Source: a virus
Direction: 5' to 3' (one strand)
IMG/VR virus record: IMGVR_UViG_3300033145_003233
Location: 62,001 to 126,000 of that record
Length of the DNA: 64,000 bases
Positions 1-64,000 of the stretch are shown piece after piece. The translations under genes and the position numbers were made by a program. The notes beneath the pieces are model-generated. The model saw nothing but the letters and a program-made list of their open reading frames with translations. It searched no databases and was not told where the DNA came from. Within the stretch, counting starts at the first letter, position 1. The number at the start of each line of letters is the position of its first letter.

Positions 1-24
1 AAGTGAAAAGAATCATAGTATAAT
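1..24 (+). promoter_or_regulatory. partial promoter of the kinase-like gene
   Basis: A perfect TATAAT lies at 19-24, preceded by AAGTGA at 1-6 with 12 bases between. The same AAGTGA-12-TATAAT layout recurs at other promoters in the window (5976, 31809, 36171). The -35 box would fall mostly outside the window. The ATG at 32 is only 7 bases after the -10 box, so the transcript would be leaderless or use another start. Confidence 0.5.
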
Positions 25-31
25 AGTTGCT

Positions 32-508
32 ATGAAAAAAGAATTTGTAATAATGCGTGGTCTTCCTGGCTCAGGTAAAAGCACCCTAGCTAAGCAATTA
101 GCAGGAACAAATGGTCAAATATTCTCTGCTGATGATTTCTTTATGGACACAGATGGAAACTATAATTTTGACCCTTCTAAATTAGGACAAGCTCATGAGT
201 GGAATTATAATAGAATCAGAGAGGCTATCAGCGCAGGGGCCTCCCCTGTTATCCTGGACAATACAAATGTTGCACAATGGGAGTTAAGGAAATTAAAACC
301 TCTCATAGAACATGCTACATTAAGAGGATACAAGTCAAGAATAGAAGAACCTCAAACTCCTTGGGCAATGGACCCAGAAGAACTTGCGAAAAGAAACACT
401 CACGGAGTTCCTCAAGAAGCTATTGAAGGAAAACTTAGAAAATGGGTTAAAGATCCCACAATAGAAGATATCCAAAGCAATTTTGGCATTCCTCAATCTC
501 CCCAATAA
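32..508 (+). CDS. AAA_33 / N4BP2-like P-loop kinase (polynucleotide-kinase type)
   Basis: 158 aa. A Walker A loop GLPGSGKST sits at residues 10-18, followed by SADDFF near residue 32 and an LDNTNV motif near residue 76. This is the arrangement of the small N4BP2-like or polynucleotide-kinase-like P-loop enzymes that phosphorylate nucleic-acid ends or small substrates. The C-terminal third is charged and without recognised motifs. The substrate cannot be told from sequence; a 5'-polynucleotide kinase role in tRNA or DNA repair is the most usual for phage members. Confidence 0.75.
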   Translation: MKKEFVIMRGLPGSGKSTLAKQLAGTNGQIFSADDFFMDTDGNYNFDPSKLGQAHEWNYNRIREAISAGASPVILDNTNVAQWELRKLKPLIEHATLRGYKSRIEEPQTPWAMDPEELAKRNTHGVPQEAIEGKLRKWVKDPTIEDIQSNFGIPQSPQ

Positions 509-565
509 AAATGGGGAGAAAACCCTTGCAGGCCTTCCCCCCACAGAGTAGTGGAATCAGGGGGG

Positions 566-1180
566 TTATTTACATTTTATCGCGTTAGCAAATAAATCTT
601 TTATTTTAACTTCTTCCATTTTATACCATCCGGTTGGCATATCATTAAAATATTGATTTATATATTGTTTATAAGAATTGAACCAGTTCTTTCTGTTTTT
701 TTCTGATGTTTTGTTTATTTTTTTTCGGCTAATTCCAGTCAAATATGTTGCATAGTCTTCTGCTTCTTTGTTTACATTATCAGAATCATTCTTATTGCAG
801 GAAGCAGGCCCCCAATGAAGCAACTTTCTATCTGAAGAAATGGCCCAACAGTCTACATTATATTTAGACAATTCTAAAAATTTCTTACTAAATTTTATAG
901 CTTGAGGATCATAACCTTGATTTTCTAAATTCTCGTCAGAACGACTTTCTTTAACTATTACATCATTTATAGCTATTAAGTCGCCAGAATTGAATTGAGT
1001 TTTAACTAAAACATCTATATCTCTAATTCTAAAATCTGAATTATCAATATTCTCAGCATAAGATCCCCAGAGATAAAGATCTTTAACTCCCTTTACTTTT
1101 CTAAAATCTTCTAACGCCCCTGATATGTGGGGCTTTATATCTTTTATCTTAGGCATACACTTTTCGTACCAAGAACTCAA
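566..1180 (-). CDS. minimal nucleotidyltransferase-fold protein
   Basis: 204 aa. The motif GS at residues 39-40 followed by D54 and D56 (DIDVLV) matches the GSx(n)DxD signature of the pol-beta nucleotidyltransferase superfamily, as in MNT antitoxins and aminoglycoside-type NTases. The start is a TTG at 1180, chosen because a strong GAGGAG Shine-Dalgarno lies about 9 bases upstream; the first ATG (codon 9) has none. It stands alone on the minus strand between plus-strand genes. No HEPN toxin partner is adjacent, so an antitoxin role is not supported. The transferred group is unknown. Confidence 0.6.
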   Translation of the reverse strand: MSSWYEKCMPKIKDIKPHISGALEDFRKVKGVKDLYLWGSYAENIDNSDFRIRDIDVLVKTQFNSGDLIAINDVIVKESRSDENLENQGYDPQAIKFSKKFLELSKYNVDCWAISSDRKLLHWGPASCNKNDSDNVNKEAEDYATYLTGISRKKINKTSEKNRKNWFNSYKQYINQYFNDMPTGWYKMEEVKIKDLFANAIKCK

Positions 1181-1321
1181 TATTAATCTCCTCGTAACTT
1201 TATTAATGTTTTTTATTTCAAGTATATTTATTATATTCCTTTTTTTGTCTTTCCGCTTAATGAAAAAAAGAGGTTTTTCCGATATATAAAAATATATAAA
1301 AGGGGTTTTAAAGTATAAAGA

Positions 1322-2179
1322 ATGAAAAAAATATTTTTAATTCTGTTATTGTTATCGTTAATAACTGCTGCTTGGGCAGGAACAAGAAGAACTAGGGAAC
1401 AAGAGTACCTGAAAGGGTCGTTCACTATAGAAGAAGGTATGTCTTTTTCCAGAAATTTTCGGGCTTGTGATGTAGATGGAGATCCCTTAATAATAGAAAT
1501 AGATGACTTGCCTCCAGGAGCAACTTTATCAGATGCCATACCTTTAATCTGGGACCCTGATCCCAATCATTGTAATAATGAATCAGATCCAAACTATTGC
1601 ATGACCTGTTTCTCTGGTTCTGTAAATACTAGTTGGTATATTTCAACTTTTGACTGGACCCCCGATTATACTCAAGCAGGATTCTATCAACTACATCTTC
1701 ATGTAATGGACGATCAGGGAGGAGATGATTGGGTGATGTATGAGATAACTGTTACCAATGTAGATCAAGGGCCTGGAACAAGAAGACCAAGAGAAGACGA
1801 ATATTTAGCAGCCACGATAAATGTATCAGAAGGAGAACTTGTTTCTGCTACTATCAGAACTTGTGATGTAGATGGAGACCCGATACAAATAGAAGTAGAA
1901 GATTTGCCTGCTGGGGCAATCTTGTCAGATGCCATTGAAATAGTCCCATCTCCTGATCCAAATGTGTGTGACGAAGATCCCAACAATATGGAAGCATGCC
2001 TTGCATGTTTAAATAGTCCTACTACAAGCTGGTATTCTGCCACTATAACGTGGACTCCAGATTATTCACAAGCAGGGCAATATAAGCTTTACGTTCACTC
2101 AATGTCTGGCCTTGGTGGAGAAGATTGGGTGGTGATAATAATAAATGTAGCCGATAAAAATAGAGAACCTGTATTATAA
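1322..2179 (+). CDS. secreted protein with two cadherin/Ig-like (He_PIG-type) repeats
   Basis: 285 aa. A classical signal peptide ends near AWA (residue 19), followed directly by a basic patch (TRRTRE). Two tandem repeats of about 130 residues follow, each with CDVDGDP, a DLPxGA motif, paired cysteines and WTPDYxQAGxY near the end; these fit the calcium-binding putative-Ig/cadherin-like fold of bacterial surface proteins. The protein ends at NREPVL, the usual linker between such repeats, as if cut at a domain boundary. It is followed 17 bases later by a one-repeat paralogue. A surface or periplasmic binding role is likely; the ligand is unknown. Confidence 0.65.
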   Translation: MKKIFLILLLLSLITAAWAGTRRTREQEYLKGSFTIEEGMSFSRNFRACDVDGDPLIIEIDDLPPGATLSDAIPLIWDPDPNHCNNESDPNYCMTCFSGSVNTSWYISTFDWTPDYTQAGFYQLHLHVMDDQGGDDWVMYEITVTNVDQGPGTRRPREDEYLAATINVSEGELVSATIRTCDVDGDPIQIEVEDLPAGAILSDAIEIVPSPDPNVCDEDPNNMEACLACLNSPTTSWYSATITWTPDYSQAGQYKLYVHSMSGLGGEDWVVIIINVADKNREPVL

Positions 2180-2196
2180 TTTATAAAGGAGAAAAA

Positions 2197-2643
2197 ATGA
2201 AAAAGAAAATGATATTACTTTTAATGATTGCTGCATGCTTAACTGTCAGCACTGTTCTATTTGGTGTGTCTAGACACACTAGGGTAGATGCGCCAGTTCG
2301 TTTTAGCATAACCATAACAGAAGGAGAAGCTCTCACAAAGACTATTTCATGTTATGACCCTGATGGAGACCCAGTGACCATTACGGTAGAAGACCTTCCA
2401 GCAGGAGCTAGTGTCGCCCCTCAGGTAACACAACCTCCTGGGTATAGTGATCCTGATTTGCCAGCTGTGCCTCCAGATGCCCCTAATGCCGTTTGGTACA
2501 CAAGAGAACTCACATGGACTCCTGATGCAGAACAGTCTGGGGTAGCCACAATTTATATTCATGCAACAGATGACTCAGGCGATGATGACTGGGTAAAATA
2601 CGAGATTACTGTTACTAACGTAAATCGTCCTCCTGTGTTATAA
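2197..2643 (+). CDS. secreted single cadherin/Ig-like repeat protein
   Basis: 148 aa paralogue of the preceding gene with one repeat instead of two. It has a signal peptide (hydrophobic core residues 5-21, cleavage near FGV), a basic SRHTR patch, then YDPDGDP, DLPAGA and WTPDAEQSGVA motifs. It ends at NRPPVL, the typical inter-repeat linker. The Shine-Dalgarno AAGGAG lies upstream of ATG 2197. It is probably co-transcribed with the two-repeat gene; the large terminator at 2669-2723 closes the unit. Confidence 0.65.
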   Translation: MKKKMILLLMIAACLTVSTVLFGVSRHTRVDAPVRFSITITEGEALTKTISCYDPDGDPVTITVEDLPAGASVAPQVTQPPGYSDPDLPAVPPDAPNAVWYTRELTWTPDAEQSGVATIYIHATDDSGDDDWVKYEITVTNVNRPPVL

Positions 2644-2668
2644 CATATAGTTATTGTTATATAAAAAT

Positions 2669-2723
2669 AGAGGGTCTTATAGAATTACGATGGAGGAGGA
2701 GTAATTCTTAGACCCTCTTTTTT
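2669..2723 (+). terminator. rho-independent terminator
   Basis: A long stem, AGAGGGTCTTATAGAATTAC at 2669-2688 pairing with GTAATTCTTAGACCCTCT at 2701-2718 (near perfect), is followed by a T run. It ends the secreted-protein unit. Confidence 0.9.
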
Positions 2724-2736
2724 CCGATAATAAAAT

Positions 2737-3480
2737 ATGAAAAAAGAAATTTATAAATTTATAGACAAAGAAAAATATATTCCTGTTATAGCCAAGGAAA
2801 TAGTAGATACGTTTCAGACCGAAGCTGATCAAGAGAATATCGATTACAGCTTTACAATAAATAGAAAAACAGGAGAAGTATGTAATCAAGAGGCCAACAC
2901 ATATTTCCTTTTTGACACCTGTGGTCAAACTGTACTTCATAATTTTAAAAAAGCACTGTTTAATGATGATTTATCTCATATCGAAGAGGGAAGCGAAGAA
3001 GAGCAAAAATTAATGGAAGATGTTAAAAATTTTCTTTTAAAAGTTTGTAAAAATATAACAAAAGAATATTATGGAAATTTACAAGAAACAGTTAGAAGGG
3101 TAATTCTAGGAAATAAAGTTGATGCTGAAATAGCCCCTCTAGATATTATAGAAGTAATATCAATTGATTTAGCTGATTATTCTTCAATCCCAGAATCTTC
3201 AAAATATTTATTAAAGATAGGTAAGAAACCAGATTCAGATATAAACACAGATGAAATTATTAAATTTGTTCAGAATAGACAAGAAAAAACAGGCATGGAT
3301 ATTGATACAATTCTTTCTATTGAACAAAAAGCAGGAAACCCCATGTTTAAGAATGTCATAAGCATTGAAAAAGGTAGAAAATTTCTAAATGAAATCTCTA
3401 TTTATTTTTTTGTTGATTATTCTCTTAAAAATGAAAAAATAGAGGAAAAAGAGCTTGACAATAAGAAAGAAACAGTGTAG
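2737..3480 (+). CDS. hypothetical protein, 247 aa
   Basis: I do not recognise a family. The protein is acidic and Lys-rich, mostly predicted helical, with no signal peptide and no obvious catalytic motif. No Shine-Dalgarno is visible; instead CCGATAATA ends 4 bases before the ATG, an arrangement also seen before the genes at 45167 and 41687 (minus) that suggests a leaderless transcript starting right after the preceding terminator. The stop TAG lies 12 bases before the tRNA-Gly gene. Confidence 0.6.
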   Translation: MKKEIYKFIDKEKYIPVIAKEIVDTFQTEADQENIDYSFTINRKTGEVCNQEANTYFLFDTCGQTVLHNFKKALFNDDLSHIEEGSEEEQKLMEDVKNFLLKVCKNITKEYYGNLQETVRRVILGNKVDAEIAPLDIIEVISIDLADYSSIPESSKYLLKIGKKPDSDINTDEIIKFVQNRQEKTGMDIDTILSIEQKAGNPMFKNVISIEKGRKFLNEISIYFFVDYSLKNEKIEEKELDNKKETV

Positions 3481-3492
3481 AATAGCTTGTGC

Positions 3493-3564
3493 GTCGTGTT
3501 GGTGTCAATGGTAGCATATCAGCCCGCCACGCTGAAGGTGAGGGTTCAAGTCCCTTACACGACT
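3493..3564 (+). tRNA. tRNA-Gly (anticodon GCC)
   Basis: The acceptor stem GTCGTGT/ACACGAC, anticodon stem TCAGC/GCTGA with loop CCGCCAC (C at position 33 instead of the usual T), and T-arm GAGGG-TTCAAGT-CCCTT are all seen. The CCA end is not encoded. An HNH endonuclease gene on the opposite strand reads through this tRNA. Confidence 0.85.
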
Positions 3565-4233
3565 TATCTCTTCTTTTGAAATTTTTCCATGCCCCAAATC
3601 CCAATGGTGGTTCGGGCATAAAAAGACTAGGTTATCAAAGGAATTAATTTCGTTTAAAGTTACATCGTCATTAAAACTCCCTATATCTTTAATGTGACAT
3701 AAATCTAAATGATTTAAATAATCGCATAATAAACATTTGTCAGATTTCAACTTATAATATCTAGCTACCTGATGAGCGTGATTTCTTATCCCTTGATATC
3801 TATTTTTAGATGCTGGAATTTTTCGAAATTCTCTTATAGACTTTTCTCCAAATTTTTTCATAGTATAAGGAATATAACATTTTCTACAAGTTTGCGATTG
3901 TCTGATTATCCTTTTTCCACATATTTTACACAGATTGGGAGGCCCATACCGTCTTTTATTACTATAGGTGGCATTACAAGATTGGGAACAAAATTTAGGA
4001 TTTTTTGTTTTTTTGCCGCAATTTTTACATTCAATAATGGGTCTTTTTGGAGGTTGGATTCTTACCACCTCTCCAAAACATTCTAATAATGCATTGTTCC
4101 AGGTGCCAAATCTTCTTTCAACAGTTGCAGAATTGTATCTCCCATATTCATCATAATATTTTTTAGAAGGGATAGATTTTATTTTATTTTTTACGCTCTT
4201 TAAGTCATCTAAAAGCTCTTGTGTCTTAATCAT
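3505..4233 (-). CDS. HNH homing endonuclease overlapping a tRNA gene antisense
   Basis: 242 aa. An N-terminal helical DNA-binding region precedes zinc-type cysteine pairs (CKNCGKK...CSQSC, CKICG...CRKC) and a C-terminal HNH core (CLLCDY, LDLCHIKDI, LVFLCPNHHWDLGHG). The last 20 codons are encoded by the antisense of tRNA-Gly, giving the typical RVRDLNPHLQR tail. The start is placed at ATG 4233 because GGAGAAC lies 5-6 bases upstream; the longer frame from 4260 lacks a ribosome site. Such genes usually cut a site in related genomes lacking them, so the tRNA locus may be the homing target. A second HNH gene lies beside the other tRNA. Confidence 0.85.
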   Translation of the reverse strand: MIKTQELLDDLKSVKNKIKSIPSKKYYDEYGRYNSATVERRFGTWNNALLECFGEVVRIQPPKRPIIECKNCGKKTKNPKFCSQSCNATYSNKRRYGPPNLCKICGKRIIRQSQTCRKCYIPYTMKKFGEKSIREFRKIPASKNRYQGIRNHAHQVARYYKLKSDKCLLCDYLNHLDLCHIKDIGSFNDDVTLNEINSFDNLVFLCPNHHWDLGHGKISKEEISRVRDLNPHLQRGGLICYH

Positions 4234-4359
4234 TTTAGGTTCTCCAGAATCGAAATACACAATATCATCTTCCTTATATATTATGTACTACAAACGAGAT
4301 ACCTCTTTTTTATTTCATACACTCGAAAATTCATTCCTATAATATTTTTCAAAAAGTCC

Positions 4360-4388
4360 TTGACAAAAGTATATAAAAGTAGTATAAT
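4360..4388 (+). promoter_or_regulatory. consensus sigma-70 promoter
   Basis: TTGACA at 4360-4365 and TATAAT at 4383-4388 are separated by exactly 17 bases. It is one of only three perfect promoters I see in the window (others at 25346 on plus and 51850 on minus). Confidence 0.85.
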
Positions 4389-4394
4389 GTCGAT

Positions 4395-4586
4395 ATTAGA
4401 ATAGAGGAACTGTAGGCGTAGATACGATCCATAAATTGCTATGTCAAGTTCGCTAGCGACTCGTTGGTAGTTTAAAATCCTTAACGATTGGATATTTAGG
4501 ACCAATCAGCGAGACATATAAGGTGGAGAATCGGGAATCCTTACTACATTTCTCTGTTTCGTAAGTAATTTATCTAGGAAATAGAC
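4395..4586 (+). ncRNA. long, probably structured 5' leader RNA
   Basis: About 190 bases lie between the promoter and ATG 4587 without a gene. The 3' strand CCAATC-AGCGA-GACAT (4502-4517, contiguous) pairs with three upstream segments: GATTGG (4486-4491), TCGCT (4450-4454) and ATGTC (4441-4445). A further pairing, GGAGAA with TTCTCT, follows downstream. This looks like a multi-helix leader, either a cis-regulator or an independent small RNA. I do not recognise a known riboswitch class. Confidence 0.45.
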
Positions 4587-5120
4587 ATGGAAACAAAAGA
4601 AGAATTAAAAGAAAAGATTAAAAAACTTGATCGTCAGCAAGATAGAATTCATGCGCAAAGTCAAGCCCTATGGAATCAAGGCTCAGAAATACAAAAACAA
4701 AGAGAAAAAGTTGTTATGGAGTATTTTAAGGTTTGTGGTTTTCTAAGCAGAATGACATGGAGAATTGATACTCCTAATTTCTTCGATAGATTTATGTTAT
4801 CCGCTAAAGAAGATTGGATACAATGTCCCCAAGAACTTGTTGATATACTTAAACCTAGTTATCATGAGCACTATTCTTTTGATGAGAATGAGATAGAGGG
4901 AGTGAAATTTAAATTACATTTTGATGATGGAGAAATATCTTTAGAGATAATATTAGACGAAGGTAATACCAATATAAATGATATACAAAGATTCTTAGAA
5001 CTATGGAAAATAAAAGTAGATTTAACAACAATAGAAAATGACATAATTGACCATCAAAAAAAGATAGACACAAAACAAAAAATTATTAATTCCTTTAATA
5101 GCATAAGAGAGAAAAAATGA
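4587..5120 (+). CDS. hypothetical coiled-coil protein, 177 aa
   Basis: The first 50 residues are Lys/Glu/Gln-rich and predicted to form a coiled coil. The middle contains a WRIDTPNFFDRFML segment and an acidic region, and the C-terminus is again charged. No family is recognised. AGGAA lies 8 bases before the ATG. It is the first gene after the consensus promoter and the structured leader and overlaps the next gene by 4 bases (ATGA), so it heads an operon of three genes. Confidence 0.65.
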   Translation: METKEELKEKIKKLDRQQDRIHAQSQALWNQGSEIQKQREKVVMEYFKVCGFLSRMTWRIDTPNFFDRFMLSAKEDWIQCPQELVDILKPSYHEHYSFDENEIEGVKFKLHFDDGEISLEIILDEGNTNINDIQRFLELWKIKVDLTTIENDIIDHQKKIDTKQKIINSFNSIREKK

Positions 5121-5428
5121 AACATGGTCGTCTTCTATCTATTACCCCTGAAAAAGTTGGACCTCACAAAATGGAAATACGAGTTGATGGTCGTGCCATC
5201 GGGACTGTTCAAGGAGAAGTATTTAAAACTATAGAAACCAAGAAATTCAGAAAAAATGTATTAAATGAAAAAACAGGACGTTATGAAGAGAAAATAGTAG
5301 AAGAGAAAACAGAAGGAACTGTTAATAGCATGATAGAAAAAACTAAAGCAATAGTAGAATGGATGACAACTCAATACAAGCCAATGACTCATGGAGAATT
5401 GTCCTTTATAGATCCAAAACATTTATGA
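5117..5428 (+). CDS. hypothetical protein, 103 aa
   Basis: A small soluble protein with a beta-rich N-terminal half (HKMEIRVDGRAIGTV) and a helical C-terminal half. No known family. It overlaps both neighbours by 4 bases (ATGA junctions), which suggests translational coupling between the coiled-coil protein and the metallophosphoesterase. Confidence 0.6.
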   Translation: MKHGRLLSITPEKVGPHKMEIRVDGRAIGTVQGEVFKTIETKKFRKNVLNEKTGRYEEKIVEEKTEGTVNSMIEKTKAIVEWMTTQYKPMTHGELSFIDPKHL

Positions 5429-5988
5429 ACGATCAGCCATCAAAATATTATCTAATTACAGATACCCACTTCTTTCATGATAAAATGACACTCTATTGTA
5501 ATAGACCTTCTGATTTTGACAGGATTATTATAAACCAGTGGAGAAATATAGTAAAACCTCAAGATGTAGTTTTTCATCTAGGAGATGTAATATGGGGATC
5601 TCAAGATCAGCTAATCTCAGTTATGAACCAGCTGCCTGGAATAAAAATCCTTATCAGGGGGAATCACGATAGAAACCATTCTAACAACTGGTTTATAAGG
5701 GCTGGCTTTGCAGCAGTGGTAGAAAAAGTCCAAGTTAGTGGTATTGTTCTTTCTCATTTTCCCGCGATTTTATCAGAAGAAGAACTCAAAAGAGGAATAA
5801 TTAATGTCCACGGACATTTTCACAATAATCCTGCCGACAAATGGGAAAGAGAACAAAAGAAAAAAATCACTAAAAATCACTATATTTTGGTCCTAGAAGA
5901 TGTGGGATATATGCCAATATCCCTACAATCTGTCTTAAAACGAAAATTTATCAAAAGTTCTCAGAAAATTCTTGAAAGTGAAAGATAA
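5425..5988 (+). CDS. calcineurin-like metallophosphoesterase
   Basis: 187 aa. All dinuclear-metal motifs are present in order: DTHFFH (D13, H15), HLGDVIWG, RGNHDRNH, LSHFP and VHGHFHN. The length is typical of the small phage and bacterial phosphoesterases related to YfcE. The start is placed at ATG 5425, which overlaps the stop of the previous gene; the longer frame adds 22 residues with no homology-like features. The natural substrate (phosphodiester, nucleotide or phosphoprotein) cannot be read from the sequence. Confidence 0.85.
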   Translation: MNDQPSKYYLITDTHFFHDKMTLYCNRPSDFDRIIINQWRNIVKPQDVVFHLGDVIWGSQDQLISVMNQLPGIKILIRGNHDRNHSNNWFIRAGFAAVVEKVQVSGIVLSHFPAILSEEELKRGIINVHGHFHNNPADKWEREQKKKITKNHYILVLEDVGYMPISLQSVLKRKFIKSSQKILESER

Positions 5989-5999
5989 TGTGGTATAAA
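5972..5999 (+). promoter_or_regulatory. promoter of the AAAGTGA type
   Basis: TTGAAA at 5972-5977 runs into AAGTGA (5976-5981), then 12 bases to TATAAA at 5994-5999. It overlaps the end of the phosphoesterase gene and points to the gene at 6055. Confidence 0.55.
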
Positions 6000-6054
6000 G
6001 TGATAAGTTGTATTAATGATGTAGATATGGTTAAATTTTTCAAAGGATGAAGAA

Positions 6055-6333
6055 ATGGCAAGAAATGGCGTAAAAATAATTGACAGAGCCGTAGGAAGGT
6101 TCAAGGGGATAGTGAAGGACCTCGACAATGGTATTAATGCCTGTGGCAAAGAGCAAACGAAAAATACCGCGAAGGTGGACAAGCTAACTGCCAAGAACGA
6201 GGTATTACAAACCAAAACGAAGCAGGCAGTAATCTTCAGAGATAATCTGAATTCTATGCTTCATGACGAAAAACCCCCTTCTGGAGAAGAAAAGGCCGAA
6301 GAGCCGGAAAATGCCGAAGATCAGGAAAATTAA
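6055..6333 (+). CDS. hypothetical coiled-coil protein, 92 aa
   Basis: Residues 15-75 are heptad-like and charged. The C-terminus is acidic and Pro/Glu-rich. Codon use is somewhat richer in G+C than that of its neighbours. AAGGA lies about 9 bases before the ATG and a promoter lies just upstream. No family is recognised; the size and helix content resemble small phage structural or assembly helpers, but that is a guess. Confidence 0.6.
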   Translation: MARNGVKIIDRAVGRFKGIVKDLDNGINACGKEQTKNTAKVDKLTAKNEVLQTKTKQAVIFRDNLNSMLHDEKPPSGEEKAEEPENAEDQEN

Positions 6334-6418
6334 TTCTGCGAGGACATAATATCTGATTAAAGGAGTTCTGTCATTTATTTCGAATATATAGATATAAACT
6401 ATTTATATAGGAGAAATA

Positions 6419-7105
6419 ATGAGAAAAAGGACAAATGTAGTATGGGCGTCCCCTCTTAAGGAACTGAAAAAAGTTGTTGCTGAAAGCAATAGCTTAGCTG
6501 ATATTTTAAGACATTTCGATCTTCCTTTAGCGAGTGCAAATTATAGAACTCTAAAGAAAAGATTAAATGAAGAAAAGATCATCTATACTCATATCCAGTT
6601 AGGAATAAATAGTAACAGAGGTAGGAAATTTCATGGCAAGGGGATTCCTTTATCAGAAGTGATGATAGAAAATTCTAATTATGATAGAGGATCTTTAAAA
6701 AAAAGACTGATAAGAAATAGCATGTTAAAAAATAGATGTGCTATATGTAATTTAGAACCAATCTGGCAAGATAAAAATTTAACAATGGTTCTAGACCATA
6801 TTAATGGGAATGGTAGTGATCATAGGTTAGAAAATTTAAGATTATTATGCCCTAATTGCAACAGCCAAACTTCTACCTTTTCCGGCAGACATCGCAAAAA
6901 ACGTTATTATTGTAAAGAATGCGGAGAAGAAAGAAAATGGAAAGATTCTAAATTGTGTCACAAGTGTTCAGGAATTCAAAGAAGAAAGGTCAAAAATAGA
7001 CCTCCTAAAAAACGGTTATTGAAAGAAATAGAAGAAACTAATTGTTGTGCTGTAGGTAGAAAATATGGTGTTTCTAACAGTGCTATTATAAAATGGTTGA
7101 AATAA
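6419..7105 (+). CDS. HNH endonuclease beside tRNA-Gln
   Basis: 228 aa. The core lies at residues about 100-145: CAICN, VLDHINGNGSDHRLENLRLLCPNC, an HNH fold with zinc-binding cysteine pairs. A second zinc module (CKEC...CHKC) and a C-terminal helix-turn-helix-like segment (CCAVGRKYGVSNSAIIKWLK) follow; the latter resembles the DNA-binding domains of phage homing endonucleases. A clear Shine-Dalgarno (AGGAG) precedes the ATG. The tRNA-Gln gene begins 40 bases after its stop. Confidence 0.85.
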   Translation: MRKRTNVVWASPLKELKKVVAESNSLADILRHFDLPLASANYRTLKKRLNEEKIIYTHIQLGINSNRGRKFHGKGIPLSEVMIENSNYDRGSLKKRLIRNSMLKNRCAICNLEPIWQDKNLTMVLDHINGNGSDHRLENLRLLCPNCNSQTSTFSGRHRKKRYYCKECGEERKWKDSKLCHKCSGIQRRKVKNRPPKKRLLKEIEETNCCAVGRKYGVSNSAIIKWLK

Positions 7106-7145
7106 AAAAAGGGTTCGGCCCATCTTGGTCGAAGTTTAATATGAC

Positions 7146-7217
7146 TGAGCAGTAGTTCAATGGTAGAACGTCTGGCTCTGAACCAGAAGGTTGTAGGTTC
7201 AAGTCCTACCTGCTCAA
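7146..7217 (+). tRNA. tRNA-Gln (anticodon CTG)
   Basis: The acceptor stem TGAGCAG/CTGCTCA, anticodon stem TCTGG/CCAGA with loop CTCTGAA, and T-arm GTAGG-TTCAAGT-CCTAC are all present. CCA is not encoded. It would read CAG, a codon less favoured than CAA in this AT-rich DNA. Confidence 0.9.
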
Positions 7218-7313
7218 CTTTAAGAAAGAAAATGGAAAAAGAAAACGACAGTTTAGAATCTGACCCGTATCATCAGCGATGGTGCGGAATAAATTCTAGG
7301 GTAAGAACAGAGA

Positions 7314-7610
7314 ATGATTTCAAGGACTATATCTATAGATATTGTACGGCATCTACAAAAGAAAGGATATTCTGTAGATGATATATCTAATTCTATGGGT
7401 ACGTCTCCTCAACACATAAATAATGTCATAGATAAAAAAGAACCTCTCACACCTGACGATATCAATATTTATCTCAATAACACCAAAATATCATTTTGGG
7501 AATTTGCCTATGAAGCTATCCCACTTTCACATCTCCCCGAAAAGGCCCAAAAAAGAATTCTACTTTGCAAAGAGATTGCAGAACACTTGAAAAAAAAGAA
7601 TAAAAAGTAG
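7314..7610 (+). CDS. small helix-turn-helix (XRE-like) protein
   Basis: 98 aa. Residues 10-40 (VRHLQKKGYSVDDISNSMG) have the helix-turn-helix pattern of XRE/Cro-type regulators, followed by NVIDKKEPLTPDDINIYL as in such repressors. The C-terminus is Lys-rich. The start lacks a good Shine-Dalgarno. A 49-codon frame from ATG 7232 overlaps it in another frame; I cannot tell whether that is a separate peptide, so only this frame is called. A regulatory role is inferred from the fold only. Confidence 0.55.
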   Translation: MISRTISIDIVRHLQKKGYSVDDISNSMGTSPQHINNVIDKKEPLTPDDINIYLNNTKISFWEFAYEAIPLSHLPEKAQKRILLCKEIAEHLKKKNKK

Positions 7611-7639
7611 TTGATAGTGAAAGTGATTTATGGTATAAT
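7611..7639 (+). promoter_or_regulatory. promoter upstream of the gene at 7690
   Basis: TTGATA at 7611-7616, a 17-base spacer containing two AGTGA copies, then TATAAT at 7634-7639. Confidence 0.65.
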
Positions 7640-7689
7640 GCCAACTGATTAAATATGAATAATTATAACTAATTACAGGATAATGACTT

Positions 7690-8349
7690 ATGAATAATAA
7701 TGATAATGATAAAAAATTACTTTTAGGGTGTGAATGCCGATGCATGAACCATATAGCCCGTTTTGACTATTATATTCCTACCACAAAAGAAGAAGAGGAA
7801 GATGAAGAATATAATGTTGTTTATTTTACAGTAACTACAGCAAATCTTTTTAGTAGTATTGTCCCCCCAATCAGATATTGCTATGATCTTAGTGATTGGG
7901 CGGCATATTTCAGATGGCATATCTTCAATCGCATATGGATAGCTCTTAACCATATTTTTAATCTCCACTATACAAAAAAAGATGGAATACTAAATTGCTT
8001 TGATTTTATGAATAAAGACCTTCCTGCTCTTTATGAATTTCTTACTTATCTATCAAAAGAAGAAACTAAGGTATCATTTACCTCTCCTGTAAATATCCAC
8101 AATGAGAGATTAGCAATAATCTTCTCATCCCTACAAATAATCGAACAGACTCCATGGGGATTAGGGTGGGAACCACAATTTATAAGAAGAGGTTTTTTCA
8201 GAAAAATCAAAGATGGATTTAAATATATATTTGGGATGTTTCCTGACGAACAGGATTTTGAAATAACAAAAAAACAAGCAGCAGCATTAAAGGGATTAAT
8301 AACTTCTATATTAGAAAAAGAAGAAAAGAGGATCGATGGAACAGACTAA
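7690..8349 (+). CDS. hypothetical protein, 219 aa
   Basis: The N-terminus LLLGCECRCMNHIARFDYYI, followed by an acidic stretch and VYFTVTTANLF, is a layout I associate with uncharacterised phage proteins, but I know no function. A central aromatic region (WAAYFRWHIFNRIWIALNHI) may be a membrane-associated or buried helix. It overlaps the Nudix gene by 14 bases, so the two are probably co-expressed from the promoter at 7611. Confidence 0.65.
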   Translation: MNNNDNDKKLLLGCECRCMNHIARFDYYIPTTKEEEEDEEYNVVYFTVTTANLFSSIVPPIRYCYDLSDWAAYFRWHIFNRIWIALNHIFNLHYTKKDGILNCFDFMNKDLPALYEFLTYLSKEETKVSFTSPVNIHNERLAIIFSSLQIIEQTPWGLGWEPQFIRRGFFRKIKDGFKYIFGMFPDEQDFEITKKQAAALKGLITSILEKEEKRIDGTD

Positions 8350-8776
8350 AGATCAAGGAGTCAAAGTAGGACTAACTGCTATGATTGTAAGAGATGGTAA
8401 GGTCTTACTTGGAGAAAGAAACAACACAGAGACAGCGAAAGGGCTTTGGGCATTTCCAGGAGGAAGAATGGACTATGGGGAGACTCCTAAAAGTGGCCTT
8501 GCAAGGGAAGTATTCGAAGAGACTGGATTAGTAGTAGATTTCTCTCGTTTAAAATTTCTTCGCTATGCAAATGAACCTTTTATTGAAGAAAAAAAACACT
8601 ATGTAAGTTTAGTGTTTTTAGTATGGGGTCTTCATGGAGAGCCAGAGATAAAAGAACCAGACAAATGTAAAGAATGGAAGTGGTTCTTTCTTGATGAACT
8701 TCCAAGCAATATATTTATTCCGTGTCTTAACAGTATCAACATATATAAAGACGAAGTAGAACTACTCCAGAAATAA
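8336..8776 (+). CDS. Nudix hydrolase
   Basis: 146 aa. A complete Nudix box spans residues 42-65 (PGGRMDYGE, then REVFEETGLV). The short family length and the W-xF-xPGG lead-in fit MutT-type or nucleoside-diphosphate-derivative hydrolases. Gene context (DNA ligase next, nicotinamidase 3 kb on, NadD at 31.8 kb) makes a nucleotide, NAD-derivative or ADP-ribose substrate plausible, though that is inference. The ribosome site is inside the previous gene. Confidence 0.9.
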   Translation: MEQTKDQGVKVGLTAMIVRDGKVLLGERNNTETAKGLWAFPGGRMDYGETPKSGLAREVFEETGLVVDFSRLKFLRYANEPFIEEKKHYVSLVFLVWGLHGEPEIKEPDKCKEWKWFFLDELPSNIFIPCLNSINIYKDEVELLQK

Positions 8777-8836
8777 TTTTCCAGACAAATGTTTTTCTGG
8801 AACAATAAAGAAAAAGATGTAAAAAGGATGAAGTAA

Positions 8837-10918
8837 ATGGCGAAAACTGAAAAAGTTGATATATTTGCACCTGTCATCGATAAAGGTGAATCTCCAAGAA
8901 TCAAACAACTTGAATTTATCATTACGGCACTTGACACAGCTTTTCATATAAGGGGAGATGATTGCATTAATCCCGTTACAGGAGAAATAGTTCTTGATAA
9001 CGAATATGATGCTCTCAAAAAAGAACTTTTTGCTCTTTGCCCTGAATCCAAGATTTTCAAAAATATTACAGCAGCACAGGGAGAAGTAAAAGGAACGAAA
9101 ATCGTTCATGATCCTCCCATGACTTCTATCGATAAGTGTAATGGGACAGAAGAAGAAAAAGAGCAGATGTTTTCAAGTTGGAGAAAAAAATGTTTTCCAA
9201 TTTTCAAAACAACACTTAGTGCCGTTTTATCTATGTCTTATAAACACGATGGTCTTGCTCTTTCCTGCGAATATGAAAATGGAGAATTAAAAAGGGTAGG
9301 CCTTCGTTCTAAAAGCGGAATGGACGGCATCGATGTTACTGATAAAGCTAAATATATAAAAGGCATTCCTCAAACCCTTAATAAATCTATAACTTGCAAA
9401 ATTAGAGGAGAAGTAGAAACCACAATACCTGAGTTTAAAAGGTCTAGCATCGAACTTGGAGAGAATGCTAAAGCCAACCCAAGAGCGCATACCGCTGGAA
9501 GCATGAATCAAAAAACGGCAGCAAAAATGAAAGATAGAGGATTAAGATTTATAGCTTATAATATTGTGGATATTGAAAACCCTCCATATCAAACAGAAAT
9601 AGAAAGAGCAGAATTTGCCACAAAAGTTCTTAAAATAAATTATGTCAAAACAATTCCCTTCTCTACAAAAACATTGAAATTATTTGAAGAACAACATCGT
9701 AGATTAGATTTTATGGTGGATGGCGTGGTTATTTCTGTTAATCACTTAGAAACACAACAAGATCTTGGACAATCAGGAGATAAAGATACTGGTAATCCTA
9801 GAGGAAAAATAGCATGGAAATTCAAAGACGAAGTTAAACCAGTAACTGTAAAAGATATAATATGGCAAACAGGAAGAGTTGGAAATGTTACTCCTGTTTT
9901 AATATTTGACGGAATACAATTAGAAGGAACAACCGTATCAAAATGTACCGCTCACAATGTAGGAATCATTAAACAAAATTCTATAGGGATAGGCTCTGTC
10001 ATTGAAATTATTAAATCTGGCAAAATAATTCCCAAAATCAAAAAGGTAATTAAAGCTAGTGGTAAACTCAATATTCCTAAAACATGTCCTTCTTGTGGAG
10101 AGAAGGTTATGATTGAACAAGGTTCTGATGGAGCAGAAGCATTAATGTGTCTTTCAAAAGGCTGTCCTGCTCAGAATATAAAAAATCTCAATCACTTCTT
10201 AACCATATTGGGAGTAAAGGGAATCTCAGAAAAAACTATTGGGAAGTTAGCGGACTTGGGGCTTTTAGAAGAACCAAAAGATTTTTATCGTTTAACAGTT
10301 AAGGACTTAATGGAAGAAGGGATAACAGAAAGAAGTGCTATACTTATAGTGGCTAGAGTATGGATGATTCATGCTCCTGAACAAATAAAAGATAATACCA
10401 AATTAGCTATTGCTATAGCCAATAAAATTAAGAATCCGATCAAGATTCCAATGGAGAAGTTGTTTGCAGCTTTCGGAATGAAAAGCGCAGGAAAAGAAGC
10501 TGGCAGAATTCTTTCTAAAACTTATAATGATTGGTATAAAATCAAAACTGCTCTCCCTCAAGAACTTGAGAACCTTGATGGCATTGGTCCAACTATGGCA
10601 AAAGAAATATATGAATTCTTCCATAATAATTGGGAAATGGTTGAAGATGTAGAAGGCTACTTTGAGTTTGAGGCTACCCAACAAAAGGGAGATAAATTAA
10701 AAGGAAAGAAGTTTGTTCTTTCTGGAGCAGTAGATGGTGGAAAATCAAAGTGGAAGAAGATTATAGAAGAAAATGGTGGAGAGATAAAAAGCAGTGTTAG
10801 TAAAAAAGTTGATTACCTTCTCGCAGGAGCTGGCTCTGGTAGTAAAACGGACAAGGCAAACAAGTTGGGAATAACCATTCTAACAACTGAAGATTTAAGT
10901 AAAATGATTGAGGATTAA
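8837..10918 (+). CDS. ligA: NAD-dependent DNA ligase
   Basis: 693 aa, the usual full length. Order of parts: N-terminal Ia-like region, adenylation domain with the catalytic Lys in KHDG (K136), OB fold, a four-Cys zinc finger (CPSCGEK...CLSKGCPAQ, about residue 418-445), helix-hairpin-helix repeats, and a C-terminal BRCT domain beginning KGKKFVLSGAV. The enzyme seals nicks using NAD+ and releases NMN. AAGGA precedes the ATG. KHDG instead of the commoner KxDG with Leu/Val and the long insert before it mark it as a diverged phage-type copy. It lies in a gene group with Nudix and nicotinamidase. Confidence 0.95.
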   Translation: MAKTEKVDIFAPVIDKGESPRIKQLEFIITALDTAFHIRGDDCINPVTGEIVLDNEYDALKKELFALCPESKIFKNITAAQGEVKGTKIVHDPPMTSIDKCNGTEEEKEQMFSSWRKKCFPIFKTTLSAVLSMSYKHDGLALSCEYENGELKRVGLRSKSGMDGIDVTDKAKYIKGIPQTLNKSITCKIRGEVETTIPEFKRSSIELGENAKANPRAHTAGSMNQKTAAKMKDRGLRFIAYNIVDIENPPYQTEIERAEFATKVLKINYVKTIPFSTKTLKLFEEQHRRLDFMVDGVVISVNHLETQQDLGQSGDKDTGNPRGKIAWKFKDEVKPVTVKDIIWQTGRVGNVTPVLIFDGIQLEGTTVSKCTAHNVGIIKQNSIGIGSVIEIIKSGKIIPKIKKVIKASGKLNIPKTCPSCGEKVMIEQGSDGAEALMCLSKGCPAQNIKNLNHFLTILGVKGISEKTIGKLADLGLLEEPKDFYRLTVKDLMEEGITERSAILIVARVWMIHAPEQIKDNTKLAIAIANKIKNPIKIPMEKLFAAFGMKSAGKEAGRILSKTYNDWYKIKTALPQELENLDGIGPTMAKEIYEFFHNNWEMVEDVEGYFEFEATQQKGDKLKGKKFVLSGAVDGGKSKWKKIIEENGGEIKSSVSKKVDYLLAGAGSGSKTDKANKLGITILTTEDLSKMIED

Positions 10919-10919
10919 A

Positions 10920-11489
10920 ATGGAACAAGTAAAACACGTAAATATTATCAAACATGAAACAGCCGTTCCTCTAAATGATCGTGGGGATATTCTAAAACCA
11001 TTTGAAGATTGGAAATCTACTTCCACTGGCGGAGGATGGTTTAGCGCGGTTCCAGAAGATTTTTATACCAAAAAATTATATTTTCCTTTAACTTCTATTT
11101 CTCAAAATCCATGGAAAACCTTAAAAAGTTTGAGAGTACAATGCTTTGATTTTCAAGAGATGGTTCAATATATTTGCCCCTATAATGACTATGTTCATTA
11201 TTGGGCAGTTCCTGTTATTATATTTACAGACGATGTAAAATTCTGGCTCAAAAGATATAATATCGTTAGGCAACAAAGATATCTTGATGATGAGTGGATG
11301 AGAATCCATTGCCCTCCCAAAACCAAAGAAGGGCTAACATTTACAAAAATACAACGAGCATTATTAGGACCAGGATATACGGAAATGGCATGTCAAGACG
11401 ATGGGAATAGCTTCTTATATGATGGAATCGTAGCTATGGACAACGGAGACTACATGGGCGTTAAGGTATGGATATGGTTTAATAAATGA
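10920..11489 (+). CDS. hypothetical protein, 189 aa
   Basis: No known family. It is rich in aromatic residues (WFSAVPEDFYTKKLYFPL, YVHYWAVPVIIF). Start at ATG 10920, overlapping the ligase stop region; AGGA lies 7 bases upstream within the ligase end. Probably co-transcribed with the ligase. Confidence 0.6.
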   Translation: MEQVKHVNIIKHETAVPLNDRGDILKPFEDWKSTSTGGGWFSAVPEDFYTKKLYFPLTSISQNPWKTLKSLRVQCFDFQEMVQYICPYNDYVHYWAVPVIIFTDDVKFWLKRYNIVRQQRYLDDEWMRIHCPPKTKEGLTFTKIQRALLGPGYTEMACQDDGNSFLYDGIVAMDNGDYMGVKVWIWFNK

Positions 11490-11544
11490 TAACTACCTTG
11501 TATTACTGAAGTTATAAAAAAATATGAAAAAAGTGATTTTTTCC

Positions 11545-11572
11545 TTGCAATTTAAAAGTGAAAGTGTATAAT
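11545..11572 (+). promoter_or_regulatory. promoter of the nicotinamidase unit
   Basis: TTGCAA at 11545-11550, a 16-base spacer containing AAAAGTGAAAGTG, and TATAAT at 11567-11572. Confidence 0.65.
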
Positions 11573-11623
11573 ATGTCTTGTTGACATTAGCCGTAAATTT
11601 AAAATCCCGAAAGGAATAAGAAA

Positions 11624-12457
11624 ATGGCAAAAGAAAGAATTGATTTAGTTATCATTGACCCCCAAAAAGATTTTTGTTGCTCCGGCACTGGGGGAGAGGT
11701 CCATCAGGGAACTCTTTATGTCGATAATGCGGAAAACGACATGAAAAAAGTGGCGATGCTGGTGGAAAAATTCGGTTCGAAAATTAAAAAGATCCATGTT
11801 ACATTGGATTGTCACCACCTCATCGATATCGCTCATCCTAATATGTGGAGGAATAGCGATGGAAAACATCCGGATCCCTTCACCATTTTTGGATCTAAAG
11901 AAATTCGTGACGGAGAATGGACTCCTATTTACCCGAATCTTCGTCAAAGATTCATTGATTACTGTGAGGCTCTTGAAGCGACAAAGAGATATCCTTTGTG
12001 TATATGGCCTCCCCACTGTCTTATCGGAAGTTCAGGGAATACCATATATGATTCTCTGTTTGAAGTTCTTCTTAAATGGGAAGAGGAAAAGAACAACAAT
12101 GTCGATTATGTGAGTAAGGGTAGCAATCCCTATACAGAACATTATTCGGCTGTTAAGGCAGAGGTTCCTGATCCAAACGATCCCTCCACTCAATTAAACA
12201 CCCGTTTGATTCAGACCTTAATGGAAGCGGATCAAATTCTGATTGCTGGAGAAGCAGGAAGTCATTGCGTTAAGAACACTGTCGAAGATATCGCAGACGG
12301 TTTCGGTGACGATTCCTATGTCAAAAAGATGGTGATGTTGACAGATGGAGTTAGCCCTGTTCTAAGTCCGTATGTTGATTTCCCAGCCATCCAGAAACAA
12401 TTCATCGCTGATATGCAAGTCAGGGGAATGAAAACAGCCTTAACGACTGATTTCTAA
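11624..12457 (+). CDS. pncA: nicotinamidase-like isochorismatase-fold hydrolase
   Basis: 277 aa. Catalytic triad residues can be placed: D12 (IIDPQKDF), K165 (VSKGSNPYTEHYSA) and C215 (GSHCVKNT). The metal-binding group D62/H64/H71 lies in TLDCHHLIDIAHPNMW. This is the nicotinamidase pattern (nicotinamide to nicotinate and ammonia) of the cysteine-hydrolase family; the protein is longer than bacterial PncA (about 200 aa). With NadD at 31.8 kb it would supply two steps of the Preiss-Handler route. It has its own promoter and AAGGAATAA before the ATG. Confidence 0.85.
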   Translation: MAKERIDLVIIDPQKDFCCSGTGGEVHQGTLYVDNAENDMKKVAMLVEKFGSKIKKIHVTLDCHHLIDIAHPNMWRNSDGKHPDPFTIFGSKEIRDGEWTPIYPNLRQRFIDYCEALEATKRYPLCIWPPHCLIGSSGNTIYDSLFEVLLKWEEEKNNNVDYVSKGSNPYTEHYSAVKAEVPDPNDPSTQLNTRLIQTLMEADQILIAGEAGSHCVKNTVEDIADGFGDDSYVKKMVMLTDGVSPVLSPYVDFPAIQKQFIADMQVRGMKTALTTDF

Positions 12458-12512
12458 ACCCAGTTTTGTTAAAAATGAATAATAATGAAGAAATAAGAAA
12501 GGAGCAAAAACA

Positions 12513-13256
12513 ATGAGCAACAGTACCACGTTAGTAGAACACAGTCTGACTGGAGATAGTTTTGGATATTCAGCAGCAGACTTAGGGGATTTAGGAGCTA
12601 CAGAATATACTCTCGTCACCATCGCGGTAGATAAGAGTAGTAGCGTTGCTGAATTCGAAACAGAAATGGAAAAATGCATCCAAGAAATTATCAAGGCATG
12701 TAAGTATAGCCCCAGGTCGGACTATCTACTTATTAGGCTCGTAGCCTTTAATCGATCCATGGATGAAATTCATGGTTTCAAACAACTCGTTGACTGTGAA
12801 TTGTCAGATTATGACGGATGCCTGAAGGTCGGAGGTTCGACTCTTCTGTTTGAGACGGCTCGCAATGCCATTTCTTCCACGGCCGACTATGCAAAAGACC
12901 TTGTGGAAAATGAATTTGATGTTAACGCTATCGTTTTCATTCTAACAGACGGAATGGATAATGAATCTGGCAGCATCGATGCTGATTCGGTTGGACAAGC
13001 CCTTCAACAAGCGATGAGAGATGAGAAACTTGAATCTATCTTATCAATCCTTATCGGAGTTGGAGTTGGCAAGTATGCGGGTGTAAGCGATTACCTCAAT
13101 GAATTCAAAACCGATGCAGCACTTAGCCAGTACGTTGAAATCAAAGATGCTAATGACCAAACATTGGCGAAATTAGCAGATTTCATCTCCAAATCTGTGT
13201 CCAGTCAAAGTAATTCTATCGGAACTGGTGGCCCTAGTCAGACCCTCCAGTTTTAG
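12513..13256 (+). CDS. VWA-domain protein, TerY-like
   Basis: 247 aa. A von Willebrand A fold with a complete MIDAS: DKSSS (D40, S42, S44), a Thr in GGST near residue 110, and LTDGMDN near residue 150. TerY-type VWA proteins accompany a PP2C phosphatase and a Ser/Thr kinase in bacterial stress and defence clusters, and here exactly those genes follow on the same strand. The Shine-Dalgarno GAAAGGAGC lies before the ATG. Its terminator (13273) would leave the next genes as a separate or read-through unit. Confidence 0.85.
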   Translation: MSNSTTLVEHSLTGDSFGYSAADLGDLGATEYTLVTIAVDKSSSVAEFETEMEKCIQEIIKACKYSPRSDYLLIRLVAFNRSMDEIHGFKQLVDCELSDYDGCLKVGGSTLLFETARNAISSTADYAKDLVENEFDVNAIVFILTDGMDNESGSIDADSVGQALQQAMRDEKLESILSILIGVGVGKYAGVSDYLNEFKTDAALSQYVEIKDANDQTLAKLADFISKSVSSQSNSIGTGGPSQTLQF

Positions 13257-13272
13257 TTGGACCAAAGAACAT

Positions 13273-13304
13273 GCCCCACCCGTAATTAGGGTGGGGCTTT
13301 ATTT
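13273..13304 (+). terminator. rho-independent terminator after the VWA gene
   Basis: The stem GCCCCACCC / GGGTGGGGC (13273-13281 with 13289-13297) has loop GTAATTA and is followed by TTTATTT. Confidence 0.9.
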
Positions 13305-13318
13305 GAAGGAGATACTAA

Positions 13319-14206
13319 GTGAACACAGATTGCGCTTTTTACATAGGAACGACACATGAAGTCTGTCACGATTACACCCTATCTGGAAAAGATAAGATAA
13401 TACTATCAGACGGTTGCTCTGGGTCTCGCTTATCAGATATGGGTTCAAGAGTATTAAGCATAACAGCAATAAATAAAATAGCAGAAGTTGACGATCTTCA
13501 TAACTTTGAACCGGGAGAATGCATATTGCTTTCTCGCCCCTCAATAAAAATATTAAATCTACCAAATACCTGTTTAGATGCTACCCTACTAGGAGCAGCT
13601 GGTGAAGAGGATTGCTTGCAAGCATTTTGCTATGGAGACGGGACAATAGCACTAAAAACAAAAAACGGGGACATTGCTATCATTGATATAGTTTATACAG
13701 ATAATCATCCTTTTTATATAAATTATCTTTATGATAAAACTGGCAGATTTACAAATTGGGAACAAAATCATAATAAGAGAAAAGTAACTTTATCTATAAT
13801 AAAGAAGGATGGAGAAATTAAACTTATTAAAGACAATTGTGATTATCCCAACATTGTTAACTCTGTTACTAGAATCCCTATGAATGGAGGAGTAGATATA
13901 GGTTTGGTAACAGTTTCTCCCGACAGAACATTTGTCCAAATAGTTAATGATAAAATTGATGATGAAATTGAATGGATTGCCATTATGTCAGATGGGGTTC
14001 ATAGTTTCTATAAGCCCGCTATAACAGAAACCTCAAAGAAGAATGAGCCTGTACCTTATCTTGAAGTTTTAAAATCTTTGTTGAACTTTAAAAATTATAA
14101 TGGCAAATTTGTTCAAAGAAGAATAAATAGATTTCTAAAAGACTGTAAAAAAGCCGACTGGCATAATGCTGATGATGTTTCTTTAGCTGTAATCCATTGC
14201 GGATAG
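13319..14206 (+). CDS. PP2C-family protein phosphatase
   Basis: 295 aa. Metal-binding motifs of the PPM family can be seen: ILSDGCSGS (D31, G32), a distant MSDGVHSF near residue 225, and a final ADDVSLAVI near residue 285. It would remove phosphate from Ser/Thr targets, most simply those of the kinase at 16218. The start is GTG at 13319, with AAGGAG about 8 bases upstream. It is closely followed (8 bases) by the AAA+ protease gene, and it forms the second member of the VWA/phosphatase/kinase set. Confidence 0.8.
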   Translation: MNTDCAFYIGTTHEVCHDYTLSGKDKIILSDGCSGSRLSDMGSRVLSITAINKIAEVDDLHNFEPGECILLSRPSIKILNLPNTCLDATLLGAAGEEDCLQAFCYGDGTIALKTKNGDIAIIDIVYTDNHPFYINYLYDKTGRFTNWEQNHNKRKVTLSIIKKDGEIKLIKDNCDYPNIVNSVTRIPMNGGVDIGLVTVSPDRTFVQIVNDKIDDEIEWIAIMSDGVHSFYKPAITETSKKNEPVPYLEVLKSLLNFKNYNGKFVQRRINRFLKDCKKADWHNADDVSLAVIHCG

Positions 14207-14214
14207 GAAACAAA

Positions 14215-16192
14215 ATGTCAAAACACGAAGAAATCTTAAATAAAATTGAAGAAGGGGATAAGAAGCTTGATAAGATTGCAAGGCATCTTAAAAAGAAATT
14301 TGTAGGCATTGATAAGGTTATAGATAAAATTATGCAAAATATTCGCATATGGTATATCTTTCCAGAATTAATCCAAAGACCTATCATTATTTGTTTATGG
14401 GGGTTAACGGGAGTTGGAAAAACTGATCTCGTTAGAACTCTAGTCCGTGAAATTAAATTTTCAGGAAGATACATCGAAACAGATCTTAGCACAAAAAGAA
14501 GTAATTCGATGTGGGGGAGAACAAACGATAGAGAGCATACTTGAATATTCTTCTATAGAGAATGATGAACCAGGTATTTTTCTTCTTGATGAAATACAAA
14601 GGTTTAGAACTATAGATTCTACTGGATTAGAAATCCTTGACACTCCTTATCAAGATTTATGGACATTATTAAGTGATGGTAAATTTAGTTCCAGTGGTCA
14701 GAAAAAAGATCGATTAATGTGCATGTATTTTGATGCTCTTTTTGACGAAGATCAACATAGATCCGAAGAAGAAGAGAAATCAAAAGAAAAAGACGAAGAA
14801 AAAAAAGAAGAGGAAAAAAAGAAGAAAAAACAAACGAAATTCAAACAAAATGTATGGAGAGCGAAGTACCTTAAAAAAACATTGAAACTAAAAGAAACTG
14901 TACTCGAAATTATGAGATGGGACAGTAGAAAAAGGCTCACTTTATTAAAAAACTCTCTAGAACAGATAAGTCTTTTTGAAGGAGAATCTTTCTCTAAATT
15001 GCTTATTTTTATTTCTGGGAATCTTGATGAAGCTTATTATATGGCAGATAGAAATGCTGATGCAGATATTGATGCAGATATTTTCCATGAAAGATCAAAA
15101 AATATTAAAGTCACAAATATTAAAGACGCATTAGGTAAAAGATTCAAACCAGAACAAATTGCTCGTTTTGGTAATACTCATATTATTTATCCCTCATTAT
15201 CGAAAAAAAATTACAGAAAAATAATCCGTAACAACATAAGAAAAACAATCGTTGCTATACAAAAACAACATAATATCAAAATATCATTTGATAAAACAGT
15301 TTATGAATTTATTTATAGAAATGGAGTGTACCCATCGCAAGGAGTTAGACCAGTTCTATCTACAATATCTTCTGTTATTGATAATTCAATTCCTACTTTT
15401 ATCATGTTTTGTTTAAGACAAAATGTGAAAGAAGTAAAGGTTGTTTATAAAAATAGTTATTTATTAGCAGAAATCAACGGTATTATAGAAAAATATGAAA
15501 CCATAGGGGACATAGATGACATTAAAAAAGGTCATGGATTAGATCAAAAAGCTAGCATAGCCACTCACGAGGCAGCACATGCAGTAGTTTATGCTATTTC
15601 TTTCAGCTTAGTCCCTTCTCAAATTGTTGCAAGTTGCTCCCTTCCTGATACAGGAGGGTATATAGGTTGCCATACTTTCTCAGAAAGTAGCAATTATATT
15701 AAAAGACATTTGCAAGTACTATTAGCAGGCAGGGTAGGGGAAGAAATGATATTTGGAGAAGAATTAGTAACTTCGGGAGCAGCCTCAGATCTTGCTCAGG
15801 CCACAAAGTTGGCATCAAAATATTATCGTGTTTTTGGAATGGGAAACACTCTTAGTAAGAAAATGAACAAGTACACAACTCAAGCTCCTCAATTTAATTC
15901 TGATTTTGATGAAGCCAATACTACAATAGAAAGTCTTTTACAAAATGAGAAAAAAGTAGTAGTAGAAACCTTAAAAAACCATAAACCCTTTTTCATGACA
16001 GTCGCTAAAGAATTATATCGAAATGGAAAAATATCATCAATTGATTTTCAAAAAATGGGAGTAAAATTTGGTTTCAAATTCGAAATAGTAAATACTCAAA
16101 GACCAATATACGAAAACTTTGCATCTTTATTAGAAGGTCCAAAAGAGGAACAAGAGCAAATACCTAGAGCAGCTTCTAGTAACCCGAAATAA
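14215..16192 (+). CDS. AAA+ ATPase with FtsH-type M41 peptidase domain, split by a frameshift
   Basis: Walker A (GLTGVGKT, residues 63-70) lies in the first frame and Walker B (GIFLLDEI) in the second, so one protein of about 658 aa is split. Removing one G from the run GGGGG at 14513-14517 restores SMWG-EQTIESIL and a continuous product. After the ATPase domain and a Lys/Glu-rich insert (about residues 185-215), an M41-like zinc peptidase follows: HEAAH near residue 450 and the downstream TSGAASDLAQAT that supplies the third metal ligand in FtsH. No membrane segment is seen, unlike FtsH. The shift may be a sequencing indel, a mutation or programmed. Start ATG 14215 (TAGGA upstream). It sits between the phosphatase and the kinase. 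Confidence 0.8.
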
Positions 16193-16217
16193 ATATAATT
16201 ATTTATGGAAAAATAAT

Positions 16218-17930
16218 ATGGAAGTAAGAGTAAAAGGCAATCAGAAAAAAATCAGACTCAATAAAAATAACTTTATTGCAGCTGGTGGAGAGGGTCAAAT
16301 ATATGCTGCCAACAAAGTTGCATTTAAAATTTATACCAAAGTTAAAAATATGCTTCCGTTTGCCAAGATACAAGAATTATCTGCCATAACTAATTCTAAT
16401 GTAATAAAACCAGAGAAAGTAGTTCTCAACACCAGACAAAAACCTATTGGATATACAATGAAGCATATCTCTGATACATATGCTCTTTGTCAAATATTCC
16501 CCAAGGGGTTTAGAGACAGAATGCATTTAGATGGAGATGCTGTTTTAAAACTTATCCGGAGAATGCAATCAACTATATCTGATATACATAATATGGGAGT
16601 TCTTATCGTTGATTTAAACGAAATGAATTTTCTTGTTGATAAGAAATTCAAAGAGATATATTTTATAGATGTAGATAGTTATCAAACACAAAGTTTTCCA
16701 GCTACAGCAATAATGGAATCTATTAGAGATAGGCATACTCGGAAATTTAGTCAGTTAACAGATTGGTTTTCATTCGGAATAGTTTCTTTCCAAATGTTTG
16801 TCGGCATTCATCCCTATAAAGGAAAACATCCTAAGATACATTATCCTCATGATAAACCGAGACAACTAAATGAGAGAATGGAAAAAAATATTCCTGTTTT
16901 TCATAAAGATGTTAGGTTCCCTCAATCTTGCCTTCCTTTTGGCACTATTCCTAAAATCTATCAGGATTGGTATAAGGCAATATTTTTTGAAGGAAAAAGA
17001 GTACCTCCACCAACAGAGTTAGGACAAGTTATTATTGTTCCTGTTGTAATTAAAACTGTATCTGGAAATGAGGATTTTGAGATCATAGAAATATTTGAAT
17101 ATAGCTCTAATATAGTGAGATTCTTATCGATAGGCGGCATAAGAACAACAGTTACTTCCAAAGATTTTTATATTAATAACAAGATTATGCCTCAAAATTG
17201 CAACCAAGATATCCATGTGGGCATTACTCCCTTGGGTAACAAAGTGATCTCTGCTACATTGAAAGATGGTTGTTTACTTTTATTTAATTCTACTGATAAC
17301 AATGTCCCTAAACATGATATAAGAGCAGAAGATATCATGTCATATAAAGGCAGAATATTTATAAAGAATAAAGACATTCTTTCTGAAATAAAATTTGTAG
17401 AAATGGGAAGTAATATCCATGCTGTGCCTCATCATATAGCAAATGTAATGGAAAATGCTACTAAACTTTTTGATGGGGTCGCTATTCAAAACATCCTGGG
17501 ATCATTCATAGCATCAATTTTTCCTTCCTCTGGAACTCATCATCAAATCCAATGTCCAGAATTTCAAGGATATCAAATAGTTGATGCAAAATACGACAAC
17601 AATGTATTAATGGTTATAGCTAGCCAAAAAGGAAAATATGATAAATTTATCCTGAAATTTGATGAAAAGTTCTCTTCCTACTCGATAAGAAAGGTAGAGG
17701 ATATTTCTTATTGCGGTATTAATTTTGCGGTTTTGGACAATGGAATCGTTATTCATATTAACGAAAATGAAGAAATTGAAATATTTTCTAACAAAAAAGA
17801 TAAAAATACTGTCAAAGTGATTGATAGTTCAGTAATATCGGGAGATATGAAGTTATTTAATGATGGAGCAAAAGTCGTTTTTGCTCAAGGTAAAAAATTA
17901 TATCAACTCAAAATGAAGAAAGGGCAATAA
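16218..17930 (+). CDS. Ser/Thr protein kinase (TerY-P type) with C-terminal repeat domain
   Basis: 570 aa. Kinase parts: glycine loop GGEGQIY (23-29), ATP Lys K37 in VAFKIY, catalytic loop IVDLNEMNFLV (D132, N137), metal-binding DVDSYQ (D151) replacing DFG, and DWFSFGIVSFQMFVG for the F-helix region. The HRD His/Arg are absent, as is common in this bacterial kinase group. Residues about 290-570 form repeated beta-strand units that could be a beta-propeller sensor. With VWA and PP2C genes nearby this completes a TerY-P-like phosphorylation triad, here with a protease gene inside it. The target is unknown. Confidence 0.8.
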   Translation: MEVRVKGNQKKIRLNKNNFIAAGGEGQIYAANKVAFKIYTKVKNMLPFAKIQELSAITNSNVIKPEKVVLNTRQKPIGYTMKHISDTYALCQIFPKGFRDRMHLDGDAVLKLIRRMQSTISDIHNMGVLIVDLNEMNFLVDKKFKEIYFIDVDSYQTQSFPATAIMESIRDRHTRKFSQLTDWFSFGIVSFQMFVGIHPYKGKHPKIHYPHDKPRQLNERMEKNIPVFHKDVRFPQSCLPFGTIPKIYQDWYKAIFFEGKRVPPPTELGQVIIVPVVIKTVSGNEDFEIIEIFEYSSNIVRFLSIGGIRTTVTSKDFYINNKIMPQNCNQDIHVGITPLGNKVISATLKDGCLLLFNSTDNNVPKHDIRAEDIMSYKGRIFIKNKDILSEIKFVEMGSNIHAVPHHIANVMENATKLFDGVAIQNILGSFIASIFPSSGTHHQIQCPEFQGYQIVDAKYDNNVLMVIASQKGKYDKFILKFDEKFSSYSIRKVEDISYCGINFAVLDNGIVIHINENEEIEIFSNKKDKNTVKVIDSSVISGDMKLFNDGAKVVFAQGKKLYQLKMKKGQ

Positions 17931-17931
17931 A

Positions 17932-18150
17932 ATGATTGAAGCATTGTGCATAATAGTTCTTATATTGGGAGTGCCTTTTATGATCGTGGGATTTCTTCAA
18001 GGATATTTTACTAAGGCCAAATGGTTTTGTCATACGATGGGATGGCATTTAAATCCATCTATCCAAGGTTTTGACGGTTGTAGCTCAACTGGCATTTGTC
18101 CTAGGTGCAACGAGGCAGTTATGCAAGACGGCCAAGGTAATTGGTTCTAA
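17932..18150 (+). CDS. small membrane protein with a zinc-binding tail
   Basis: 72 aa. One N-terminal membrane helix (ALCIIVLILGVPFMIVGFL) is followed by CHTMGWHLN and CPRCNEAVMQDGQGNWF, a short cysteine/histidine motif common in small phage and host proteins. It starts 1 base after the kinase stop and is probably translated with it. It could anchor or sense for the kinase module, which is inference from position only. Confidence 0.65.
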   Translation: MIEALCIIVLILGVPFMIVGFLQGYFTKAKWFCHTMGWHLNPSIQGFDGCSSTGICPRCNEAVMQDGQGNWF

Positions 18151-18168
18151 AAGAGAAGCTTTTACAAT

Positions 18169-18531
18169 ATGATCGGGGAGAAAAAAAAGTATCTGATACA
18201 ACTTTTTTTAAAAAGATGTACATTACAAGAAATTAATAGAAAACATATTGATTTCTCATTTGAACTTTTTAAAAATACGTATAATGTCTCGGATGAAGTT
18301 CTGTCCAAATTAAGAAAAAAGTATAATATAGACGAGTATATAGATAGGCTGCTGCCATTAATAGACGAACAATTTACAACTGAAGAATTGCAAGCAATAG
18401 TAAAGTTTTATTCTTCAGATATGGGGAAAAAAATATTAGATCCTATTTTTTTAGAGAAAGTAGGAAAAATAGGTACTAACATGTTTGCTCAAATAGAGCA
18501 AGAATTTTCTATCAACAATAACTTAAAATGA
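18169..18531 (+). CDS. DUF2059-like protein
   Basis: 120 aa. The segment FTTEELQAIVKFYSSDMGKK near residue 78 is the hallmark of DUF2059 proteins, whose role is unknown. Unlike most members it has no signal peptide. It overlaps the next glycosyltransferase gene by 4 bases. Confidence 0.65.
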   Translation: MIGEKKKYLIQLFLKRCTLQEINRKHIDFSFELFKNTYNVSDEVLSKLRKKYNIDEYIDRLLPLIDEQFTTEELQAIVKFYSSDMGKKILDPIFLEKVGKIGTNMFAQIEQEFSINNNLK

Positions 18532-19625
18532 AAAAACCAAAACCAAAAAAAATATATGTAATGCCTAGAGGGTCTCTTGCTTACTCTTTTTATGAGAAGA
18601 TACCATATATCCATAAACATTTATTGAAACATGCCGACACCAAAGAAATAAAATATTTATTTGTAACTCCTTTTTCAAATGGGGGACTATCTGTTTGTGA
18701 AAGATCTCAAGAACCAATATATAGAATAGTAACATCATGCGAGAAGTCAGATAAAGCTTTAAAAAAGTTCTTTGATCAAGGATTTATAATTAAAAATATG
18801 TTTTTAAATAATTATGTAAGATACTCTCCGTTGATACAAGAATATGCAAAAAAACACGGAACTAAAGTTAGTGTTTGTGAACATAGTTGGTTCCCAGCAT
18901 CTCAATGGCATTTAGATCCTGTCGGTTTTTCTCATGAATCGTTATTGGCTAAATCTAGATTAGATAATGTTAATATAGATATAGAGAAAGAGAAAGAGAA
19001 AATAAAAGAATATAAAAAAGATTTAATTCAACACAAATATAGTATAAATAAACCTTATATTGTATTAATTCTTCAAAAGACTCAAGATATCACTATCGAT
19101 ATAGGGTATCCAGATTTTCCAGGCTGGCAAAGAATAATAGATTGGGCCAACTCATTGAGAATTGATAAAGAAATATTAATTATTAAATTAAGGCATACTC
19201 TATTTAAGCTTAAAAGACTTGGAGAATCATACGTTTTTCCTAAAGACTCTATTGTTATCCAATCAAAAAGAGTAAATAACAATATTTTAAAAAATGCTAA
19301 TTTAGTAATAGGTGTTAATTCTACAATGTTATATGAGGCAAGCCTTATTTACAATAAACCTGTTTTAGCTCTAGGCAGTAGCTGGTTTGATGCTCATCAT
19401 CCTGAAGTGGTAAAAAAAATAAAAATAGATGATAAAATAGAGAGACCAGTTGTTAGTGAAGAAGATCTTAATTATCGTGCTAAAATGTTTTATATAATGT
19501 CAAAAATGCAAATTCCTAAGAAATTTTATTCGATAAAACAACCCCTTGAATTTGCTAACGATTTCTTAAAAAAACATGCACAAGCTTCTCAAATTAAAAA
19601 AATAGAAGATTGGGTAGATGTGTAG
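18528..19625 (+). CDS. capsule-type glycosyltransferase (KpsC/KpsS-like)
   Basis: 365 aa. The C-terminal half carries the Capsule_synth-like pattern: YIVLILQKTQDI, a region predicted to hold IIKLRH, and the nucleotide-sugar pocket VIGVNSTMLYEASLIYNKPVLALG, ending with a SWFDAHHPE segment. Such enzymes make polysaccharide linkers or chains. It is the first gene of a run of glycan genes extending to 25.3 kb with 0-4 base spacing. The donor and acceptor are unknown. Confidence 0.7.
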   Translation: MKKPKPKKIYVMPRGSLAYSFYEKIPYIHKHLLKHADTKEIKYLFVTPFSNGGLSVCERSQEPIYRIVTSCEKSDKALKKFFDQGFIIKNMFLNNYVRYSPLIQEYAKKHGTKVSVCEHSWFPASQWHLDPVGFSHESLLAKSRLDNVNIDIEKEKEKIKEYKKDLIQHKYSINKPYIVLILQKTQDITIDIGYPDFPGWQRIIDWANSLRIDKEILIIKLRHTLFKLKRLGESYVFPKDSIVIQSKRVNNNILKNANLVIGVNSTMLYEASLIYNKPVLALGSSWFDAHHPEVVKKIKIDDKIERPVVSEEDLNYRAKMFYIMSKMQIPKKFYSIKQPLEFANDFLKKHAQASQIKKIEDWVDV

Positions 19626-20666
19626 ATGTTGGGCAATATAGATAATTCAGAGTTTATACACAAAATAGTCGCAGCAGAAAAAAACTCCAAACTAGACCTA
19701 AAACCTAGAAAAATATTATTGATCAACGAACTATGCCCAGGAGATCTTCTTATGTTAACTGCTGCCATAAGAGACTTAAAAATCTGCCACCCAGAAATAT
19801 CAGTAGAAGTAAAAACAGTTTGTCCTGCGATATGGGAAAACAATCCCGACATAACTCAATTTGAAAAAGACGATCCAGAAGTAGAAGAATTTAAAATAGG
19901 CTATCCTCTTATCCATAGCAGCAATAATGGCCAATATCATTTCATTCATGGTTTTAGAAAAGATATTGAAGATAAGCTGGGAATTACTATAACCCCAACT
20001 AAATTTAAAGGGGCAATATACTTAAGTGAAGAAGAAAAGTCGTGGCTCTCTCAAATAGAAGAGATGGGAATAAAAGATAAATTTTGGATCATGGTAGCAG
20101 GAGGGAAATATGACTACACAGCTAAATGGTGGAATCCTGATTCTTATCAACAAGTTGTGAATCACTTTAAAGGAAAAATAACTTTCGCACAATGCGGAGA
20201 AGAAGGACATTGGCATCCCCCATTGAAAAATGTGGTTAACTTGATCGGCAAAACAAATTTAAGACAATTTATAAGACTAATTTATCACTCTATTGGGGTT
20301 CTTTGTCCTGTAACTTTTGCAATGCATGCAGCGGCGGCGATTGATTGCAAATATAATTTACGAAATAGACCGTGTGTAGTTATTGCTGGAGGAAGAGAAC
20401 CTTCCCAATGGGAAAAATATCCTCATCACAGATTCCTTGAGAACAATGGCTGTTTGCCTTGTTGTGATAATGGAGGATGTTGGAAAAGTAGATGTCAAAA
20501 AGTTGGGGATGGCGACGAAAAAGATACAGAAGGAGTCTGTCTTTTTCCGATAAAAATTAAAGAAGATTTATTAATACCTAAATGTCTAGATATGATAAAA
20601 CCAACTGATGTTATACGTGCAATAGAGATGTATTATAATGGAGGTGTTTTACAATATAATGAATGA
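19626..20666 (+). CDS. glycosyltransferase family 9-like (heptosyltransferase fold)
   Basis: 346 aa. ELCPGDLLMLTAAIRDLK (residues 36-53) is the GT9 N-terminal motif, and PVTFAMHAAAAI with GGREPSQWEKYP gives the C-terminal donor site. A Cys-rich stretch (CLPCCDNGGCWKSRC) may bind zinc and is seen in phage and environmental relatives. GT9 enzymes transfer heptose or related sugars to lipopolysaccharide core. The start ATG directly follows the previous stop (TAG ATG). Confidence 0.75.
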   Translation: MLGNIDNSEFIHKIVAAEKNSKLDLKPRKILLINELCPGDLLMLTAAIRDLKICHPEISVEVKTVCPAIWENNPDITQFEKDDPEVEEFKIGYPLIHSSNNGQYHFIHGFRKDIEDKLGITITPTKFKGAIYLSEEEKSWLSQIEEMGIKDKFWIMVAGGKYDYTAKWWNPDSYQQVVNHFKGKITFAQCGEEGHWHPPLKNVVNLIGKTNLRQFIRLIYHSIGVLCPVTFAMHAAAAIDCKYNLRNRPCVVIAGGREPSQWEKYPHHRFLENNGCLPCCDNGGCWKSRCQKVGDGDEKDTEGVCLFPIKIKEDLLIPKCLDMIKPTDVIRAIEMYYNGGVLQYNE

Positions 20667-22581
20667 AAATTTTATTAATCAAAAAGAAATAAGAGTCCTA
20701 GGACTAAAAAGAACAGGACATCATGCTGTTATTAACTGGATTATAAAACAAACTAAAGGAACAGTATGTTTCATAAACGATGTTAAAGTAGATAGAAATC
20801 CGTTTAGAACGTCCAATGCTTATAGCTCTATAAAAGATAGAAAAAAGCAAATGAAAGGAGATTTAAGAAAAAAAGATTTGCTTATCTACAGCTATGAAGA
20901 TAAATTATGGGAAGAATGTATCACTCAATTTTATGAAGATAATAGAGAATCATATGTTGGAAAAAGCAAAGAGAAAATTGATATATTAATTGTGAGAGAT
21001 CCTTTTAATCATTTTGCTAGTAGGTTAAAAACTAATAGAAAAAAATGCCTATGGTCATGGGGGGAAGAGAATGAAGAAAATGCGAAATATTATATGGAAA
21101 AATGGAAAAATCACACAAAAAAATATCTACACTTCAAAGAATCAGAAAATGTTGTTATTATAGACTATAATAAGTGGGCACGAAACAAACCTTATCGAGA
21201 AGAATTGGCCAATAGATTAGGAATAGAATTCACCGATGATGGATTCGAAGAAATCACTAAAGCAGGTGGAGGCAGCGCATTTACAGGAAGAAAATTAGAT
21301 GGTAAAGCGTCTCAAATGGATATTCTCAATAGATGGAAAGTATTTTATGGAGATCCATATTACCTATCCCTCTTCGACAAAGAAATAATGGAGTTGTCTA
21401 AAAAGATATGGACAGAAGAAGAATTAAGATATATGTACGTTAAAATAGGATTATTCTCAAAATTTAGGACTGAATCCGAAACAGTTGAAACAAAATCTTC
21501 AAAAAATAAAGTTAAAAGCATCTTAATAGATTTGAAGAACATAACCCTATTCCTCGATAAACCTAATCATATACCAAACATCCTTCTCAATTTAGCACAT
21601 TATCTTCAAACTCAAAAAGGAACAAAAATTTATATTCACATGCTTGCTAGGTCACACTCAGCATTGAATAACTTTTTAAAAACTAAACAGTTTAAATTCG
21701 AAGAAATTGATTTAGAACTAGATGGAAATGCCCCTTCAAGCGTAAAAAGACTACAAGATGTCGATTTTTATATCGGTTTCTGCGGATTTAAACATCGGGG
21801 AAAAAGAAAATGTTTTAAACAATCTAAAAAACCATACCTAGTATACGAAGCAGGAGGTATGGATAATACTCTTTTAGTTGATCCAATAGACATTTACGGA
21901 GGAGGGCATATAGCTAAACAATTCGATTCTATATTAAAGAATTATCCATTAAAAGACACACAAGAATATTGTAACTATATGGTGAAAAATCATATTAGCA
22001 AAAGAACACAAAAAGGAAACTCGCAGATACCAGATGAGAAATTTATTTTTTTACCAGGACAAGCTCTTAGAGATACCTCTATCACCAAATGCAGCACAAT
22101 AGGTATCCTAGAATTTATAGACATTGTTTCAGCTTTCGCTAAAAAACATAATCTCTTAATAGTTTTTAAGCCACACCCAGGACTAGTACCAGGCAAACCC
22201 AGACATGGGAGAGAAGCACAATTAGATCACTGTAAAAAATATGATAATATCCGTATAATTGAGAACTCTATTTATAATATAATTGATAAAGCTCTATTCA
22301 CAGCCACAATAAATTGCGGAGTGATTGTAGATTGCTTTATGGCAAATACTCCCATTTATTGTTCTGGAGAATCATATTTTATGAGAACCAAAGCATTGCA
22401 TTATAATAATGACATTAATAAAGGATTGTTACAGATGCTAAATAAAGAATATGATTGGGAATTAATGAAAGAAAGACAACTTCAAACCATATCATGGTTA
22501 AGAGACAATTTATTAATAGAAACAGCCTCACCAGCTGAGAATTGTAAAAGAGTAGAAAGGATAGCTAATATAGTTTTTTAA
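20659..22581 (+). CDS. sulfotransferase-like domain fused to capsule-type glycosyltransferase
   Basis: About 640 aa. Residues 10-25 (IRVLGLKRTGHHAVINWI) resemble the PAPS-binding loop and VRDPFNHFASR the 3'-phosphate motif of sulfotransferases. From about residue 275 a second unit follows with the Capsule_synth pattern (FLPGQALRDTSI, VFKPHPGL, INCGVIVDCFMANTPIYCSG). The two activities could modify one glycan. The start is uncertain: ATG 20659 overlaps the previous stop; ATG 20638 is a longer alternative. Immediately followed by the methyltransferases. Confidence 0.65.
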   Translation: MNENFINQKEIRVLGLKRTGHHAVINWIIKQTKGTVCFINDVKVDRNPFRTSNAYSSIKDRKKQMKGDLRKKDLLIYSYEDKLWEECITQFYEDNRESYVGKSKEKIDILIVRDPFNHFASRLKTNRKKCLWSWGEENEENAKYYMEKWKNHTKKYLHFKESENVVIIDYNKWARNKPYREELANRLGIEFTDDGFEEITKAGGGSAFTGRKLDGKASQMDILNRWKVFYGDPYYLSLFDKEIMELSKKIWTEEELRYMYVKIGLFSKFRTESETVETKSSKNKVKSILIDLKNITLFLDKPNHIPNILLNLAHYLQTQKGTKIYIHMLARSHSALNNFLKTKQFKFEEIDLELDGNAPSSVKRLQDVDFYIGFCGFKHRGKRKCFKQSKKPYLVYEAGGMDNTLLVDPIDIYGGGHIAKQFDSILKNYPLKDTQEYCNYMVKNHISKRTQKGNSQIPDEKFIFLPGQALRDTSITKCSTIGILEFIDIVSAFAKKHNLLIVFKPHPGLVPGKPRHGREAQLDHCKKYDNIRIIENSIYNIIDKALFTATINCGVIVDCFMANTPIYCSGESYFMRTKALHYNNDINKGLLQMLNKEYDWELMKERQLQTISWLRDNLLIETASPAENCKRVERIANIVF

Positions 22582-22584
22582 ATT

Positions 22585-23193
22585 ATGGCAAAAGAAAAAT
22601 ATAAATATGAAAAAATATACCAAGGTAAGGGCATCTATAGAAGAAATAGAAAAATAGACAAAACAGGAAAAATAAGAAAAACATATGGTAGAGAAAATTG
22701 CGGCAAAAAACATCTTCAATATATAATCAATGAAATTCAACCAACTTCTATTATAGATGTGGGTTGTGGAAGTAATAAATTCTGTGCTATGTTAAAAAAA
22801 ACTAATATAAAATCAATTGGCATTGATTGCGCCTGCCCTCTTGCAGATGTTATCTCGGATGCTGATAATCTTCCTTTTCACGATAATCAATTTGATTTAT
22901 TAACGGCATTCGATGTACTAGAGCATATACCAGAAGAAGAAATAGATATAGTATTTAAGGAATTTAAAAGAGTAGCTCATCGCTTCATGTATCAAATAGC
23001 CTTAAGAAAATCTCCCTCCTCCATAGATCATGAGACATTACACCCGACAGTTAAACCTTATGACTGGTGGATAGATAAAATTACAAAAGATGATCCAAAA
23101 ATAATTAAGATAATGTATAAACGAAAAAGGTACATAGTCCCGCCAGAAGATGCAAAGAAACTTATTATTTATGGAATATTTGATAAGACATAA
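22585..23193 (+). CDS. class I SAM methyltransferase, paralogue 1
   Basis: 202 aa. SAM-binding motif I DVGCGSNKFC, an acidic motif II GIDCACPLADV, and motif IV FDLLTAFDVLEHIPEEEID are clear. It is the first of three paralogues (also 24118 and 24771) that share the N-terminal MAKEKYKYEKIYQGKG. The methyl acceptor is unknown; gene context suggests a sugar or glycan intermediate. Confidence 0.8.
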   Translation: MAKEKYKYEKIYQGKGIYRRNRKIDKTGKIRKTYGRENCGKKHLQYIINEIQPTSIIDVGCGSNKFCAMLKKTNIKSIGIDCACPLADVISDADNLPFHDNQFDLLTAFDVLEHIPEEEIDIVFKEFKRVAHRFMYQIALRKSPSSIDHETLHPTVKPYDWWIDKITKDDPKIIKIMYKRKRYIVPPEDAKKLIIYGIFDKT

Positions 23194-23196
23194 CCT

Positions 23197-24117
23197 ATGC
23201 TTTATATAGACTATTCTGGAGCAGAATTCGGGAGCACTATTTCAACAGGACTGTGGCTTCCTTATATCTATAGGAATACAGGGCAAAAAGTAGGAGTATA
23301 TACAAAAATCCCTTTTCCAAAAGAATGGGTTTTGGACAAGTGGTTTGATGATTACATCCCGATGGAAACTCCTCTCCATGGGATAAATAAAGGAAGATCA
23401 ACTGAGACTCTACTAGTAGATAGACATAGAATACAAAATTTAGTTGTAAGAGATAGATTTATTCCGATTGTCCCTAACAGCGCCATACACTCAATGCCCT
23501 TACCAGATTTTAAAAGAAAAACGAAAGAGAAATATGTCGTTATCGTCCCTAATGTTTATGAACATATGTTAGAAAGAAAGGGGCAAATAACCCATGCATG
23601 GAGATGGAGGCATTCTCTAAGTTTTAAAAACTGGATGAAGATAAGTAAGCTACTAAGAAAACACAAAATCAGAATAATAGGTTTTGGATGTTCTAGTTCT
23701 TGTTCAGAAGATCATTTAAAGAGTATGAGCGATGAATACTATTTCTTCACCGCAAAATCAGTTCGTGTTAAAAATAATATTTTTGTAGAGCAATTAAAAT
23801 GGATGAAAAATGCATTATGCACTATTGCTTTCGGTGGAGCTATGCACCCCCATTTTGTATTTAAAGGACTTTCTATTATCGGATATGACAAAAAAATAGA
23901 AAGAATATATAGTTATTTAATTAAACAAGCAAAAACCGAAAGAAATGATTTACATTTTATACAAGATCCAGAAATGTATATTCATCAAAATGATTTATTA
24001 AATTTCTCTAGCAAACATCTTCACCGTTATAGAATAATGAGTCGAAAAGAATCTTTTCAAGCTAATAACTTTGTAAGAGATTTAGTAATTAAAAAGATTA
24101 AAGAAGTAATATTATAA
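23197..24117 (+). CDS. probable glycosyltransferase-like protein, 306 aa
   Basis: It begins MLYIDYSGAEFGSTISTGLW, and later holds VVIVPNVYEHM, a RWRHSLSFKNWMKI helix and CTIAFGGAMHPHFVFKGLSIIGYD, a layout reminiscent of the two-Rossmann glycosyltransferases (nucleotide-sugar pocket near GGAMHP). I cannot name the family. It lies between two methyltransferase paralogues with 3 and 0 base gaps, so a role in the same glycan pathway is likely. Confidence 0.5.
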   Translation: MLYIDYSGAEFGSTISTGLWLPYIYRNTGQKVGVYTKIPFPKEWVLDKWFDDYIPMETPLHGINKGRSTETLLVDRHRIQNLVVRDRFIPIVPNSAIHSMPLPDFKRKTKEKYVVIVPNVYEHMLERKGQITHAWRWRHSLSFKNWMKISKLLRKHKIRIIGFGCSSSCSEDHLKSMSDEYYFFTAKSVRVKNNIFVEQLKWMKNALCTIAFGGAMHPHFVFKGLSIIGYDKKIERIYSYLIKQAKTERNDLHFIQDPEMYIHQNDLLNFSSKHLHRYRIMSRKESFQANNFVRDLVIKKIKEVIL

Positions 24118-24759
24118 ATGGCAAAAGAAAAATACAAATACGAAAAAATATATCAGGGCAAAGGTGAATTCAAAAGAATTTATCAGCTAGATGGATCGGG
24201 AAAGAAACGAGAGATGTATGGACATAATAACCACGGTAAACAATATTTTAAGTTTATACTAAGAAAAGTTAAACCCACTTCGGTTGTAGATATAGGTTGT
24301 GGATATAATGAATTTTGTGAGATGCTGAAAGAAAAAGGAATAGAATCAGTAGGTGTTGACTTCGCCTGTCCCGGAGCCGACATAATGGCTAGTGCTGAAA
24401 ACCTTCCTTTTAGAGATGGGCAGTTTGATTTATTAACAGCATTCGATGTATTAGAGCATATACCAGAAGAAGAAATAGATACATCATTAAAAGAATTTGA
24501 GAGAATAGCTCATCGCTTTATGTATAAAATATGTTTAAGAAAAGATTTTAAAAAAATAGATGGAGAAACATTGCACCCCACAGTTAGATTCCCTGAATGG
24601 TGGATAGATAAAATTACAAAAAATGGTGGACATATAGGCCAAATAATATATTCTAATAAAAAAGGAATAATGCCAAAATGCAGGGCTAAAATATTAACCG
24701 TTTATGGATTTTTTCATGTAAAACCACCTCCTCCAAAAAGCAAATCATATTATGATTAA
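24118..24759 (+). CDS. class I SAM methyltransferase, paralogue 2
   Basis: 213 aa. Motif I DIGCGYNEFC, motif II GVDFACPGADIM, and FDLLTAFDVLEHIPEEEID identical to paralogue 1. The C-terminus differs and ends in a short basic tail (KPPPPKSKSYYD). The DNA of the first codons is nearly the same in all three copies, indicating fairly recent duplication. Confidence 0.8.
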   Translation: MAKEKYKYEKIYQGKGEFKRIYQLDGSGKKREMYGHNNHGKQYFKFILRKVKPTSVVDIGCGYNEFCEMLKEKGIESVGVDFACPGADIMASAENLPFRDGQFDLLTAFDVLEHIPEEEIDTSLKEFERIAHRFMYKICLRKDFKKIDGETLHPTVRFPEWWIDKITKNGGHIGQIIYSNKKGIMPKCRAKILTVYGFFHVKPPPPKSKSYYD

Positions 24760-24770
24760 AGAAGAATAAG

Positions 24771-25322
24771 ATGGCAAAAGAAAAATATAAATATGAAAAA
24801 AGAATCAAAGAAATAAAATATTCTGACAAGGATAAAAAAAAGAACCATGGACTAAAAACAATGCCATTCATAAAAAATATTATCAAACCTTCTTCAGTTA
24901 TAGATGTTGGATGTGGGTGGAACTCGTTTTGCCATTTATTAAATGAAAAAGGGATAGAATCAGTTGGTGTTGATTTCGCTTGTCCAGGTGCAGATATTAT
25001 AGCAGATGCCGAATATCTTCCTTTTAAAGATGGGCAATTTGATTTATTAACAACATTTGATGTATTAGAGCATATACCAGAAGAAGAAATAAATATGGTG
25101 TTTCAAGAATTTAAAAGAGTAGCAAATAAATTTTTCTACCAAATATGTCTAGGAAGAGGAAAGAGACATATAACTCTTAAATCTCCCACATGGTGGCTAT
25201 TAAAAATAATAGAAAACCAAGGAGATATTGGACAAATAACATATTATGATGGGGCAAATAACATAGTCCCCAAAAATAAAGCAAGATGGATTACTGTTTA
25301 TGGTTTCTTTAATAAAAATTAA
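24771..25322 (+). CDS. class I SAM methyltransferase, paralogue 3
   Basis: 183 aa, shorter than its two relatives because a segment after the MAKEKYKYEK start is missing. SAM motif DVGCGWNSFC, GVDFACPGADII and FDLLTTFDVLEHIPEEEI are intact, so it is probably active. Last gene of the glycan cluster; a consensus promoter for the next operon follows. Confidence 0.8.
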   Translation: MAKEKYKYEKRIKEIKYSDKDKKKNHGLKTMPFIKNIIKPSSVIDVGCGWNSFCHLLNEKGIESVGVDFACPGADIIADAEYLPFKDGQFDLLTTFDVLEHIPEEEINMVFQEFKRVANKFFYQICLGRGKRHITLKSPTWWLLKIIENQGDIGQITYYDGANNIVPKNKARWITVYGFFNKN

Positions 25323-25345
25323 TTTTCCAGATTGTCATTTTTTTC

Positions 25346-25374
25346 TTGACAAAACCTACAAAAAGTAGTATAAT
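25346..25374 (+). promoter_or_regulatory. consensus sigma-70 promoter of the radical-SAM/MKIR operon
   Basis: TTGACA at 25346-25351 and TATAAT at 25369-25374 with a 17-base spacer. The 60-base leader contains GTAGGAATGTAACCGCTTA (25404-25422), almost the same as a motif in the leader at 51818-51837 on the minus strand. Confidence 0.85.
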
Positions 25375-25436
25375 AAACAATTCGAAAGTAGAGATATGGG
25401 GCAGTAGGAATGTAACCGCTTATGACAGAGGAAGTT

Positions 25437-26483
25437 ATGAAAATAATCGATAAAAAAGATAGAAAAGCTCTTTATTCACGGAATTATAATTTTGTTCTAA
25501 ATAAGAAAAATGGGCTTTTTATAAGATAGGGAAGGGCTTTAGGAGATGATCCTCAGTTCTCTCCATTTGGACCTGAAATTTTGGATTTAGAGATTTCCTC
25601 TGGTGGAGATTGTCTCGGAAATTGCCCCTTCTGTTACAAATGTAATGGTGGAGATCAACCTACTCACAATATGACTTTTATAGAGTTTAAGACAATCTTT
25701 GATAAGATGCCTAAAACTCTTACTCAGATTGCTTTTGGGATTATGAATATTAAAACTAATCCCGACTTCTTTAAAATGATGAAGTATGCTAAAAAGAATG
25801 GAGTTATTCCTAATTATACCTGTCATGGTTTGGATGTTACTCCTGAGATGGCAGAAAGAACTTCCAAACTTTGCGGAGCAGTAGCAGTTAGTCTTTTAAA
25901 TAAAAAGAAAACGTATAAGGCTATTAAGCTTTTTACTAGTTTCGGTATGAAGCAAGTTAATATTCATTATATGCTTAGTGAAGAGACTTATGATAAAGCA
26001 TTTGAGATTGTAGATGATTTGGCATCTGATTCTGACTTAAAGGATTTTAATGCTATTGTCTTTTTACAGTATAAATCAAAAGGCAGAAATCCAGATGATT
26101 TTACTTCTGTTCTGGACGTAGAAAAATATAAGAAGCTAACAGAATATTGCAAAGCAAGAAATATTCGCTATGGCTTTGACTCTTGCTCTGCTTCTATGTT
26201 TATAGATAGTTTGGAAGGACAACCTGATAAAAAGGTCACAGAGCTATTTGTAGAGCCTTGTGAGAGTGGATTGTTTAGCTCTTATATAAATTGTCATGGA
26301 AAATTCTTTGTTTGTAGTTTTGCTGAGGACGAAGATGAATGGATAAAAGGATTAGATGTTTTACATTGTGATGATTTTATGAAGGATATTTGGGACCATC
26401 CAAGACTTGTTGCTTGGAGAGAAAGATTGATAAAAAACAAAAGAGAATGTCCGATTTATGATTTATCTTTGGAGAAAGCATAA
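25437..26483 (+). CDS. radical-SAM protein interrupted by one in-frame amber codon
   Basis: The frame runs from ATG 25437 (AGAGGA Shine-Dalgarno about 7 bases before it) for 30 codons to TAG at 25527-25529 and then stays open to 26483, 348 codons in all. The coding sense is continuous across the stop (NYNFVLNKKNGLFIR-*-GRALGDDPQFSPFGPEILDLEIS), and a Trp is what I would expect at this place in relatives. The 4Fe-4S cluster motif CxxxCxxC is C59/C63/C66, followed by YK and a GG motif; a C-terminal cysteine group (PCESG...INCHG...VC) resembles a SPASM-like region. A TTG at 25581 could start a shortened protein but lacks a ribosome site. It heads the operon of MKIR-tag genes and is a candidate modifier of them. 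Confidence 0.8.
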
Positions 26484-26764
26484 TGCAAGAATGGATTAAA
26501 TTTGTTTGTCAGAATTGCGAGCAGGGAGTGAAAACACCTGTAGAAAATGCGGGCAAAAAAGGAAGATGTCATCAATGCAAGACAGAATGCATTATCCCAG
26601 AAAGAGAAACAGAAGAAGAGAGAGAAGAGGCATTTATTTCTGATCTCTTTAAAGATCTTGACGAAATTGATAAACAAGCAGAAATAGAATCAAACTCTTT
26701 AGCTAAAATTTTAAAAAATCAAGAAGCAATGAGTGGATCAATGGATTTGGACGATCCAATATAA
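26483..26764 (+). CDS. zinc-ribbon protein, 93 aa
   Basis: Two CxxC pairs (FVCQNCEQG and GRCHQCKTECIIPE) in the first 37 residues form a zinc ribbon like those in bacterial GKKGRCPxC proteins. The rest is acidic and helical. The ATG overlaps the radical-SAM stop (TAATG). Between the radical-SAM gene and the tag array, it may be an adaptor of that system. Confidence 0.65.
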   Translation: MQEWIKFVCQNCEQGVKTPVENAGKKGRCHQCKTECIIPERETEEEREEAFISDLFKDLDEIDKQAEIESNSLAKILKNQEAMSGSMDLDDPI

Positions 26765-26789
26765 GTTTAAAAAATTATTGGATATATAA

Positions 26790-27182
26790 ATGAAAATTAG
26801 AACAGGATTTGTTAGTAATAGTAGTGTCAGTTCTTTCACTATCTATGGATGGACAGAAAAAGATCTGTCCGAACATCTTGCAAGTTTATGTTCCTCTTTT
26901 AAAAATGTGGATGTCAGTATAGATGAGAGCTTTATAGAATCTCTTGATGAAATTTGGGAAGGTAATAAGTGGGATCTTAATTCTACATATGGCCCTGATG
27001 GAAGAATGGTTTTTGGACTTGGCACTCATGATAGTGAGGTAGATCATAGTGGATATGATTATACAGGCGAAAACTTTAAATTTCCAGAACCATCATATAA
27101 AGATCAAAAGAAATTTGACGAATTGGCTAAAAAACTAAAATTACCTCAACCCAAAATGCATCAAGCAACATGGTATGATTAA
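26790..27182 (+). CDS. MKIR-tag protein 1
   Basis: 130 aa. It begins MKIRTGFVSNSSVSSF, the tag shared by eleven genes up to 31786. The rest is acidic (YGPDGRMVFGLGTHDSEVDH, SGYDYTGENF) with no known family. Where the tag ends, similarity to the other copies ends. Confidence 0.75.
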   Translation: MKIRTGFVSNSSVSSFTIYGWTEKDLSEHLASLCSSFKNVDVSIDESFIESLDEIWEGNKWDLNSTYGPDGRMVFGLGTHDSEVDHSGYDYTGENFKFPEPSYKDQKKFDELAKKLKLPQPKMHQATWYD

Positions 27183-27194
27183 TAGGAACTAGAT

Positions 27195-27791
27195 ATGAAA
27201 ATTAGAACAGGCTTTGTTAGTAATAGTTCAAGTGCTTCTTTTGCCATACCGTCTATTCTCCTTACAGACGAGCAAAAAGAAATGCTGCTTAGCATAGATG
27301 ATATGAAAGAAGAAAAAGCAGGATTGCAAGAAAAATTTGGAGATGATCATAATTGGGAAACCTCAAAAAATGATTATCCTGTTAATGAAGAATATCATAG
27401 AATTTATCAGAAAATGCTCGATGATAATAGATGGGACGATAGTTGGTCAATAGGAGAACATAAAGAAGATCAACTAGTCTCAGGAAGCACAATGATGGAA
27501 AATGGTAGTTTGAGAGTATTGATGGAACATATCGGAATAGATATAGAAATAGTTGAAGCCCATGAGCAACTCTCTACTCGCTTGGCAACTCATCCTGAAG
27601 CAGTAAAATATTTTATAGAACTGAATAAAAAATATAGAAAGAAATTCGAAGACCTGGACAAAAAGCAACAAGAGATACAATCAGAATTTCTTGGAGGCGC
27701 TCCTCTTGAAAGAGGCCCTTATGAAATGAGTGACAAAGAATTAGAAGAAAATGAACTACCATATTATAGAAGGGGAAAAGATGAAAATTAG
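27195..27791 (+). CDS. MKIR-tag protein 2
   Basis: 198 aa, the longest of the eleven. Tag MKIRTGFVSNSSSASF, followed by a highly charged helical body with a likely coiled coil (about residues 140-165, KYRKKFEDLDKKQQEIQ). It starts 12 bases after the previous stop, and its end overlaps the next gene by 11 bases. No function known. Confidence 0.75.
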   Translation: MKIRTGFVSNSSSASFAIPSILLTDEQKEMLLSIDDMKEEKAGLQEKFGDDHNWETSKNDYPVNEEYHRIYQKMLDDNRWDDSWSIGEHKEDQLVSGSTMMENGSLRVLMEHIGIDIEIVEAHEQLSTRLATHPEAVKYFIELNKKYRKKFEDLDKKQQEIQSEFLGGAPLERGPYEMSDKELEENELPYYRRGKDEN

Positions 27792-28224
27792 AATAGGATT
27801 TGTAAGCAACAGTAGCACTAGCAGTTTTGTATTAGCTGGTTTTAATTTAGGTCAAGAGAAAGTTTTGTATGAACAGATCTATACCAGCATTACCGGCAAA
27901 ACCGAAGAATACATTACTACCAAGATGAAAGAATCAAAAGGTTATAAAGATGACTCAGACGATCCAGAATATAGAGAAGAATATGTTAGAGAATACCTAT
28001 GGAATGAAATCCAACCTGAGATTGCTATTCAGTCTGGTAGCGAATCCGGAGTTGGAGACAAAACAGTTGTTGGTAGGATGCTAGTATGGTCGGGTTCAGA
28101 TGGAGACTACTGGGACAATATAGAAGTAGATATGGACAAACTATCAAAAGAATTAGAACCCTTAAGACAAATACTTGGGACAGATTCGGAATTGAAGTTG
28201 TTTATCGGTTCTGCATGTTGTTAA
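27781..28224 (+). CDS. MKIR-tag protein 3
   Basis: 147 aa from ATG 27781, chosen because the tag MKIRIGFVSNSSTSSF begins there and GAAGGGG lies just upstream; the longer frame adds ten untagged residues. Body: an acidic helix region, then GSESGVGDKTVVGRMLVWSG. It ends with a double Cys (SACC). Confidence 0.75.
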   Translation: MKIRIGFVSNSSTSSFVLAGFNLGQEKVLYEQIYTSITGKTEEYITTKMKESKGYKDDSDDPEYREEYVREYLWNEIQPEIAIQSGSESGVGDKTVVGRMLVWSGSDGDYWDNIEVDMDKLSKELEPLRQILGTDSELKLFIGSACC

Positions 28225-28234
28225 GGAATGTAAT

Positions 28235-28792
28235 ATGAAAATTAGAACAGGATTTGTGAGCAATAGTTCAACACAGAGCTTCGTGTGTCCTCTTTGCGAT
28301 GATCTCTATCTTCTTATGGACGGAGATCCAGAGACTAACACCTATGCTTTATGTATTTGTAAGAACCATCATGCTTTCTGTCAAGTTCATATTCCCTTCT
28401 CTGTAGAAGAAATTACAAAAGTAATGAAAGAAGAATTAAAAAAGAATCCGCCGGATGCCGTAATTCCTTCACATATTAAAAAAAAGATTGATAAACTTTC
28501 TCTTAGAGAATTAAAAGAATTATTTGATAGGAAGAATGAGGATAAAAAAACAGCGATGGAAATGAATGATTTTATTCATTACTTCTTCCGCAATCTTCCT
28601 ACAAAATTATGTCCCATCTGCACTTTTAAACGCATTCTGCCATGTGATGTTAAAGATTATTTCTTTATAACTGCTGAAATGGACACGGTTTTAAACAATA
28701 TACAAAAAACATTTGGAACTTATAAAAAGTTTCAAAAATTTCTTGATACAAATAGAAATCAAAATTTAGACTGGGACGAAAATGAAGATTAG
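28235..28792 (+). CDS. MKIR-tag protein 4, zinc-binding type
   Basis: 185 aa. The tag MKIRTGFVSNSSTQSF runs straight into a cysteine motif (VCPLCDDL), with CICKNHHAFC and CPICTFKRILPC later, so this copy probably binds zinc. The presence of a zinc module in one copy only shows that the tag is attached to unrelated bodies. Overlaps the next gene by 11 bases. Confidence 0.75.
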   Translation: MKIRTGFVSNSSTQSFVCPLCDDLYLLMDGDPETNTYALCICKNHHAFCQVHIPFSVEEITKVMKEELKKNPPDAVIPSHIKKKIDKLSLRELKELFDRKNEDKKTAMEMNDFIHYFFRNLPTKLCPICTFKRILPCDVKDYFFITAEMDTVLNNIQKTFGTYKKFQKFLDTNRNQNLDWDENED

Positions 28793-29186
28793 AAAAGGTT
28801 TTGTAAGTAATAGTAGCACTTCAAGCTTTATTGTGGGAATCCCTAAAGACTTATCAGAAGAAGAAAAAAAGATCTTCCTAATAAATAAAATGGGAGGAGA
28901 AAAAAGTATATTCTCAGAAATGTTTGAGCCAATAGCAAACCTCATTCTAGGAGGAGATATTGGAGAAGAACGTATTCTTGAATACTGGGGAGAGGATTCT
29001 CTTGAAGGATTGAAAGAGAATTGTTCCGATATGTATGATATAATAATGAAATGTAGAGAAAAAGGTCTGGAAATTCATATGGGAAGTGCTGATGACCAAA
29101 GCTCAGATAGGTCAGAAATATCATTTTGTGGAATGACTATCTATGTAGATGAAGATGATTTCTTTTTTGATAAAGAAGGAAGATAA
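28782..29186 (+). CDS. MKIR-tag protein 5
   Basis: 134 aa. Tag MKIRKGFVSNSSTSSF; acidic body (IGEERILEYWGEDSLEGL, MGSADDQSSDRSEISF). It shares one base with the next gene (stop TAATG). Confidence 0.75.
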   Translation: MKIRKGFVSNSSTSSFIVGIPKDLSEEEKKIFLINKMGGEKSIFSEMFEPIANLILGGDIGEERILEYWGEDSLEGLKENCSDMYDIIMKCREKGLEIHMGSADDQSSDRSEISFCGMTIYVDEDDFFFDKEGR

Positions 29187-29716
29187 TGAAAATCAGAAAT
29201 GGATTTATTTCTAATAGTTCAGCTAGTTCTTTTATCGTTCAAACGAAAAAAGATAAATTTGATATGATTATGGAGAAAGAAATAGGAACTCTTGATCAAG
29301 AACAGGTGAAACTCTTAAAAGAAAACGGTTTTGCTCCGACTACAACAAGCGATCCATTTTCTTTTTTAGAACTTAATAGAAGATCTTGGCCCGATAGTAA
29401 AGGTCAAGAAGAGGATATAGACAATGATGTTTATATGGCCCTTATGGTAGCTTGTAATCAGGATGAAATAATATATCTTTTAGTCAAAAATAATATTCCA
29501 TTTAAAGCAGCTTGTCATTATGGACAAGAGTTTATATGCTATGAAAAAGATTCAGATTATATGTTTAAAGCCAATAATTTTGGCATGGAGGCTTGTATGT
29601 ACGGGGCCGAACATGTCGAAGAAGACAGGTTCAATTCTCCCAAATTCGAGAGAATAGATGTTAAAGGATGGATGGAAAAAGAAGAACCAGTGTTGGAGAA
29701 TGAAGATGAAGATTAG
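29186..29716 (+). CDS. MKIR-tag protein 6
   Basis: 176 aa. Tag MKIRNGFISNSSASSF; then a helical body with KFDMIMEKEIGTLDQEQV and a later cysteine group (CHYGQEFICYEKD, MEACMYGAEH). It ends in an acidic tail that overlaps the next start by 11 bases. Confidence 0.75.
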   Translation: MKIRNGFISNSSASSFIVQTKKDKFDMIMEKEIGTLDQEQVKLLKENGFAPTTTSDPFSFLELNRRSWPDSKGQEEDIDNDVYMALMVACNQDEIIYLLVKNNIPFKAACHYGQEFICYEKDSDYMFKANNFGMEACMYGAEHVEEDRFNSPKFERIDVKGWMEKEEPVLENEDED

Positions 29717-30260
29717 AAATGGATTTGTAAGCAATAGCTCAAGTAGCTCTTTTGTTATAGCCTTTCCGAGCAAACCGAAATCAATAGAAGATGTTAAAAA
29801 AATGATATTCGGACAACAAGAGTGGCATTATTCGGGATATATAGGAAGAGATGAGAGTGACGTTCCAACTCTACCTATTGCAGAGAATGTTTTTTCCAAA
29901 ATAGAAAAGAAAGCAACTAAAAAAGAAATCTTAGAATCAATTAAACATGGATGGTTTGGCCCATATTATGATTCTCTTGAACATCTTCCTGGATATAAAA
30001 GCAGAGATATAGGTGATCAAAAAGAACTTCAAGCATTAAAACATGGTTCTCCTGAGTGGCATAAGCTTTATGATAAAATTGCTAAAGTCGAAGATGAAGA
30101 AAATGAGAAAAGAGCCAACGATATCGTTGAGGCATTTATGTTAATGAATCACAAAAGCTATTTTGTGGTTATGGATTTTTCTGATAATGATGGAGAAGCA
30201 ATAGAAGAACATACAGAGATCTTCGGAAGACTTCCACATATTAGAACAAGTTATCACTAA
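29706..30260 (+). CDS. MKIR-tag protein 7
   Basis: 184 aa from ATG 29706, where the tag MKIRNGFVSNSSSSSF begins; the longer frame from 29658 adds residues encoded inside the previous gene. Body: Lys/Glu-rich helices around HGWFGPYYDSLEHLPGYKSR. Confidence 0.75.
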   Translation: MKIRNGFVSNSSSSSFVIAFPSKPKSIEDVKKMIFGQQEWHYSGYIGRDESDVPTLPIAENVFSKIEKKATKKEILESIKHGWFGPYYDSLEHLPGYKSRDIGDQKELQALKHGSPEWHKLYDKIAKVEDEENEKRANDIVEAFMLMNHKSYFVVMDFSDNDGEAIEEHTEIFGRLPHIRTSYH

Positions 30261-30268
30261 GGAATATT

Positions 30269-30610
30269 ATGAAAATCAGAACAGGATTTATAAGTAATAG
30301 TAGTAGCTCTAGCTTTCTATGTAGGGGAAATTTTACGCCAGAAGAAGCAAAAGATATTTTACAAGAGACATTGGATTTTTACAATAAAATGTGCGGCACT
30401 GACAAGACTTTTGGAAGTGTTTTTGAAGAACCTAGATTAGGAACCAAAGCTGATTTTAAATTTTATTCTGAAGATTGGGAAATTGGAGTTATTGAAGAAG
30501 AAGTTGTTGGACATCTTATTATAAATGGTTGTGATGATAACTCTATTCCTTACGAATTATTTTATTTAATAGAGCGCAAATTTGACGCTCAAAGGTTTCA
30601 TTTAGGATAA
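30269..30610 (+). CDS. MKIR-tag protein 8
   Basis: 113 aa. Tag MKIRTGFISNSSSSSF followed by LCRGNFTPEEAKDILQETL, a helical segment, and an acidic beta-rich end. It has its own AAGGA ribosome site. Confidence 0.75.
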   Translation: MKIRTGFISNSSSSSFLCRGNFTPEEAKDILQETLDFYNKMCGTDKTFGSVFEEPRLGTKADFKFYSEDWEIGVIEEEVVGHLIINGCDDNSIPYELFYLIERKFDAQRFHLG

Positions 30611-30624
30611 GAGGGAGACAAATT

Positions 30625-31014
30625 ATGAAAATAAGAACAGGATTTATAAGCAATAGTAGTAGTTCTTCTTTTGTCGTGCTGGGAGAATGGGTGGCTAGGT
30701 GGAGAGCAAAAGAAGAATTTGCAAATGGAAATAAAAAAATTTACGCTATTGGGGATTCCCTTGGAGATGGAGACGACATTATCCATGTAACCCCCAAACT
30801 AGCCAAATACTTATTCTCCGAATCTCCTGATTTTGATTTTGGAGATATGCAGTTTCTTATAGCTATCGTAGCGGCCAGTGGAGAAGGAACATTTAATACA
30901 TCAGATATTGACCCTACTAAAAATATAGAATTAACCGTAGTCTCTCTGGAAAAGGATATGCATTCCTGCCAGACAAAAGCAGATTTATTAGATATTTATG
31001 GAATAGAAAAATGA
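30625..31014 (+). CDS. MKIR-tag protein 9
   Basis: 129 aa. Tag MKIRTGFISNSSSSSF, then VVLGEWVARWRAKEEF and an acidic body (IGDSLGDGDDIIHVTPKLAKY). The stop overlaps the next start by 4 bases (ATGA). Confidence 0.75.
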   Translation: MKIRTGFISNSSSSSFVVLGEWVARWRAKEEFANGNKKIYAIGDSLGDGDDIIHVTPKLAKYLFSESPDFDFGDMQFLIAIVAASGEGTFNTSDIDPTKNIELTVVSLEKDMHSCQTKADLLDIYGIEK

Positions 31015-31373
31015 AAATCAAAAGAGGTTTTGTAAGTAACAGTTCGACAACATCGTTTATGGCATACGGAATATGCGCAGATAGTAATGAAATTATGGAA
31101 GCCCTTAAAGAAACAGGAACAATTACCGATGGAGAAGATTTTGAATGTATCTCAGACTGGACATGGGATAATCGTAAGGTTCTTGAAGATATGGAAATCG
31201 ATTGTTGGCTTCCTCCGTATGACGATACTTGTTATATGGGAGTTAGTTATAACTGTCTTAAAGATGATGAAACTGGTAAGCAATTCAAGGACAGAGTTAC
31301 AGCAGAAATGAAAAAATTATTAGGGGATAAATTTGATTTCTCCATTATCGAAGATGGATGGAGAGACGGATAA
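31011..31373 (+). CDS. MKIR-tag protein 10
   Basis: 120 aa. The most diverged tag, MKIKRGFVSNSSTTSF; acidic, Trp-rich body (ISDWTWDNRKVLEDMEIDCW) with four cysteines spread through it. Confidence 0.75.
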   Translation: MKIKRGFVSNSSTTSFMAYGICADSNEIMEALKETGTITDGEDFECISDWTWDNRKVLEDMEIDCWLPPYDDTCYMGVSYNCLKDDETGKQFKDRVTAEMKKLLGDKFDFSIIEDGWRDG

Positions 31374-31387
31374 GAAAGAGGTAAGCA

Positions 31388-31786
31388 ATGAAAATTAGAA
31401 TAGGTTTTGTAAGCAATAGCTCAAGCACATCTTATGTGCTAGCTGTAACAAGAAATTTCAAGCTCACGGACGAAAAGAGAAAAGAACTATTTGAAGAGCA
31501 TGTCGATTGGAGCGGCGAAGAAGATATAACAATAGACCAAATAGATGGATACTTTCAGGACATCATTGAACGACTATGCTCTAGTGGAGAAGTATATGAA
31601 GATGATGATGAGCCTCCTCTATTTTACCCCTTTATTACCGTATTTGAAGATGAGATACTCTTCACAACAATAGAGGCAGGTCCAGGGCAAGGAGTCCATA
31701 TCAATCTTCTATCTGACAAGGAAATAGAAAAAACTCTTAAGAAAATGAAAAAAATAATCTCTGAGAATGATGAAACATCATCATAG
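31388..31786 (+). CDS. MKIR-tag protein 11 (last of the array)
   Basis: 132 aa. Tag MKIRIGFVSNSSSTSY, the only copy with Tyr instead of the final Phe. The body is acidic with EDDDEPPLFYPFITVFEDEI. After its stop a new promoter starts the NadD gene, so the array ends here. Confidence 0.75.
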   Translation: MKIRIGFVSNSSSTSYVLAVTRNFKLTDEKRKELFEEHVDWSGEEDITIDQIDGYFQDIIERLCSSGEVYEDDDEPPLFYPFITVFEDEILFTTIEAGPGQGVHINLLSDKEIEKTLKKMKKIISENDETSS

Positions 31787-31803
31787 ATTTTCTCAATATT
31801 TTC

Positions 31804-31832
31804 TTGAAAAGTGATTGTATCTATAATATAAT
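31804..31832 (+). promoter_or_regulatory. promoter of the nadD unit (AAAGTGA type)
   Basis: TTGAAA at 31804-31809, AAGTGA at 31809-31814, and TATAAT at 31827-31832 (spacer 17; 12 bases after AAGTGA). Confidence 0.7.
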
Positions 31833-31849
31833 CTTTGAAAGGATTTCCT

Positions 31850-32512
31850 ATGACAAAACAAAGAATCTTATTATTTGGCGGCACATTTAACCCTATCCAT
31901 GTGGGACATCTCCTAATGGCCCAGGAAGCCGTAGAACGTCTCAATTTCGATAAAGTCATTTTTATACCCTCTGCTATCCCCCCCTTCAAGAAAAGCCCTG
32001 TATCGTTCTCTCAGAGGCTCAAAATGGTCACTATGGCTATCGATGGTATAGACTATTTCGAAGTTTCAGATATAGAGGCAAAAAGGGGTGGTCCAAGCTA
32101 TACAATCGATACTGTCAGATATTTCAAAGAAAAATGCCAGAACTGGGCAAAAATCTATTGGATGATAGGTTCTGACTGTGTTAAAGAGTTAACAAAATGG
32201 CATAAAATAAGAGAACTTCTTGATGAATGCATATTTGTGATAGCCGAAAGAAATCAATATAGAAATTATGAGGGGGGAGATTTTATGTCGTTTGTTTATG
32301 AAACCCTGAAAGAAATAGCAGATATAAATCAACCTATCATGACAAATCATTTTACCCCTCTTATTAATAGGGTATTAGAAATTTCCTCAAGTGATATCCG
32401 AGATAGATTAAGATGTGATGAATCAATCAGGTTTTTAGTTCCTGAAGCAATAGAACAATATATAAAAGATAATGAACTCTATTCAAATAACAGACAACAT
32501 ATCGCTGTATAA
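31850..32512 (+). CDS. nadD: nicotinate-nucleotide adenylyltransferase
   Basis: 220 aa. GGTFNPIHVGH at residues 10-20 and SSSDIRDRLR near the C-terminus are the nucleotide-binding signatures of NadD; the length is normal. It makes nicotinate adenine dinucleotide from NaMN and ATP. Start at ATG 31850, with AAAGGA 8 bases upstream. The gene overlaps the methyltransferase by 41 bases. Together with the nicotinamidase at 11.6 kb it suggests phage support of host NAD synthesis. Confidence 0.9.
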   Translation: MTKQRILLFGGTFNPIHVGHLLMAQEAVERLNFDKVIFIPSAIPPFKKSPVSFSQRLKMVTMAIDGIDYFEVSDIEAKRGGPSYTIDTVRYFKEKCQNWAKIYWMIGSDCVKELTKWHKIRELLDECIFVIAERNQYRNYEGGDFMSFVYETLKEIADINQPIMTNHFTPLINRVLEISSSDIRDRLRCDESIRFLVPEAIEQYIKDNELYSNNRQHIAV

Positions 32513-33296
32513 CGGAGAAGCGGAGAAAGTTATTCCCATTTTAGAAGATGATAGCATTGACTTGACTATCACTTCTCCACCCTATAATGTAAAATTAGGG
32601 GATAACAAGTTTAATAAGAATCCCTACGACTTATACAACGACAATAAAGATCATAAAAAATACATAAAGTGGTTAAAAGATATCTTCTCTAGACTCTACC
32701 CCAAATTAAAATCAGGAGGAAGAGTCTGTATTAATATTGGAGATGGGAAAAATGGAGCAATTCCAACCCATGTGGATATTATCCACTTTATGACAAGAGA
32801 ATTAAAATACATTCCTATGGCTAATATTATATGGAACAAAAGCCAGATAGGGAATAGATTTTCATGGGGGAGCTATATGTCTCCTAGTTGTCCTTCTTTT
32901 CCCAAACCATTTGAATATATAATGGTTTTTGCTAAAGAAACTACAAAATTACAGACAAAAGGAGAGACAGATCTAGTTCCTAAACAATTTATAGAATGGG
33001 CATTTTCTATATGGAATTTTGCCCCTGAAACAAAGATGAAAAAAATAGGCCATCCAGCAATGTATCCTGTTATACTTCCCTATAGATTAATAAAAATGTT
33101 GAGTTGGACAAATGCTACAATTCTTGATATTTTTAATGGAGCAGGGACTACAGGTGTTGCTTGTGAGCAGTTAGGTAGAAAGTATATTGGAATAGAAATG
33201 TCTAAAAAATATTGTGATATAACAGAGAAAAGAATAAAAGATACAAGACCATTAAGCGAAATAAATATGTTTCCGGGAGAAGAAAAATGGATATAG
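32472..33296 (+). CDS. orphan DNA methyltransferase (N6-A or N4-C)
   Basis: 274 aa. Catalytic TSPPYN (residues 34-39) comes before the SAM-binding motif DIFNGAGTTGVACEQLGRKYIGIE, i.e. the beta-type order. The SPPY form is found in both N4-cytosine and some N6-adenine enzymes, so the target base is open. No restriction enzyme is nearby. Its last codons overlap the start of a broken DUF3326 copy. Confidence 0.85.
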   Translation: MNSIQITDNISLYNGEAEKVIPILEDDSIDLTITSPPYNVKLGDNKFNKNPYDLYNDNKDHKKYIKWLKDIFSRLYPKLKSGGRVCINIGDGKNGAIPTHVDIIHFMTRELKYIPMANIIWNKSQIGNRFSWGSYMSPSCPSFPKPFEYIMVFAKETTKLQTKGETDLVPKQFIEWAFSIWNFAPETKMKKIGHPAMYPVILPYRLIKMLSWTNATILDIFNGAGTTGVACEQLGRKYIGIEMSKKYCDITEKRIKDTRPLSEINMFPGEEKWI

Positions 33297-33337
33297 TTTT
33301 AATTGTCCCCACAGGGATAGGTTGTAAAATAGAGTAA
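33287..33337 (+). pseudogene. remnant of the DUF3326 gene (16 codons)
   Basis: ATG 33287 opens MDIVLIVPTGIGCKIE then TAA. The full gene at 36234 starts MNIVLIIPTGIGCEIG; I count 39 of 48 identical bases. Nothing beyond this resembles that gene. It looks like the stump of an ancestral copy left when the GHKL and HNH genes came between. Confidence 0.6.
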
Positions 33338-33382
33338 AACTGGCTAAAATAAAGGTATTAATTTATTTTTTTTAGAATAGTA

Positions 33383-33410
33383 TTGAAAAGTGATTATTAA
33401 TCACTATAAT
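33383..33410 (+). promoter_or_regulatory. promoter of the GHKL ATPase gene (AAAGTGA type)
   Basis: TTGAAA at 33383-33388, AAGTGA at 33388-33393, TATAAT at 33405-33410 (spacer 16). A leader of about 100 bases follows before ATG 33515, with no gene in it. Confidence 0.65.
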
Positions 33411-33514
33411 GATTTTAGACTTTTGAGAGAATATCTTAAGAGCATTATAGATTATTTTTAACTAGTTTAGTAGTACCGTATGGGCTATTAGACGCAATGT
33501 AAAGGAAACGTATT

Positions 33515-35164
33515 ATGTTAGAACAAAATGTAGTGAACAGTTCACAGGAGCCTTCATTTAAGTATGGTAAGGTTTCAATTCAACCATCACCAATGTTGAT
33601 AGATTCCATTCGTTATTCAGGTCATAATTATAAAACAGCTATAAAAGACATTGTTGATAATAGTCTTGACGCTGGGGCAAGTGAAATTTTTATTTTGATA
33701 GGGAAAGAAGATAAAAAATCAAGAATAGTCATTGCAGATAATGGAAGCGGGATGTCCCCCGCCACTTTGCAGAAAGCTTTTTCTCTGGGCTGCTCTATTA
33801 AAAATGGAGGTACAGATCAAAAGTTGGGTAGATTTGGAATGGGTTTAAAAACTGCTTCAGGATGCTTAGGCAATGAGTTAGTTGTTTTAACAAAAAGTGA
33901 AGGAAAAAGCCTTATTAGAGGAGAGCATTTTTTCAAGAAGATAGAGAAAGAAGGATGGTTCGCTAATATCTCAGTCGCTAATGATGATGATAATGAATAT
34001 TTCAATAATATTTTTAAAAGTAGCAAAAAGGGGACAATAATTATAATTCAAGATCTTCGTATTTCAGATAATATCTATCAACTTAAGGAACCTATGTTAA
34101 AAGAAATTGGAAGAACATATAGATATTTTCTTGCTCCAAAATTAAAAAAAGATCAATCTCCGGCACCGATAGGAAAGATAAAAATGTATTTTGGATCTTC
34201 TGTTTCAAATTGTAAACCCGTATATGGTCTAGATCCTTTAGAGCGTCAGCATAAGGATACAAAGATTGTGTTAGAAGAGGATGTAAAATTAGATAATGGT
34301 CGTAGTTTTAAAGTAAGCATATCTATATTGAACAGAACGTCTCTAGATTGTGACCTTAATTTTAAACCTACTTTAATAAATCAGGGAGTTTATATAGTTA
34401 GAGAAAATAGGGAGATACAAGCGCATACTGCTAAACATAGACTTTTTGGAGGAAAAGTGAAAGATCCTCATATGAATTACATCAGAATGGAAATAAGGTA
34501 TTCTAATATGGACGATGTATTTGAATTAAATAACACTAAAACGAGCATTGAAACAATTGATCAACCTATCGCTGATAAAATCGAGACACTAACAAGTTCT
34601 TATATTAGCCAGTGGGCTAAGGATTGTAAAAAAGCTTCCAGTGTTGACTCTACAAAGGGGCTAGATAAAATTCTTTTAAAAGCTCAAGAAGAGGTTGAGG
34701 GCAAAAAGAATATTTTAGAATTGCCATCGGCTGCGAAAGGTAAAAAAAGACCAGGCACAACGGATAAAAAAGGAACAGTAAAAGGTACAGGAGAAGGATC
34801 TCATCACTCTAATAAAGAACCTAAAGAACCTAAAGATTATAGCAATAAACCTAAAGATTATGAATTTAAAGAGAGAGATATGTCAGAAGCTGGCCCTATC
34901 TTTGAATATGGAGGTCTTGATAATGGGGTAATAGAGATTACATGGAATGTTGCTCATCCTTATTTTTGTAAATTTATTGCTGGTAATATTGATAAAGATT
35001 CTAATGATAGTTTACTTTTATCATTACAATACATGGCATTCGCTATGACATCTTCATTTATGATTTTTTGTCAGAGGGCTAATATGGAATATGAAGATGC
35101 TCAGGTTCTTACCGAAAATATGATGGGAACAATTTCTAATAATCTAAGAGCCTTGTCAAGATAA
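33515..35164 (+). CDS. GHKL (HSP90/MutL/MORC-like) ATPase
   Basis: 549 aa. The Bergerat ATP site is complete: N-box DIVDNSLDAGAS (N49), DNGSGM (75-80) and GRFGMGLKTA (105 on). The order and spacing fit MORC-like and other nucleic-acid-linked GHKL ATPases rather than histidine kinases (no phospho-acceptor domain). A Lys/Pro-rich linker (about residues 400-450) precedes a separate C-terminal domain. Own promoter, ribosome site AAGGAA, and a terminator after the stop, so it is a one-gene unit. The cellular target is unknown. Confidence 0.8.
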   Translation: MLEQNVVNSSQEPSFKYGKVSIQPSPMLIDSIRYSGHNYKTAIKDIVDNSLDAGASEIFILIGKEDKKSRIVIADNGSGMSPATLQKAFSLGCSIKNGGTDQKLGRFGMGLKTASGCLGNELVVLTKSEGKSLIRGEHFFKKIEKEGWFANISVANDDDNEYFNNIFKSSKKGTIIIIQDLRISDNIYQLKEPMLKEIGRTYRYFLAPKLKKDQSPAPIGKIKMYFGSSVSNCKPVYGLDPLERQHKDTKIVLEEDVKLDNGRSFKVSISILNRTSLDCDLNFKPTLINQGVYIVRENREIQAHTAKHRLFGGKVKDPHMNYIRMEIRYSNMDDVFELNNTKTSIETIDQPIADKIETLTSSYISQWAKDCKKASSVDSTKGLDKILLKAQEEVEGKKNILELPSAAKGKKRPGTTDKKGTVKGTGEGSHHSNKEPKEPKDYSNKPKDYEFKERDMSEAGPIFEYGGLDNGVIEITWNVAHPYFCKFIAGNIDKDSNDSLLLSLQYMAFAMTSSFMIFCQRANMEYEDAQVLTENMMGTISNNLRALSR

Positions 35165-35193
35165 GTAGATGAATATAGATTTTTTAATTTTCA

Positions 35194-35229
35194 AGGCTAT
35201 AACTCGACATCAGGGTTATAGCCTTTTTT
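35194..35229 (+). terminator. rho-independent terminator after the GHKL gene
   Basis: AGGCTATAAC (35194-35203) pairs with GTTATAGCCT (35215-35224), followed by a T run. Confidence 0.9.
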
Positions 35230-35251
35230 GCAAATAGAAACGAATGTAATT

Positions 35252-35947
35252 TTAACCTGTTTTGAGATATTCATTTATTTGTTTTTTATTGTTATTTTTA
35301 TATCCATATTTTTTATGAAATTTTGAGTGACAGTCATTACAAAAAGTTATCCCATTAAATTTTATAAATCTTAATTTTTTGTTATTTATATAATTTTTTA
35401 TATGGTGAGCATTTAACTTTCCTCTTAGTTGAAAACATTTTTGACAGGTATATTGATCTCTTTTATATACTTTTTCTCTCCATTTTTTATAAAATGGACT
35501 TCTTCTTCTGTTTTTGTTATCTTCTCTTTGTTTGTCAGTTAAATTTGGATTGTAGTTATAATGATTGCATCCAGAATTTTTTTTAATACCACATTTTTTA
35601 CATCTTTGTCCTAATCTGAAGTGGTCAAAAACTATTTTGCTAACATCTCCGCAATTGCATTTATATTTTAATTTGCTGCGTGCATTTTTATATTCTTTTT
35701 CTAATAATTCACAATTTTCTTTTTTAAAAAAGGTATTTACGTATTCATACGTCAGTTTTTCTCCTCCTTTGCATTTTGAACATCTTTGGCCTATTTTAAA
35801 AGATTTGAAATTTATTTTGCTAATATTGCCACAATTACATTTATATTCTAGATGGGTTTTATTATCTTTATATTCTTTTTCTAATAATTCACATCTTTGC
35901 TCTTTGAAATATTCCTTAATATACTTAAAAGTATATTTTTTACTCAT
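35252..35947 (-). CDS. HNH endonuclease with two CxC...CxxC zinc repeats
   Basis: 231 aa. Two copies of a roughly 60-residue repeat (CELLEKEYK then YKCNCG then GQRCxKC) form a DNA-binding zinc array. A C-terminal HNH core follows (YTCQKCFQLRGKLNAHHIKN, then FCNDCHSKFH). This is the repeat-plus-HNH layout of phage mobile endonucleases. It lies downstream of and overlaps a ribbon-helix-helix gene on the same strand. Confidence 0.85.
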   Translation of the reverse strand: MSKKYTFKYIKEYFKEQRCELLEKEYKDNKTHLEYKCNCGNISKINFKSFKIGQRCSKCKGGEKLTYEYVNTFFKKENCELLEKEYKNARSKLKYKCNCGDVSKIVFDHFRLGQRCKKCGIKKNSGCNHYNYNPNLTDKQREDNKNRRRSPFYKKWREKVYKRDQYTCQKCFQLRGKLNAHHIKNYINNKKLRFIKFNGITFCNDCHSKFHKKYGYKNNNKKQINEYLKTG

Positions 35948-36090
35948 TTTTTTCTCTCTAAATAATAGTCTATTATTTTTCTAGTCATTTCAGAAAAAGT
36001 TATTTCTCTATTTTCTGCTTCTTTATAAATTGCTTTGTGTTGTTTTTCTGTTATATACATTTCTGTTCTTCTCATTTTCTTTTTTGACAT
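35944..36090 (-). CDS. ribbon-helix-helix (Arc/CopG-like) small protein, 48 aa
   Basis: It reads MSKKKMRRTEMYITEKQHKA, then a helix, TFSEMTRKII and DYYLERKK, the beta-helix-helix pattern of Arc/CopG repressors. AGGAG lies 9 bases before the ATG, and the TGA stop overlaps the HNH start (ATGA). It probably controls expression of the HNH gene or directs it to DNA. Confidence 0.65.
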   Translation of the reverse strand: MSKKKMRRTEMYITEKQHKAIYKEAENREITFSEMTRKIIDYYLERKK

Positions 36091-36165
36091 TTTTATTTCT
36101 CCTATATATTATATACGGTGTTATAACTGATACTCCTCTTTTTATCGGAAATTATTAAAAACTTC

Positions 36166-36194
36166 TTTAAAAGTGAATGAATAAGTTGTATAAT
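36166..36194 (+). promoter_or_regulatory. promoter of the DUF3326 gene (AAAGTGA type)
   Basis: TTTAAA at 36166-36171, AAGTGA at 36171-36176, and TATAAT at 36189-36194 (spacer 17; 12 bases after AAGTGA). AAGGAGAG precedes ATG 36234. Confidence 0.65.
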
Positions 36195-36233
36195 AAGAAA
36201 TAGATTATATAATTAAATTAAGGAGAGCAAGGT

Positions 36234-37268
36234 ATGAATATAGTATTAATCATTCCCACAGGGATAGGATGTGAAATAGGAGGCAATTGCGGAGATGCCA
36301 ATCCAGTAGCTAAATTAATTGGGAAATGTTGTGACAATCTTATTCTACATCCAAATGTAGTTAATGCTTCAGATGTAAATGAAATGCCTGAGAATACATG
36401 GTACGTAGAAGGAAGTCATCTAGATGAGTTTTTAGAAGGAAATTTATTTTTAGAAAGAGTTCATCAGAATAGAGTTTTAATAGCAGTAAATAAAGCAGAT
36501 TGGCAATCTATAAATGCAGTTTCTGCTGCTAGAGCAACAATAGGATCTAATGCAGAAATTATTGAATTAGAGACTCCTCTGGAATTAATTGCTCAAATAA
36601 AAAATAAAGTAGCCACAGGAAAAGTTAATGGATGGGCAAGACTAGTGGAGCAATTAGCTCCATATGAATACGATGCCTTAGGAATAGCCACTCCTATTAC
36701 AATTTCCGAAGAAATGTTAAGACATTATTTTAAAGTGGGAGGAGTAAATCCTGTTGGTGGAGTAGAGGCTGTTGCTACTAGATTAATAGGAAGTGCCATT
36801 GGAAAGCCCGTAGCTCATGGACCAGTAGACTACGCAATACCTGGATTTGAAGAGATAGTAGATCCTCGAAAAGCTGTTGAAGTAGTTACGTTAAATTTTA
36901 TTCATTGCTTATTAAAGGGCCTTAATAAAGCCCCTAAACTTATCTTCCGTCCATTTGAACATAAGTTCGATAATAAAAGTAATAAAAGTCTAGGAGTGGA
37001 AGATGTAGATTTTATGATAAGCCCTCATGGATGCTGGGGCCGGCCTCATAAAGCTTGCAGAGAAAAGGGTATTCCTATTATTATAGTAAAAGAAAACACA
37101 TCTGTTCTTAATGATGGCTATCCTTCTGGAACTGATTTGATTTTTGTAGAAAACTATCTTGAAGCAGCTGGATATATTCAATCTATCAAAGCAGGAGTTA
37201 ACCCTTCTTCTGTAATAAGGCCATTAACGAGTACTATAGTGTGGTCTTCTAAGAACCAACAGCCTTAA
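36234..37268 (+). CDS. DUF3326-family protein
   Basis: 344 aa. The N-terminal VLIIPTGIGCEIGGNCGDANPVAKLI and the later VGGVEAVATRLIGSAIGKPVAHGP match the uncharacterised DUF3326 family found in cyanobacteria and others. Function unknown. A stump of a second copy lies at 33287. Its last 20 bases overlap the convergent gene at 37249. Confidence 0.65.
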   Translation: MNIVLIIPTGIGCEIGGNCGDANPVAKLIGKCCDNLILHPNVVNASDVNEMPENTWYVEGSHLDEFLEGNLFLERVHQNRVLIAVNKADWQSINAVSAARATIGSNAEIIELETPLELIAQIKNKVATGKVNGWARLVEQLAPYEYDALGIATPITISEEMLRHYFKVGGVNPVGGVEAVATRLIGSAIGKPVAHGPVDYAIPGFEEIVDPRKAVEVVTLNFIHCLLKGLNKAPKLIFRPFEHKFDNKSNKSLGVEDVDFMISPHGCWGRPHKACREKGIPIIIVKENTSVLNDGYPSGTDLIFVENYLEAAGYIQSIKAGVNPSSVIRPLTSTIVWSSKNQQP

Positions 37269-37575
37269 ATTTTCCAACAGGACAAGTGAGTTTAAGATTC
37301 TGAGAAATAGCAACGAGAGAAAGTCCTTTTTTAATTTTGTGGCATATCCTTATTCTGGACTTTTCTTCTAATCTAGTTTGTATTGAGTGTGAACATTTGC
37401 TACATATAGCACGTCTTTGAGCTTGTATCCCCAGCTTTAGTTGCTCTGCTTTCATGACTTTACCATTTTTTACTAATCTTTTTGCTTTCAGCTTTCTTGC
37501 TTTCCGCATAGCTTTATTCTTAGCTTTATCTCTAGCTATTCTATTTTTTCTAGCTTTTCCACAACCGCAGCCCAT
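37249..37575 (-). CDS. basic cysteine-containing protein, 108 aa
   Basis: The first 50 residues are very rich in Lys/Arg (MGCGCGKARKNRIARDKAKN), followed by a CSKC pair and two later Cys (RICHKIKK, LTCPVGKF) that could bind zinc. A nucleic-acid-binding role is suggested by charge only. GGGAG lies 8 bases before the ATG. The gene is convergent with DUF3326 and overlaps its end. Confidence 0.6.
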   Translation of the reverse strand: MGCGCGKARKNRIARDKAKNKAMRKARKLKAKRLVKNGKVMKAEQLKLGIQAQRRAICSKCSHSIQTRLEEKSRIRICHKIKKGLSLVAISQNLKLTCPVGKFKAVGS

Positions 37576-37641
37576 ATAGTTCTCCCTTTTATTATTGGTA
37601 ATAATTAATCGAAAACCTTTATAGATCTCGATAAATATATT

Positions 37642-37971
37642 ATGGATAAATACGAAAACATGAGAAAAATTATAAAAGAAGAAAATAATGATGTCTTATT
37701 TTTAGCACATGAGTTTAATGAGGCCCTTATGGGCAGTTGTCTTATTGAAACAAATAAAGCTGTGGCTGTTTATGATACTGATATTTATATAAGAATATTA
37801 ATAAAGAATCTTGAAATAGAAGAGCTAGAGGCATTGAAAAAGTTAGAAGATTGTATTCTCTATTATTATGGCTACCCAAATCATCCGGTATTTATTAATG
37901 ATTTTAGACGAATAAAAATGGTTAATCTTGAACATTTAGAACCAACAGATACAATAGAAGATCTATCTTAA
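37642..37971 (+). CDS. hypothetical protein, 109 aa
   Basis: An acidic, mixed alpha/beta protein with no recognised family. It ends 4 bases inside the convergent gene 37968-38351. Confidence 0.55.
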   Translation: MDKYENMRKIIKEENNDVLFLAHEFNEALMGSCLIETNKAVAVYDTDIYIRILIKNLEIEELEALKKLEDCILYYYGYPNHPVFINDFRRIKMVNLEHLEPTDTIEDLS

Positions 37972-38351
37972 GAAGCGCAAACAGGCCACTCTGATATATC
38001 ATATCCTATATCTTCAGATATGTAGGACCAGTTAATGGGAATGCAACCTTCATCCCATGAAACTCCATTAATAAATACTGCAAGGTCTCCATAAGTTCTC
38101 TCAGTAAAAACATTTATTGCTTTTATAATCCTTTTTCTTTCTCCGTCTATATCCCAGTTATCTAATGCCCATCTATGAAATCTATCCATTTTACCAAGTA
38201 AAGCAAGTTCAGCGGCGAGTCCATCATCAGAGCTATCTATATCCACAATGGTTAAAAGAGCATTATAGATGTAGCCCACAGCCCCCGGTTTATCTGTAAC
38301 GGTAGCTTCTATGTCTAAAACGAGTGATTTATAAGTCTCTTCCCATGCCAT
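37968..38351 (-). CDS. hypothetical protein, 127 aa
   Basis: A helical acidic protein (LDIEATVTDKPGAVGYIYNALL) with a Trp-rich end (GVSWDEGCIPINWSYI). I do not know a family. It is convergent with its left neighbour and divergent from the SLOG gene. Confidence 0.55.
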   Translation of the reverse strand: MAWEETYKSLVLDIEATVTDKPGAVGYIYNALLTIVDIDSSDDGLAAELALLGKMDRFHRWALDNWDIDGERKRIIKAINVFTERTYGDLAVFINGVSWDEGCIPINWSYISEDIGYDISEWPVCAS

Positions 38352-38406
38352 AATACTATTAATTTCTATTTTTACCCTAAATTTCCTCTAAATTCCAGTT
38401 TTTTTG

Positions 38407-38436
38407 TTGGAAAGTGAATGTGTTTTCGATTATAAT
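38407..38436 (+). promoter_or_regulatory. promoter of the SLOG gene (AAAGTGA type)
   Basis: TTGGAA at 38407-38412, AAGTGA at 38412-38417, TATAAT at 38431-38436 (spacer 18). CAGGAGA precedes ATG 38466. Confidence 0.65.
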
Positions 38437-38465
38437 ATATAGACATAATATTCAGGAGATGAAAA

Positions 38466-38903
38466 ATGATAAAAGTAGGTTTCACAGGTACTCGTCATGG
38501 GATGAACGATACCCAAAAAGAAGAATTCTCAAAAATAATTCATGCCAAAGAATTTTCAGAGTTCCACCACGGAGTCTGTATAGGCTCAGATAAAGAAGCT
38601 CATGATATAGTTACTAAGCTGAAAATAGACAAACTTAAAAATGGAAAGGGTGATATTAAAAGAGTTGGACATCCTCCCAAATTTAAAGGATCTATGGCAG
38701 ATTGTGAATGTGACCTTTTAATGAAGGCTGATGAATATCTAGCAAGGAATCACAATATTGTAAATCACACAGATGTTCTTGTTGCAACTCCTGATACAAA
38801 AGAAAAAATAAGATCAGGTACATGGTCAACCGTTAGATATGCTCGTAAACTGGGAAAGAAAATTTATATCATTCATAAAAATGGGAGGATAACAATAGAA
38901 TGA
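38466..38903 (+). CDS. SLOG/DprA-LOG-like Rossmann protein
   Basis: 145 aa. VGFTGTRHGM at the N-terminus, HHGVCIGSDKEAHDI, and RSGTWSTVRYARKLGKKIYII near the end match the SLOG superfamily, which binds nucleotides or nucleotide-derived ligands in defence and cytokinin-type enzymes. The ligand here is unknown. It overlaps the next gene by 4 bases. Confidence 0.7.
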   Translation: MIKVGFTGTRHGMNDTQKEEFSKIIHAKEFSEFHHGVCIGSDKEAHDIVTKLKIDKLKNGKGDIKRVGHPPKFKGSMADCECDLLMKADEYLARNHNIVNHTDVLVATPDTKEKIRSGTWSTVRYARKLGKKIYIIHKNGRITIE

Positions 38904-39268
38904 AAAAGCAACGTGTAGAGATTAGACCAGGAGATTGGTTTTGGATATACTGCGAAAACGGCGAATATGGGACTGTGCATTTTGATGAACCACAAAAAAT
39001 TGCTAAAGTAAAGGGTAAATTTTTTCAAATTGTAAATTACGACAGACAATATGATAAAGGTGAAAAGTACACGATATCTAATTACAAGTTCACTAGAGTC
39101 TCTAAAAAGAAATGCGATGAAAAAATAGAACTTATAGCAAAAATAGATGAAGCAGAAAAACTCATCGCTAGGCTGATAACGGAGATAGTCAAAAAAATAG
39201 AAAATATTGATGATGACATTGATGTTAGCTATCATGATGGCAAATATGCAAGTCAGAAATATATCTAA
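38900..39268 (+). CDS. hypothetical protein, 122 aa
   Basis: The N-terminal half is beta-rich (RPGDWFWIYCENGEYGTVHF), the C-terminal half helical and acidic. No family recognised. Translationally coupled to the SLOG gene (ATGA). Confidence 0.6.
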   Translation: MKKQRVEIRPGDWFWIYCENGEYGTVHFDEPQKIAKVKGKFFQIVNYDRQYDKGEKYTISNYKFTRVSKKKCDEKIELIAKIDEAEKLIARLITEIVKKIENIDDDIDVSYHDGKYASQKYI

Positions 39269-39286
39269 TAACAAGGAAAAAATAAC

Positions 39287-40129
39287 ATGAATATCAAGAA
39301 AATAATTATATTATTAATTATCTTATCAATAAATATTAACCTATTAGGTTGCTTGCCCACCAAGCAAAGACTCACCAGACGAAGACCTGTCAAACCAATA
39401 CCCACCAAACTAAGACTTGCTAAACCAAGACCCACTAGGCGAATTCTCCTCAAACCGATGCCCCTTTTTTATATTATGCCTCCTTTAACTACCGGAAACA
39501 TCTTTTTCAATATCAATGAATATTATGTATGGGCAATTGCTAATGATCAGTTTAATATCCCTGTAGGATTTATACCTACAGAAGTAAATTTAATATTAAA
39601 TGGAATATCTCATGTCTTAGATGATCCTGATTGTCAATTAGATATCTATTTAATTGATAATCCCTTAGTTTCTGAGGTTGGGAATTCTTTTACAACAAAT
39701 GATGGAGATGTTATAGATAACATAGAAAATTCTTCTCATCCTGCAAGAAGAGAGATTATTCCTCTAAAACCCACATTAATTTATTCATATACTGACAATG
39801 CTCCAGGTTTGGAAAATATATCTTTTAATATTAATCAAACAAATGATCCTAATTCATGGTTCTTCAATAACTCTACTATTTCTGGGCCAATTGATATGCA
39901 ATTATCAGATTCCTCTACTACTACTATGAATTCAAAATTATTAGAATTTATAGATTTTGCTGGATCCGGAGAAAGCCTTGGATTGCTTTTTGACCCAGAA
40001 GGAGTAAATAGTTTCACAATCAATGAATTATCAATAGAGATAAAAATAGAAACATATGTCGGAGAATATACATCTATAACACAACGTATTTCAGCATGGC
40101 CTGACAATAATCCACCATTTACTTTCTAG
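39287..40129 (+). CDS. lipoprotein with a basic Pro-rich N-terminus
   Basis: 280 aa. A hydrophobic signal ends in the lipobox NLLGC (C21). It is followed by a repeated basic stretch with KP-PT-RRL units (about residues 25-57; a degenerate repeat also visible in the DNA at 39356-39460) and a beta-rich body with GFIPTEVNLILNGISHVLDD. The body resembles secreted beta-sandwich proteins, without a known family. AAGGA precedes the ATG. Confidence 0.65.
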   Translation: MNIKKIIILLIILSININLLGCLPTKQRLTRRRPVKPIPTKLRLAKPRPTRRILLKPMPLFYIMPPLTTGNIFFNINEYYVWAIANDQFNIPVGFIPTEVNLILNGISHVLDDPDCQLDIYLIDNPLVSEVGNSFTTNDGDVIDNIENSSHPARREIIPLKPTLIYSYTDNAPGLENISFNINQTNDPNSWFFNNSTISGPIDMQLSDSSTTTMNSKLLEFIDFAGSGESLGLLFDPEGVNSFTINELSIEIKIETYVGEYTSITQRISAWPDNNPPFTF

Positions 40130-40196
40130 AGAAGGAAACATCCGAAATTTGTTAAATAGTATATAAAACAATTCTATTTAATAAAAGGGGATCAAC

Positions 40197-40469
40197 ATGA
40201 GAATGGATGAAAATAATACTATTTGTTGCCCATGGTGTGATGAATGGCAACATTTAGATGCTCTTAATAAAGATGATTCATTACACCGATGGACAACATT
40301 AGAATGTGAAGATTGCCACAAACTATATAGAGCATCTACATATAGAGATCTCACTTATTATTGGGAAATTGAAAAATATGAAAAACAAGAAGAACCTAAA
40401 ATAAAAGTAGAGGACGTCCCTGGGCAATTATTTTTTTGGAAGAACCTTATTCTCAGAGGGGTCACTTAA
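40197..40469 (+). CDS. zinc-ribbon protein, 90 aa
   Basis: Two pairs, CCPWCDEW and CEDCHK, form a zinc ribbon; the rest is charged and without motif. AAAGGGGAT lies upstream. It ends 4 bases inside the convergent sialidase-like gene. Confidence 0.6.
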   Translation: MRMDENNTICCPWCDEWQHLDALNKDDSLHRWTTLECEDCHKLYRASTYRDLTYYWEIEKYEKQEEPKIKVEDVPGQLFFWKNLILRGVT

Positions 40470-41449
40470 TAGCTCTTTAGTTTTTCCACAAATGCTAATT
40501 TAATAAAAGGTTGCTCTTCATCTTGTTTAAGATAATAAGTTACAAGATATAAGCTTTCATTAAACTTCGCCATGCCAGTATATCCAAAATTATATTGATT
40601 TTTAGGATATTCCCAATCTATAGGAGAATTATCTATTATCTCTCCGCTATCTAAATCATGATTAAAAATAGATACCTGACAAGAATCTGTTTGTCTATAT
40701 GCCCCTATCACATTTTTGCCTTCCCTATTGGCAGTAACCCTTTGCCCAAAAAGTGGAAGTTCAACTGGATTAGACCATGAAATGCCGTCCCTAGAAGAAA
40801 CATAATAAATAGGTCTTTTATGCTTACTATTGTCTCTTAAATATGCTACTAAAAATTCACCCATATTTACGATAGATGCTTCACAATATTGATGTTCTAA
40901 GTCATGAGCTATGATATTTGTATCAAACCATGTCGCTCCGTTGTCCCTAGACCATGTTACAAGTTGGACCAAATCATTCTTAATAGATTTTATTTTATGA
41001 TTAGCACAAAATAATTTATCTTTAAATTTAATAACTCTATCAGGAAGCATACCTGGAATATTTGTAAGATATTTATGGAAAAATTTATATTTATATTTGG
41101 GTTTTATTATAAAAGTTTCGAATTTAGCTTTTCTTTCAATTACACCATCTTTTGTATCACAGACAATACTAGGAAGAGTATTATTATCTAAATAAGAAAA
41201 TCTTGGACAATTCCATACTTTTCCATCTCTTTCTAAGCTTAAAGGAAAAGATTTTATTTCTTTCCATGTTCTGCCCCTATTCTTTGATACCATTAGATGA
41301 AGATATGACCATGTAGGATGATGAGCATTGCCTGACCTATATATAAGAAAGAATTGATTAGGATTATCCTTGCTTTGAATAATATCTGGGAATGATAAAT
41401 AGCTCTCATTATCTTTTGCCACTATTACTGAATTTTTAACTTTAAACAT
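40466..41449 (-). CDS. BNR-repeat (sialidase-like) beta-propeller protein
   Basis: 327 aa. Three Asp boxes can be read: SKNRGRTWKE, SRDNGATWFD and SSRDGISWSN, typical of sialidases and related six-bladed propellers. No signal peptide is present, so it would act inside the cell or be exported with virions. Sialidase activity is not proven by the boxes; the catalytic Arg triad cannot be assigned with certainty. Overlaps the next upstream gene by 8 bases. Confidence 0.7.
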   Translation of the reverse strand: MFKVKNSVIVAKDNESYLSFPDIIQSKDNPNQFFLIYRSGNAHHPTWSYLHLMVSKNRGRTWKEIKSFPLSLERDGKVWNCPRFSYLDNNTLPSIVCDTKDGVIERKAKFETFIIKPKYKYKFFHKYLTNIPGMLPDRVIKFKDKLFCANHKIKSIKNDLVQLVTWSRDNGATWFDTNIIAHDLEHQYCEASIVNMGEFLVAYLRDNSKHKRPIYYVSSRDGISWSNPVELPLFGQRVTANREGKNVIGAYRQTDSCQVSIFNHDLDSGEIIDNSPIDWEYPKNQYNFGYTGMAKFNESLYLVTYYLKQDEEQPFIKLAFVEKLKSY

Positions 41450-41687
41450 TATCTACCTCGTTTTCCTCTTCTTTATAATATGTTTCCTGATTATAAAATC
41501 TATCAAAATCCCTTAATTTGTCATTATAACTTTTATCCTCATTTGGTTCTTTTGTCTTGTCCTTCTTATCTATCATCTTTATTTTCTTTTCACTACACCT
41601 ATGTAATGGAACCCCCTTCTCTATCTTATCGTCACAAATGGGGCAAAATCTATCTTCTGGCTCAGTTAAATCATTATTTTCTTCCAT
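41442..41687 (-). CDS. small acidic protein with a zinc motif, 81 aa
   Basis: FCPICDDKIEKGVPLHRCSEKK (three Cys and one His) suggests a zinc site; the remainder is Lys/Asp-rich and probably disordered. CCGATAATA ends 5 bases before the ATG with no ribosome site, like the genes at 2737 and 45167. Confidence 0.55.
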   Translation of the reverse strand: MEENNDLTEPEDRFCPICDDKIEKGVPLHRCSEKKIKMIDKKDKTKEPNEDKSYNDKLRDFDRFYNQETYYKEEENEVDNV

Positions 41688-41694
41688 ATATATA

Positions 41695-42417
41695 TTATCG
41701 GATTTTGTTGATTATTTCTTCTTGATCTTTAAGATATTTAATACTTTTCTCCCATATCTCAAAATCCATAATAAGGGCAATAGCTATTTTGTTGTGTAAA
41801 TCCGTATCTGGGTCTATTATTTGTGAGGCCATAATTCTAATAGATGATTCCATAACTATTGGGAGATCATGGTCCCAAGCCACTTGAAGCTCATTTAGCA
41901 ATCCATGGAGTTCAGATAAAACAAGATCGTGAGGATTAAGACATTTGCAATGTATTTTTTGACAATTGTAATGTCCTATCTCATGCGCATAAACAACCAT
42001 TATTTGTCTTGGGGCCAATGCTTCATTAATAAAAATAAATTCGTTAGGCCAACCTTTTACCCCATGATTAATAACATACATTCCGAGTATGTTTATATCT
42101 TCTACAGAAGATACTTTTAATCCTATAGAATTAGGATCATCGAGAAAATAATAAAGAAAATCAAAGGCAAACTCATTCATGCTCATAACAAAAACGGGAA
42201 TAGGGGAAGAACTTAATATCTCATCATATTTCTCCATCCTGACAGCATAATCTATTTGTAGATTATTAGGGTCCATGCCAGAGAAAGAGAAGGAAGGCAC
42301 TTCCCACTCAGTTATAGATAAGGTTTGAAGAGGGGAACAAGAAGAAAATAAGAACAACGAGATAAGAATTAAGAATGTAGCTGCTTTTCTACTCCACATT
42401 TGTAAAAAAGTGTTCAT
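41695..42417 (-). CDS. lipoprotein zinc metalloprotease
   Basis: 240 aa. A hydrophobic signal ends in the lipobox LFSSC (C27). The zinc-protease motif HEIGH is at residues 145-149 (YAHEIGHYNC) with Cys-rich sequence around it (CQKIHCKC). It is likely anchored in the host inner or outer membrane facing the periplasm. The substrate is unknown. Only a few phages carry such enzymes. Confidence 0.7.
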   Translation of the reverse strand: MNTFLQMWSRKAATFLILISLFLFSSCSPLQTLSITEWEVPSFSFSGMDPNNLQIDYAVRMEKYDEILSSSPIPVFVMSMNEFAFDFLYYFLDDPNSIGLKVSSVEDINILGMYVINHGVKGWPNEFIFINEALAPRQIMVVYAHEIGHYNCQKIHCKCLNPHDLVLSELHGLLNELQVAWDHDLPIVMESSIRIMASQIIDPDTDLHNKIAIALIMDFEIWEKSIKYLKDQEEIINKIR

Positions 42418-42458
42418 ATACTTTAATACAAGAGAGAAAGATAAAAACCTCTATTATT

Positions 42459-43091
42459 TTACGCCTCGGCAGGAGTGATAGGAGAGACAATGAGGTAATA
42501 ATTATTTTCTACTCTCCCAGCGGTAAGGGGTTGACCACCTATTCGAACAGTCATAAATTCTGCTACATCGTCCATGGAATATTCACTATTATTTAGAATT
42601 AGTTCATTCTGACTTCCTTGTGCCATTTGAATTCCCATAAACATCACAACATTTTCTGCATTCCCAGTTAATCCTGTTTTAACGATATTAAAATAATATC
42701 TGTTATCTTTTTTACTAGCTGATAATCTATTACCCTTTAATACAAATGTTTTATCACTAGGAGCAGTTGGAATAACTATCCCCTCACTATTACTAGGATT
42801 GAGGTTCTCTATCTCTGGATCTTGCTCATTGTTATTTTCTATGGTATCTAAAGCCCAGAATGAAGTAATTTGATTTAGAGCGAAAGATGGTTCTGCATCA
42901 GGATCTAAGAAAAAAGAGATCGATAATGGTATCCCACCTAAAAATAATTCCCTGTTATAATCAAGAGTAGTTTGATTCCAATTAGAAGAATTGGCATAAG
43001 ATGCTAGAATAGTTGATGCAGAATTATTCCAATGACGGTTGTTTACAACAGCTATCCTTGCCCCTCCTATTGTGGCGTATTCTATCTCCAT
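42459..43091 (-). CDS. hypothetical protein, 210 aa
   Basis: A beta-rich, Asn/Ser-rich protein (NNRHWNNSASTILASYANSS, FFLDPDAEPSFALNQI) without signal peptide or cysteines. The composition recalls phage structural or fibre proteins, but no family is recognised. Confidence 0.55.
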   Translation of the reverse strand: MEIEYATIGGARIAVVNNRHWNNSASTILASYANSSNWNQTTLDYNRELFLGGIPLSISFFLDPDAEPSFALNQITSFWALDTIENNNEQDPEIENLNPSNSEGIVIPTAPSDKTFVLKGNRLSASKKDNRYYFNIVKTGLTGNAENVVMFMGIQMAQGSQNELILNNSEYSMDDVAEFMTVRIGGQPLTAGRVENNYYLIVSPITPAEA

Positions 43092-43137
43092 AGTTATTTA
43101 TATTCTTAATTGTAATCCTAAATCCTTTTAATAAAAA

Positions 43138-43164
43138 ACCCGACTAAGAATTACCTTAGCCGGG
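43138..43164 (-). terminator. rho-independent terminator (minus strand)
   Basis: On the minus strand CCCGGCTAAGG pairs with CTTAGTCGGG over loop TAATT, followed by TTTTTT. It ends the unit containing the gene at 43197-43415. Confidence 0.85.
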
Positions 43165-43196
43165 ATGATCACAAAAATATCTTTAACATAAAACAG

Positions 43197-43415
43197 TTAA
43201 ATCATGTTTTGTTTTTCCTTATTTTGTTCTTTAAGATGTTTTGCCACGGCCCTGGATTCTGAAATCTTGCGAGTAGCAGTTGATTTCTTAGTGGGGTTAA
43301 TATGGAGAGAACCACAAGAACTACAACGGCACGCAGACCTACGCCCCCTATCTCTAGCTGATACCCAAGTAAAAGCTCCACACTCATCACAAACGTATTT
43401 AAACCGACCTCTCAT
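43197..43415 (-). CDS. zinc-ribbon protein, 72 aa
   Basis: VCDECGAFTW and CRCSSCGSLHI give a four-cysteine ribbon; the rest is basic (RDRGRRSACR, TKKSTATRKISESR), fitting nucleic-acid binding. A TTTTCCAGACAAT motif lies in its 5' leader (43448-43468). Confidence 0.65.
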   Translation of the reverse strand: MRGRFKYVCDECGAFTWVSARDRGRRSACRCSSCGSLHINPTKKSTATRKISESRAVAKHLKEQNKEKQNMI

Positions 43416-43473
43416 GTTACATATTCCCTTTTTATTATATTGTATCAGAAAATTAATTGTCTGGAAAAATAAA

Positions 43474-43692
43474 CTAAGTATTCTTACTTTTTCTTATTCC
43501 ATAATCTTTTCTACAAACAGGGCAAAAGGCTTTATTGCCGGGCCTGAACAGCCACCCAGCTGCTTGATAATCTTTTTTATATTCTGCTGCGCTCGTATAT
43601 GGGGAATCTCCTTGACATGCTTCTCGACCGTAAAATTCGCAATCTGGAGAGCCTCCATTACAATAAAGATATATTACTCTGCTAAATCCCAT
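43474..43692 (-). CDS. small cysteine-rich protein, 72 aa
   Basis: IYLYCNGGSPDCEFYGREAC and FCPVCRKDYG supply six cysteines in pairs. Probably a zinc protein of unknown role. Its start overlaps the end of the upstream Cys-rich gene by 11 bases. Confidence 0.6.
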   Translation of the reverse strand: MGFSRVIYLYCNGGSPDCEFYGREACQGDSPYTSAAEYKKDYQAAGWLFRPGNKAFCPVCRKDYGIRKSKNT

Positions 43693-44143
43693 TTTTTTGC
43701 TTCGTCCTTCTTATTACTTCATTTCTTACAGTGTTAAAAAGAGGACTAGAACAGCCACAATCAAACATCGGCCATGTCTCATCTTTTTCAAATTCTTTAA
43801 TTTCTTTATAGATTAAACATTTGTATGTTCCTAATTCTGAATCATCAACCATTAAAAATCTGCAATGTTCTTCTATAGTTTCCCCATAAGAGCAGGGACC
43901 TACTTTGCAACAATATCCACACCGGATGCACGAAGAAATCATATCTTGATTTTCAATAACTTGTTTCATTGATTCTACTATCCCTTTCTTATGAGGAAGA
44001 ACACAACTGCTACAATCCCATATTTTATCTTTAAGCCATGTTCCTAACTCTTCATCCTTACAAGGGTATAAGGGGCAATAACAATAGGTGCAATCTTCTA
44101 ATCCTTCATGACAAGGAAAATGAGGGCAATTTTCTTTAATTAT
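43682..44143 (-). CDS. Cys-rich small domain fused to a YkgJ-like CxxCxxCC domain
   Basis: The frame is open from about 44155 to 43682. Residues encoded upstream of the first ATG (43969) are clearly coding: IIKENCPHFPCHEG, CTYCYCPLYPC, WDCSSCVLPHK match the Cys-rich small domain family. The part after 43969 carries SCIRCGYCCKVGPC, as in YkgJ-type metal-binding proteins. No ATG, GTG or TTG exists at the proper start; an ATA (44143) or ATT (44140) follows a GAGGG ribosome site. Either a rare start codon is used or the ATG has been lost and a shorter protein starts at 43969. Confidence 0.6.
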   Translation of the reverse strand: MIKENCPHFPCHEGLEDCTYCYCPLYPCKDEELGTWLKDKIWDCSSCVLPHKKGIVESMKQVIENQDMISSCIRCGYCCKVGPCSYGETIEEHCRFLMVDDSELGTYKCLIYKEIKEFEKDETWPMFDCGCSSPLFNTVRNEVIRRTKQKNGI

Positions 44144-44145
44144 TT

Positions 44146-44373
44146 TTAAAATCCCTCTTTTTTTGATTCTTCATTCTTTTCATATTCGTGAATACATTGA
44201 GAAATTGCATCGTGCTTACAACAAGCAGTATAATGCCCTTGAAAATCAAAAAACATAGGTAAATCTACAAACCATTTACCTATCCCTTGATCTCTATAAA
44301 CAGAGATATCTTTCAAAAGCATTTTATGTTCTTCTCTATCCCTTTTACACATTGTCATACAAAAACTATGCAT
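44146..44373 (-). CDS. hypothetical protein, 75 aa
   Basis: Start at ATG 44373 with CAGGGA 8 bases upstream. Contains four Cys and several His (MHSFCMTMCKRD, HYTACCKHDAISQCIHEY), so metal binding is possible. Overlaps the upstream gene by 1 base. Confidence 0.55.
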   Translation of the reverse strand: MHSFCMTMCKRDREEHKMLLKDISVYRDQGIGKWFVDLPMFFDFQGHYTACCKHDAISQCIHEYEKNEESKKEGF

Positions 44374-44579
44374 TATTTTTTCCCTGAATGAGCTGGGCAC
44401 ATAACTACTTTTTTATCAACTATCTGCCAACCATCTTTTCTAGCTTTTCTTTTACATTGCCCTAAAGTATCTCCGTAAAAAGTGGCATCTGTTTGACATT
44501 TTATAATACGAGAAAATATTCCTGTTCCCGTATGATCACATGTTATTCTAAGTTCATAAATACTTTTACAAATAGCCAT
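44373..44579 (-). CDS. hypothetical protein, 68 aa
   Basis: A small mixed protein (ITCDHTGTGIFSRIIKCQTD, GQCKRKARKDGW). No family. Stop and start codons overlap those of its neighbours (TAATG), showing a tight operon. Confidence 0.6.
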   Translation of the reverse strand: MAICKSIYELRITCDHTGTGIFSRIIKCQTDATFYGDTLGQCKRKARKDGWQIVDKKVVMCPAHSGKK

Positions 44580-44677
44580 TATGCACTCGTAATTCTCGCA
44601 AGATTGTTTTTCAACTTCACATCTGCTCCTTCTTCAGCAGCTTTAATCAGAGCAAGGATTTTTTCTTTCGATGCCAT
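44579..44677 (-). CDS. very small protein, 32 aa
   Basis: MASKEKILALIKAAEEGADV then KLKNNLARITSA, an amphipathic helix. AGGATAAT lies just before the ATG, and the stop overlaps the next ATG (TAATG). The precise junctions support a real gene despite the size. Confidence 0.5.
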   Translation of the reverse strand: MASKEKILALIKAAEEGADVKLKNNLARITSA

Positions 44678-44690
44678 TTTATTATCCTTT

Positions 44691-45062
44691 TTAGAAATTA
44701 ACCGATTTAAGGAACAAATAAAGAAGTGTCGGCACTATACAATAACCTATAGTCCCACCTATTATACTACTTACACTACGATCTCCTTCGAAAGCATTAA
44801 ATAAGATGAGACCACCGAATGCACCAATCGTAAGCCATGCATAAGAAGATATTAATCTAACAGTATTATATATAATATTAACTAATAATTTTAAAATAAA
44901 TTTAATAAGATATGCCCAATTACAAAAAATCCAAGAAACTATTCCTGCTAAAATGCATAAAATCCATGTAACTATTCCTACTAGAATATATACAAGAAAC
45001 ATCCATAATAAGAATACAACAAAAACATAGCACATATTCATTATTATTTGTAAAATTTCCAT
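44691..45062 (-). CDS. membrane protein with about four helices, 123 aa
   Basis: Hydrophobic segments at about residues 12-30, 32-50, 72-90 and 95-118 (MCYVFVVFLLWMFLVYILVG, WLTIGAFGGLILF). No signal peptide cleavage site or family is recognised. A role in the host membrane, such as a holin-like or transport helper, is only a guess. Confidence 0.6.
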   Translation of the reverse strand: MEILQIIMNMCYVFVVFLLWMFLVYILVGIVTWILCILAGIVSWIFCNWAYLIKFILKLLVNIIYNTVRLISSYAWLTIGAFGGLILFNAFEGDRSVSSIIGGTIGYCIVPTLLYLFLKSVNF

Positions 45063-45166
45063 TTTCTTTTCTTCTAAAATTATATTTTAAGAGCTATTTT
45101 TATTATTCTTTTATAAATTAATATTTTCTTAAAGGTTTTTCTTATATATTCCGATAATATACATAT

Positions 45167-46288
45167 ATGAAACTAATTCGTACAATTAAACTTAAATTAA
45201 ATATACCTGAATCAGAGATATTACCTACTATTCAGGCATATACAAAAGCATATAATCTTGTATGCCAACAAGGTTGGCAAGATAGTGATTATAATGCTAT
45301 ATCTTTACACCACAAGACCTATAAAACCGTTAGAGAACAATTTAACCTTCCTTCTCAACTTGCTATTTCAGCTAAGACAAAGGCAACTGAAAGCCTTAAA
45401 TCCGTTAGAGCTAAAATTATTAAAAAGAAAAAGGCTACTCAACCATTCTCTAAACAGTGTTCTATTAGATACGACAAAAACTCTATTACTATCTGGTTCG
45501 ACAAAGAAAAGATTTCTCTTCTTACTATAAATGGTAGAAAAAAATTCTCTATTCAAGTTCCAGACTATTTTAAACAATATATTACTTGGAGAAAATGTTC
45601 TGCTGACCTCTTTATTAGAAACCATGTTGTTTTTCTTAATATAGTAGTTTCTACAGAAAAAACAGATATTCCTAAAATAGATACTTATGTAGGAATAGAT
45701 CGTGGTATTAAAAAAATAGCAGTAACATCTGAAAAACAATTCTTTAGTGGTTCTAAAATCAAACAAATTACAGATAAATACGAAAGATTTAAAAGCAAAC
45801 TGCAAAGTAAAGGAACTAAATCTGCAAAAAGACACCTTAAAAAACTTTCTAAAAAGGTTAACCGTTATCGCAGAGATGTTAATCATTGCATTGCTAAGCA
45901 AGTTGTTCAATCTGTGGCCCCAGGAAGCACTATCATTCTTGAAAAGTTGACGGGTATTCGTCAAAACGTTAGGTTGAGAAAAAAACAGAGAACAGAACTT
46001 CACAAATGGAACTTTTATCAGTTTGAACAGTTTCTGAAGTATAAAGCAGAAGAAAAGGGTACTCAGGTAGAATATGTCTCTGCCAGATATACTTCTCAAA
46101 AATGTAGTAAATGTGGTCATGTTTCTCGTTCTAATCGTAAAAACCAATCTCAATTTAAATGTACTCAATGTTCTTATCAATTAAATGCAGACTTAAATGC
46201 TGCTTTTAATATAAAACAAAATTATTTGGATAGTATATCTTACCCAAGTAGGGCTGATGTCAATCAGCCTATTGTAGCATCGTCATAA
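45167..46288 (+). CDS. tnpB: TnpB (IS200/IS605 family RNA-guided nuclease)
   Basis: 373 aa. RuvC-like catalytic residues D178 (VGIDRGIKK), E259 (ILEKLTG) and D342 (NADLNAAFNI), plus a four-Cys zinc finger (C313, C316, C332, C335), all intact. TnpB cuts DNA guided by an RNA copied from its own 3' end and the transposon right end. No TnpA is nearby, so it is a solo copy. It lies on the plus strand inside a long minus-strand operon between a membrane-protein gene and RNase HI. Confidence 0.9.
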   Translation: MKLIRTIKLKLNIPESEILPTIQAYTKAYNLVCQQGWQDSDYNAISLHHKTYKTVREQFNLPSQLAISAKTKATESLKSVRAKIIKKKKATQPFSKQCSIRYDKNSITIWFDKEKISLLTINGRKKFSIQVPDYFKQYITWRKCSADLFIRNHVVFLNIVVSTEKTDIPKIDTYVGIDRGIKKIAVTSEKQFFSGSKIKQITDKYERFKSKLQSKGTKSAKRHLKKLSKKVNRYRRDVNHCIAKQVVQSVAPGSTIILEKLTGIRQNVRLRKKQRTELHKWNFYQFEQFLKYKAEEKGTQVEYVSARYTSQKCSKCGHVSRSNRKNQSQFKCTQCSYQLNADLNAAFNIKQNYLDSISYPSRADVNQPIVASS

Positions 46289-46330
46289 TGACGATAGCTA
46301 TAAGCTTCTACCTTTATGGTAGAGACAATT
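46240..46330 (+). ncRNA. probable omega/reRNA region at the TnpB 3' end
   Basis: Three hairpins follow in a row: GGCTGA/TCAGCC (46252-46269), ATCGTCA/TGACGAT (46279-46295) and TCTACC/GGTAGA (46307-46323). This is where TnpB guide RNAs are made. The right end and guide boundary cannot be fixed without relatives; the third hairpin overlaps the RNase HI stop. Confidence 0.5.
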
Positions 46331-46781
46331 GATCTACCTTAGATATAGCCGCTACCGCTAATCTATCACATTCTTCATTTTCGGGATGTCCAGCATGACC
46401 TTTAATCCATTGTATTGTAATCGTATGTTTATCTATTAGCAAGATAAATCTCTTCCACAGGTCTATATTTTTAACTTTTTTCTTTCCACTGGTTTTCCAC
46501 CCATTATTTTCCCAATTTTCTAGCCATCCCTTATTGATAGCATTGGCCACATATTGAGAATCTGTAAAAATCTCAATAGTAAGACCTTCTTTCCATTCAG
46601 TCATATGTTCTAATGGAGCTATAACTCCAAGCAATTCCATCCTGTTATTGGTGGTTAGCTTATACCCTCTCTTGAAAGTTATCCTGTTTTTAGGAGAAAA
46701 AAAGGAGATAGATCCATATCCACCTGGCCCAGGATTACCTGAGCAAGCTCCATCAGAATATAATTTCATATTATCACTCAT
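46314..46781 (-). CDS. rnhA: ribonuclease HI
   Basis: 155 aa. Catalytic carboxylates fit: D in LYSDGAC (D10), E in NRMELLG, D in FTDSQYVA, and D in ENEECDRLAV, with the handle WIKGHAGHPE. Degrades RNA in RNA-DNA hybrids, useful for primer removal during phage replication along with LigA. The start is ATG 46781, which overlaps the stop of the gene upstream; AAGGA lies 9 bases before it. Confidence 0.9.
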   Translation of the reverse strand: MSDNMKLYSDGACSGNPGPGGYGSISFFSPKNRITFKRGYKLTTNNRMELLGVIAPLEHMTEWKEGLTIEIFTDSQYVANAINKGWLENWENNGWKTSGKKKVKNIDLWKRFILLIDKHTITIQWIKGHAGHPENEECDRLAVAAISKVDQLSLP

Positions 46782-47230
46782 TCTATATGTCCTTCTCTCT
46801 TTCCCCATTCTAGCCATGCATGTTGAATTAAACGAATTTTGCCACGCATACATTCAGTAATAGGAATATCTTTTTCTTCCACCAGGTATTTTAATAAGCT
46901 AAATATCATACTATCTTCGACCTGCATCCTCTTTAAAATCCATGGGATAGCTTTTTTACCCATCAAAATTATTTTAACATAAGAAGGATGATCCTTTGCC
47001 TCAAAAGATAGAACCATCGTCTCTCTTATATATTTATCAGCTAGAGCATTAAAATATGCTTCTTCGTCATTATACCCTCTATGCCCTACACCAGAACAAG
47101 AACGACAGGATTCATCAGGATGAGATTTGTTAAACTCATCTAAAAACTCATCAGGGCATTTTATATATTCTCTATAGGCGTTAGAAGGAGTTCTTCCATC
47201 TCCATCGCATTTCACACAAGTTGTAATCAT
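46778..47230 (-). CDS. hypothetical protein with DnaJ-like CxxC pairs, 150 aa
   Basis: CVKCDGDGRT near the start and CRSCSGVGHRG near residue 42 resemble the CxxCxGxG zinc units of DnaJ. The rest is helical (AIPWILKRMQVEDSMIFSLL). No family recognised. Overlaps RNase HI by 4 bases. Confidence 0.6.
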   Translation of the reverse strand: MITTCVKCDGDGRTPSNAYREYIKCPDEFLDEFNKSHPDESCRSCSGVGHRGYNDEEAYFNALADKYIRETMVLSFEAKDHPSYVKIILMGKKAIPWILKRMQVEDSMIFSLLKYLVEEKDIPITECMRGKIRLIQHAWLEWGKREGHIE

Positions 47231-47243
47231 AAAAATCTCGTTT

Positions 47244-47519
47244 CTAATAATGCAGCAATTTGGTTCTATGGTCCCAATATGCTACAATCTGACCATCCGT
47301 ATTAAGCCACATTGAATCATACTTCTTAATTTGATCGTAGATGTCTAATTTAATATGACCCTTTCTTGTAAGAAAGACCTCTGTTAAAAATCCGAGATGA
47401 AGGTTTGAAAAAATAGCTTGCGCTTTTTCATCAAACTTAGTATCATCAAGCATGTGGGCAGTTCTTGTAAAACTCTTAACATCTATATCTACTTTTTCTC
47501 TTTGCATTGTTTTTAACAT
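47244..47519 (-). CDS. hypothetical protein, 91 aa
   Basis: A mixed alpha/beta protein (FDEKAQAIFSNLHLGFLTEV) without cysteines or known motifs. Located in the tight minus-strand operon. Confidence 0.55.
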   Translation of the reverse strand: MLKTMQREKVDIDVKSFTRTAHMLDDTKFDEKAQAIFSNLHLGFLTEVFLTRKGHIKLDIYDQIKKYDSMWLNTDGQIVAYWDHRTKLLHY

Positions 47520-47535
47520 TTACCAATCCCTTTCA

Positions 47536-47991
47536 TTAACAAACATTTAGTACTGACCATAATCCGAATGTTTTCTCATCCCAAAATCCAAGAGGTTCCA
47601 ACTTGTTCTTCATTTCTATTTTTAGAGCATCGATGTCTTCTGGTATTTTAATCATATTCTCATCATGCTCATCAATATGATGATCATCTTTTACAACCTC
47701 AATAGCCACATAAGTTCCTGATGGGCCATAATCTGAACCATGATAAAGAACAGCATAACCACATAAACTATGACCAATAGGAAATTCTTCCCAATCATTT
47801 TCTTCTGTGTTGAATTGAGGAATAGGAACCTCTTCGAAATTCCAAATTCTTTTTCCACATGTGCCGCAGAAATTTTCTTTATCTATATCCTTTATTATAT
47901 GCCCGCAAGACCTTGATTTTTTTGTGGTCCTAAGTTTGGAGTCATCTATTTTTACTCCAATAAAAGCATAAGATGAATAGGTAATACTCAC
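47536..47991 (-). CDS. hypothetical zinc-type protein, 151 aa
   Basis: CGHIIKDIDKENFCGTCGKR holds a three- or four-Cys site near residue 30; then an acidic body (ENDWEEFPIGHSLCGYAVLY, DDHHIDEHDEN). I have the impression of a common phage protein type but cannot name one. Confidence 0.55.
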   Translation of the reverse strand: MSITYSSYAFIGVKIDDSKLRTTKKSRSCGHIIKDIDKENFCGTCGKRIWNFEEVPIPQFNTEENDWEEFPIGHSLCGYAVLYHGSDYGPSGTYVAIEVVKDDHHIDEHDENMIKIPEDIDALKIEMKNKLEPLGFWDEKTFGLWSVLNVC

Positions 47992-48002
47992 TGGGCATCT
48001 CC

Positions 48003-48725
48003 TTAAAAATCTAATGAGAAATTAATTCCTACAACGATAAAATCACTATCCTCTCCAAAACTTTTGGAGTCCCTTACCTTTTCGCCTATCAGAGATATAT
48101 AGCTGATAGAGGGAGTGATTTTCCAATCATTGACCTCTATAAGAGTGGAGAGGGATAGAACAAAATCATTAAAATTATTTTTATCCTTATCCCAATAGGC
48201 ACTATTATAGTCATTATCTCCCCATCCTACCAATGAACTAATAGTTAAGGGCAAACAACCATTCTCGAAAGTATGCTCTATTCCAACAGATGCATATGTT
48301 CCATCTACCTCGTCTATATCTCTATAGATGGCTATAGAAGGCTTGAGAAAGACATCAAAATTCAAACCGGCATATATCTCCGTTGTGATAGGAGCATCAC
48401 TATGAGGGAAGTCATAGACGATCAGACCCAGAGAATACCCTACACCATCAGATAATTCGTTAGAATAGTCTAGTATCCCATTGATTTCTGTGATGTTCCC
48501 AGATTGGTCATTCTTATTGGTTAAGTCTAAATTACCCCAACCAGTTAATGCCAAGTTTTCCCATTTTGCAGTTATAGATGTTTGGCTAACACCACCATCT
48601 ACCGCCCTTTGACCACGCCATACATAGTCGCTAAAAACACCAGTCGTAAAATTAAAACTGGGTTCTTCAGCCAATATGACATTGGACAAACCGATTAACA
48701 ACATTACAATAAATAACTTCTTCAT
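48003..48725 (-). CDS. outer-membrane beta-barrel (TorF-like porin)
   Basis: 240 aa. Signal peptide (MKKLFIVMLLIGLSNVILA) followed by GVFSDYVWRGQ, a motif of the TorF/gammaproteobacterial putative-porin family, alternating beta strands, and a final Phe (FSLDF), the recognition signal for outer-membrane assembly. This strongly implies a Gram-negative host. A porin gene in a phage is uncommon; it may alter permeability or receptor display after infection. Confidence 0.75.
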   Translation of the reverse strand: MKKLFIVMLLIGLSNVILAEEPSFNFTTGVFSDYVWRGQRAVDGGVSQTSITAKWENLALTGWGNLDLTNKNDQSGNITEINGILDYSNELSDGVGYSLGLIVYDFPHSDAPITTEIYAGLNFDVFLKPSIAIYRDIDEVDGTYASVGIEHTFENGCLPLTISSLVGWGDNDYNSAYWDKDKNNFNDFVLSLSTLIEVNDWKITPSISYISLIGEKVRDSKSFGEDSDFIVVGINFSLDF

Positions 48726-48738
48726 TTGTTTCTGCTCC

Positions 48739-49449
48739 TTACAATTCTAATTCTCGCCATTCTTTTATATCGGCAGTTGGACCGCCCAATGCTTTGCCGT
48801 TATTTACTTCAAGTTTCCATTCTCCTCTTTCGTTTAAATGTGCTACAGTGATTATGTCGTCATGCAATTTAACAAGAACAGGAACATCGGGAGATGGTTT
48901 AATAACGCTATTATATTTTTCCCATGTAGGTTTTTCCCTTGCGAGTTCCATCAATGCTCTGACTTCCTTGTACTCTTTATGCTCTCTTTCTCTTTTTTGA
49001 GCTTCTATAAATGTTGGATCACGATGCATCGCTTCGTCAGCGACCGAGCGCCTTCCCCTTTTGGCACTTCTATCAATTGCAGAGGCAGAAGTAGTAGTCT
49101 CCCATTTAAAATCATTTTTTTGGACACGGGAGTAATTGTATGTAGTAGATTTGACTCTTACATATAGATCTCCCTTTTCTCCTACTTTTGGAAGATGATC
49201 GCAGACCAACCTCTCCATCCTGATAATACTTCCATCTGTAAAATTGAGTTGCACTTCATGAAAATGCTTGCTACATGCCTGATCAAAATAATAAATATTT
49301 GATATTTCTCCGGTATGATGTATAGTCCACTCCCACTTTGATGCCGGAGGTTCCTCTTCGAAGCAGCCGCTAACAAGTGTTATTATAAGCATGAAACAAG
49401 TAGTTAAAAAAACCTTGCCGAATATCTTATCTTCAGTTTCTTTCGTCAT
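48739..49449 (-). CDS. lipoprotein, 236 aa
   Basis: The lipobox LVSGC (C29) follows a hydrophobic segment. The middle contains a basic stretch (RSAKRGRRS) and a Glu/Lys-rich helix (EAQKREREHKEYKEVRALME). G+C is raised around 49020-49090, a possible sign of separate origin. No family recognised. Confidence 0.6.
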   Translation of the reverse strand: MTKETEDKIFGKVFLTTCFMLIITLVSGCFEEEPPASKWEWTIHHTGEISNIYYFDQACSKHFHEVQLNFTDGSIIRMERLVCDHLPKVGEKGDLYVRVKSTTYNYSRVQKNDFKWETTTSASAIDRSAKRGRRSVADEAMHRDPTFIEAQKREREHKEYKEVRALMELAREKPTWEKYNSVIKPSPDVPVLVKLHDDIITVAHLNERGEWKLEVNNGKALGGPTADIKEWRELEL

Positions 49450-49469
49450 TTTATTGTTCCTTTCTCAAT

Positions 49470-49640
49470 TTACGTTAAATCAGATTTTTCTATTAACAAT
49501 AACAAGGCCCCTAAAGGGCAGTCATCTTTATGCTCACCTGTAAATTGATATTCTCCACAGTGCAAACATCTATTTTCACAATTGGAATATTCCCAATTTC
49601 CCCTATTAGCAAGTTCTAACACTTTTTCTTTTGTAATCAT
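49470..49640 (-). CDS. small cysteine protein, 56 aa
   Basis: It reads MITKEKVLELANRGNWEYSN, then CENRCLHCGEYQF and DDCPLGALLLLIEKS. Four or five cysteines suggest a zinc site. AAGGGAT lies before the ATG, and the gene upstream ends 2 bases away. The frame is too short for most gene finders but the junction supports it. Confidence 0.55.
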   Translation of the reverse strand: MITKEKVLELANRGNWEYSNCENRCLHCGEYQFTGEHKDDCPLGALLLLIEKSDLT

Positions 49641-49641
49641 A

Positions 49642-50232
49642 TCATCCCTTCTTAGACATATGTTTCTTCATTCCATTCTTATAGAGAATAGAATCACAAA
49701 GCATTGTTAACATTTTTTCAGGGTCAGTCCCCTTCATTTCAGTTCCACCCTTAAGATGCAACCAGTTTCTTACGAGAGTCATAGGATCTATTGGAGGAGG
49801 ATTTTTTTTCAACCTACCATTTATAGAGACTATATCCCAATCAGCACCAGTTACATTATCTCCATCTTCCTCAAGAACATCTTTTCTATAGAGAACAATG
49901 TCCACAAATTTGCATCTTTTCTTAGGTTCTAATATTTTAACTTTTAACTTAGCTGGTTCATGTTCTCTGCCAGGAACCTTCTCCCAACTTGCGGCTAACT
50001 TCATTCCTTCAAACATGGGAAATCCATCATAAGTCCAGAATCTACTAGAGCCGAACATCCCATAAGCATGGACAAGCACAACTCCATCCCTATATCCTGG
50101 AGACCAATCGCCTATATTGAAGCGATATTCAGTCAATGCTATTAAATCTTCCCAGCTTCCCTTAAAAGAAGTAAACTGGGATTCGAAAGTCTGTCTTTTT
50201 ACAAATTCACTTACACCTATAAGGTCTGACAT
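49642..50232 (-). CDS. DUF3228-like protein
   Basis: 196 aa. FVKRQ, the central GYRDGVVLVHAYG, VDIVLYRKDVLEEDG, DWDIVSINGRL and MTLVRNWLHLKGGTE follow the pattern I know from the DUF3228 family. Function unknown. Overlaps the upstream gene by 16 bases. Confidence 0.6.
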   Translation of the reverse strand: MSDLIGVSEFVKRQTFESQFTSFKGSWEDLIALTEYRFNIGDWSPGYRDGVVLVHAYGMFGSSRFWTYDGFPMFEGMKLAASWEKVPGREHEPAKLKVKILEPKKRCKFVDIVLYRKDVLEEDGDNVTGADWDIVSINGRLKKNPPPIDPMTLVRNWLHLKGGTEMKGTDPEKMLTMLCDSILYKNGMKKHMSKKG

Positions 50233-50582
50233 GCCTTCTCCTTTGTGTTTATTATATTTATTGTATCAATATAGGTGGTATCTCTAAAACACCTATTTGT
50301 CATTATATCATTCCATCTATCTTTGTCTATTCTTAGAGTTATTAATTTGGCATTCGGGTTACAATCATGATTATCATAATAATCTTGATCTTCGAACTCT
50401 AGGAATGTTTCTCCATCATCAAACAATATGAATTCTGCATCAATAATTTTGTTCTTATCTTTATATCTCTTATCATCGAAATTTTTGTCGTAGCCACGGA
50501 CAGCAACTATCTTTTTACCTATTAATAGTTGTTGTATTATATTCTTCCATGCTTCTAATTGTTTGGCTTTAGTTAGTGCCAC
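50217..50582 (-). CDS. hypothetical protein, 121 aa
   Basis: N-terminal helix (KAKQLEAWKNIIQQLLIGKK) then beta-rich acidic body (AEFILFDDGETFLEFEDQDY). No family recognised. Overlaps its neighbours by 14-16 bases. Confidence 0.6.
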   Translation of the reverse strand: MALTKAKQLEAWKNIIQQLLIGKKIVAVRGYDKNFDDKRYKDKNKIIDAEFILFDDGETFLEFEDQDYYDNHDCNPNAKLITLRIDKDRWNDIMTNRCFRDTTYIDTINIINTKEKACQTL

Positions 50583-50997
50583 GATGTTTTTCCCTTCTAT
50601 CCTTAGTTAAAGCTACTACATCTCTTCCCAGTTGATTTAAAATCCTATCAGTTTTGGCTTTCTCTGCCATATATTTTTTTATTTCTTTATTTAATTTCTT
50701 TATCGCCAAGAAATATTCTTTATCTGTAATCTCGGTTGTTGCTGCTCCTTCAACAATGAACTCTCTACCCCTAGTCATATATCCCGCCCCATACGTCCAT
50801 TTTTCTTTGCCTTCTTTTTCTGCGGCACTATTCCATTTCTCCACCCATTCTTTATCAAGATGGACAGCAACAACGATTTCTCCCATATTAAACTGGCAAG
50901 AAGTTCCATAATATAAAGAAGACATTAGATCACTAACTAGAATTTTAATAAATACCAGTTTATGCCCTTTTTTTGTCTTCACCATATATTTTTTCAC
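50569..50997 (-). CDS. hypothetical protein, 142 aa
   Basis: Beta-rich N-terminal half (GEIVVAVHLDKEWVEKWNSA) and a Lys-rich helical end (YFLAIKKLNKEIKKYMAEKA). No family recognised. Confidence 0.6.
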   Translation of the reverse strand: MKKYMVKTKKGHKLVFIKILVSDLMSSLYYGTSCQFNMGEIVVAVHLDKEWVEKWNSAAEKEGKEKWTYGAGYMTRGREFIVEGAATTEITDKEYFLAIKKLNKEIKKYMAEKAKTDRILNQLGRDVVALTKDRREKHRGTN

Positions 50998-51008
50998 AAT
51001 ATATTCCC

Positions 51009-51263
51009 TTACAAATCCAATATATCAAATCTACTTTCTATTTCATGGGACTCAGGATTCTCTGCCCAATCATCTAAGCCATCTACTTCCTGTTTCCTTC
51101 TCAACAATTCTTCTCTTACCATTTTGATTTTTGAGCGATTTCTAGCTCCTTGCCCGGCATCGCAATCGAAAAACCTAATAACATTTTTTAAATGCTCAGT
51201 CGTCATTTTCCTGACAGGGATTTTACGTCCGTCTTTAGTTGTCCAAATCTGTTCTTCTGCCAT
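51009..51263 (-). CDS. hypothetical protein, 84 aa
   Basis: Start ATG 51263 preferred to TTG 51269. WTTKDGRKIPVRKMTTEHLKN followed by a charged helix (RSKIKMVREELLRRKQE) resembles a small phage protein with a short basic helix; function unknown. Confidence 0.6.
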   Translation of the reverse strand: MAEEQIWTTKDGRKIPVRKMTTEHLKNVIRFFDCDAGQGARNRSKIKMVREELLRRKQEVDGLDDWAENPESHEIESRFDILDL

Positions 51264-51265
51264 TA

Positions 51266-51484
51266 TCAATCAAAATGTGCAAATGTTTTTCCACGAGTAG
51301 GGTGCTTACTAACTGAGTCATTTACCATTTTCCTAAACTTACCTTCTGCTTCTATAATAGCTGCATCACTTACTCTTGTGCAGTCCCAGCCCAACCTATG
51401 GGTTTTACAACGCTCTTTAATATATGCCTTAAGTCCTGCCCGATTTAACAAGCTATTTATTTTCTTTCTCCTCTTCTTTTCCAT
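51266..51484 (-). CDS. basic hypothetical protein, 72 aa
   Basis: Start ATG 51484, with ATGGAGAT upstream (GGAG 6 bases before). Lys/Arg-rich (MEKKRRKKINSLLNRAGLKA). Possibly nucleic-acid binding. Confidence 0.55.
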   Translation of the reverse strand: MEKKRRKKINSLLNRAGLKAYIKERCKTHRLGWDCTRVSDAAIIEAEGKFRKMVNDSVSKHPTRGKTFAHFD

Positions 51485-51485
51485 T

Positions 51486-51734
51486 TTAATCTCCATTATT
51501 TTCTTCTGTTAAGACTTCATACGAAAAGTCTTCCAAATCTTCTTTAGCAAAATAGAAATAACCTGTATGTTCTGTCCATATATACAGATATTTTTCATCT
51601 TCTTCTACATAAGCACAAGTCAATTCAAAATATGACTCATCCAAATGCTTTATCTCAACATAGTATTTAAAGTCCTTGTCGCTTCGGAGATCCTTATCCT
51701 TCTTCTCCATAAAAGCTACTATGCTCTGATTCAT
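51486..51734 (-). CDS. acidic hypothetical protein, 82 aa
   Basis: Beta-rich acidic protein (YVEIKHLDESYFELTCAYVE, YLYIWTEHTGYFYF). First gene after the consensus minus-strand promoter at 51850-51878; AAGGAAGT precedes the ATG. Confidence 0.6.
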   Translation of the reverse strand: MNQSIVAFMEKKDKDLRSDKDFKYYVEIKHLDESYFELTCAYVEEDEKYLYIWTEHTGYFYFAKEDLEDFSYEVLTEENNGD

Positions 51735-51849
51735 ATTCTACTTCCTTATCTATATTCTATTGTTTGTAATTTTTGATTGTCTGGAAAATTAATAAATCAC
51801 TATAACTATTTACATAGTAGGCGGTTATATTTCCTACCAAGTTTCACTC

Positions 51850-51878
51850 ATTATAGCAGAAATGGATTTTTTTGTCAA
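51850..51878 (-). promoter_or_regulatory. consensus sigma-70 promoter (minus strand)
   Basis: On the minus strand TTGACA (51873-51878) and TATAAT (51850-51855) are 17 bases apart. The 115-base leader to ATG 51734 contains GTAGGAAATATAACCGCCTA (51818-51837), whose ends pair (GTAGG/CCTAC) and which matches the leader at 25404, plus AATTTTCCAGACAAT. It drives the small-protein operon downstream. Confidence 0.85.
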
Positions 51879-51943
51879 GTGTTTTTTTAGAAGTGAAAAT
51901 AAGAGGTGCAAAATGATATAGGAAGAACTACTCTAATAGCAAC

Positions 51944-52255
51944 TTATCTTCTATGTAAATGGGTTATGGCTCCCCTGTGCTTGCCTATTTGTAATTGTAT
52001 CTTTTTCTTTTGCTCATCTGACAACATAGGATTTTTTAATTGCTCTTCTAGTTCTGCAATAGCATCTTGATTAATATATATTTTACGCCATTTGTCAAAT
52101 CTCTTTTTTCCTCTATCAATAAGAAGCTCTTCTTCATCTTTCTGTCTCCATTTTGATAGCTGATCATCGTCATAATTATCTTCTCCCTTATAATATGACA
52201 TATCTCTATCAGAGGGATAGAGCCAACGATTCTGTGATTTCTTATACCAGTTCAC
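51944..52255 (-). CDS. MNWYK-tag protein, 103 aa
   Basis: The start is GTG 52255 (VNWYKKSQNRWLYPSDRD), overlapping the preceding stop (GTGA), because the MNWYKKSQ tag begins there. The rest is charged and helical with a likely coiled coil at residues 65-95. Last of seven tagged genes. Confidence 0.65.
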   Translation of the reverse strand: MNWYKKSQNRWLYPSDRDMSYYKGEDNYDDDQLSKWRQKDEEELLIDRGKKRFDKWRKIYINQDAIAELEEQLKNPMLSDEQKKKIQLQIGKHRGAITHLHRR

Positions 52256-52422
52256 CTGTACGGTTTCCTTAATCTCCCTGTGGGAGTGCATATCCCAACT
52301 CTTACTAAAAGCTCTAAGGCTTTCTCTGGATTGTCCTTCATTTCTTTTCTTTTTTCTCTACACCACTTTTTAAAATTTCTTAATTCTTGTTCTGGTGTAG
52401 GTCTAAATCTGTTTTTGATCAT
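52252..52422 (-). CDS. small basic protein, 56 aa
   Basis: Start ATG 52422, preceded by GGAGATTTTGGG. Basic helical protein (FKKWCREKRKEMKDNPEKAL) lacking the MNWYK tag. It overlaps the genes on both sides; function unknown. Confidence 0.5.
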   Translation of the reverse strand: MIKNRFRPTPEQELRNFKKWCREKRKEMKDNPEKALELLVRVGICTPTGRLRKPYR

Positions 52423-52891
52423 CCCAAAATCTCCATAATTCACCTAAAAATTGATACTGATAAGCAAACTCTTCTGCTTCTCTTTCGTCCATATCGAAGT
52501 TAATTCCTTCTTGTATTCCATGTGCCAACTCATGTAGTATAGACATTTCTAAATCACTTTTCAACTCAGAACCATATTCTGTAGCAATTTCTCTGGTTCT
52601 TTCTATGTCTATAAGGATAACAACCCATGGTTGTGTCCCGCTTATATATCGTGCTATCATCTCCTTTCCATCATTCTGAACAAAACCAACTTTGATATCT
52701 TGAATAAATCCTATTTGTGGTAATAATTCTTTTTTTAATTTGTTTATATATTGTTCTACATATTGGACTATTTGTTGATCTGGGTTGTTATTCATCTCAT
52801 AGTCCCAGTTAGGATCATAATCATGCTCTGCTCCAGGATATTCCCATTTAGGAGATTCTTCAAATTGTTGAGATTTTTTATACCAATTCAT
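52403..52891 (-). CDS. MNWYK-tag zinc-metallopeptidase-like protein
   Basis: 162 aa. Tag MNWYKKSQ at the start. HELAHGIQE at residues 120-128 is an HExxH zinc-peptidase motif with a Glu shortly after; this resembles small metallopeptidase-like domains of mobile elements. A substrate cannot be named. Starts 14 bases inside the PcfJ-like gene's end. Confidence 0.65.
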   Translation of the reverse strand: MNWYKKSQQFEESPKWEYPGAEHDYDPNWDYEMNNNPDQQIVQYVEQYINKLKKELLPQIGFIQDIKVGFVQNDGKEMIARYISGTQPWVVILIDIERTREIATEYGSELKSDLEMSILHELAHGIQEGINFDMDEREAEEFAYQYQFLGELWRFWDDQKQI

Positions 52892-54464
52892 ATTTACCTA
52901 TTTGCTTTTTATTTTTATACCAATTCCCAGTCATAGCAATTGTAGGTTGTGGATTTTGTTGTTTTTCCATTTCTTTTCTTTTTCTCTCTATGTCAAAAAG
53001 TGCTTGAGCACTAGGTATTATGCCTTGTTCTCTATAATCTTTTATTTCATTTAATAAATCTTTTGCAAAACCACCTTCAAGACTTTGCCCTAACCATTCG
53101 TCATGTATATCTGCTTCTGCTTCTTGGAATGCCTCCATAGCTTCTTCATACTCTTCTGGAGTTTCATAATTTTCTTGATGAGGATAATCTAATCCACTTT
53201 CATACTGCATAAAAGTATCTTCTACTTCGTCTATTTGCTTCCATGCCCATCGCTCTACTTCTTGTATGTGTTTCCAGTCTGTTTGTTTTGGATTATTAAC
53301 AATCATATCGTTATATTCTTGGCTGTGCCTTGGCCAACTTTCCAACTCTAGATCTTCTTTCAGAGCAAGATTAACAATAGTTGGAGGAGATTCAGTAATA
53401 TCTCCAGAATATTGATTATCTCTATTTGTGCTTTTTGCCTGAGTTAGAATGCCATCAAGAACTGTTTCTATATCAGAATCAAAAATATATCTTAATCCAT
53501 ATTCATTTTCTGTTCCTTGAAGAATGCTATCTATTGCTCCATTAATATCTGAGATATTTGCACTATCATAAGCATGATAATCTTCTAATTCTTCAAATGA
53601 ATTAATTTCTCTGTTGATTCCTATTTCTTCTCCTCCAGTAGATATCCATTCTTTTATCATGGCTTTAGATGCAGCATCTGGTTCCTGATTTGAGTTACCT
53701 TGAATTTGTTGCCAGCTGCCTGGAGAATATCCACTTGCTCCCCCTATCTCGATTGTAGCATGGGGATGATTTTGAGGATCTCTTAGAGAGTAAATAACAG
53801 TTTCCCCTCTCTCAACATCATTACAATAACTTCCCACACAATGATTCATCTTATTTCCTTCTGCCAATAAATCATTTTCACTTTCTACTCTTTGAATTGT
53901 CCATCCTGCCCATTCCGGGTTTGTCCATTGCGGACCATACTCAATCTGAGCTTTTCTAGTTGGTTCATATTCTTTACCAGTGCCTTGTCCTGCCATCATC
54001 CTGTGCCATTCATCTGAATGCTCTAATGCCTCTTGAAAAGAATAAGAGGATATATCTGGTTTAGGAATAGATCTTTGACTCCAGTCATATATCTCTTGTA
54101 ATTTATTAGAAATAGTATCGAGATTTCTATCTGACAGAAGAGAGTCAGCCTTACTAGGATCTGATATTCTTATTTTTCTAAAATTAACTAAAATCCATTT
54201 TTGTATTTCTGGGAATCTTTTTGCTATTGTTTTTTCTTTAATAGAATAAGGATCTTGTTTCTGAGGAAGTTGCATTTGTTGTAATTCCACAATAGTTAAC
54301 TGAGGATTTTTTCTTACTTCATTTGTAAGAAGTTGAGCAGTTGAAATGTCTAATGATAAAATATAGTTAAGAACATCTTGTCCAACTCCAAGTGTTCCTA
54401 AGTATCTTGCCATGCCTCCTACCGGAGCGGCTTGAGATAATATTGTTTTGAAATACTAATTCAC
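52878..54464 (-). CDS. PcfJ-like protein with amber codon in its MNWYK tag
   Basis: Residues about 190-225 carry MNHCVGSYC, ERGETVIYSLRD and HPHATIEI, the PcfJ-like domain of plasmid and phage proteins. The uninterrupted frame starts at ATG 54413, but upstream the frame continues VN-*-YFKTILSQAAPVGG from a GTG at 54464 that overlaps the previous stop (TAGTG). The TAG (54458-54460) takes the place of Trp in the MNWYK tag. ATG 54413 has GGAGG only 1-2 bases before it, poor spacing. The C-terminus itself ends with a second tag-like copy (TGNWYKNKKQIG) just before the next gene's start, a small tandem duplication. Confidence 0.7.
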
Positions 54465-54937
54465 TATAGCTTAACCTTATGCATAGCCCTAGTGAGCATA
54501 CTATTAATTCGATTAGGAGAATGTCCTTCTCTTTTTAACAGTCGAGTATATTCATTAATGCCTGCCCAATCTTTTTTCACATATAAATCTTTTAATTTAG
54601 CTACAAGCTCCCCTTCTACTACCTCATTATCACTAATAATATCTGTCATAACAGAGGAACCAGGTCTGTGCTCATCCCCCTGCTCTTGGCCTGGATATCG
54701 TGGACCGCGGGCGGCTTCTTTTTTTTCTAATTTCTCTTCCATCTTATCTAATTCTGTATAATAAGTAGGGAATTCTTCCAGATGGTCCATAGCTATATCT
54801 TTAGCAAGCTCTTTATCTTTAGTATGTTCTAATTCTATTTCCTCACCGCGAGAAAGTTCTTTTTGATTAAAATCAGAAGGCTTCTTCTTGTCTGCTAATC
54901 CTCCTGGTAAATTTTTTGCTTGTTTATACCAGTTCAT
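54464..54937 (-). CDS. MNWYK-tag DUF5661 protein
   Basis: 157 aa. Tag MNWYKQAK, then KPSDFNQKELSRGEEIELEH and DIAMDHLEEFPTYYTELDKM, the DUF5661 pattern; later a helical tail. Function of DUF5661 is unknown. Its stop overlaps the next start by one base. Confidence 0.7.
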   Translation of the reverse strand: MNWYKQAKNLPGGLADKKKPSDFNQKELSRGEEIELEHTKDKELAKDIAMDHLEEFPTYYTELDKMEEKLEKKEAARGPRYPGQEQGDEHRPGSSVMTDIISDNEVVEGELVAKLKDLYVKKDWAGINEYTRLLKREGHSPNRINSMLTRAMHKVKL

Positions 54938-54945
54938 AATAATCC

Positions 54946-55563
54946 TTACTTATATTTTAGTAAAATATAATTTTGAGTTTCTGTAGGAGAATGTGCTATC
55001 CAATCTTCCCCATATTTTTCCCATGCATTTTTTACATTTCCTATTCCCCAATCATAAGATCCTAACCTTGTTTCAATATTATCAGGTATATTATAATATT
55101 TTAACATTTGAGGGATTCTTTGATTAAGATAATAATCGGCCACTTGGCTACTTTTATTATAATCCATAGATCCATTCCACCAATCCCAGTTTTTCCCCAT
55201 TCTACTCATCATCTCATTCCAAGTTTTTTCTAAAAATTGAAAATGCCCCCTAGCTCCTGCTTTGCTTCTGTCCATATTGGGATCTTGCCCGCTCGATGAT
55301 TCTATCCCCCATATTTTATTAATATCAATATTTATAGGGGCATTTTCTACTTGTTGGACCTGTGGTTCTTGTGGCGCTTGTTTTTCCTGTTGAGCTTGTT
55401 GAACTTGTTGGGTTAATTCTTGAGGATTTTCTTTAATCCGATTTTCAATATCAAAAACAGATACGCCCAATAATAAAGCTATAGCAGGAACAGCCAAAAA
55501 TCCGAAAGCTGTCCATAATCCCTTAGCTTCTTTATTCATTTGTGCTTTTTTGTACCAATTCAT
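54946..55563 (-). CDS. lytic transglycosylase (SLT type), membrane-anchored, MNWYK tag
   Basis: 205 aa. Tag MNWYKKAQ, then one membrane helix (residues 16-36), a Gln/Pro-rich linker, and an SLT domain with the catalytic Glu in IWGIESSSG (E88), GARGHFQFLEKTW and GSYDWGIGNV. It cleaves peptidoglycan glycan chains without hydrolysis; phages use such enzymes in tails for DNA entry or at lysis. A tag followed by a membrane helix in one protein is informative about where the tagged family acts. Confidence 0.85.
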   Translation of the reverse strand: MNWYKKAQMNKEAKGLWTAFGFLAVPAIALLLGVSVFDIENRIKENPQELTQQVQQAQQEKQAPQEPQVQQVENAPINIDINKIWGIESSSGQDPNMDRSKAGARGHFQFLEKTWNEMMSRMGKNWDWWNGSMDYNKSSQVADYYLNQRIPQMLKYYNIPDNIETRLGSYDWGIGNVKNAWEKYGEDWIAHSPTETQNYILLKYK

Positions 55564-57707
55564 TAGGCAGAGATCCTTTTTCTATACCAATTATAACCCA
55601 ACTTCATTAAGACATAAGGTTGTATATCACCAGGAACTTTGTTCATCAATGCCTCAAAATTTGATGGTTGTCTATTTAGCATATTAGCATAATATTGTGC
55701 TGTTTCATCTATCAACTCAGCCGGTAAGTATGTTCTAACATTTTCTGGAACACTCATCCAAAATTGATGAAGCATACCTGGATATCTGCCCTTATTTCTA
55801 GCAAAAGCTTGACCTATATCTGCTCCATAAGTTTTCAAAAGAGCATCTTGAATATCGGGGGTCAAACTTTTCCAATAACCAGGGTCTCTCATAACATGAT
55901 TCTTTTTCTCTTCTAACAGATACCCTACTTGACCTACATCTTGCCCGCCTAAAATATCATTTTTATACTGAGGAGGCACATAGTCCATCCATTCAGGATG
56001 CCTTCTTAAAGCACCTTTAAAAGCTTCTACTATTTGCTCTCTAGTTATTAGCCCCATAGTTACTAATTTTTCCGCTCTTTGTAGTTTATCATATTTTCCG
56101 CGAGCTTGAGAAACAGGGAATTTGGCAAAATCTGCAAGAACATGTTTTTCAATTTCTCCGGCATCAAATAATTGCAAAATTTGAGGAAACATATAATCAA
56201 TATGCTCTGGATTTCTTTGTAATAATTCTGCCCACTCTGTTTTTAGATTATTTAATGGAAAATTCTGTTTAATATCACTAGGTATTCTCTTATCGTTATA
56301 ATGATAAGGATCTTGACCTATATAGTTATGCCATGCTGAAACCTGTTCCTGTTCAGAAAACATTTTCTGGATGTCAGGAGAAAATTCTGGAAAAAGAATA
56401 GGATTATGGTAAAAGGCACTTTTATGAGCTTGTAAAATACGAGGTTTCATATCCCCTAAAGCATTTCTTACTTCCTCTGGAATACGCCTATAATAATCTT
56501 GAAACGATTCAAATTTTCTTAAATATTCATCAGGCTGTACCCCTACTCCCTCTATTTCCAGAAGCCTATCATTTATTTTTATAGAATATCCTTCTTTAGC
56601 AGCCGTTAAAAATTCTGGGAAATTTGCTCTGTTTTTTTCACTTACTGAACGATATTGATTAGGGTCGTCTTTAATTATCCCCATAATATAATTAATTTTT
56701 TCTGTATCACCCTTTTCAATATCAGCATTCATCAACATTGTTTTTTCAAGGGTTTTATATTGAGCACATTCTTTATAGTCTAGGCCGCTTTGTGATAAAA
56801 AGTTAACAACTGGCTCCCAGTAAGGAGTTAGATTTTCATCTTTATTATGATGACCTCTAATTTCAGATACTCTATTCCCGACTAATCTTACCGCCACTGT
56901 AGCCTTACCATCTACTAGATATAACCAAAAATCTCCTTGTGATAGATATGGTCTAGCCTGACCGCATGCTGTACACCATCCAGTTCCTGTGCTAAATCTT
57001 TTTAACTTGTCTGCATTAGCCTCAAAATTTTTAGAATCTGCTGATTTAGATGGAATTCTTATCCACTCTCCACCTTCTTTAGTTCCTATCTTTTCTACAG
57101 ATTTTTTATCTACATCGGAAGCAAGCTTACCATACCTTTTAAGGATATTCATTTGGGTAGAACCTTGAGTAGTTAATTCATCCCATACTAATCCTAGAGC
57201 TTCAGCATTGATAGGTGGAGGAGCAGCCTTTTTTGTTTCGGGAGAACTATCGAAGATGGGTTTAAGAATAGAAAAAGCAAATGCTGGATTTTCTTTGTAT
57301 ATATCATTTTCTTTAGTTAGATATTCCCACCAATCAGAAAATACTTTCTTCTTATCATCATTAACTACTTTTAGAATTTTTTCTTTCGCTCCTTGAGGAT
57401 CTGCCTGATAAATTCTCATAGCTATTTGTACTTCAGGATTATTTGGATCTTGAGCAAACTCTCTTTCCAAATTTATATCTTTTACATAATTGTTGTTATC
57501 TGAAGAAGGGTCTATCTTAGATTGTAGGGAAGGAAGAAATTCAGTTGATATAATGTTTTCTAAATCTTCTTTGGTTTTTATTTTATTCCAGTCAACAAGC
57601 TTTTCATATTTATAGACAAACAACTTGAGAGCAGGATTAGCTATTCCTAACTTATTAATCTTATCTTTAGCACCAGCAAGTTTTGTTAGTTTTTTATGCC
57701 AATTCAT
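55563..57707 (-). CDS. large MNWYK-tag protein with GTGWCT motif, 714 aa
   Basis: Tag MNWHKKLTKLAG (His variant). Residues about 235-300 hold FSTGTGWCTACGQARPYLSQ, DFWLYLVDGKATVAVR and SEIRGHHNKDENLTPY; this GWC...GDFWLYL...IRG pattern is related in layout to the PcfJ-like core and recurs in phage proteins of unknown role. The rest is helical and repetitive (PEWMDYVPPQYKNDI, NPEHIDYMFPQILQ). Likely structural or internal virion protein, but that is inference. Confidence 0.65.
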   Translation of the reverse strand: MNWHKKLTKLAGAKDKINKLGIANPALKLFVYKYEKLVDWNKIKTKEDLENIISTEFLPSLQSKIDPSSDNNNYVKDINLEREFAQDPNNPEVQIAMRIYQADPQGAKEKILKVVNDDKKKVFSDWWEYLTKENDIYKENPAFAFSILKPIFDSSPETKKAAPPPINAEALGLVWDELTTQGSTQMNILKRYGKLASDVDKKSVEKIGTKEGGEWIRIPSKSADSKNFEANADKLKRFSTGTGWCTACGQARPYLSQGDFWLYLVDGKATVAVRLVGNRVSEIRGHHNKDENLTPYWEPVVNFLSQSGLDYKECAQYKTLEKTMLMNADIEKGDTEKINYIMGIIKDDPNQYRSVSEKNRANFPEFLTAAKEGYSIKINDRLLEIEGVGVQPDEYLRKFESFQDYYRRIPEEVRNALGDMKPRILQAHKSAFYHNPILFPEFSPDIQKMFSEQEQVSAWHNYIGQDPYHYNDKRIPSDIKQNFPLNNLKTEWAELLQRNPEHIDYMFPQILQLFDAGEIEKHVLADFAKFPVSQARGKYDKLQRAEKLVTMGLITREQIVEAFKGALRRHPEWMDYVPPQYKNDILGGQDVGQVGYLLEEKKNHVMRDPGYWKSLTPDIQDALLKTYGADIGQAFARNKGRYPGMLHQFWMSVPENVRTYLPAELIDETAQYYANMLNRQPSNFEALMNKVPGDIQPYVLMKLGYNWYRKRISA

Positions 57708-57708
57708 T

Positions 57709-60138
57709 TTATAATTTTGGTTTATATTCGTTATAAGTTCTTTTCAATACTCTTACCACTGCTCCCCTACCATGAGATGCATTCATTGCTTTTAAACTTT
57801 TTATATATTGAGCAGTAGCATTTGCATCTTGAAATTTAGGAGAAATCTGTGCCATAAGCTCAAAAAATTTCTCTATCACTTCATCAACATTTCTATTTTC
57901 TTTTATAATTCTTTGTTCTGCTAGTTCTCCGAGGTCATATTTGCCAAACCAAGAAGGTAAACCAGCAGGCTTTTCAGGGATAGCTTCAGGGATAGCTTCA
58001 GGAAGAGCTTCAGGAGGAGCTTCAGGTGCGGCCGCAGGATCAACTATTTCTAATTTCTTTATTTGGGTATTTCTATAACGAGCATTAGTAGGTCCTTTGA
58101 TTCCCTTCACATATATTTCTTCTCCCTGTTGTGCTCCACCCCATGGCTCACGATTAGTAAATAGAATATACTTGCTTGCATCTCGACCCCTAAACTCATT
58201 TAGATAATTAGTATATCCTCCACGCTGGAATGGTCTAGAGCTTACAAACTTAAGATGAGCAGTAAAGGTAGAACCTTCATCTACTTCTGTTATATTGTCT
58301 ACTCCAGCAGGTCCTTCTGGTTCAGGCGTAGGAACAGGAGCAGCTATTTGCTCAGGAGCAGCTACTGGTTCAGGCGTAGGAACAGGAGCAGCTATTTGTT
58401 CAGGAGCAGCTACTGGTTCAGACTCTTGAATCGGTGCAGGCTCTAAAGTAATTTGATTGGCCTCTAAATACATCCTAACCATTGCGAGAAGATTCCTTAA
58501 ATTTTTATCTTTTAATCCTATAGTACTAACAATACTTAAATTAACTTTATTTCTACCATCATCATAATCTTCTAAATCTAAACCCCCAACTTTATCCATC
58601 CACCATCTTCTTGCTTCCTTACCTATTCTAAAATCTTCTTCAGAAATATCGGGGGCCTTTCCATAATACCTCCCTCTCTGTTGCGCATTTGGATCATAAC
58701 CTGGCTTGGCCATTTCGTCCTGTTTCCGTTCATAGGAACGAGCACCTCTCCATAGGCTATTTAATAATCTATAATCTCGATCTTGTGCGGCAGGAGTTCT
58801 TAACAAATGAATAGCAGTAGCAAATAACACATCAGAACCGATACTACCATATCCCCATCCTCCTCCTTTATGTTTCTTCTTAGCTTTTGCTTTTTCATAT
58901 TCTTCTCTATATTTTCTTGCACTATTAACCCATCTTTTAAGATTATTAATTGTTTTTACAGCATCAAATGGATCAATACATTTACCCCCGAATTGTTGTT
59001 GTTGAGCGTTTTCTATATCTTCATCTCTAATAACCTTAACAGGTTGTTGTTCTGTTTGTCCACTTTGTCTATTTGTAACATTTCTCATCATAACTTGCTC
59101 TTGCCCATCTGGTCCTCTCATCGTCTTATTCTTCATTTGAGATTGAGGGACTACAACGCCAACGTAAGTGGCCTTTCTTGCTGTAGCTCCTGCTTTTTTA
59201 ACCTGACAAGCATGACAATATTGAGGAGAACTATACCAGAACTGACCATCTAATGGTGGAGCGCCCTCTAATGCTTCAACTTGATTAAAATATGGGGTTT
59301 CCCTTTTAGTCCTGCTCTGTTCAATAACTCCTCTTAATGGAGAATCAGCAGGTAGGGTTTGAAGATAATGCTGTTGTCTTTCTTCGTCTATAGGTATATG
59401 AGTTATTTTAGCAACTAATCTCACTCCAACAGGTTCATAACCATCAAAATTCCATTTCGTTGAACCGTCCCTTGCTGTTGTTGCCTTATATTTTTTAATT
59501 CTAATTACTTCGGAAGGACTTGGAAGAGTTCCAGATACCTTAACTCTTACAAAATCTTCTTTATATGTTCCATTTTGCCATTTAACTGGTTTAGGATATG
59601 GATCAGAAATTTGAACACTAATCTCAGGATAAAACATGTCCTTTAATCTTTTATTAGTCGTGTTTAGTCTTTTAATTAAAGTATTAACTCTGGCAGATGG
59701 AATCTCGAATGTCTCTAATAATGTTGGGTCAGAAGTTACTTTTTCTTCTAAACTAGGAGGAGTGTCTAACTGTTGAGTTAATGGAGCGCCTCCCACTTCT
59801 TCGTCTGCTGCCCCTTGCTCTCCTTCCTTCCCATCAGGCTCAATTACCTCTTCAGGAGGAGCCTGTGCTCTCTGTACATCAACCGGAGTAGGAACAGGCT
59901 CTTCTCCTACATCCATTCCTTGTAAATGAGTCATTAATCCATTGGGATCTCCTACAAGACCCCATAATTGAGGGTCCCTAAAAGCAGGATCTTCTATTGA
60001 CATTTCTCCTATAAATTGATTAATAATTTGAACAACATCTCCACCTTCTTGCAATGATTGCAACGCTTTATTTCTTATATCTGCTTTAGATGCTTCTTTG
60101 CCAAAAATACTCTTTGTTCTTTGTCTATACCAATTCAT
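57709..60138 (-). CDS. largest MNWYK-tag protein, 809 aa
   Basis: Tag MNWYRQRTKSIFGKEAS. Parts: N-terminal acidic/Pro region; a beta-rich section (about 170-330) ending in CHACQVKKAG, a possible metal site; a helical section (400-560); two Pro/Ala/Glu repeat blocks (610-640 and 715-735) flanking a small beta domain (FTAHLKFVSSRPFQRGGYTN) like an OB fold; and a C-terminal helical domain. Not assigned to a family. First gene of the run; AAGGGAT before the ATG. Confidence 0.65.
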   Translation of the reverse strand: MNWYRQRTKSIFGKEASKADIRNKALQSLQEGGDVVQIINQFIGEMSIEDPAFRDPQLWGLVGDPNGLMTHLQGMDVGEEPVPTPVDVQRAQAPPEEVIEPDGKEGEQGAADEEVGGAPLTQQLDTPPSLEEKVTSDPTLLETFEIPSARVNTLIKRLNTTNKRLKDMFYPEISVQISDPYPKPVKWQNGTYKEDFVRVKVSGTLPSPSEVIRIKKYKATTARDGSTKWNFDGYEPVGVRLVAKITHIPIDEERQQHYLQTLPADSPLRGVIEQSRTKRETPYFNQVEALEGAPPLDGQFWYSSPQYCHACQVKKAGATARKATYVGVVVPQSQMKNKTMRGPDGQEQVMMRNVTNRQSGQTEQQPVKVIRDEDIENAQQQQFGGKCIDPFDAVKTINNLKRWVNSARKYREEYEKAKAKKKHKGGGWGYGSIGSDVLFATAIHLLRTPAAQDRDYRLLNSLWRGARSYERKQDEMAKPGYDPNAQQRGRYYGKAPDISEEDFRIGKEARRWWMDKVGGLDLEDYDDGRNKVNLSIVSTIGLKDKNLRNLLAMVRMYLEANQITLEPAPIQESEPVAAPEQIAAPVPTPEPVAAPEQIAAPVPTPEPEGPAGVDNITEVDEGSTFTAHLKFVSSRPFQRGGYTNYLNEFRGRDASKYILFTNREPWGGAQQGEEIYVKGIKGPTNARYRNTQIKKLEIVDPAAAPEAPPEALPEAIPEAIPEKPAGLPSWFGKYDLGELAEQRIIKENRNVDEVIEKFFELMAQISPKFQDANATAQYIKSLKAMNASHGRGAVVRVLKRTYNEYKPKL
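58320..58420 (-). repeat. Pro/Ala coding repeat
   Basis: Two near-identical 57-base units in the coding strand give the peptide EPVAAPEQIAAPVPTPEP twice (58320-58420). It is a coding tandem repeat, not a CRISPR: the units abut without unique spacers. Confidence 0.8.
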
Positions 60139-60207
60139 TTAGATATCCCTTACTGTAATCGCACACTGTCTGTAGAAATATGTTTCTATATTCGATAAAA
60201 ATCTCCA

Positions 60208-60240
60208 AAATCCTATATATATTTCTGAAAGGATTTTTAT
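60208..60240. repeat. inverted repeat between divergent genes
   Basis: AAAATCCT (60210) and AGGATTTT (60229) flank 11 bases, followed by T's on the plus strand. It lies between the divergent genes starting at 60138 (minus) and 60266 (plus) and could be an operator or a weak terminator. Confidence 0.4.
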
Positions 60241-60265
60241 ACCATAAAAACGAATAATAAGTATT

Positions 60266-61255
60266 ATGATAGGGAAATTATTACAACCTCTGAATTCTCT
60301 ACAATTGCCATCAAACCTTTTCATTGCTAGCGATAATCCTATCACTGAATATGATAGAATATGGATTAGAGATAATCTATATAGCGCCCTAGCTTATGAG
60401 GCAACTGGACAACAAAAAATAGTAGAAAAAATATACCACGCCCTACTAGACCTCTTCCTTAAATTTGAATGGAAAATTGATGAAGTAATACGAGAAAAAC
60501 CAACAGAAGACTATAAATTTCTACATCCTATGTACACAAAAGACCTAGAAGAAATAACAGCAGGATGGGGATGGAAACAAAATGATACAATTGGTGGATT
60601 TTTATACCATATAGGAAAATTGTGGGATAAAAAATATAATGTTATTAGAAATGGTATAGATCTAAAAATAATTAATAAACTTGCACGTTATCTAGAATCT
60701 ATACAATACTGGGAAGATGAAGATAATGGGATGTGGGAAGAGAACAAAGAAATTCATGCCTCTTCAGTAGGAGCATGTGTAGCAGGATTGAAGTCAGTAA
60801 GTAACCTCATCCATATTCCTCATGAGGTAATTGCAAATGGAGAAAAAACACTAACACAACTCCTTCCAAGAGAATCTCAGGAAAAACCAGTTGATCTATC
60901 TCTTCTAAGTCTTATATGTCCATATCAAATTACAACTCTTAAACAAACATATCAAATTCTTCAAAATATAGAAACTTATCTAATTAGAAAAAAAGGATCA
61001 ATTAGATATATAGGAGATAAATATTATATGGAAAATGATATAGAGGCAAGCTGGACTATGGGGCTACCATGGTTAGCGATATGTTATTATCTTTTGAAAG
61101 ACTTTGACAAATACAATCATTATATAGCAATGTCTATTGAGTGTCTTAATAGAAGAATGGAAATGCCAGAATTATATAAGGAAGATAAAATTCCCAATGA
61201 GAATACTCCATTAGGATGGCCCCAATCATTACTAATTGTAGCTCTTAGTTTATAG
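60266..61255 (+). CDS. GH15-like (glucoamylase / phosphorylase-kinase-type) protein
   Basis: 329 aa. YDRIWIRDNLYSALAYEATG, DNGMWEENKEIHASSVGACV and NTPLGWPQSLLIVAL are the alpha/alpha-barrel motifs of GH15-like enzymes (the Glu in MWEE corresponds to the catalytic region). Would act on alpha-glucans or glycans, consistent with the glycan cluster at 18.5-25 kb. No signal peptide. No ribosome site is visible, and ATAATA lies close to the start. Confidence 0.75.
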   Translation: MIGKLLQPLNSLQLPSNLFIASDNPITEYDRIWIRDNLYSALAYEATGQQKIVEKIYHALLDLFLKFEWKIDEVIREKPTEDYKFLHPMYTKDLEEITAGWGWKQNDTIGGFLYHIGKLWDKKYNVIRNGIDLKIINKLARYLESIQYWEDEDNGMWEENKEIHASSVGACVAGLKSVSNLIHIPHEVIANGEKTLTQLLPRESQEKPVDLSLLSLICPYQITTLKQTYQILQNIETYLIRKKGSIRYIGDKYYMENDIEASWTMGLPWLAICYYLLKDFDKYNHYIAMSIECLNRRMEMPELYKEDKIPNENTPLGWPQSLLIVALSL

Positions 61256-61654
61256 CTATTTAGACCAATGTTTGGGAGTTTTTGTGTGTTTTCTGCGATA
61301 GAGATTAGTTTCATATTTAGGAGGAGAATGACCATTACAAATTGGAGACTCTTTTCTATACGTCCTTCTCTGGGGAGTTCTATTCCTAAATTTTCTCCAA
61401 TCTCTTCTATATTGTAAATTATACATAGCCCTTCTACTATCCCAACTATGAGCACAATTATAAGTATTATAAGGGTGTTGCCTAATCACACGAGGGGAAT
61501 AACCGCTACGATTTTTTCTATTTTGAATTAGTTTTCTTTGAGCAACCGTCCGTCTATCTTTTAATAGTCTTCTTCGTCTGGTTCTTTTGGACTCTCCAGA
61601 AGCCACAGATGGAAGAAGTAGTAAAATCATGATAAATAAAAATGTCTTTTTCAT
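61256..61654 (-). CDS. secreted arginine-rich protein, 132 aa
   Basis: Start ATG 61654 with GAAAGGA upstream. Signal peptide (TFLFIMILLLLPSVASG) then SKRTRRRRLLKDRRT and many further Arg residues throughout. Nothing similar is known to me. Two Cys and repeated His/Tyr in the second half. A basic patch directly after the cleavage site is also seen in the proteins at 1322, 2197 and 39287. Confidence 0.65.
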   Translation of the reverse strand: MKKTFLFIMILLLLPSVASGESKRTRRRRLLKDRRTVAQRKLIQNRKNRSGYSPRVIRQHPYNTYNCAHSWDSRRAMYNLQYRRDWRKFRNRTPQRRTYRKESPICNGHSPPKYETNLYRRKHTKTPKHWSK

Positions 61655-61985
61655 TATTGTCCTTTCAAAAAATAGAAAGCAGGCAGGAATCTTCTCTGTA
61701 ATATGCCTTGCGGCTATTATCCTGCTGCAACAGATTGCCCGAGTACACGCTTTCAGCCGTCCGTCGGTACACGCCTTCCACGCCGCTGCTTCCCTAAAAC
61801 ATCCTAAAAGTAGGCAGTTGGTTTGCCTCCTATCTCCACAAGGGAAATAGGGATAAAATTTAACACTGCAACCTTTTTCAGCGGTAAAGACGCAAGTATC
61901 CAAAAGCCACTAAGGAACGGCAATCTCCACAAGTCAGGCTACCACACCACTACTTTCAAGAAATATCAATTTTTTAATGAACTAT
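61655..61985 (-). ncRNA. G+C-rich, probably structured non-coding region
   Basis: Some 330 bases upstream of the Arg-rich gene hold no credible gene. By count 61681-61740 is 48% and 61741-61800 60% G+C, against about a third elsewhere. On the minus strand GCC-GCAA-GGC (a GNRA-capped hairpin, 61710-61721), GCAATCTGTTGC, two CGTGTAC copies and two TTGTGGAGAT copies can be seen. It may be a stable RNA or long 5' leader; I cannot match it to a known class. Confidence 0.4.
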
Positions 61986-61987
61986 CT

Positions 61988-62040
61988 AAAAAGAAAGCAT
62001 CAAACTGAAGTGCTCCAGCCTGATGCTTTCCGGAGGGGAG
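61988..62040 (-). terminator. hairpin terminator (minus strand), possible attenuator
   Basis: GAAAGCATCA (read on the minus strand from 62040) pairs with TGATGCTTTC ending at 61993, followed by TTTTT. It lies only about 20 bases downstream of the promoter at 62058, so it would cut the transcript to about 60 bases unless read through. Confidence 0.7.
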
Positions 62041-62057
62041 AAAACTCTTTCACTAAT

Positions 62058-62086
62058 AATATACAAAGAATCCCCCGAAAAGTCAA
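62058..62086 (-). promoter_or_regulatory. sigma-70-like promoter (minus strand)
   Basis: TTGACT (62081-62086) and TATATT (62058-62063) with a 17-base spacer on the minus strand, aimed at the terminator and the structured region. Confidence 0.65.
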
Positions 62087-62144
62087 GAGAAAAATAAAAA
62101 ATATTTAAAATTTTAAGTGCCTATAGAATAAAGAGTTATAAAAA

Positions 62145-62627
62145 TCACAATATTAATATTTCCCATCTATTATGAATCATACTATTTTCAACACATTTTG
62201 AGCAAGCATATGCCTTAGGAAAGTTATAGTGATTTTCAATCATTTCCTCGATTAAAAAATACTTTTTACAACTATTACAGAGATCATGATCGGGAGAAAA
62301 TTTTTCTGGGTTTAAACCAACACAGGTTTCACAATAATAACCATCATAATCAATCATTTCTTCAATTAAAAATCTCTCTATACAGCTATTACAATACTGG
62401 TAATCTGAAGATGATTTTTCTGGCATTAAATGGACACAATCCGAACAATAATAATAACCGTCACAATGATCATAATATAAATATTCTTTATATATTATTG
62501 TTCCTCAATTTGAGCAGTCTCCATAATCCTCTATCATAAAAGAGCATCTAAGACAACCATCATCTTTACAATGCCTAATATGTAGTATGTCATCTTCTTC
62601 TGAAAGATATCTATCAGGTACTTCCAT
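62145..62627 (-). CDS. repeat zinc-finger protein interrupted by an in-frame UGA
   Basis: A 160-codon frame from ATG 62627 (AGGATG upstream) to 62145 contains one TGA at 62505-62507. Both halves consist of the same repeat (CxxC, ERFLIEEMI-like helix, YYCxxCV). The stop is in the position of the second Cys of a CSN(C)G pair, so the frame would otherwise be intact with four zinc units. A truncated product could start at ATG 62426. The cause (mutation, recoding, error) is open. Confidence 0.65.
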
Positions 62628-62952
62628 AAGCTTTCATCCTATATATAGCATCATACGTTAATTGATCCTTTATATATTGTCCACAATCCTCCCACTTTGC
62701 AACAGAAAAATTGTCAAAATTCTTAATATGATAAAAAGGGTCTACATCGCATTTCATCTCTCCACAAGCTATTTTTATACAAAAAGCATATCCCATGCTA
62801 TTATCAAGCAACTCAAAATATATATAAAGAAGAGTTTTATCTTCAACCTGATATACCTCCCACTCTTGCCCTTCGATAAAGAAGCTTGTAAGATATTGAT
62901 CTGAAGAAATAAGTTTCAATTCTTCTAAATGCTTTTTAACTAAATTTTCCAT
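62614..62952 (-). CDS. hypothetical protein, 112 aa
   Basis: An acidic alpha/beta protein (VEDKTLLYIYFELLDNSMGY). No family. Overlaps both neighbours by 14-17 bases. Confidence 0.6.
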   Translation of the reverse strand: MENLVKKHLEELKLISSDQYLTSFFIEGQEWEVYQVEDKTLLYIYFELLDNSMGYAFCIKIACGEMKCDVDPFYHIKNFDNFSVAKWEDCGQYIKDQLTYDAIYRMKAYGST

Positions 62953-63730
62953 TTATAAAAGGATTGTCCCTCCATATAACATGATTTTTATCAACTCTAT
63001 CTTTGAAATTTTTAGCCATCTTTTTGTAATCTCCTGGTAATATTTTTTTGGGAAGAATATATGTAATGGGATCACTCACAAAATGGGACCAGACATATTT
63101 GAAATTATCTTTATCTATTTGTTGCAAAAAAGATTCTTTCCATATCTTAGAAAAATATTTATTACAACTAATTCTATCATAATGACCATGATATTTGTTC
63201 ACAAATCCTATTTTATCAACATGTAAGGTATACATGTAAAAAGCATAAAAAAAAGTTAGCATGTGACAAGTTTCTGTCCACCACCATGAAACACGGTCAA
63301 AATTAGTATATACCGGGAAGCACACTTTAAAAGCATCAGAATGAAAAGCTAATAAAATAGTGGTTTGATGTTCTATTTTATTAATAAAGTTATAGTAAAC
63401 AGTTCCAATAGCAGGTTGGTACTCTAATAAAAAATCATCAAATATTTGCCATGGATTCTTTCCCTCATCTTCAGGATATTTATCTTTTCTAATACGTAAT
63501 TCAAGGTCATTCTCCAAACAAACATAATATAAATATTTCTTAGGAACTATCTCTGCTAATTTATTTTTACCTTCCCAGCATGTGCTATTAGGAAAAAATA
63601 TACTATTTTTATACTCTACTGGCTTCTTCCACGATAAAATATATACGTCCCTTCCCATCTCTTCTAATGTTTTAACATATTTAGGGATATAGTCTGAAGT
63701 CTGAACTAGATATGCTATTTCTTTAGCCAT
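62936..63730 (-). CDS. hypothetical protein, 264 aa (paralogue of the next upstream gene)
   Basis: Begins MAKEIAYLVQTSDYIPKYVK; the middle is Trp/Tyr-rich (RVSWWWTETCHMLTFFYAFY). It ends KNHVIWRDNPFINGKFS, nearly the same as the end of its upstream neighbour (HNIWKNNPFING), so the two are paralogues. A glycan-related role is possible from the general layout but unproven. Confidence 0.55.
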   Translation of the reverse strand: MAKEIAYLVQTSDYIPKYVKTLEEMGRDVYILSWKKPVEYKNSIFFPNSTCWEGKNKLAEIVPKKYLYYVCLENDLELRIRKDKYPEDEGKNPWQIFDDFLLEYQPAIGTVYYNFINKIEHQTTILLAFHSDAFKVCFPVYTNFDRVSWWWTETCHMLTFFYAFYMYTLHVDKIGFVNKYHGHYDRISCNKYFSKIWKESFLQQIDKDNFKYVWSHFVSDPITYILPKKILPGDYKKMAKNFKDRVDKNHVIWRDNPFINGKFS

Positions 63731-64000
63731 TTATAAAAGGGTTATTCTTCCAAATATTATGATCTTTTTTTACTCTTTTTTTGAAATCCTCTGCTAATTC
63801 CAAATATTCTCCAGGATAAGGTTTTTTATATTTAATACCAGTAGAGGATCTACCATTCCTACATTTAAATCCTTCATCTATTTTTTTCTTATCTTCTTCA
63901 TATAATAAAGAAGTTTTATAGAACTTATCCCAGAAATATCTTCTACGATATTTAACTCTTCCACCTCTATGAAGCCCATTCTCCCAACAGATATCAAAAA
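63723..64000 (-). CDS. C-terminal part of a paralogue of the 62936 gene (cut by window)
   Basis: Open from the window end to TAA at 63723, which overlaps the next start by 8 bases. It reads FDICWENGLHRGGRVKYRRR and ends KKDHNIWKNNPFING. Confidence 0.6.
   Translation of the reverse strand, partial: FDICWENGLHRGGRVKYRRRYFWDKFYKTSLLYEEDKKKIDEGFKCRNGRSSTGIKYKKPYPGEYLELAEDFKKRVKKDHNIWKNNPFING

Follow-up and report, generated by a model that had tools for sequence, protein, structure and literature searches.

The radical-SAM maturases known so far each read leaders or motifs specific to their family. The maturases of RiPP systems (sactipeptides, ranthipeptides), such as SkfB, CteB, SuiB and TigE, have a SPASM/twitch fold and are encoded in operons with small proteins whose common N-terminus the enzyme reads; their loci are recognized by a conserved leader, a short modified core and, usually, a peptidase or transporter. 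Another SPASM enzyme, anSME, acts on a short motif inside folded proteins, converting the Cys or Ser of CxPxR/SxPxR in sulfatases to formylglycine. A common N-terminus is also found in the T4 internal-protein loci, in which tandem genes with variable bodies share a capsid-targeting leader that is cut by the prohead protease gp21 after Glu.

The locus described here resembles each of these systems in part. It lies in a 64,000-nucleotide stretch (the window) of a 548-kb phage, where 11 adjacent genes (26790-31786) share the N-terminus MKI[RK]xGF[VI]SNSS..S[FY], after which their bodies diverge, next to a gene for an enzyme with a predicted SPASM/twitch fold. Unlike RiPP precursors, the tag proteins are folded, typically 80-270 aa long, with unrelated bodies and no common core peptide, and their loci conserve no third gene and lack a transporter or peptidase. 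The enzyme also matches peptide-bound anSME, in fold similarity only; unlike anSME targets, the tag is N-terminal and Ser-rich, lacks CxPxR/SxPxR and occurs in many protein families, none of them sulfatases. The array differs from the T4 internal proteins in that its partner is a radical-SAM enzyme rather than a protease and in that the tag also occurs on plasmids; no Glu was found at any conserved tag position, so the tag does not resemble a T4-type capsid-targeting leader. Both the enzyme family, PHROG 7293, and the core tag protein, PHROG 7397 (phT4A gp221, 6.2e-116), are listed as of unknown function with no link between them, and PHROG 7397 is just one of many tagged bodies. The published papers and libraries searched, including the literature on phage radical-SAM enzymes, contained no description of the tag. 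Altogether, the results suggest that the tag and the enzyme form a previously undescribed modification system in large phages and some bacterial plasmids.

Gene content of the window

The initial annotation, made from the letters alone, had claimed an operon with a strong promoter, headed by a radical-SAM gene and a zinc-ribbon gene and continuing into eleven genes with a common N-terminal tag and divergent bodies, one of zinc type. Translation of all 11 genes confirmed the array, with S[FY] at tag positions 15-16 in every protein, and no further tag site was found outside it in the window and 480 kb of the record's remainder (~544 kb). The zinc-type body is indeed present, in tag protein 4, and its family is found repeatedly with the tag in IMG/VR. 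Tag protein 7 belongs to the core family, which is common to cultured T4-like phages and carries the C-terminal pattern YSDNDG...LEHG..F..L.H...S.H. The promoter was borne out by a full sigma-70 match, and a second such match (11/12), at 31804, points to the next unit.

Features of the window
Feature	Position	Strand	Basis
sigma-70-type promoter, TTGACA-17-TATAAT	25346-25374	+	consensus match 12/12
radical-SAM gene, 5' part (MKIIDKK...LFIR), ending at in-frame TAG 25527-25529	25437-25529	+	translation
radical-SAM/SPASM gene, remainder; CxxxCxxC at GDCLGNCPFC, C-terminal Cys motifs	25530-26483	+	PHROG 7293, alignment
small zinc-ribbon-like protein, 93 aa	26483-26764	+	ORF
tag protein 1, 130 aa	26790-27182	+	tag match in translation
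tag protein 2, 198 aa	27195-27791	+	tag match; body family of 44 members
tag protein 3, 147 aa	27781-28224	+	tag match; body clustering
tag protein 4, 185 aa, CxxC pairs	28235-28792	+	tag match; body family of 37 members
tag protein 5, 134 aa	28782-29186	+	tag match; family of 25
tag protein 6, 176 aa	29186-29716	+	tag match; family of 11
tag protein 7, 184 aa, core family	29706-30260	+	tag match; 41 members; structure model
tag protein 8, 113 aa	30269-30610	+	tag match; body clustering
tag protein 9, 129 aa	30625-31014	+	tag match; singleton body
tag protein 10, 120 aa	31011-31373	+	tag match; family of 46
tag protein 11, 132 aa	31388-31786	+	tag match; singleton body

The gene heading the operon is of the claimed family, matching PHROG 7293 with E=4.7e-74, but its frame is broken by the in-frame TAG. 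The PHROG match runs through this stop, which replaces a near-invariant Trp codon of the relatives (RWGKT). Recoding of the TAG, or a suppressor tRNA, was ruled out, because TAG serves as the terminator of 13 out of 58 ORFs in the window and a scan of ~544 kb turned up no tRNA with a CTA anticodon. That this genome keeps eleven tags despite an interrupted enzyme counts against a modification module. The zinc-ribbon gene is present behind the enzyme gene but is no recurrent neighbor of the enzyme elsewhere; with no relative among the neighbors of 80 loci, it was rejected as a third component.

Conservation of the tag peptide

The tag is widespread in IMG/VR, where its pattern matched more than 119 stretches; a tblastn query with the bare 20-residue tag gave no match, probably an effect of the low-complexity filter. 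A control pattern of scrambled order and similar degeneracy, run on the same collection, gave no match, and chance is thus excluded as the origin of the tag matches. Nine records with 35 forward or reverse matches contained no match to the pattern read backward. In the strict tag set, R4, G6, S9, N10, S11 and S12 are conserved at ~100% with mixed codons, S9-N10-S11-S12 being the invariant core. Across 290 genes, each invariant Ser is encoded by AGY in some genes and by TCN in others, with codon class agreeing in 66% of comparisons within a locus versus 55% between loci. Since serine codons vary on unrelated bodies, conservation acts at the peptide level, and the codon usage indicates that the conserved entity is the tag peptide. 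The claim that the DNA of the tag is conserved as well holds only loosely, with all six Ser codons used at each invariant Ser.

The tagged bodies, more than 400 distinct ones in 114 sequence clusters, are mutually unrelated and have a median length of 129.5 aa. The phT4A gp221 homologue has the N-terminal sequence MKIRSGFVSNSSSSSFIVRFPK. In the structure model of a tagged body, the tag's second half forms a strand of the fold, leaving no detachable leader; the core body fold had no match in PDB or BFVD. No tagless homologues of two other bodies were found in cultured phages, and two single-protein control scans found no relatives.

Association of the tag with a radical-SAM/SPASM enzyme

Alignment of 27 enzyme sequences revealed three invariant Cys in the CxxxCxxC (or close variant) SAM-cluster motif and four invariant C-terminal Cys. 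Pfam PF04055 (Radical_SAM) scored above gathering for the enzymes of loci L064, L115 and L232, the window fragment alone falling below, and L064 and L232 reached 23.5 and 27.3 bits with PF13186 (SPASM) against a cut-off of 21.5. By these profile and motif matches, the enzyme is assigned to the radical-SAM superfamily with a SPASM domain. Its top Foldseek matches were SkfB, TigE and CteB, with peptide-bound SuiB and anSME within the first eight. None of the NCBIfam maturase models reached its cut-off, the best (mycofactocin, GeoRSP, W_rSAM) scoring far below; PADLOC gave no match for the window enzyme or that of L135, and the enzyme showed no identifiable recognition domain of the PqqD-like RRE kind.

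Co-occurrence of tag and enzyme had been set beforehand as a check on the proposal that the tag is a recognition sequence linked to the enzyme, and it held both ways. When 80 IMG/VR virus records were picked by the enzyme alone and then checked for tag genes, 78 contained them in the whole record and 73 within 10 kb of the enzyme; the two records without a tag are fragments of 14.7 and 37.8 kb. All 319 tag genes within 10 kb share the enzyme's strand, and the nearest one lies a median of 310 bp from the enzyme. Conversely, of the 25 records ≥140 kb that bear tags, 22 matched PHROG 7293, and two of the other three had no radical-SAM match at all; none of 35 random records carried the enzyme. 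Among recurrent families, the enzyme was counted at 81 loci and tag proteins at 76, with the next family at 13; no third recurrent family, including any transporter or peptidase, was found. The link is strong in both directions.

The association is repeated in T4-like isolates and on plasmids. RB43, RB16, Lw1, phT4A and KP15 each encode one tagged protein ~20 kb from the enzyme, and in Vibrio phage D479 five tag genes lie close to the enzyme gene. Of 50,697 INPHARED records, 174 have the enzyme and 175 the core tag protein, with near-identical genus counts, a pairing that holds although the genes are ~20 kb apart and that comes mainly from one phage clade and so represents few independent events. 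In KLB1, deletion has removed the enzyme together with the tagged N-terminus, one natural co-loss. On alphaproteobacterial plasmids, a close enzyme and a tag protein occur in the same 7 records, their genes adjoining, beside a SMEK_N-NACHT NTPase with Avs2 profile matches; one locus with tag protein, enzyme and SMEK-NACHT gene is on pAt of Agrobacterium Ach5. A bacterial genome scan gave a single radical-SAM match, without a tag, that was judged spurious. Altered tags accompany diverged enzymes, with K4/D6 forms on plasmids and K4/T9 forms beside the enzymes of L115 and L125; tags without G6 are grouped by locus, a degree of clustering reached in 0 of 20,000 permutations.

Putative modification of the tag

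We propose a two-part protein-modification module, consisting of the PHROG 7293 enzyme with its diverged relatives and the 16-residue N-terminal tag MKIRxGFVSNSSSSSF. On this reading, the tag is probably both recognized and modified in situ by the enzyme, so that one enzyme would serve a changing set of small, unrelated proteins. From the same-strand association across phages, T4-like isolates and plasmids, and the conservation of the peptide on unrelated bodies, we strongly infer that the tag is the site recognized by the enzyme. The putative modified residue would lie within the S9-N10-S11-S12 core. As to chemistry, oxidation of Ser to formylglycine, as by anSME, is a guess that we consider doubtful, epimerization or an intra-tag crosslink being the other options; Phe7-based cyclophane chemistry is disfavored by whole loci with Leu7 (L210). 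Modification may activate, anchor or protect the tagged proteins, in infection or in bacterial defense loci. The idea in the initial annotation that the variable bodies are cargo, either anti-defense or virion-packaged proteins, is speculative.

Alternatively, the tag could be a sorting or packaging signal for the virion, a phage compartment or a membrane, with the radical-SAM gene a frequent operon partner whose product has another target. The resemblance of the tandem genes, common N-terminus and variable bodies to T4 internal-protein loci speaks for such a signal, yet the sole recurrent partner is the enzyme rather than a protease or structural gene, the pairing is kept at ~20 kb and on plasmids that have no virion, and the tag, besides lacking a Glu cleavage site, contributes a core strand in the model; we regard packaging as unlikely. 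It is rather improbable that the tag proteins are partners or regulators docking on the enzyme via the tag, the real substrate being a different compound (a nucleotide, for instance, as in viperin). Viperins do appear among the Foldseek matches and the plasmid enzyme gives weak viperin-profile matches, but the viperin/pVip model NF038283 scored only 33.9 against 180 bits, a SPASM domain, which viperins lack, is present, peptide maturases head the fold matches, and regulators would hardly be expected to come in as many as 11 different bodies per genome. A DNA or translation element (a recombination cassette end or initiation enhancer) with no functional peptide would suit the modular bodies, the noted similarity of tag DNA and the tag's position at the start codon, but is very improbable given the mixed serine codons and their weak agreement within loci, and leaves the radical-SAM partner and the enzyme-linked tag variants unexplained.

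If the enzyme does modify the tag, a single address on unrelated folded proteins for one enzyme would amount to a new way of modifying proteins, possibly ready-made for bioconjugation. More tentatively, the enzyme could be a mobile tag writer that puts one group on any protein with the N-terminal address, in phage batteries of up to 11 proteins and in a bacterial defense locus, possibly as part of a phage-host arms race. In Avs (AVAST) defense systems, a STAND NTPase senses a phage protein. The plasmid pair resembles such loci in its adjoining, putatively Avs-like NTPase; none of the described Avs systems in the library searched includes a tag-enzyme pair, and phage loci have no such NTPase among their recurrent neighbors. 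The modification reading provides a large group of 'hypothetical' phage genes with a function that can be tested, and since the pair is present in T4-like phages of laboratory E. coli (Lw1, RB43, RB16 and phT4A), a direct test is feasible.

Tag array and tag conservation

The initial annotation described eleven adjacent genes sharing only an N-terminal tag, with one strong promoter ahead of the operon, and both were seen in the window (G000:62001-126000; the parent virus record, G000, is 547,943 bp). No tag site was found in the remaining ~480 kb of G000 read.

Features of the window, G000 and related phage loci (window positions unless a record or locus is named)
Feature	Position	Remarks
Capsule_synth	18528-19625	the MAKEKYKYEK genes share their region with capsule-synthesis-like genes
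Three neighbouring SAM-methyltransferase-like genes	22585-23193, 24118-24759, 24771-25322	common N-terminus MAKEKYKYEK, variable beyond
Sigma-70 promoter	25346-25374	perfect match; upstream of radical-SAM gene
Radical-SAM gene (PHROG 7293)	from 25437	first after promoter, upstream of tag array
In-frame TAG	25527-25529	breaks radical-SAM frame; relatives carry a near-invariant Trp there, in RWGKT
Small zinc-ribbon protein gene		after radical-SAM gene, upstream of tag array
Eleven tag genes	26790-31786	tightly packed; start MKI[RK]xGF[VI]SNSS..S[FY], then diverge
Nicotinate-nucleotide adenylyltransferase-like gene, N6/N4 DNA methylase, Hsp90/MORC-type ATPase-domain protein	31835-33296, 33515-35164	immediately 3' of tag array
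27 tRNA genes	G000:171686-183550 (L364 5686-17550)	clustered, minus strand; include tRNA-Trp(CCA)
~738-aa von Willebrand factor A-domain protein, T4-like phages	L222 4844-7060; L223 4844-7060	preceded by tag protein, then small protein; order constant in the two phages read

A degenerate tag pattern matched >119 IMG/VR stretches, and a scrambled-order control pattern of similar degeneracy matched none. Among 290 non-redundant tag genes adjoining the radical-SAM/SPASM enzyme, a set gathered with a motif-favouring pattern (a looser one recovered G6 variants), R4, G6, S9, N10, S11, and S12 were essentially invariant, F7, V8, S15, and F16 were conserved at 96-98%, and information content was almost nil beyond position 18. 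All six Ser codons are used at the invariant serines, indicating selection at the peptide level. Body sequences from 441 distinct tagged proteins formed 114 BLAST clusters (85 singletons), with only three probable links among the 20 largest by profile-profile comparison. No description of the tag system was found in the literature searched, which included few subscription papers and no bioRxiv preprints.

Association of the tag with the radical-SAM enzyme

Co-occurrence of the tag with the radical-SAM family, which the initial annotation had proposed looking for, was evident in both directions. Whole-record searches detected tags in 78/80 enzyme-selected records, the two exceptions being fragments of 14.7 and 37.8 kb; PHROG 7293 was present in 34/50 tag-selected records and in 22 of the 25 that were at least 140 kb long, compared to 0/35 random virus records drawn by length-weighted sampling. 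Three large tag-bearing records gave no PHROG 7293 match, two of them no radical-SAM match at all. Tag genes lay within 10 kb of the enzyme at 73/80 enzyme-selected loci (76/80 once G6 changes were allowed), and all 319 tag genes within this distance were on the enzyme's strand (319/319). At 81 loci, window included, just two families recurred, the enzyme at every locus and tag proteins at 76; the third-ranked neighbour, an IMP-dehydrogenase-like family, occurred at 13/81.

Among 50,697 phage records, 174 encoded the enzyme and 175 the core tag protein, the family of window gene 29706 (e.g., phT4A gp221, MKIRSGFVSNSSSSSFIVRFPK...), with nearly equal host-genus counts. Isolates with both are Pseudotevenvirus and Slopekvirus (RB43, RB16, Lw1, phT4A, KP15, and Miro), in which the two genes are ~20 kb apart; thus, operon hitch-hiking fails to explain the pairing. 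The isolate evidence is drawn mostly from this one clade, whose common descent may partly account for it. Outside the clade, Vibrio phage D479 carries five tag genes close to the enzyme. In a single case, Slopekvirus KLB1, a 5.9-kb deletion removed most of the enzyme and a separate 1.7-kb deletion removed the tagged N-terminus.

Plasmid loci and enzyme subfamilies

In the bacterial survey, which covered plasmids, a close enzyme was detected on seven Agrobacterium, Rhizobium, and Rhodobacter plasmids, and a tag protein on exactly those seven. The four loci examined have the order SMEK_N-NACHT NTPase (with PADLOC Avs2 matches), tag protein, enzyme; the locus is compact in L232, L233, L234, and L237, from plasmids of these three genera, where a ~120-aa protein is often present too. 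This arrangement, as a unit without a name in PADLOC, is a candidate defence locus, and the defence-like setting suggests phage-host conflict without proving it. The plasmid tag reads MK[IL]K[LM]DFVSNSSSTSF, and a third enzyme subfamily (loci L115 and L125) adjoins MKIKxGF[VI]TNSSS tags; by these variants, tag positions 4, 6, and 9 vary in step with the enzyme. Phage non-G6 tags cluster by locus (observed value reached in 0/20,000 permutations), to which common ancestry of tags within a genome could add.

Enzyme fold, proposed tag modification, and interrupted enzyme genes

The enzyme has a radical-SAM/SPASM fold, evident by a model (L064, pLDDT 91) matching SkfB, TigE, CteB, viperin, and peptide-bound SuiB and anSME, and by scores above gathering for Pfam Radical_SAM and SPASM; it came nowhere near any cut-off of the NCBIfam maturase models. 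In a model of tag protein 7 (window gene 29706-30260; pLDDT 83), whose fold resembles no protein in PDB or BFVD, residues 1-4 are disordered, a short strand spans 7-9, and 13-20 make up one of the strands of the fold. Tag removal would therefore cut into this body, and the model argues for modification in place. The association with the tag and the enzyme's fold are shown by these data. We strongly infer that the tag is recognised by the enzyme and, with less certainty, that the enzyme would also modify it, with SNSS the likeliest site; Ser oxidation as the chemistry is guesswork.

TAG is the stop codon of 13/58 window ORFs, and a scan of ~544 kb of G000 revealed no CTA-anticodon (suppressor) tRNA. 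TAG recoding is thus ruled out, and the in-frame TAG of the window enzyme gene is a recent nonsense change or sequence error. In another locus (L078, ~1150-3270), the radical-SAM gene is in two pieces ~1 kb apart, with an insert encoding a GIY-YIG-type endonuclease; matches to the gene are likewise split in two virus records (G023 and G040), and a comparable interruption was reported for Klebsiella phage Kpn35c1 (PMC9960720). The radical-SAM gene seems to be a repeated target for mobile introns or homing genes.

Follow-up and report, generated by a model that had tools for sequence, protein, structure and literature searches.

Tagged genes in the window cluster

The locus at 51944–60138 of the window, the 64,000-nucleotide stretch analyzed here (bases 62001–126000 of a 547,943-bp IMG/VR phage record), raises the question of why neighboring genes for unrelated proteins share a short terminal peptide. 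The original prediction described seven consecutive genes with an N-terminal MNWYKK(S/A)Q-like tag, and proposed that the tag may direct its cargo into the capsid or virion, or to a membrane. Seven consecutive genes indeed occupy this region, all on the minus strand and arranged nearly end to end, with spacings of 147, −14, 50, 8, −1, and 1 bases. The cluster and a tagged gene at the left edge of the window comprise the following features.

57709–60138, minus strand: 809-aa protein of unknown family; N-terminal tag MNWYRQRT (60115–60138); no Pfam match
55563–57707, minus strand: 714-aa protein; MNWHKKLT (57684–57707) and NWYRKRISA (55566–55592); no Pfam match
54946–55563, minus strand: tag MNWYKKAQ (55540–55563), membrane helix (residues 19–37), P/Q-rich linker, and SLT lytic transglycosylase (PF01464, E=2.2e-5)
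54464–54937, minus strand: tag MNWYKQAK (54914–54937) and DUF5661 (PF18905, E=1e-10)
52878–54413, minus strand: PcfJ-like protein (PF14284, E=8e-11) without an N-terminal tag; C-terminal NWYKNKKQ (52902–52925)
52403–52891, minus strand: tag MNWYKKSQ (52868–52891) and zincin-like HELAH protein, with HExxH conserved in a tagged homolog from another phage
51944–52255, minus strand: 103-aa protein of unknown family; tag MNWYKKSQ (52232–52255), with GTG as the start codon
1–508, plus strand: 3' part of an AAA_33 kinase (PF13671, E=6.7e-16); tag MNWYKKTV at 61975–61998 of the record, just left of the window

Six of the seven cluster genes begin with M-N-W-[YH]-[KR]. The exception is the PcfJ-like gene, which starts with MARYLGTLG and carries the motif at its C-terminus only (GNWYKNKKQ). 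The copy at this end, previously regarded as a tag-like duplicate, is real, but it is the sole copy in that gene. The 714-aa protein bears the motif at both ends, and its C-terminal copy is absent from the original prediction. In the gene at 51944–52255, the tag requires the GTG start at 52255, and the ATG in the ORF list (52291) lies upstream of this GTG. The predicted PcfJ, DUF5661, and SLT identities agree with the Pfam matches listed above, and the single tag that was said to be followed by a membrane helix is that of the transglycosylase. The protein at 52403–52891 may tentatively be called zinc-peptidase-like, as predicted: its HELAH motif is kept as HELGH in the homolog from the other phage, while its fold match to the zincin 3e11 is weak. 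The 714-aa and 809-aa proteins have no relatives in viral_contigs and no PDB sequence match, and the former also has no INPHARED match.

Distribution of the tag within the record and among phages

The search for the tag elsewhere in the genome, as originally suggested, identified 17 N-terminally tagged genes among the 750 called in the record. Since 300 shuffles of the first residues gave 0.05 tagged genes on average and never more than 1, the tag in the record is not a product of chance. The tagged genes are located at 5.4–9.0, 58.9–62.5, 114–122 (the window cluster), 288–293, and 516 kb of the record. A pattern scan of IMG/VR detected the tag in 17 further records, with 1–16 exact matches per record across the 18 records and none for the reversed DNA pattern, and a second, looser scan yielded additional tagged contigs. 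In the fetched stretches of 17 phage records, we counted 129 tagged genes; this and the other counts are approximate, as they are based on our own greedy ORF calls in metagenomic assemblies. Tagged genes are clustered, forming 62 adjacent pairs (61 on the same strand) versus 9.8 expected. Once trimmed of their first ten residues, the 129 proteins fall into 21 BLAST clusters and 64 singletons, the latter having no relative elsewhere in the set. These represent about 80 families, because a few of the BLAST clusters are distantly related within a single family. The prediction of a short tag on diverse cargo is thus strongly supported, and the tag extends across many phages and dozens of protein families.

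The virion genes of the record lie at approximately 500–548 and 1–38 kb and include tail fibers, a portal (18958–21243), and a 1868-aa protein with a head-maturation-protease domain. Four tagged genes (5.4–9.0 kb) are situated inside this module, between the tail fibers and the protease and portal genes. Among isolates, Bacillus phage G has the closest portal (31.7% identity across 58% of the query, E=6e-71). Among IMG/VR relatives of the portal, collected without use of the tag, 19 of 35 records carry the tag and the reversed control gave 0; when records known from the tag are set aside, it is found in 14 of 30, and in 9 of the 12 that are at least 40 kb long. Phage G lacks the N-terminal tag pattern, as do three further distant phages. 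Since the tag is frequent among the portal relatives and absent from these four, it is a trait of this portal clade. It also occurs in G048 and G049, which lie outside the portal-checked records. Searches for the PF03420 (gp21) and gp23 families returned no match, their positive controls being silent too, and terminase PF03237 gave a single, sub-threshold match.

Most tagged clusters of the record do not adjoin head genes, an arrangement that speaks against loading into the virion. The many tagged genes outside the virion module would be compatible with a tag that sends proteins to a site in the infected cell, such as a phage nucleus, an early vesicle, a replication site, or another phage scaffold. 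A linear, position-independent address would be equally expected for such a site, and this alternative is considered below together with the cargo.

Constraint on the peptide and independence of its position

The tag is defined by Asn2 (frequency 0.89), Tyr4 (0.89, with Phe at 0.09), Lys5 (0.82), Ala or Ser at position 7 (0.66), and Gln8 (0.37), with Lys, Gln, or Arg at position 6; the frequency of 1.00 for Trp3 was demanded by the search pattern. Past residue 8, column conservation drops near background. With no pattern imposed, NWY ranks far above every other tripeptide of these genomes in N-terminal enrichment, at about 43-fold over protein interiors. Individual phages use their own forms of the tag, namely MNWYKWAQ in G048, MWYKxAQ, with no Asn, in G049 (a record of 378 kb), MNWYKxIKxALP in eleven G009 paralogs, and MNWF in several G007 genes. 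The tag Tyr is encoded by TAT and TAC in 99 and 16 cases, respectively (background, 82% TAT), and AAC is over-used for Asn2 (41% versus 22% in the background). The synonymous codon mix in the tag shows that the constraint acts on the peptide.

The position of the tag changes between homologous proteins. In the PcfJ-like family, the window protein has a C-terminal tag only, whereas its homologs L211 (29% identical) and L210 (33%) have an N-terminal tag only. The CCA-adding enzyme (PolyA_pol) of G007 carries the tag at residue 2, while in G000 (36% identical across 543 residues) and G015 (40% across 546) it stands immediately behind the enzyme body, at residue 742 and residue 781, respectively. 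An internal tag is present in large relatives from G001, G006, G008, G010, and G012, and three shorter, distinct copies (G001, G006, and G012/G004) are without it. In the protein at 59285–61426 of the record, an internal tag directly precedes a domain of which the neighboring gene encodes a tagged, stand-alone copy. Since the tag occupies different ends of homologous PcfJ proteins and CCA-adding enzymes, it is a portable address and not a start-codon element. A linear address can account for these positions, which signals of the start-codon, promoter, or secretion type cannot.

These observations bear on two alternatives. A start-codon element acting as DNA or RNA, such as a translation enhancer or a regulatory site, would account for the location of most copies and for the preference for AAC at Asn2. 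It has next to no probability, as the codons otherwise vary synonymously and the internal and C-terminal copies refute it. The tag could also be without present function, spreading through recombination, gene duplication, and fusion in accessory-gene clusters, as might be suggested by the paralog arrays, such as the eleven G009 copies, and by a gene that is a fusion of a tagged paralog. We regard this as very improbable, because Trp3 is invariant, as the search pattern requires, and Tyr4 and Lys5 are nearly so in some 80 families whose synonymous codons vary, and the sequence is free after residue 8. Moreover, the shift between the ends of homologous proteins would require repeated selection.

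The prohead-protease-like cleavage motif [LI]xE is present within residues 9–30 of 25% of the tagged and 20% of the untagged proteins and is therefore not enriched, which counts against virion loading; no conserved cleavage site was found after the tag. A separate K-Y-A N-terminal motif, suggestive in virion genes, is not enriched genome-wide. A comparison of tagged and virion genes for a common upstream promoter covered just three tagged genes with usable upstream regions.

Cargo of the tag

Pfam searches assigned tagged proteins to PcfJ-type (N-terminally tagged in L211 and L210), DUF5661, SLT, HicA, HTH, ART-PolyVal, AAA_33, GNAT, cREC, PolyA_pol, 2'-5' RNA ligase/2H, Acb1, Tad6, sigma-70 region 4, HD, MerR, and methyltransferase families, and weakly to KTSC. 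A polyvalent InPase (E=9.5e-45) is also tagged, and PHROGs adds a polynucleotide kinase, a tRNA nucleotidyltransferase, an RNA ligase, and a toxin. The Tad6 match (E=5e-35; 40558–40926 of G007) belongs to a tagged gene whose start is at 40980. The tag is present on each of the two ART-PolyVal and the two Acb1-like copies found in the records; the Acb1 assignments, of which one lies just above and the other below the curated cut-off, are weak, and we refer to these as Acb1-like 2H proteins. Size-matched untagged controls from the same records comprise ribonucleotide reductase, NAD synthase, dUTPase, IF-3, glycosyltransferases, lectins, and one cREC. Replication or structural families do not appear among the named tagged families (the 25 commonest of 43 in Pfam and the 25 commonest of 88 in PHROGs). 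Most tagged proteins are single-domain and shorter than 300 aa, and some large ones combine domains. The commonest cargo, the 'IGH' family, gave a usable model with no significant PDB match. A tagged glucose-6-phosphate dehydrogenase is also present; it is no obvious injected effector and in this respect argues against loading.

This repertoire is not replication or transcription machinery, and there is no evident reason for peptidoglycan hydrolases, HicA, and anti-signaling enzymes to share one intracellular site. Targeting to such a site is accordingly unlikely, although it retains an appreciable chance. The cargo also suggests that a phage or host regulator, such as a chaperone, protease adaptor, or inhibitor, might bind the tag and keep dangerous proteins inactive or set their stability during production, since several of them (HicA, ART, and the wall hydrolases) could harm the producing cell. 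However, harmless-looking proteins (DUF5661, KTSC-like, and HTH) are tagged too, which makes this role improbable; it would be compatible with packaging, and both could hold.

The peptidoglycan hydrolases illustrate how the tag is combined with other modules. Relatives of the window transglycosylase share its tag, membrane helix, and P/Q-rich linker, with a phage lysozyme as the enzyme in L198 and a weak Hydrolase_2 match in place of SLT in L089. In these membrane-anchored hydrolases, the N-terminal module is retained, whereas the enzyme is exchanged. They could also be endolysins with a signal anchor, for which packaging is unnecessary, a point against loading. The predicted targeting to a membrane finds no support, as among tagged proteins a helix directly follows the tag in essentially only the cell-wall hydrolases. 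Anchoring of the tag itself at a membrane surface is conceivable in view of its aromatic and basic residues (W-Y, then K/R) and of a low-confidence model in which residues 3–9 are helical and apart from the domain. Such a role appears most doubtful, since the conserved part includes a polar Gln and ends at residue 8, and the wall hydrolases keep the tag despite a membrane helix of their own.

A candidate address for virion loading

We consider it somewhat better than an even chance that N-W-Y-K-x-[AS]-Q is a portable address that loads unrelated proteins into the forming head for delivery with the DNA. A scaffold, core, or portal-associated protein would probably bind the peptide during head assembly. 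The tagged cargo would then be packed alongside the DNA, delivered with it, and become active immediately in the new host through counter-defense, tRNA repair, protein modification, or breach of the cell wall. We infer packaging, ejection or delivery, and the nature of the receptor in this loading scheme. Direction into the capsid or virion is nonetheless the best-supported function of those considered, owing to the cargo classes, namely Tad6, ART-PolyVal, the polyvalent InPase, tRNA-repair enzymes, and peptidoglycan hydrolases. tRNA-repair and anti-signaling enzymes would be most useful when present in the first minutes. The strongest support comes from an independent source: the separately encoded cargo domains are of the same kinds as the ART, InPase, GNAT, nucleotidyltransferase, and lysozyme domains that Iyer et al. 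argued, from domain fusions and gene neighborhoods, to be phage-delivered (PMC5512222).

Related systems provide precedents by analogy. The T4 capsid-targeting sequence is a short N-terminal peptide on unrelated, clustered, fast-changing proteins (IPI, IPII, IPIII, and Alt), several of them acting in counter-defense (PMC9026906, PMC12373910), and gp21 cleaves it at about residue 10. The present tag likewise unites otherwise unrelated proteins and may work in a similar manner. It differs in sequence, also occurs internally and C-terminally, serves many more cargo families, and is not followed by an enriched cleavage motif; the difference in sequence, the lack of restriction to the N-terminus, and the lack of a cleavage motif place it outside the T4 type. 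In phage P1, an N-terminal signal of DarB is enough to bring a reporter into the capsid, and the Dar proteins have no common consensus (PMC9024508), whereas the tag described here has a clear shared motif. The T4 and P1 cases show that short terminal sequences are enough for loading. The tagged repertoire of ART-PolyVal, InPase, GNAT, nucleotidyltransferase, zincin, and peptidoglycan hydrolase also resembles that of polyvalent proteins (PMC5512222), in which the domains are fused in one giant polypeptide, while tagged cargo consists mostly of separate genes with a common peptide. Packaging and ejection of many head proteins is known from the giant phages phiKZ and SPN3US (PMC13282480). No shared short tag on unrelated cargo is described for them in that paper, and the portal studied here is closest to that of phage G.

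The open-access papers covered by our literature search do not mention this motif for phages. Encapsulin cargo-loading peptides are short, portable, and often C-terminal, and load diverse proteins into an HK97-fold shell. They differ from the tag in sequence, serve few cargo types, and do not belong to a virus.

The broader proposition is about evenly balanced: a giant-phage clade would possess a virion-loading code of seven residues that is independent of position and differs in form between phages, and would carry dozens of unrelated early effectors as separate, interchangeable genes, making the delivered arsenal, new counter-defense proteins included, directly readable from the genome. A delivery tag, if true, would provide a list of candidate counter-defense and host-takeover proteins from any sequenced relative. 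The delivered proteins of tagged phages would then be predictable from sequence alone, and the tag would offer a short loading peptide for very large capsids with a flexible position on the cargo.

A scan of Genome_contigs gave three matches. Two have no N-terminally tagged gene listed, and the third is a contig under a Patescibacteria MAG that encodes a tagged HExxH protein.

Candidate receptor of the tag

In the 1868-aa protein (L002:12203-17806, record 12200-17806), residues 61-199 match a head-maturation-protease domain, whereas the long stretch outside this domain has no domain assignment. The protein is possibly a fusion of protease and scaffold, and possibly the receptor of the N-W-Y-K-x-[AS]-Q tag. 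A conserved virion-region protein (L028:4512-5858, record 524509-525858, and four relatives) ends in TLPGGRSRWFRYLF at its C-terminus in five of the tagged phages; this end is similar to the tag.

Tagged cargo in other phages and contigs

Two runs of tagged genes stand out:
L082:15505 to L083:4805, eleven tagged 'IGH' paralogues of about 125 aa each, forming a single array of 8 kb
L211:213-6041, run of tagged genes including glucose-6-phosphate dehydrogenase

GH, W and GR are invariant among the 'IGH' paralogues, and comparison of the predicted fold of this family with the PDB gave no significant match. The glucose-6-phosphate dehydrogenase (E=6e-63), an unusual cargo for a phage, is adjoined by an untagged 2-hydroxyacid-dehydrogenase-like gene. 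A tagged HExxH protein resembling the phage protein G016_19377 is encoded on a contig (L151, JAIPJN010000023.1) that was assigned to a Patescibacteria MAG; this is either a binning error or a clue to the host.

Other features of the window

60266-61255, plus strand, gene resembling glycoside hydrolase family 15 (PF00723, E=7e-11)
26790-31786, plus strand, MKIR array of ten genes starting with MKIRxGF[VI]SNSSSxSF

The glycoside hydrolase-like gene directly adjoins the tagged cluster on the opposite strand. The MKIR array, already pointed out in the original prediction, represents a second N-terminal signature in the tagged phage's own genome, longer than the tag and likewise carried by varied proteins.
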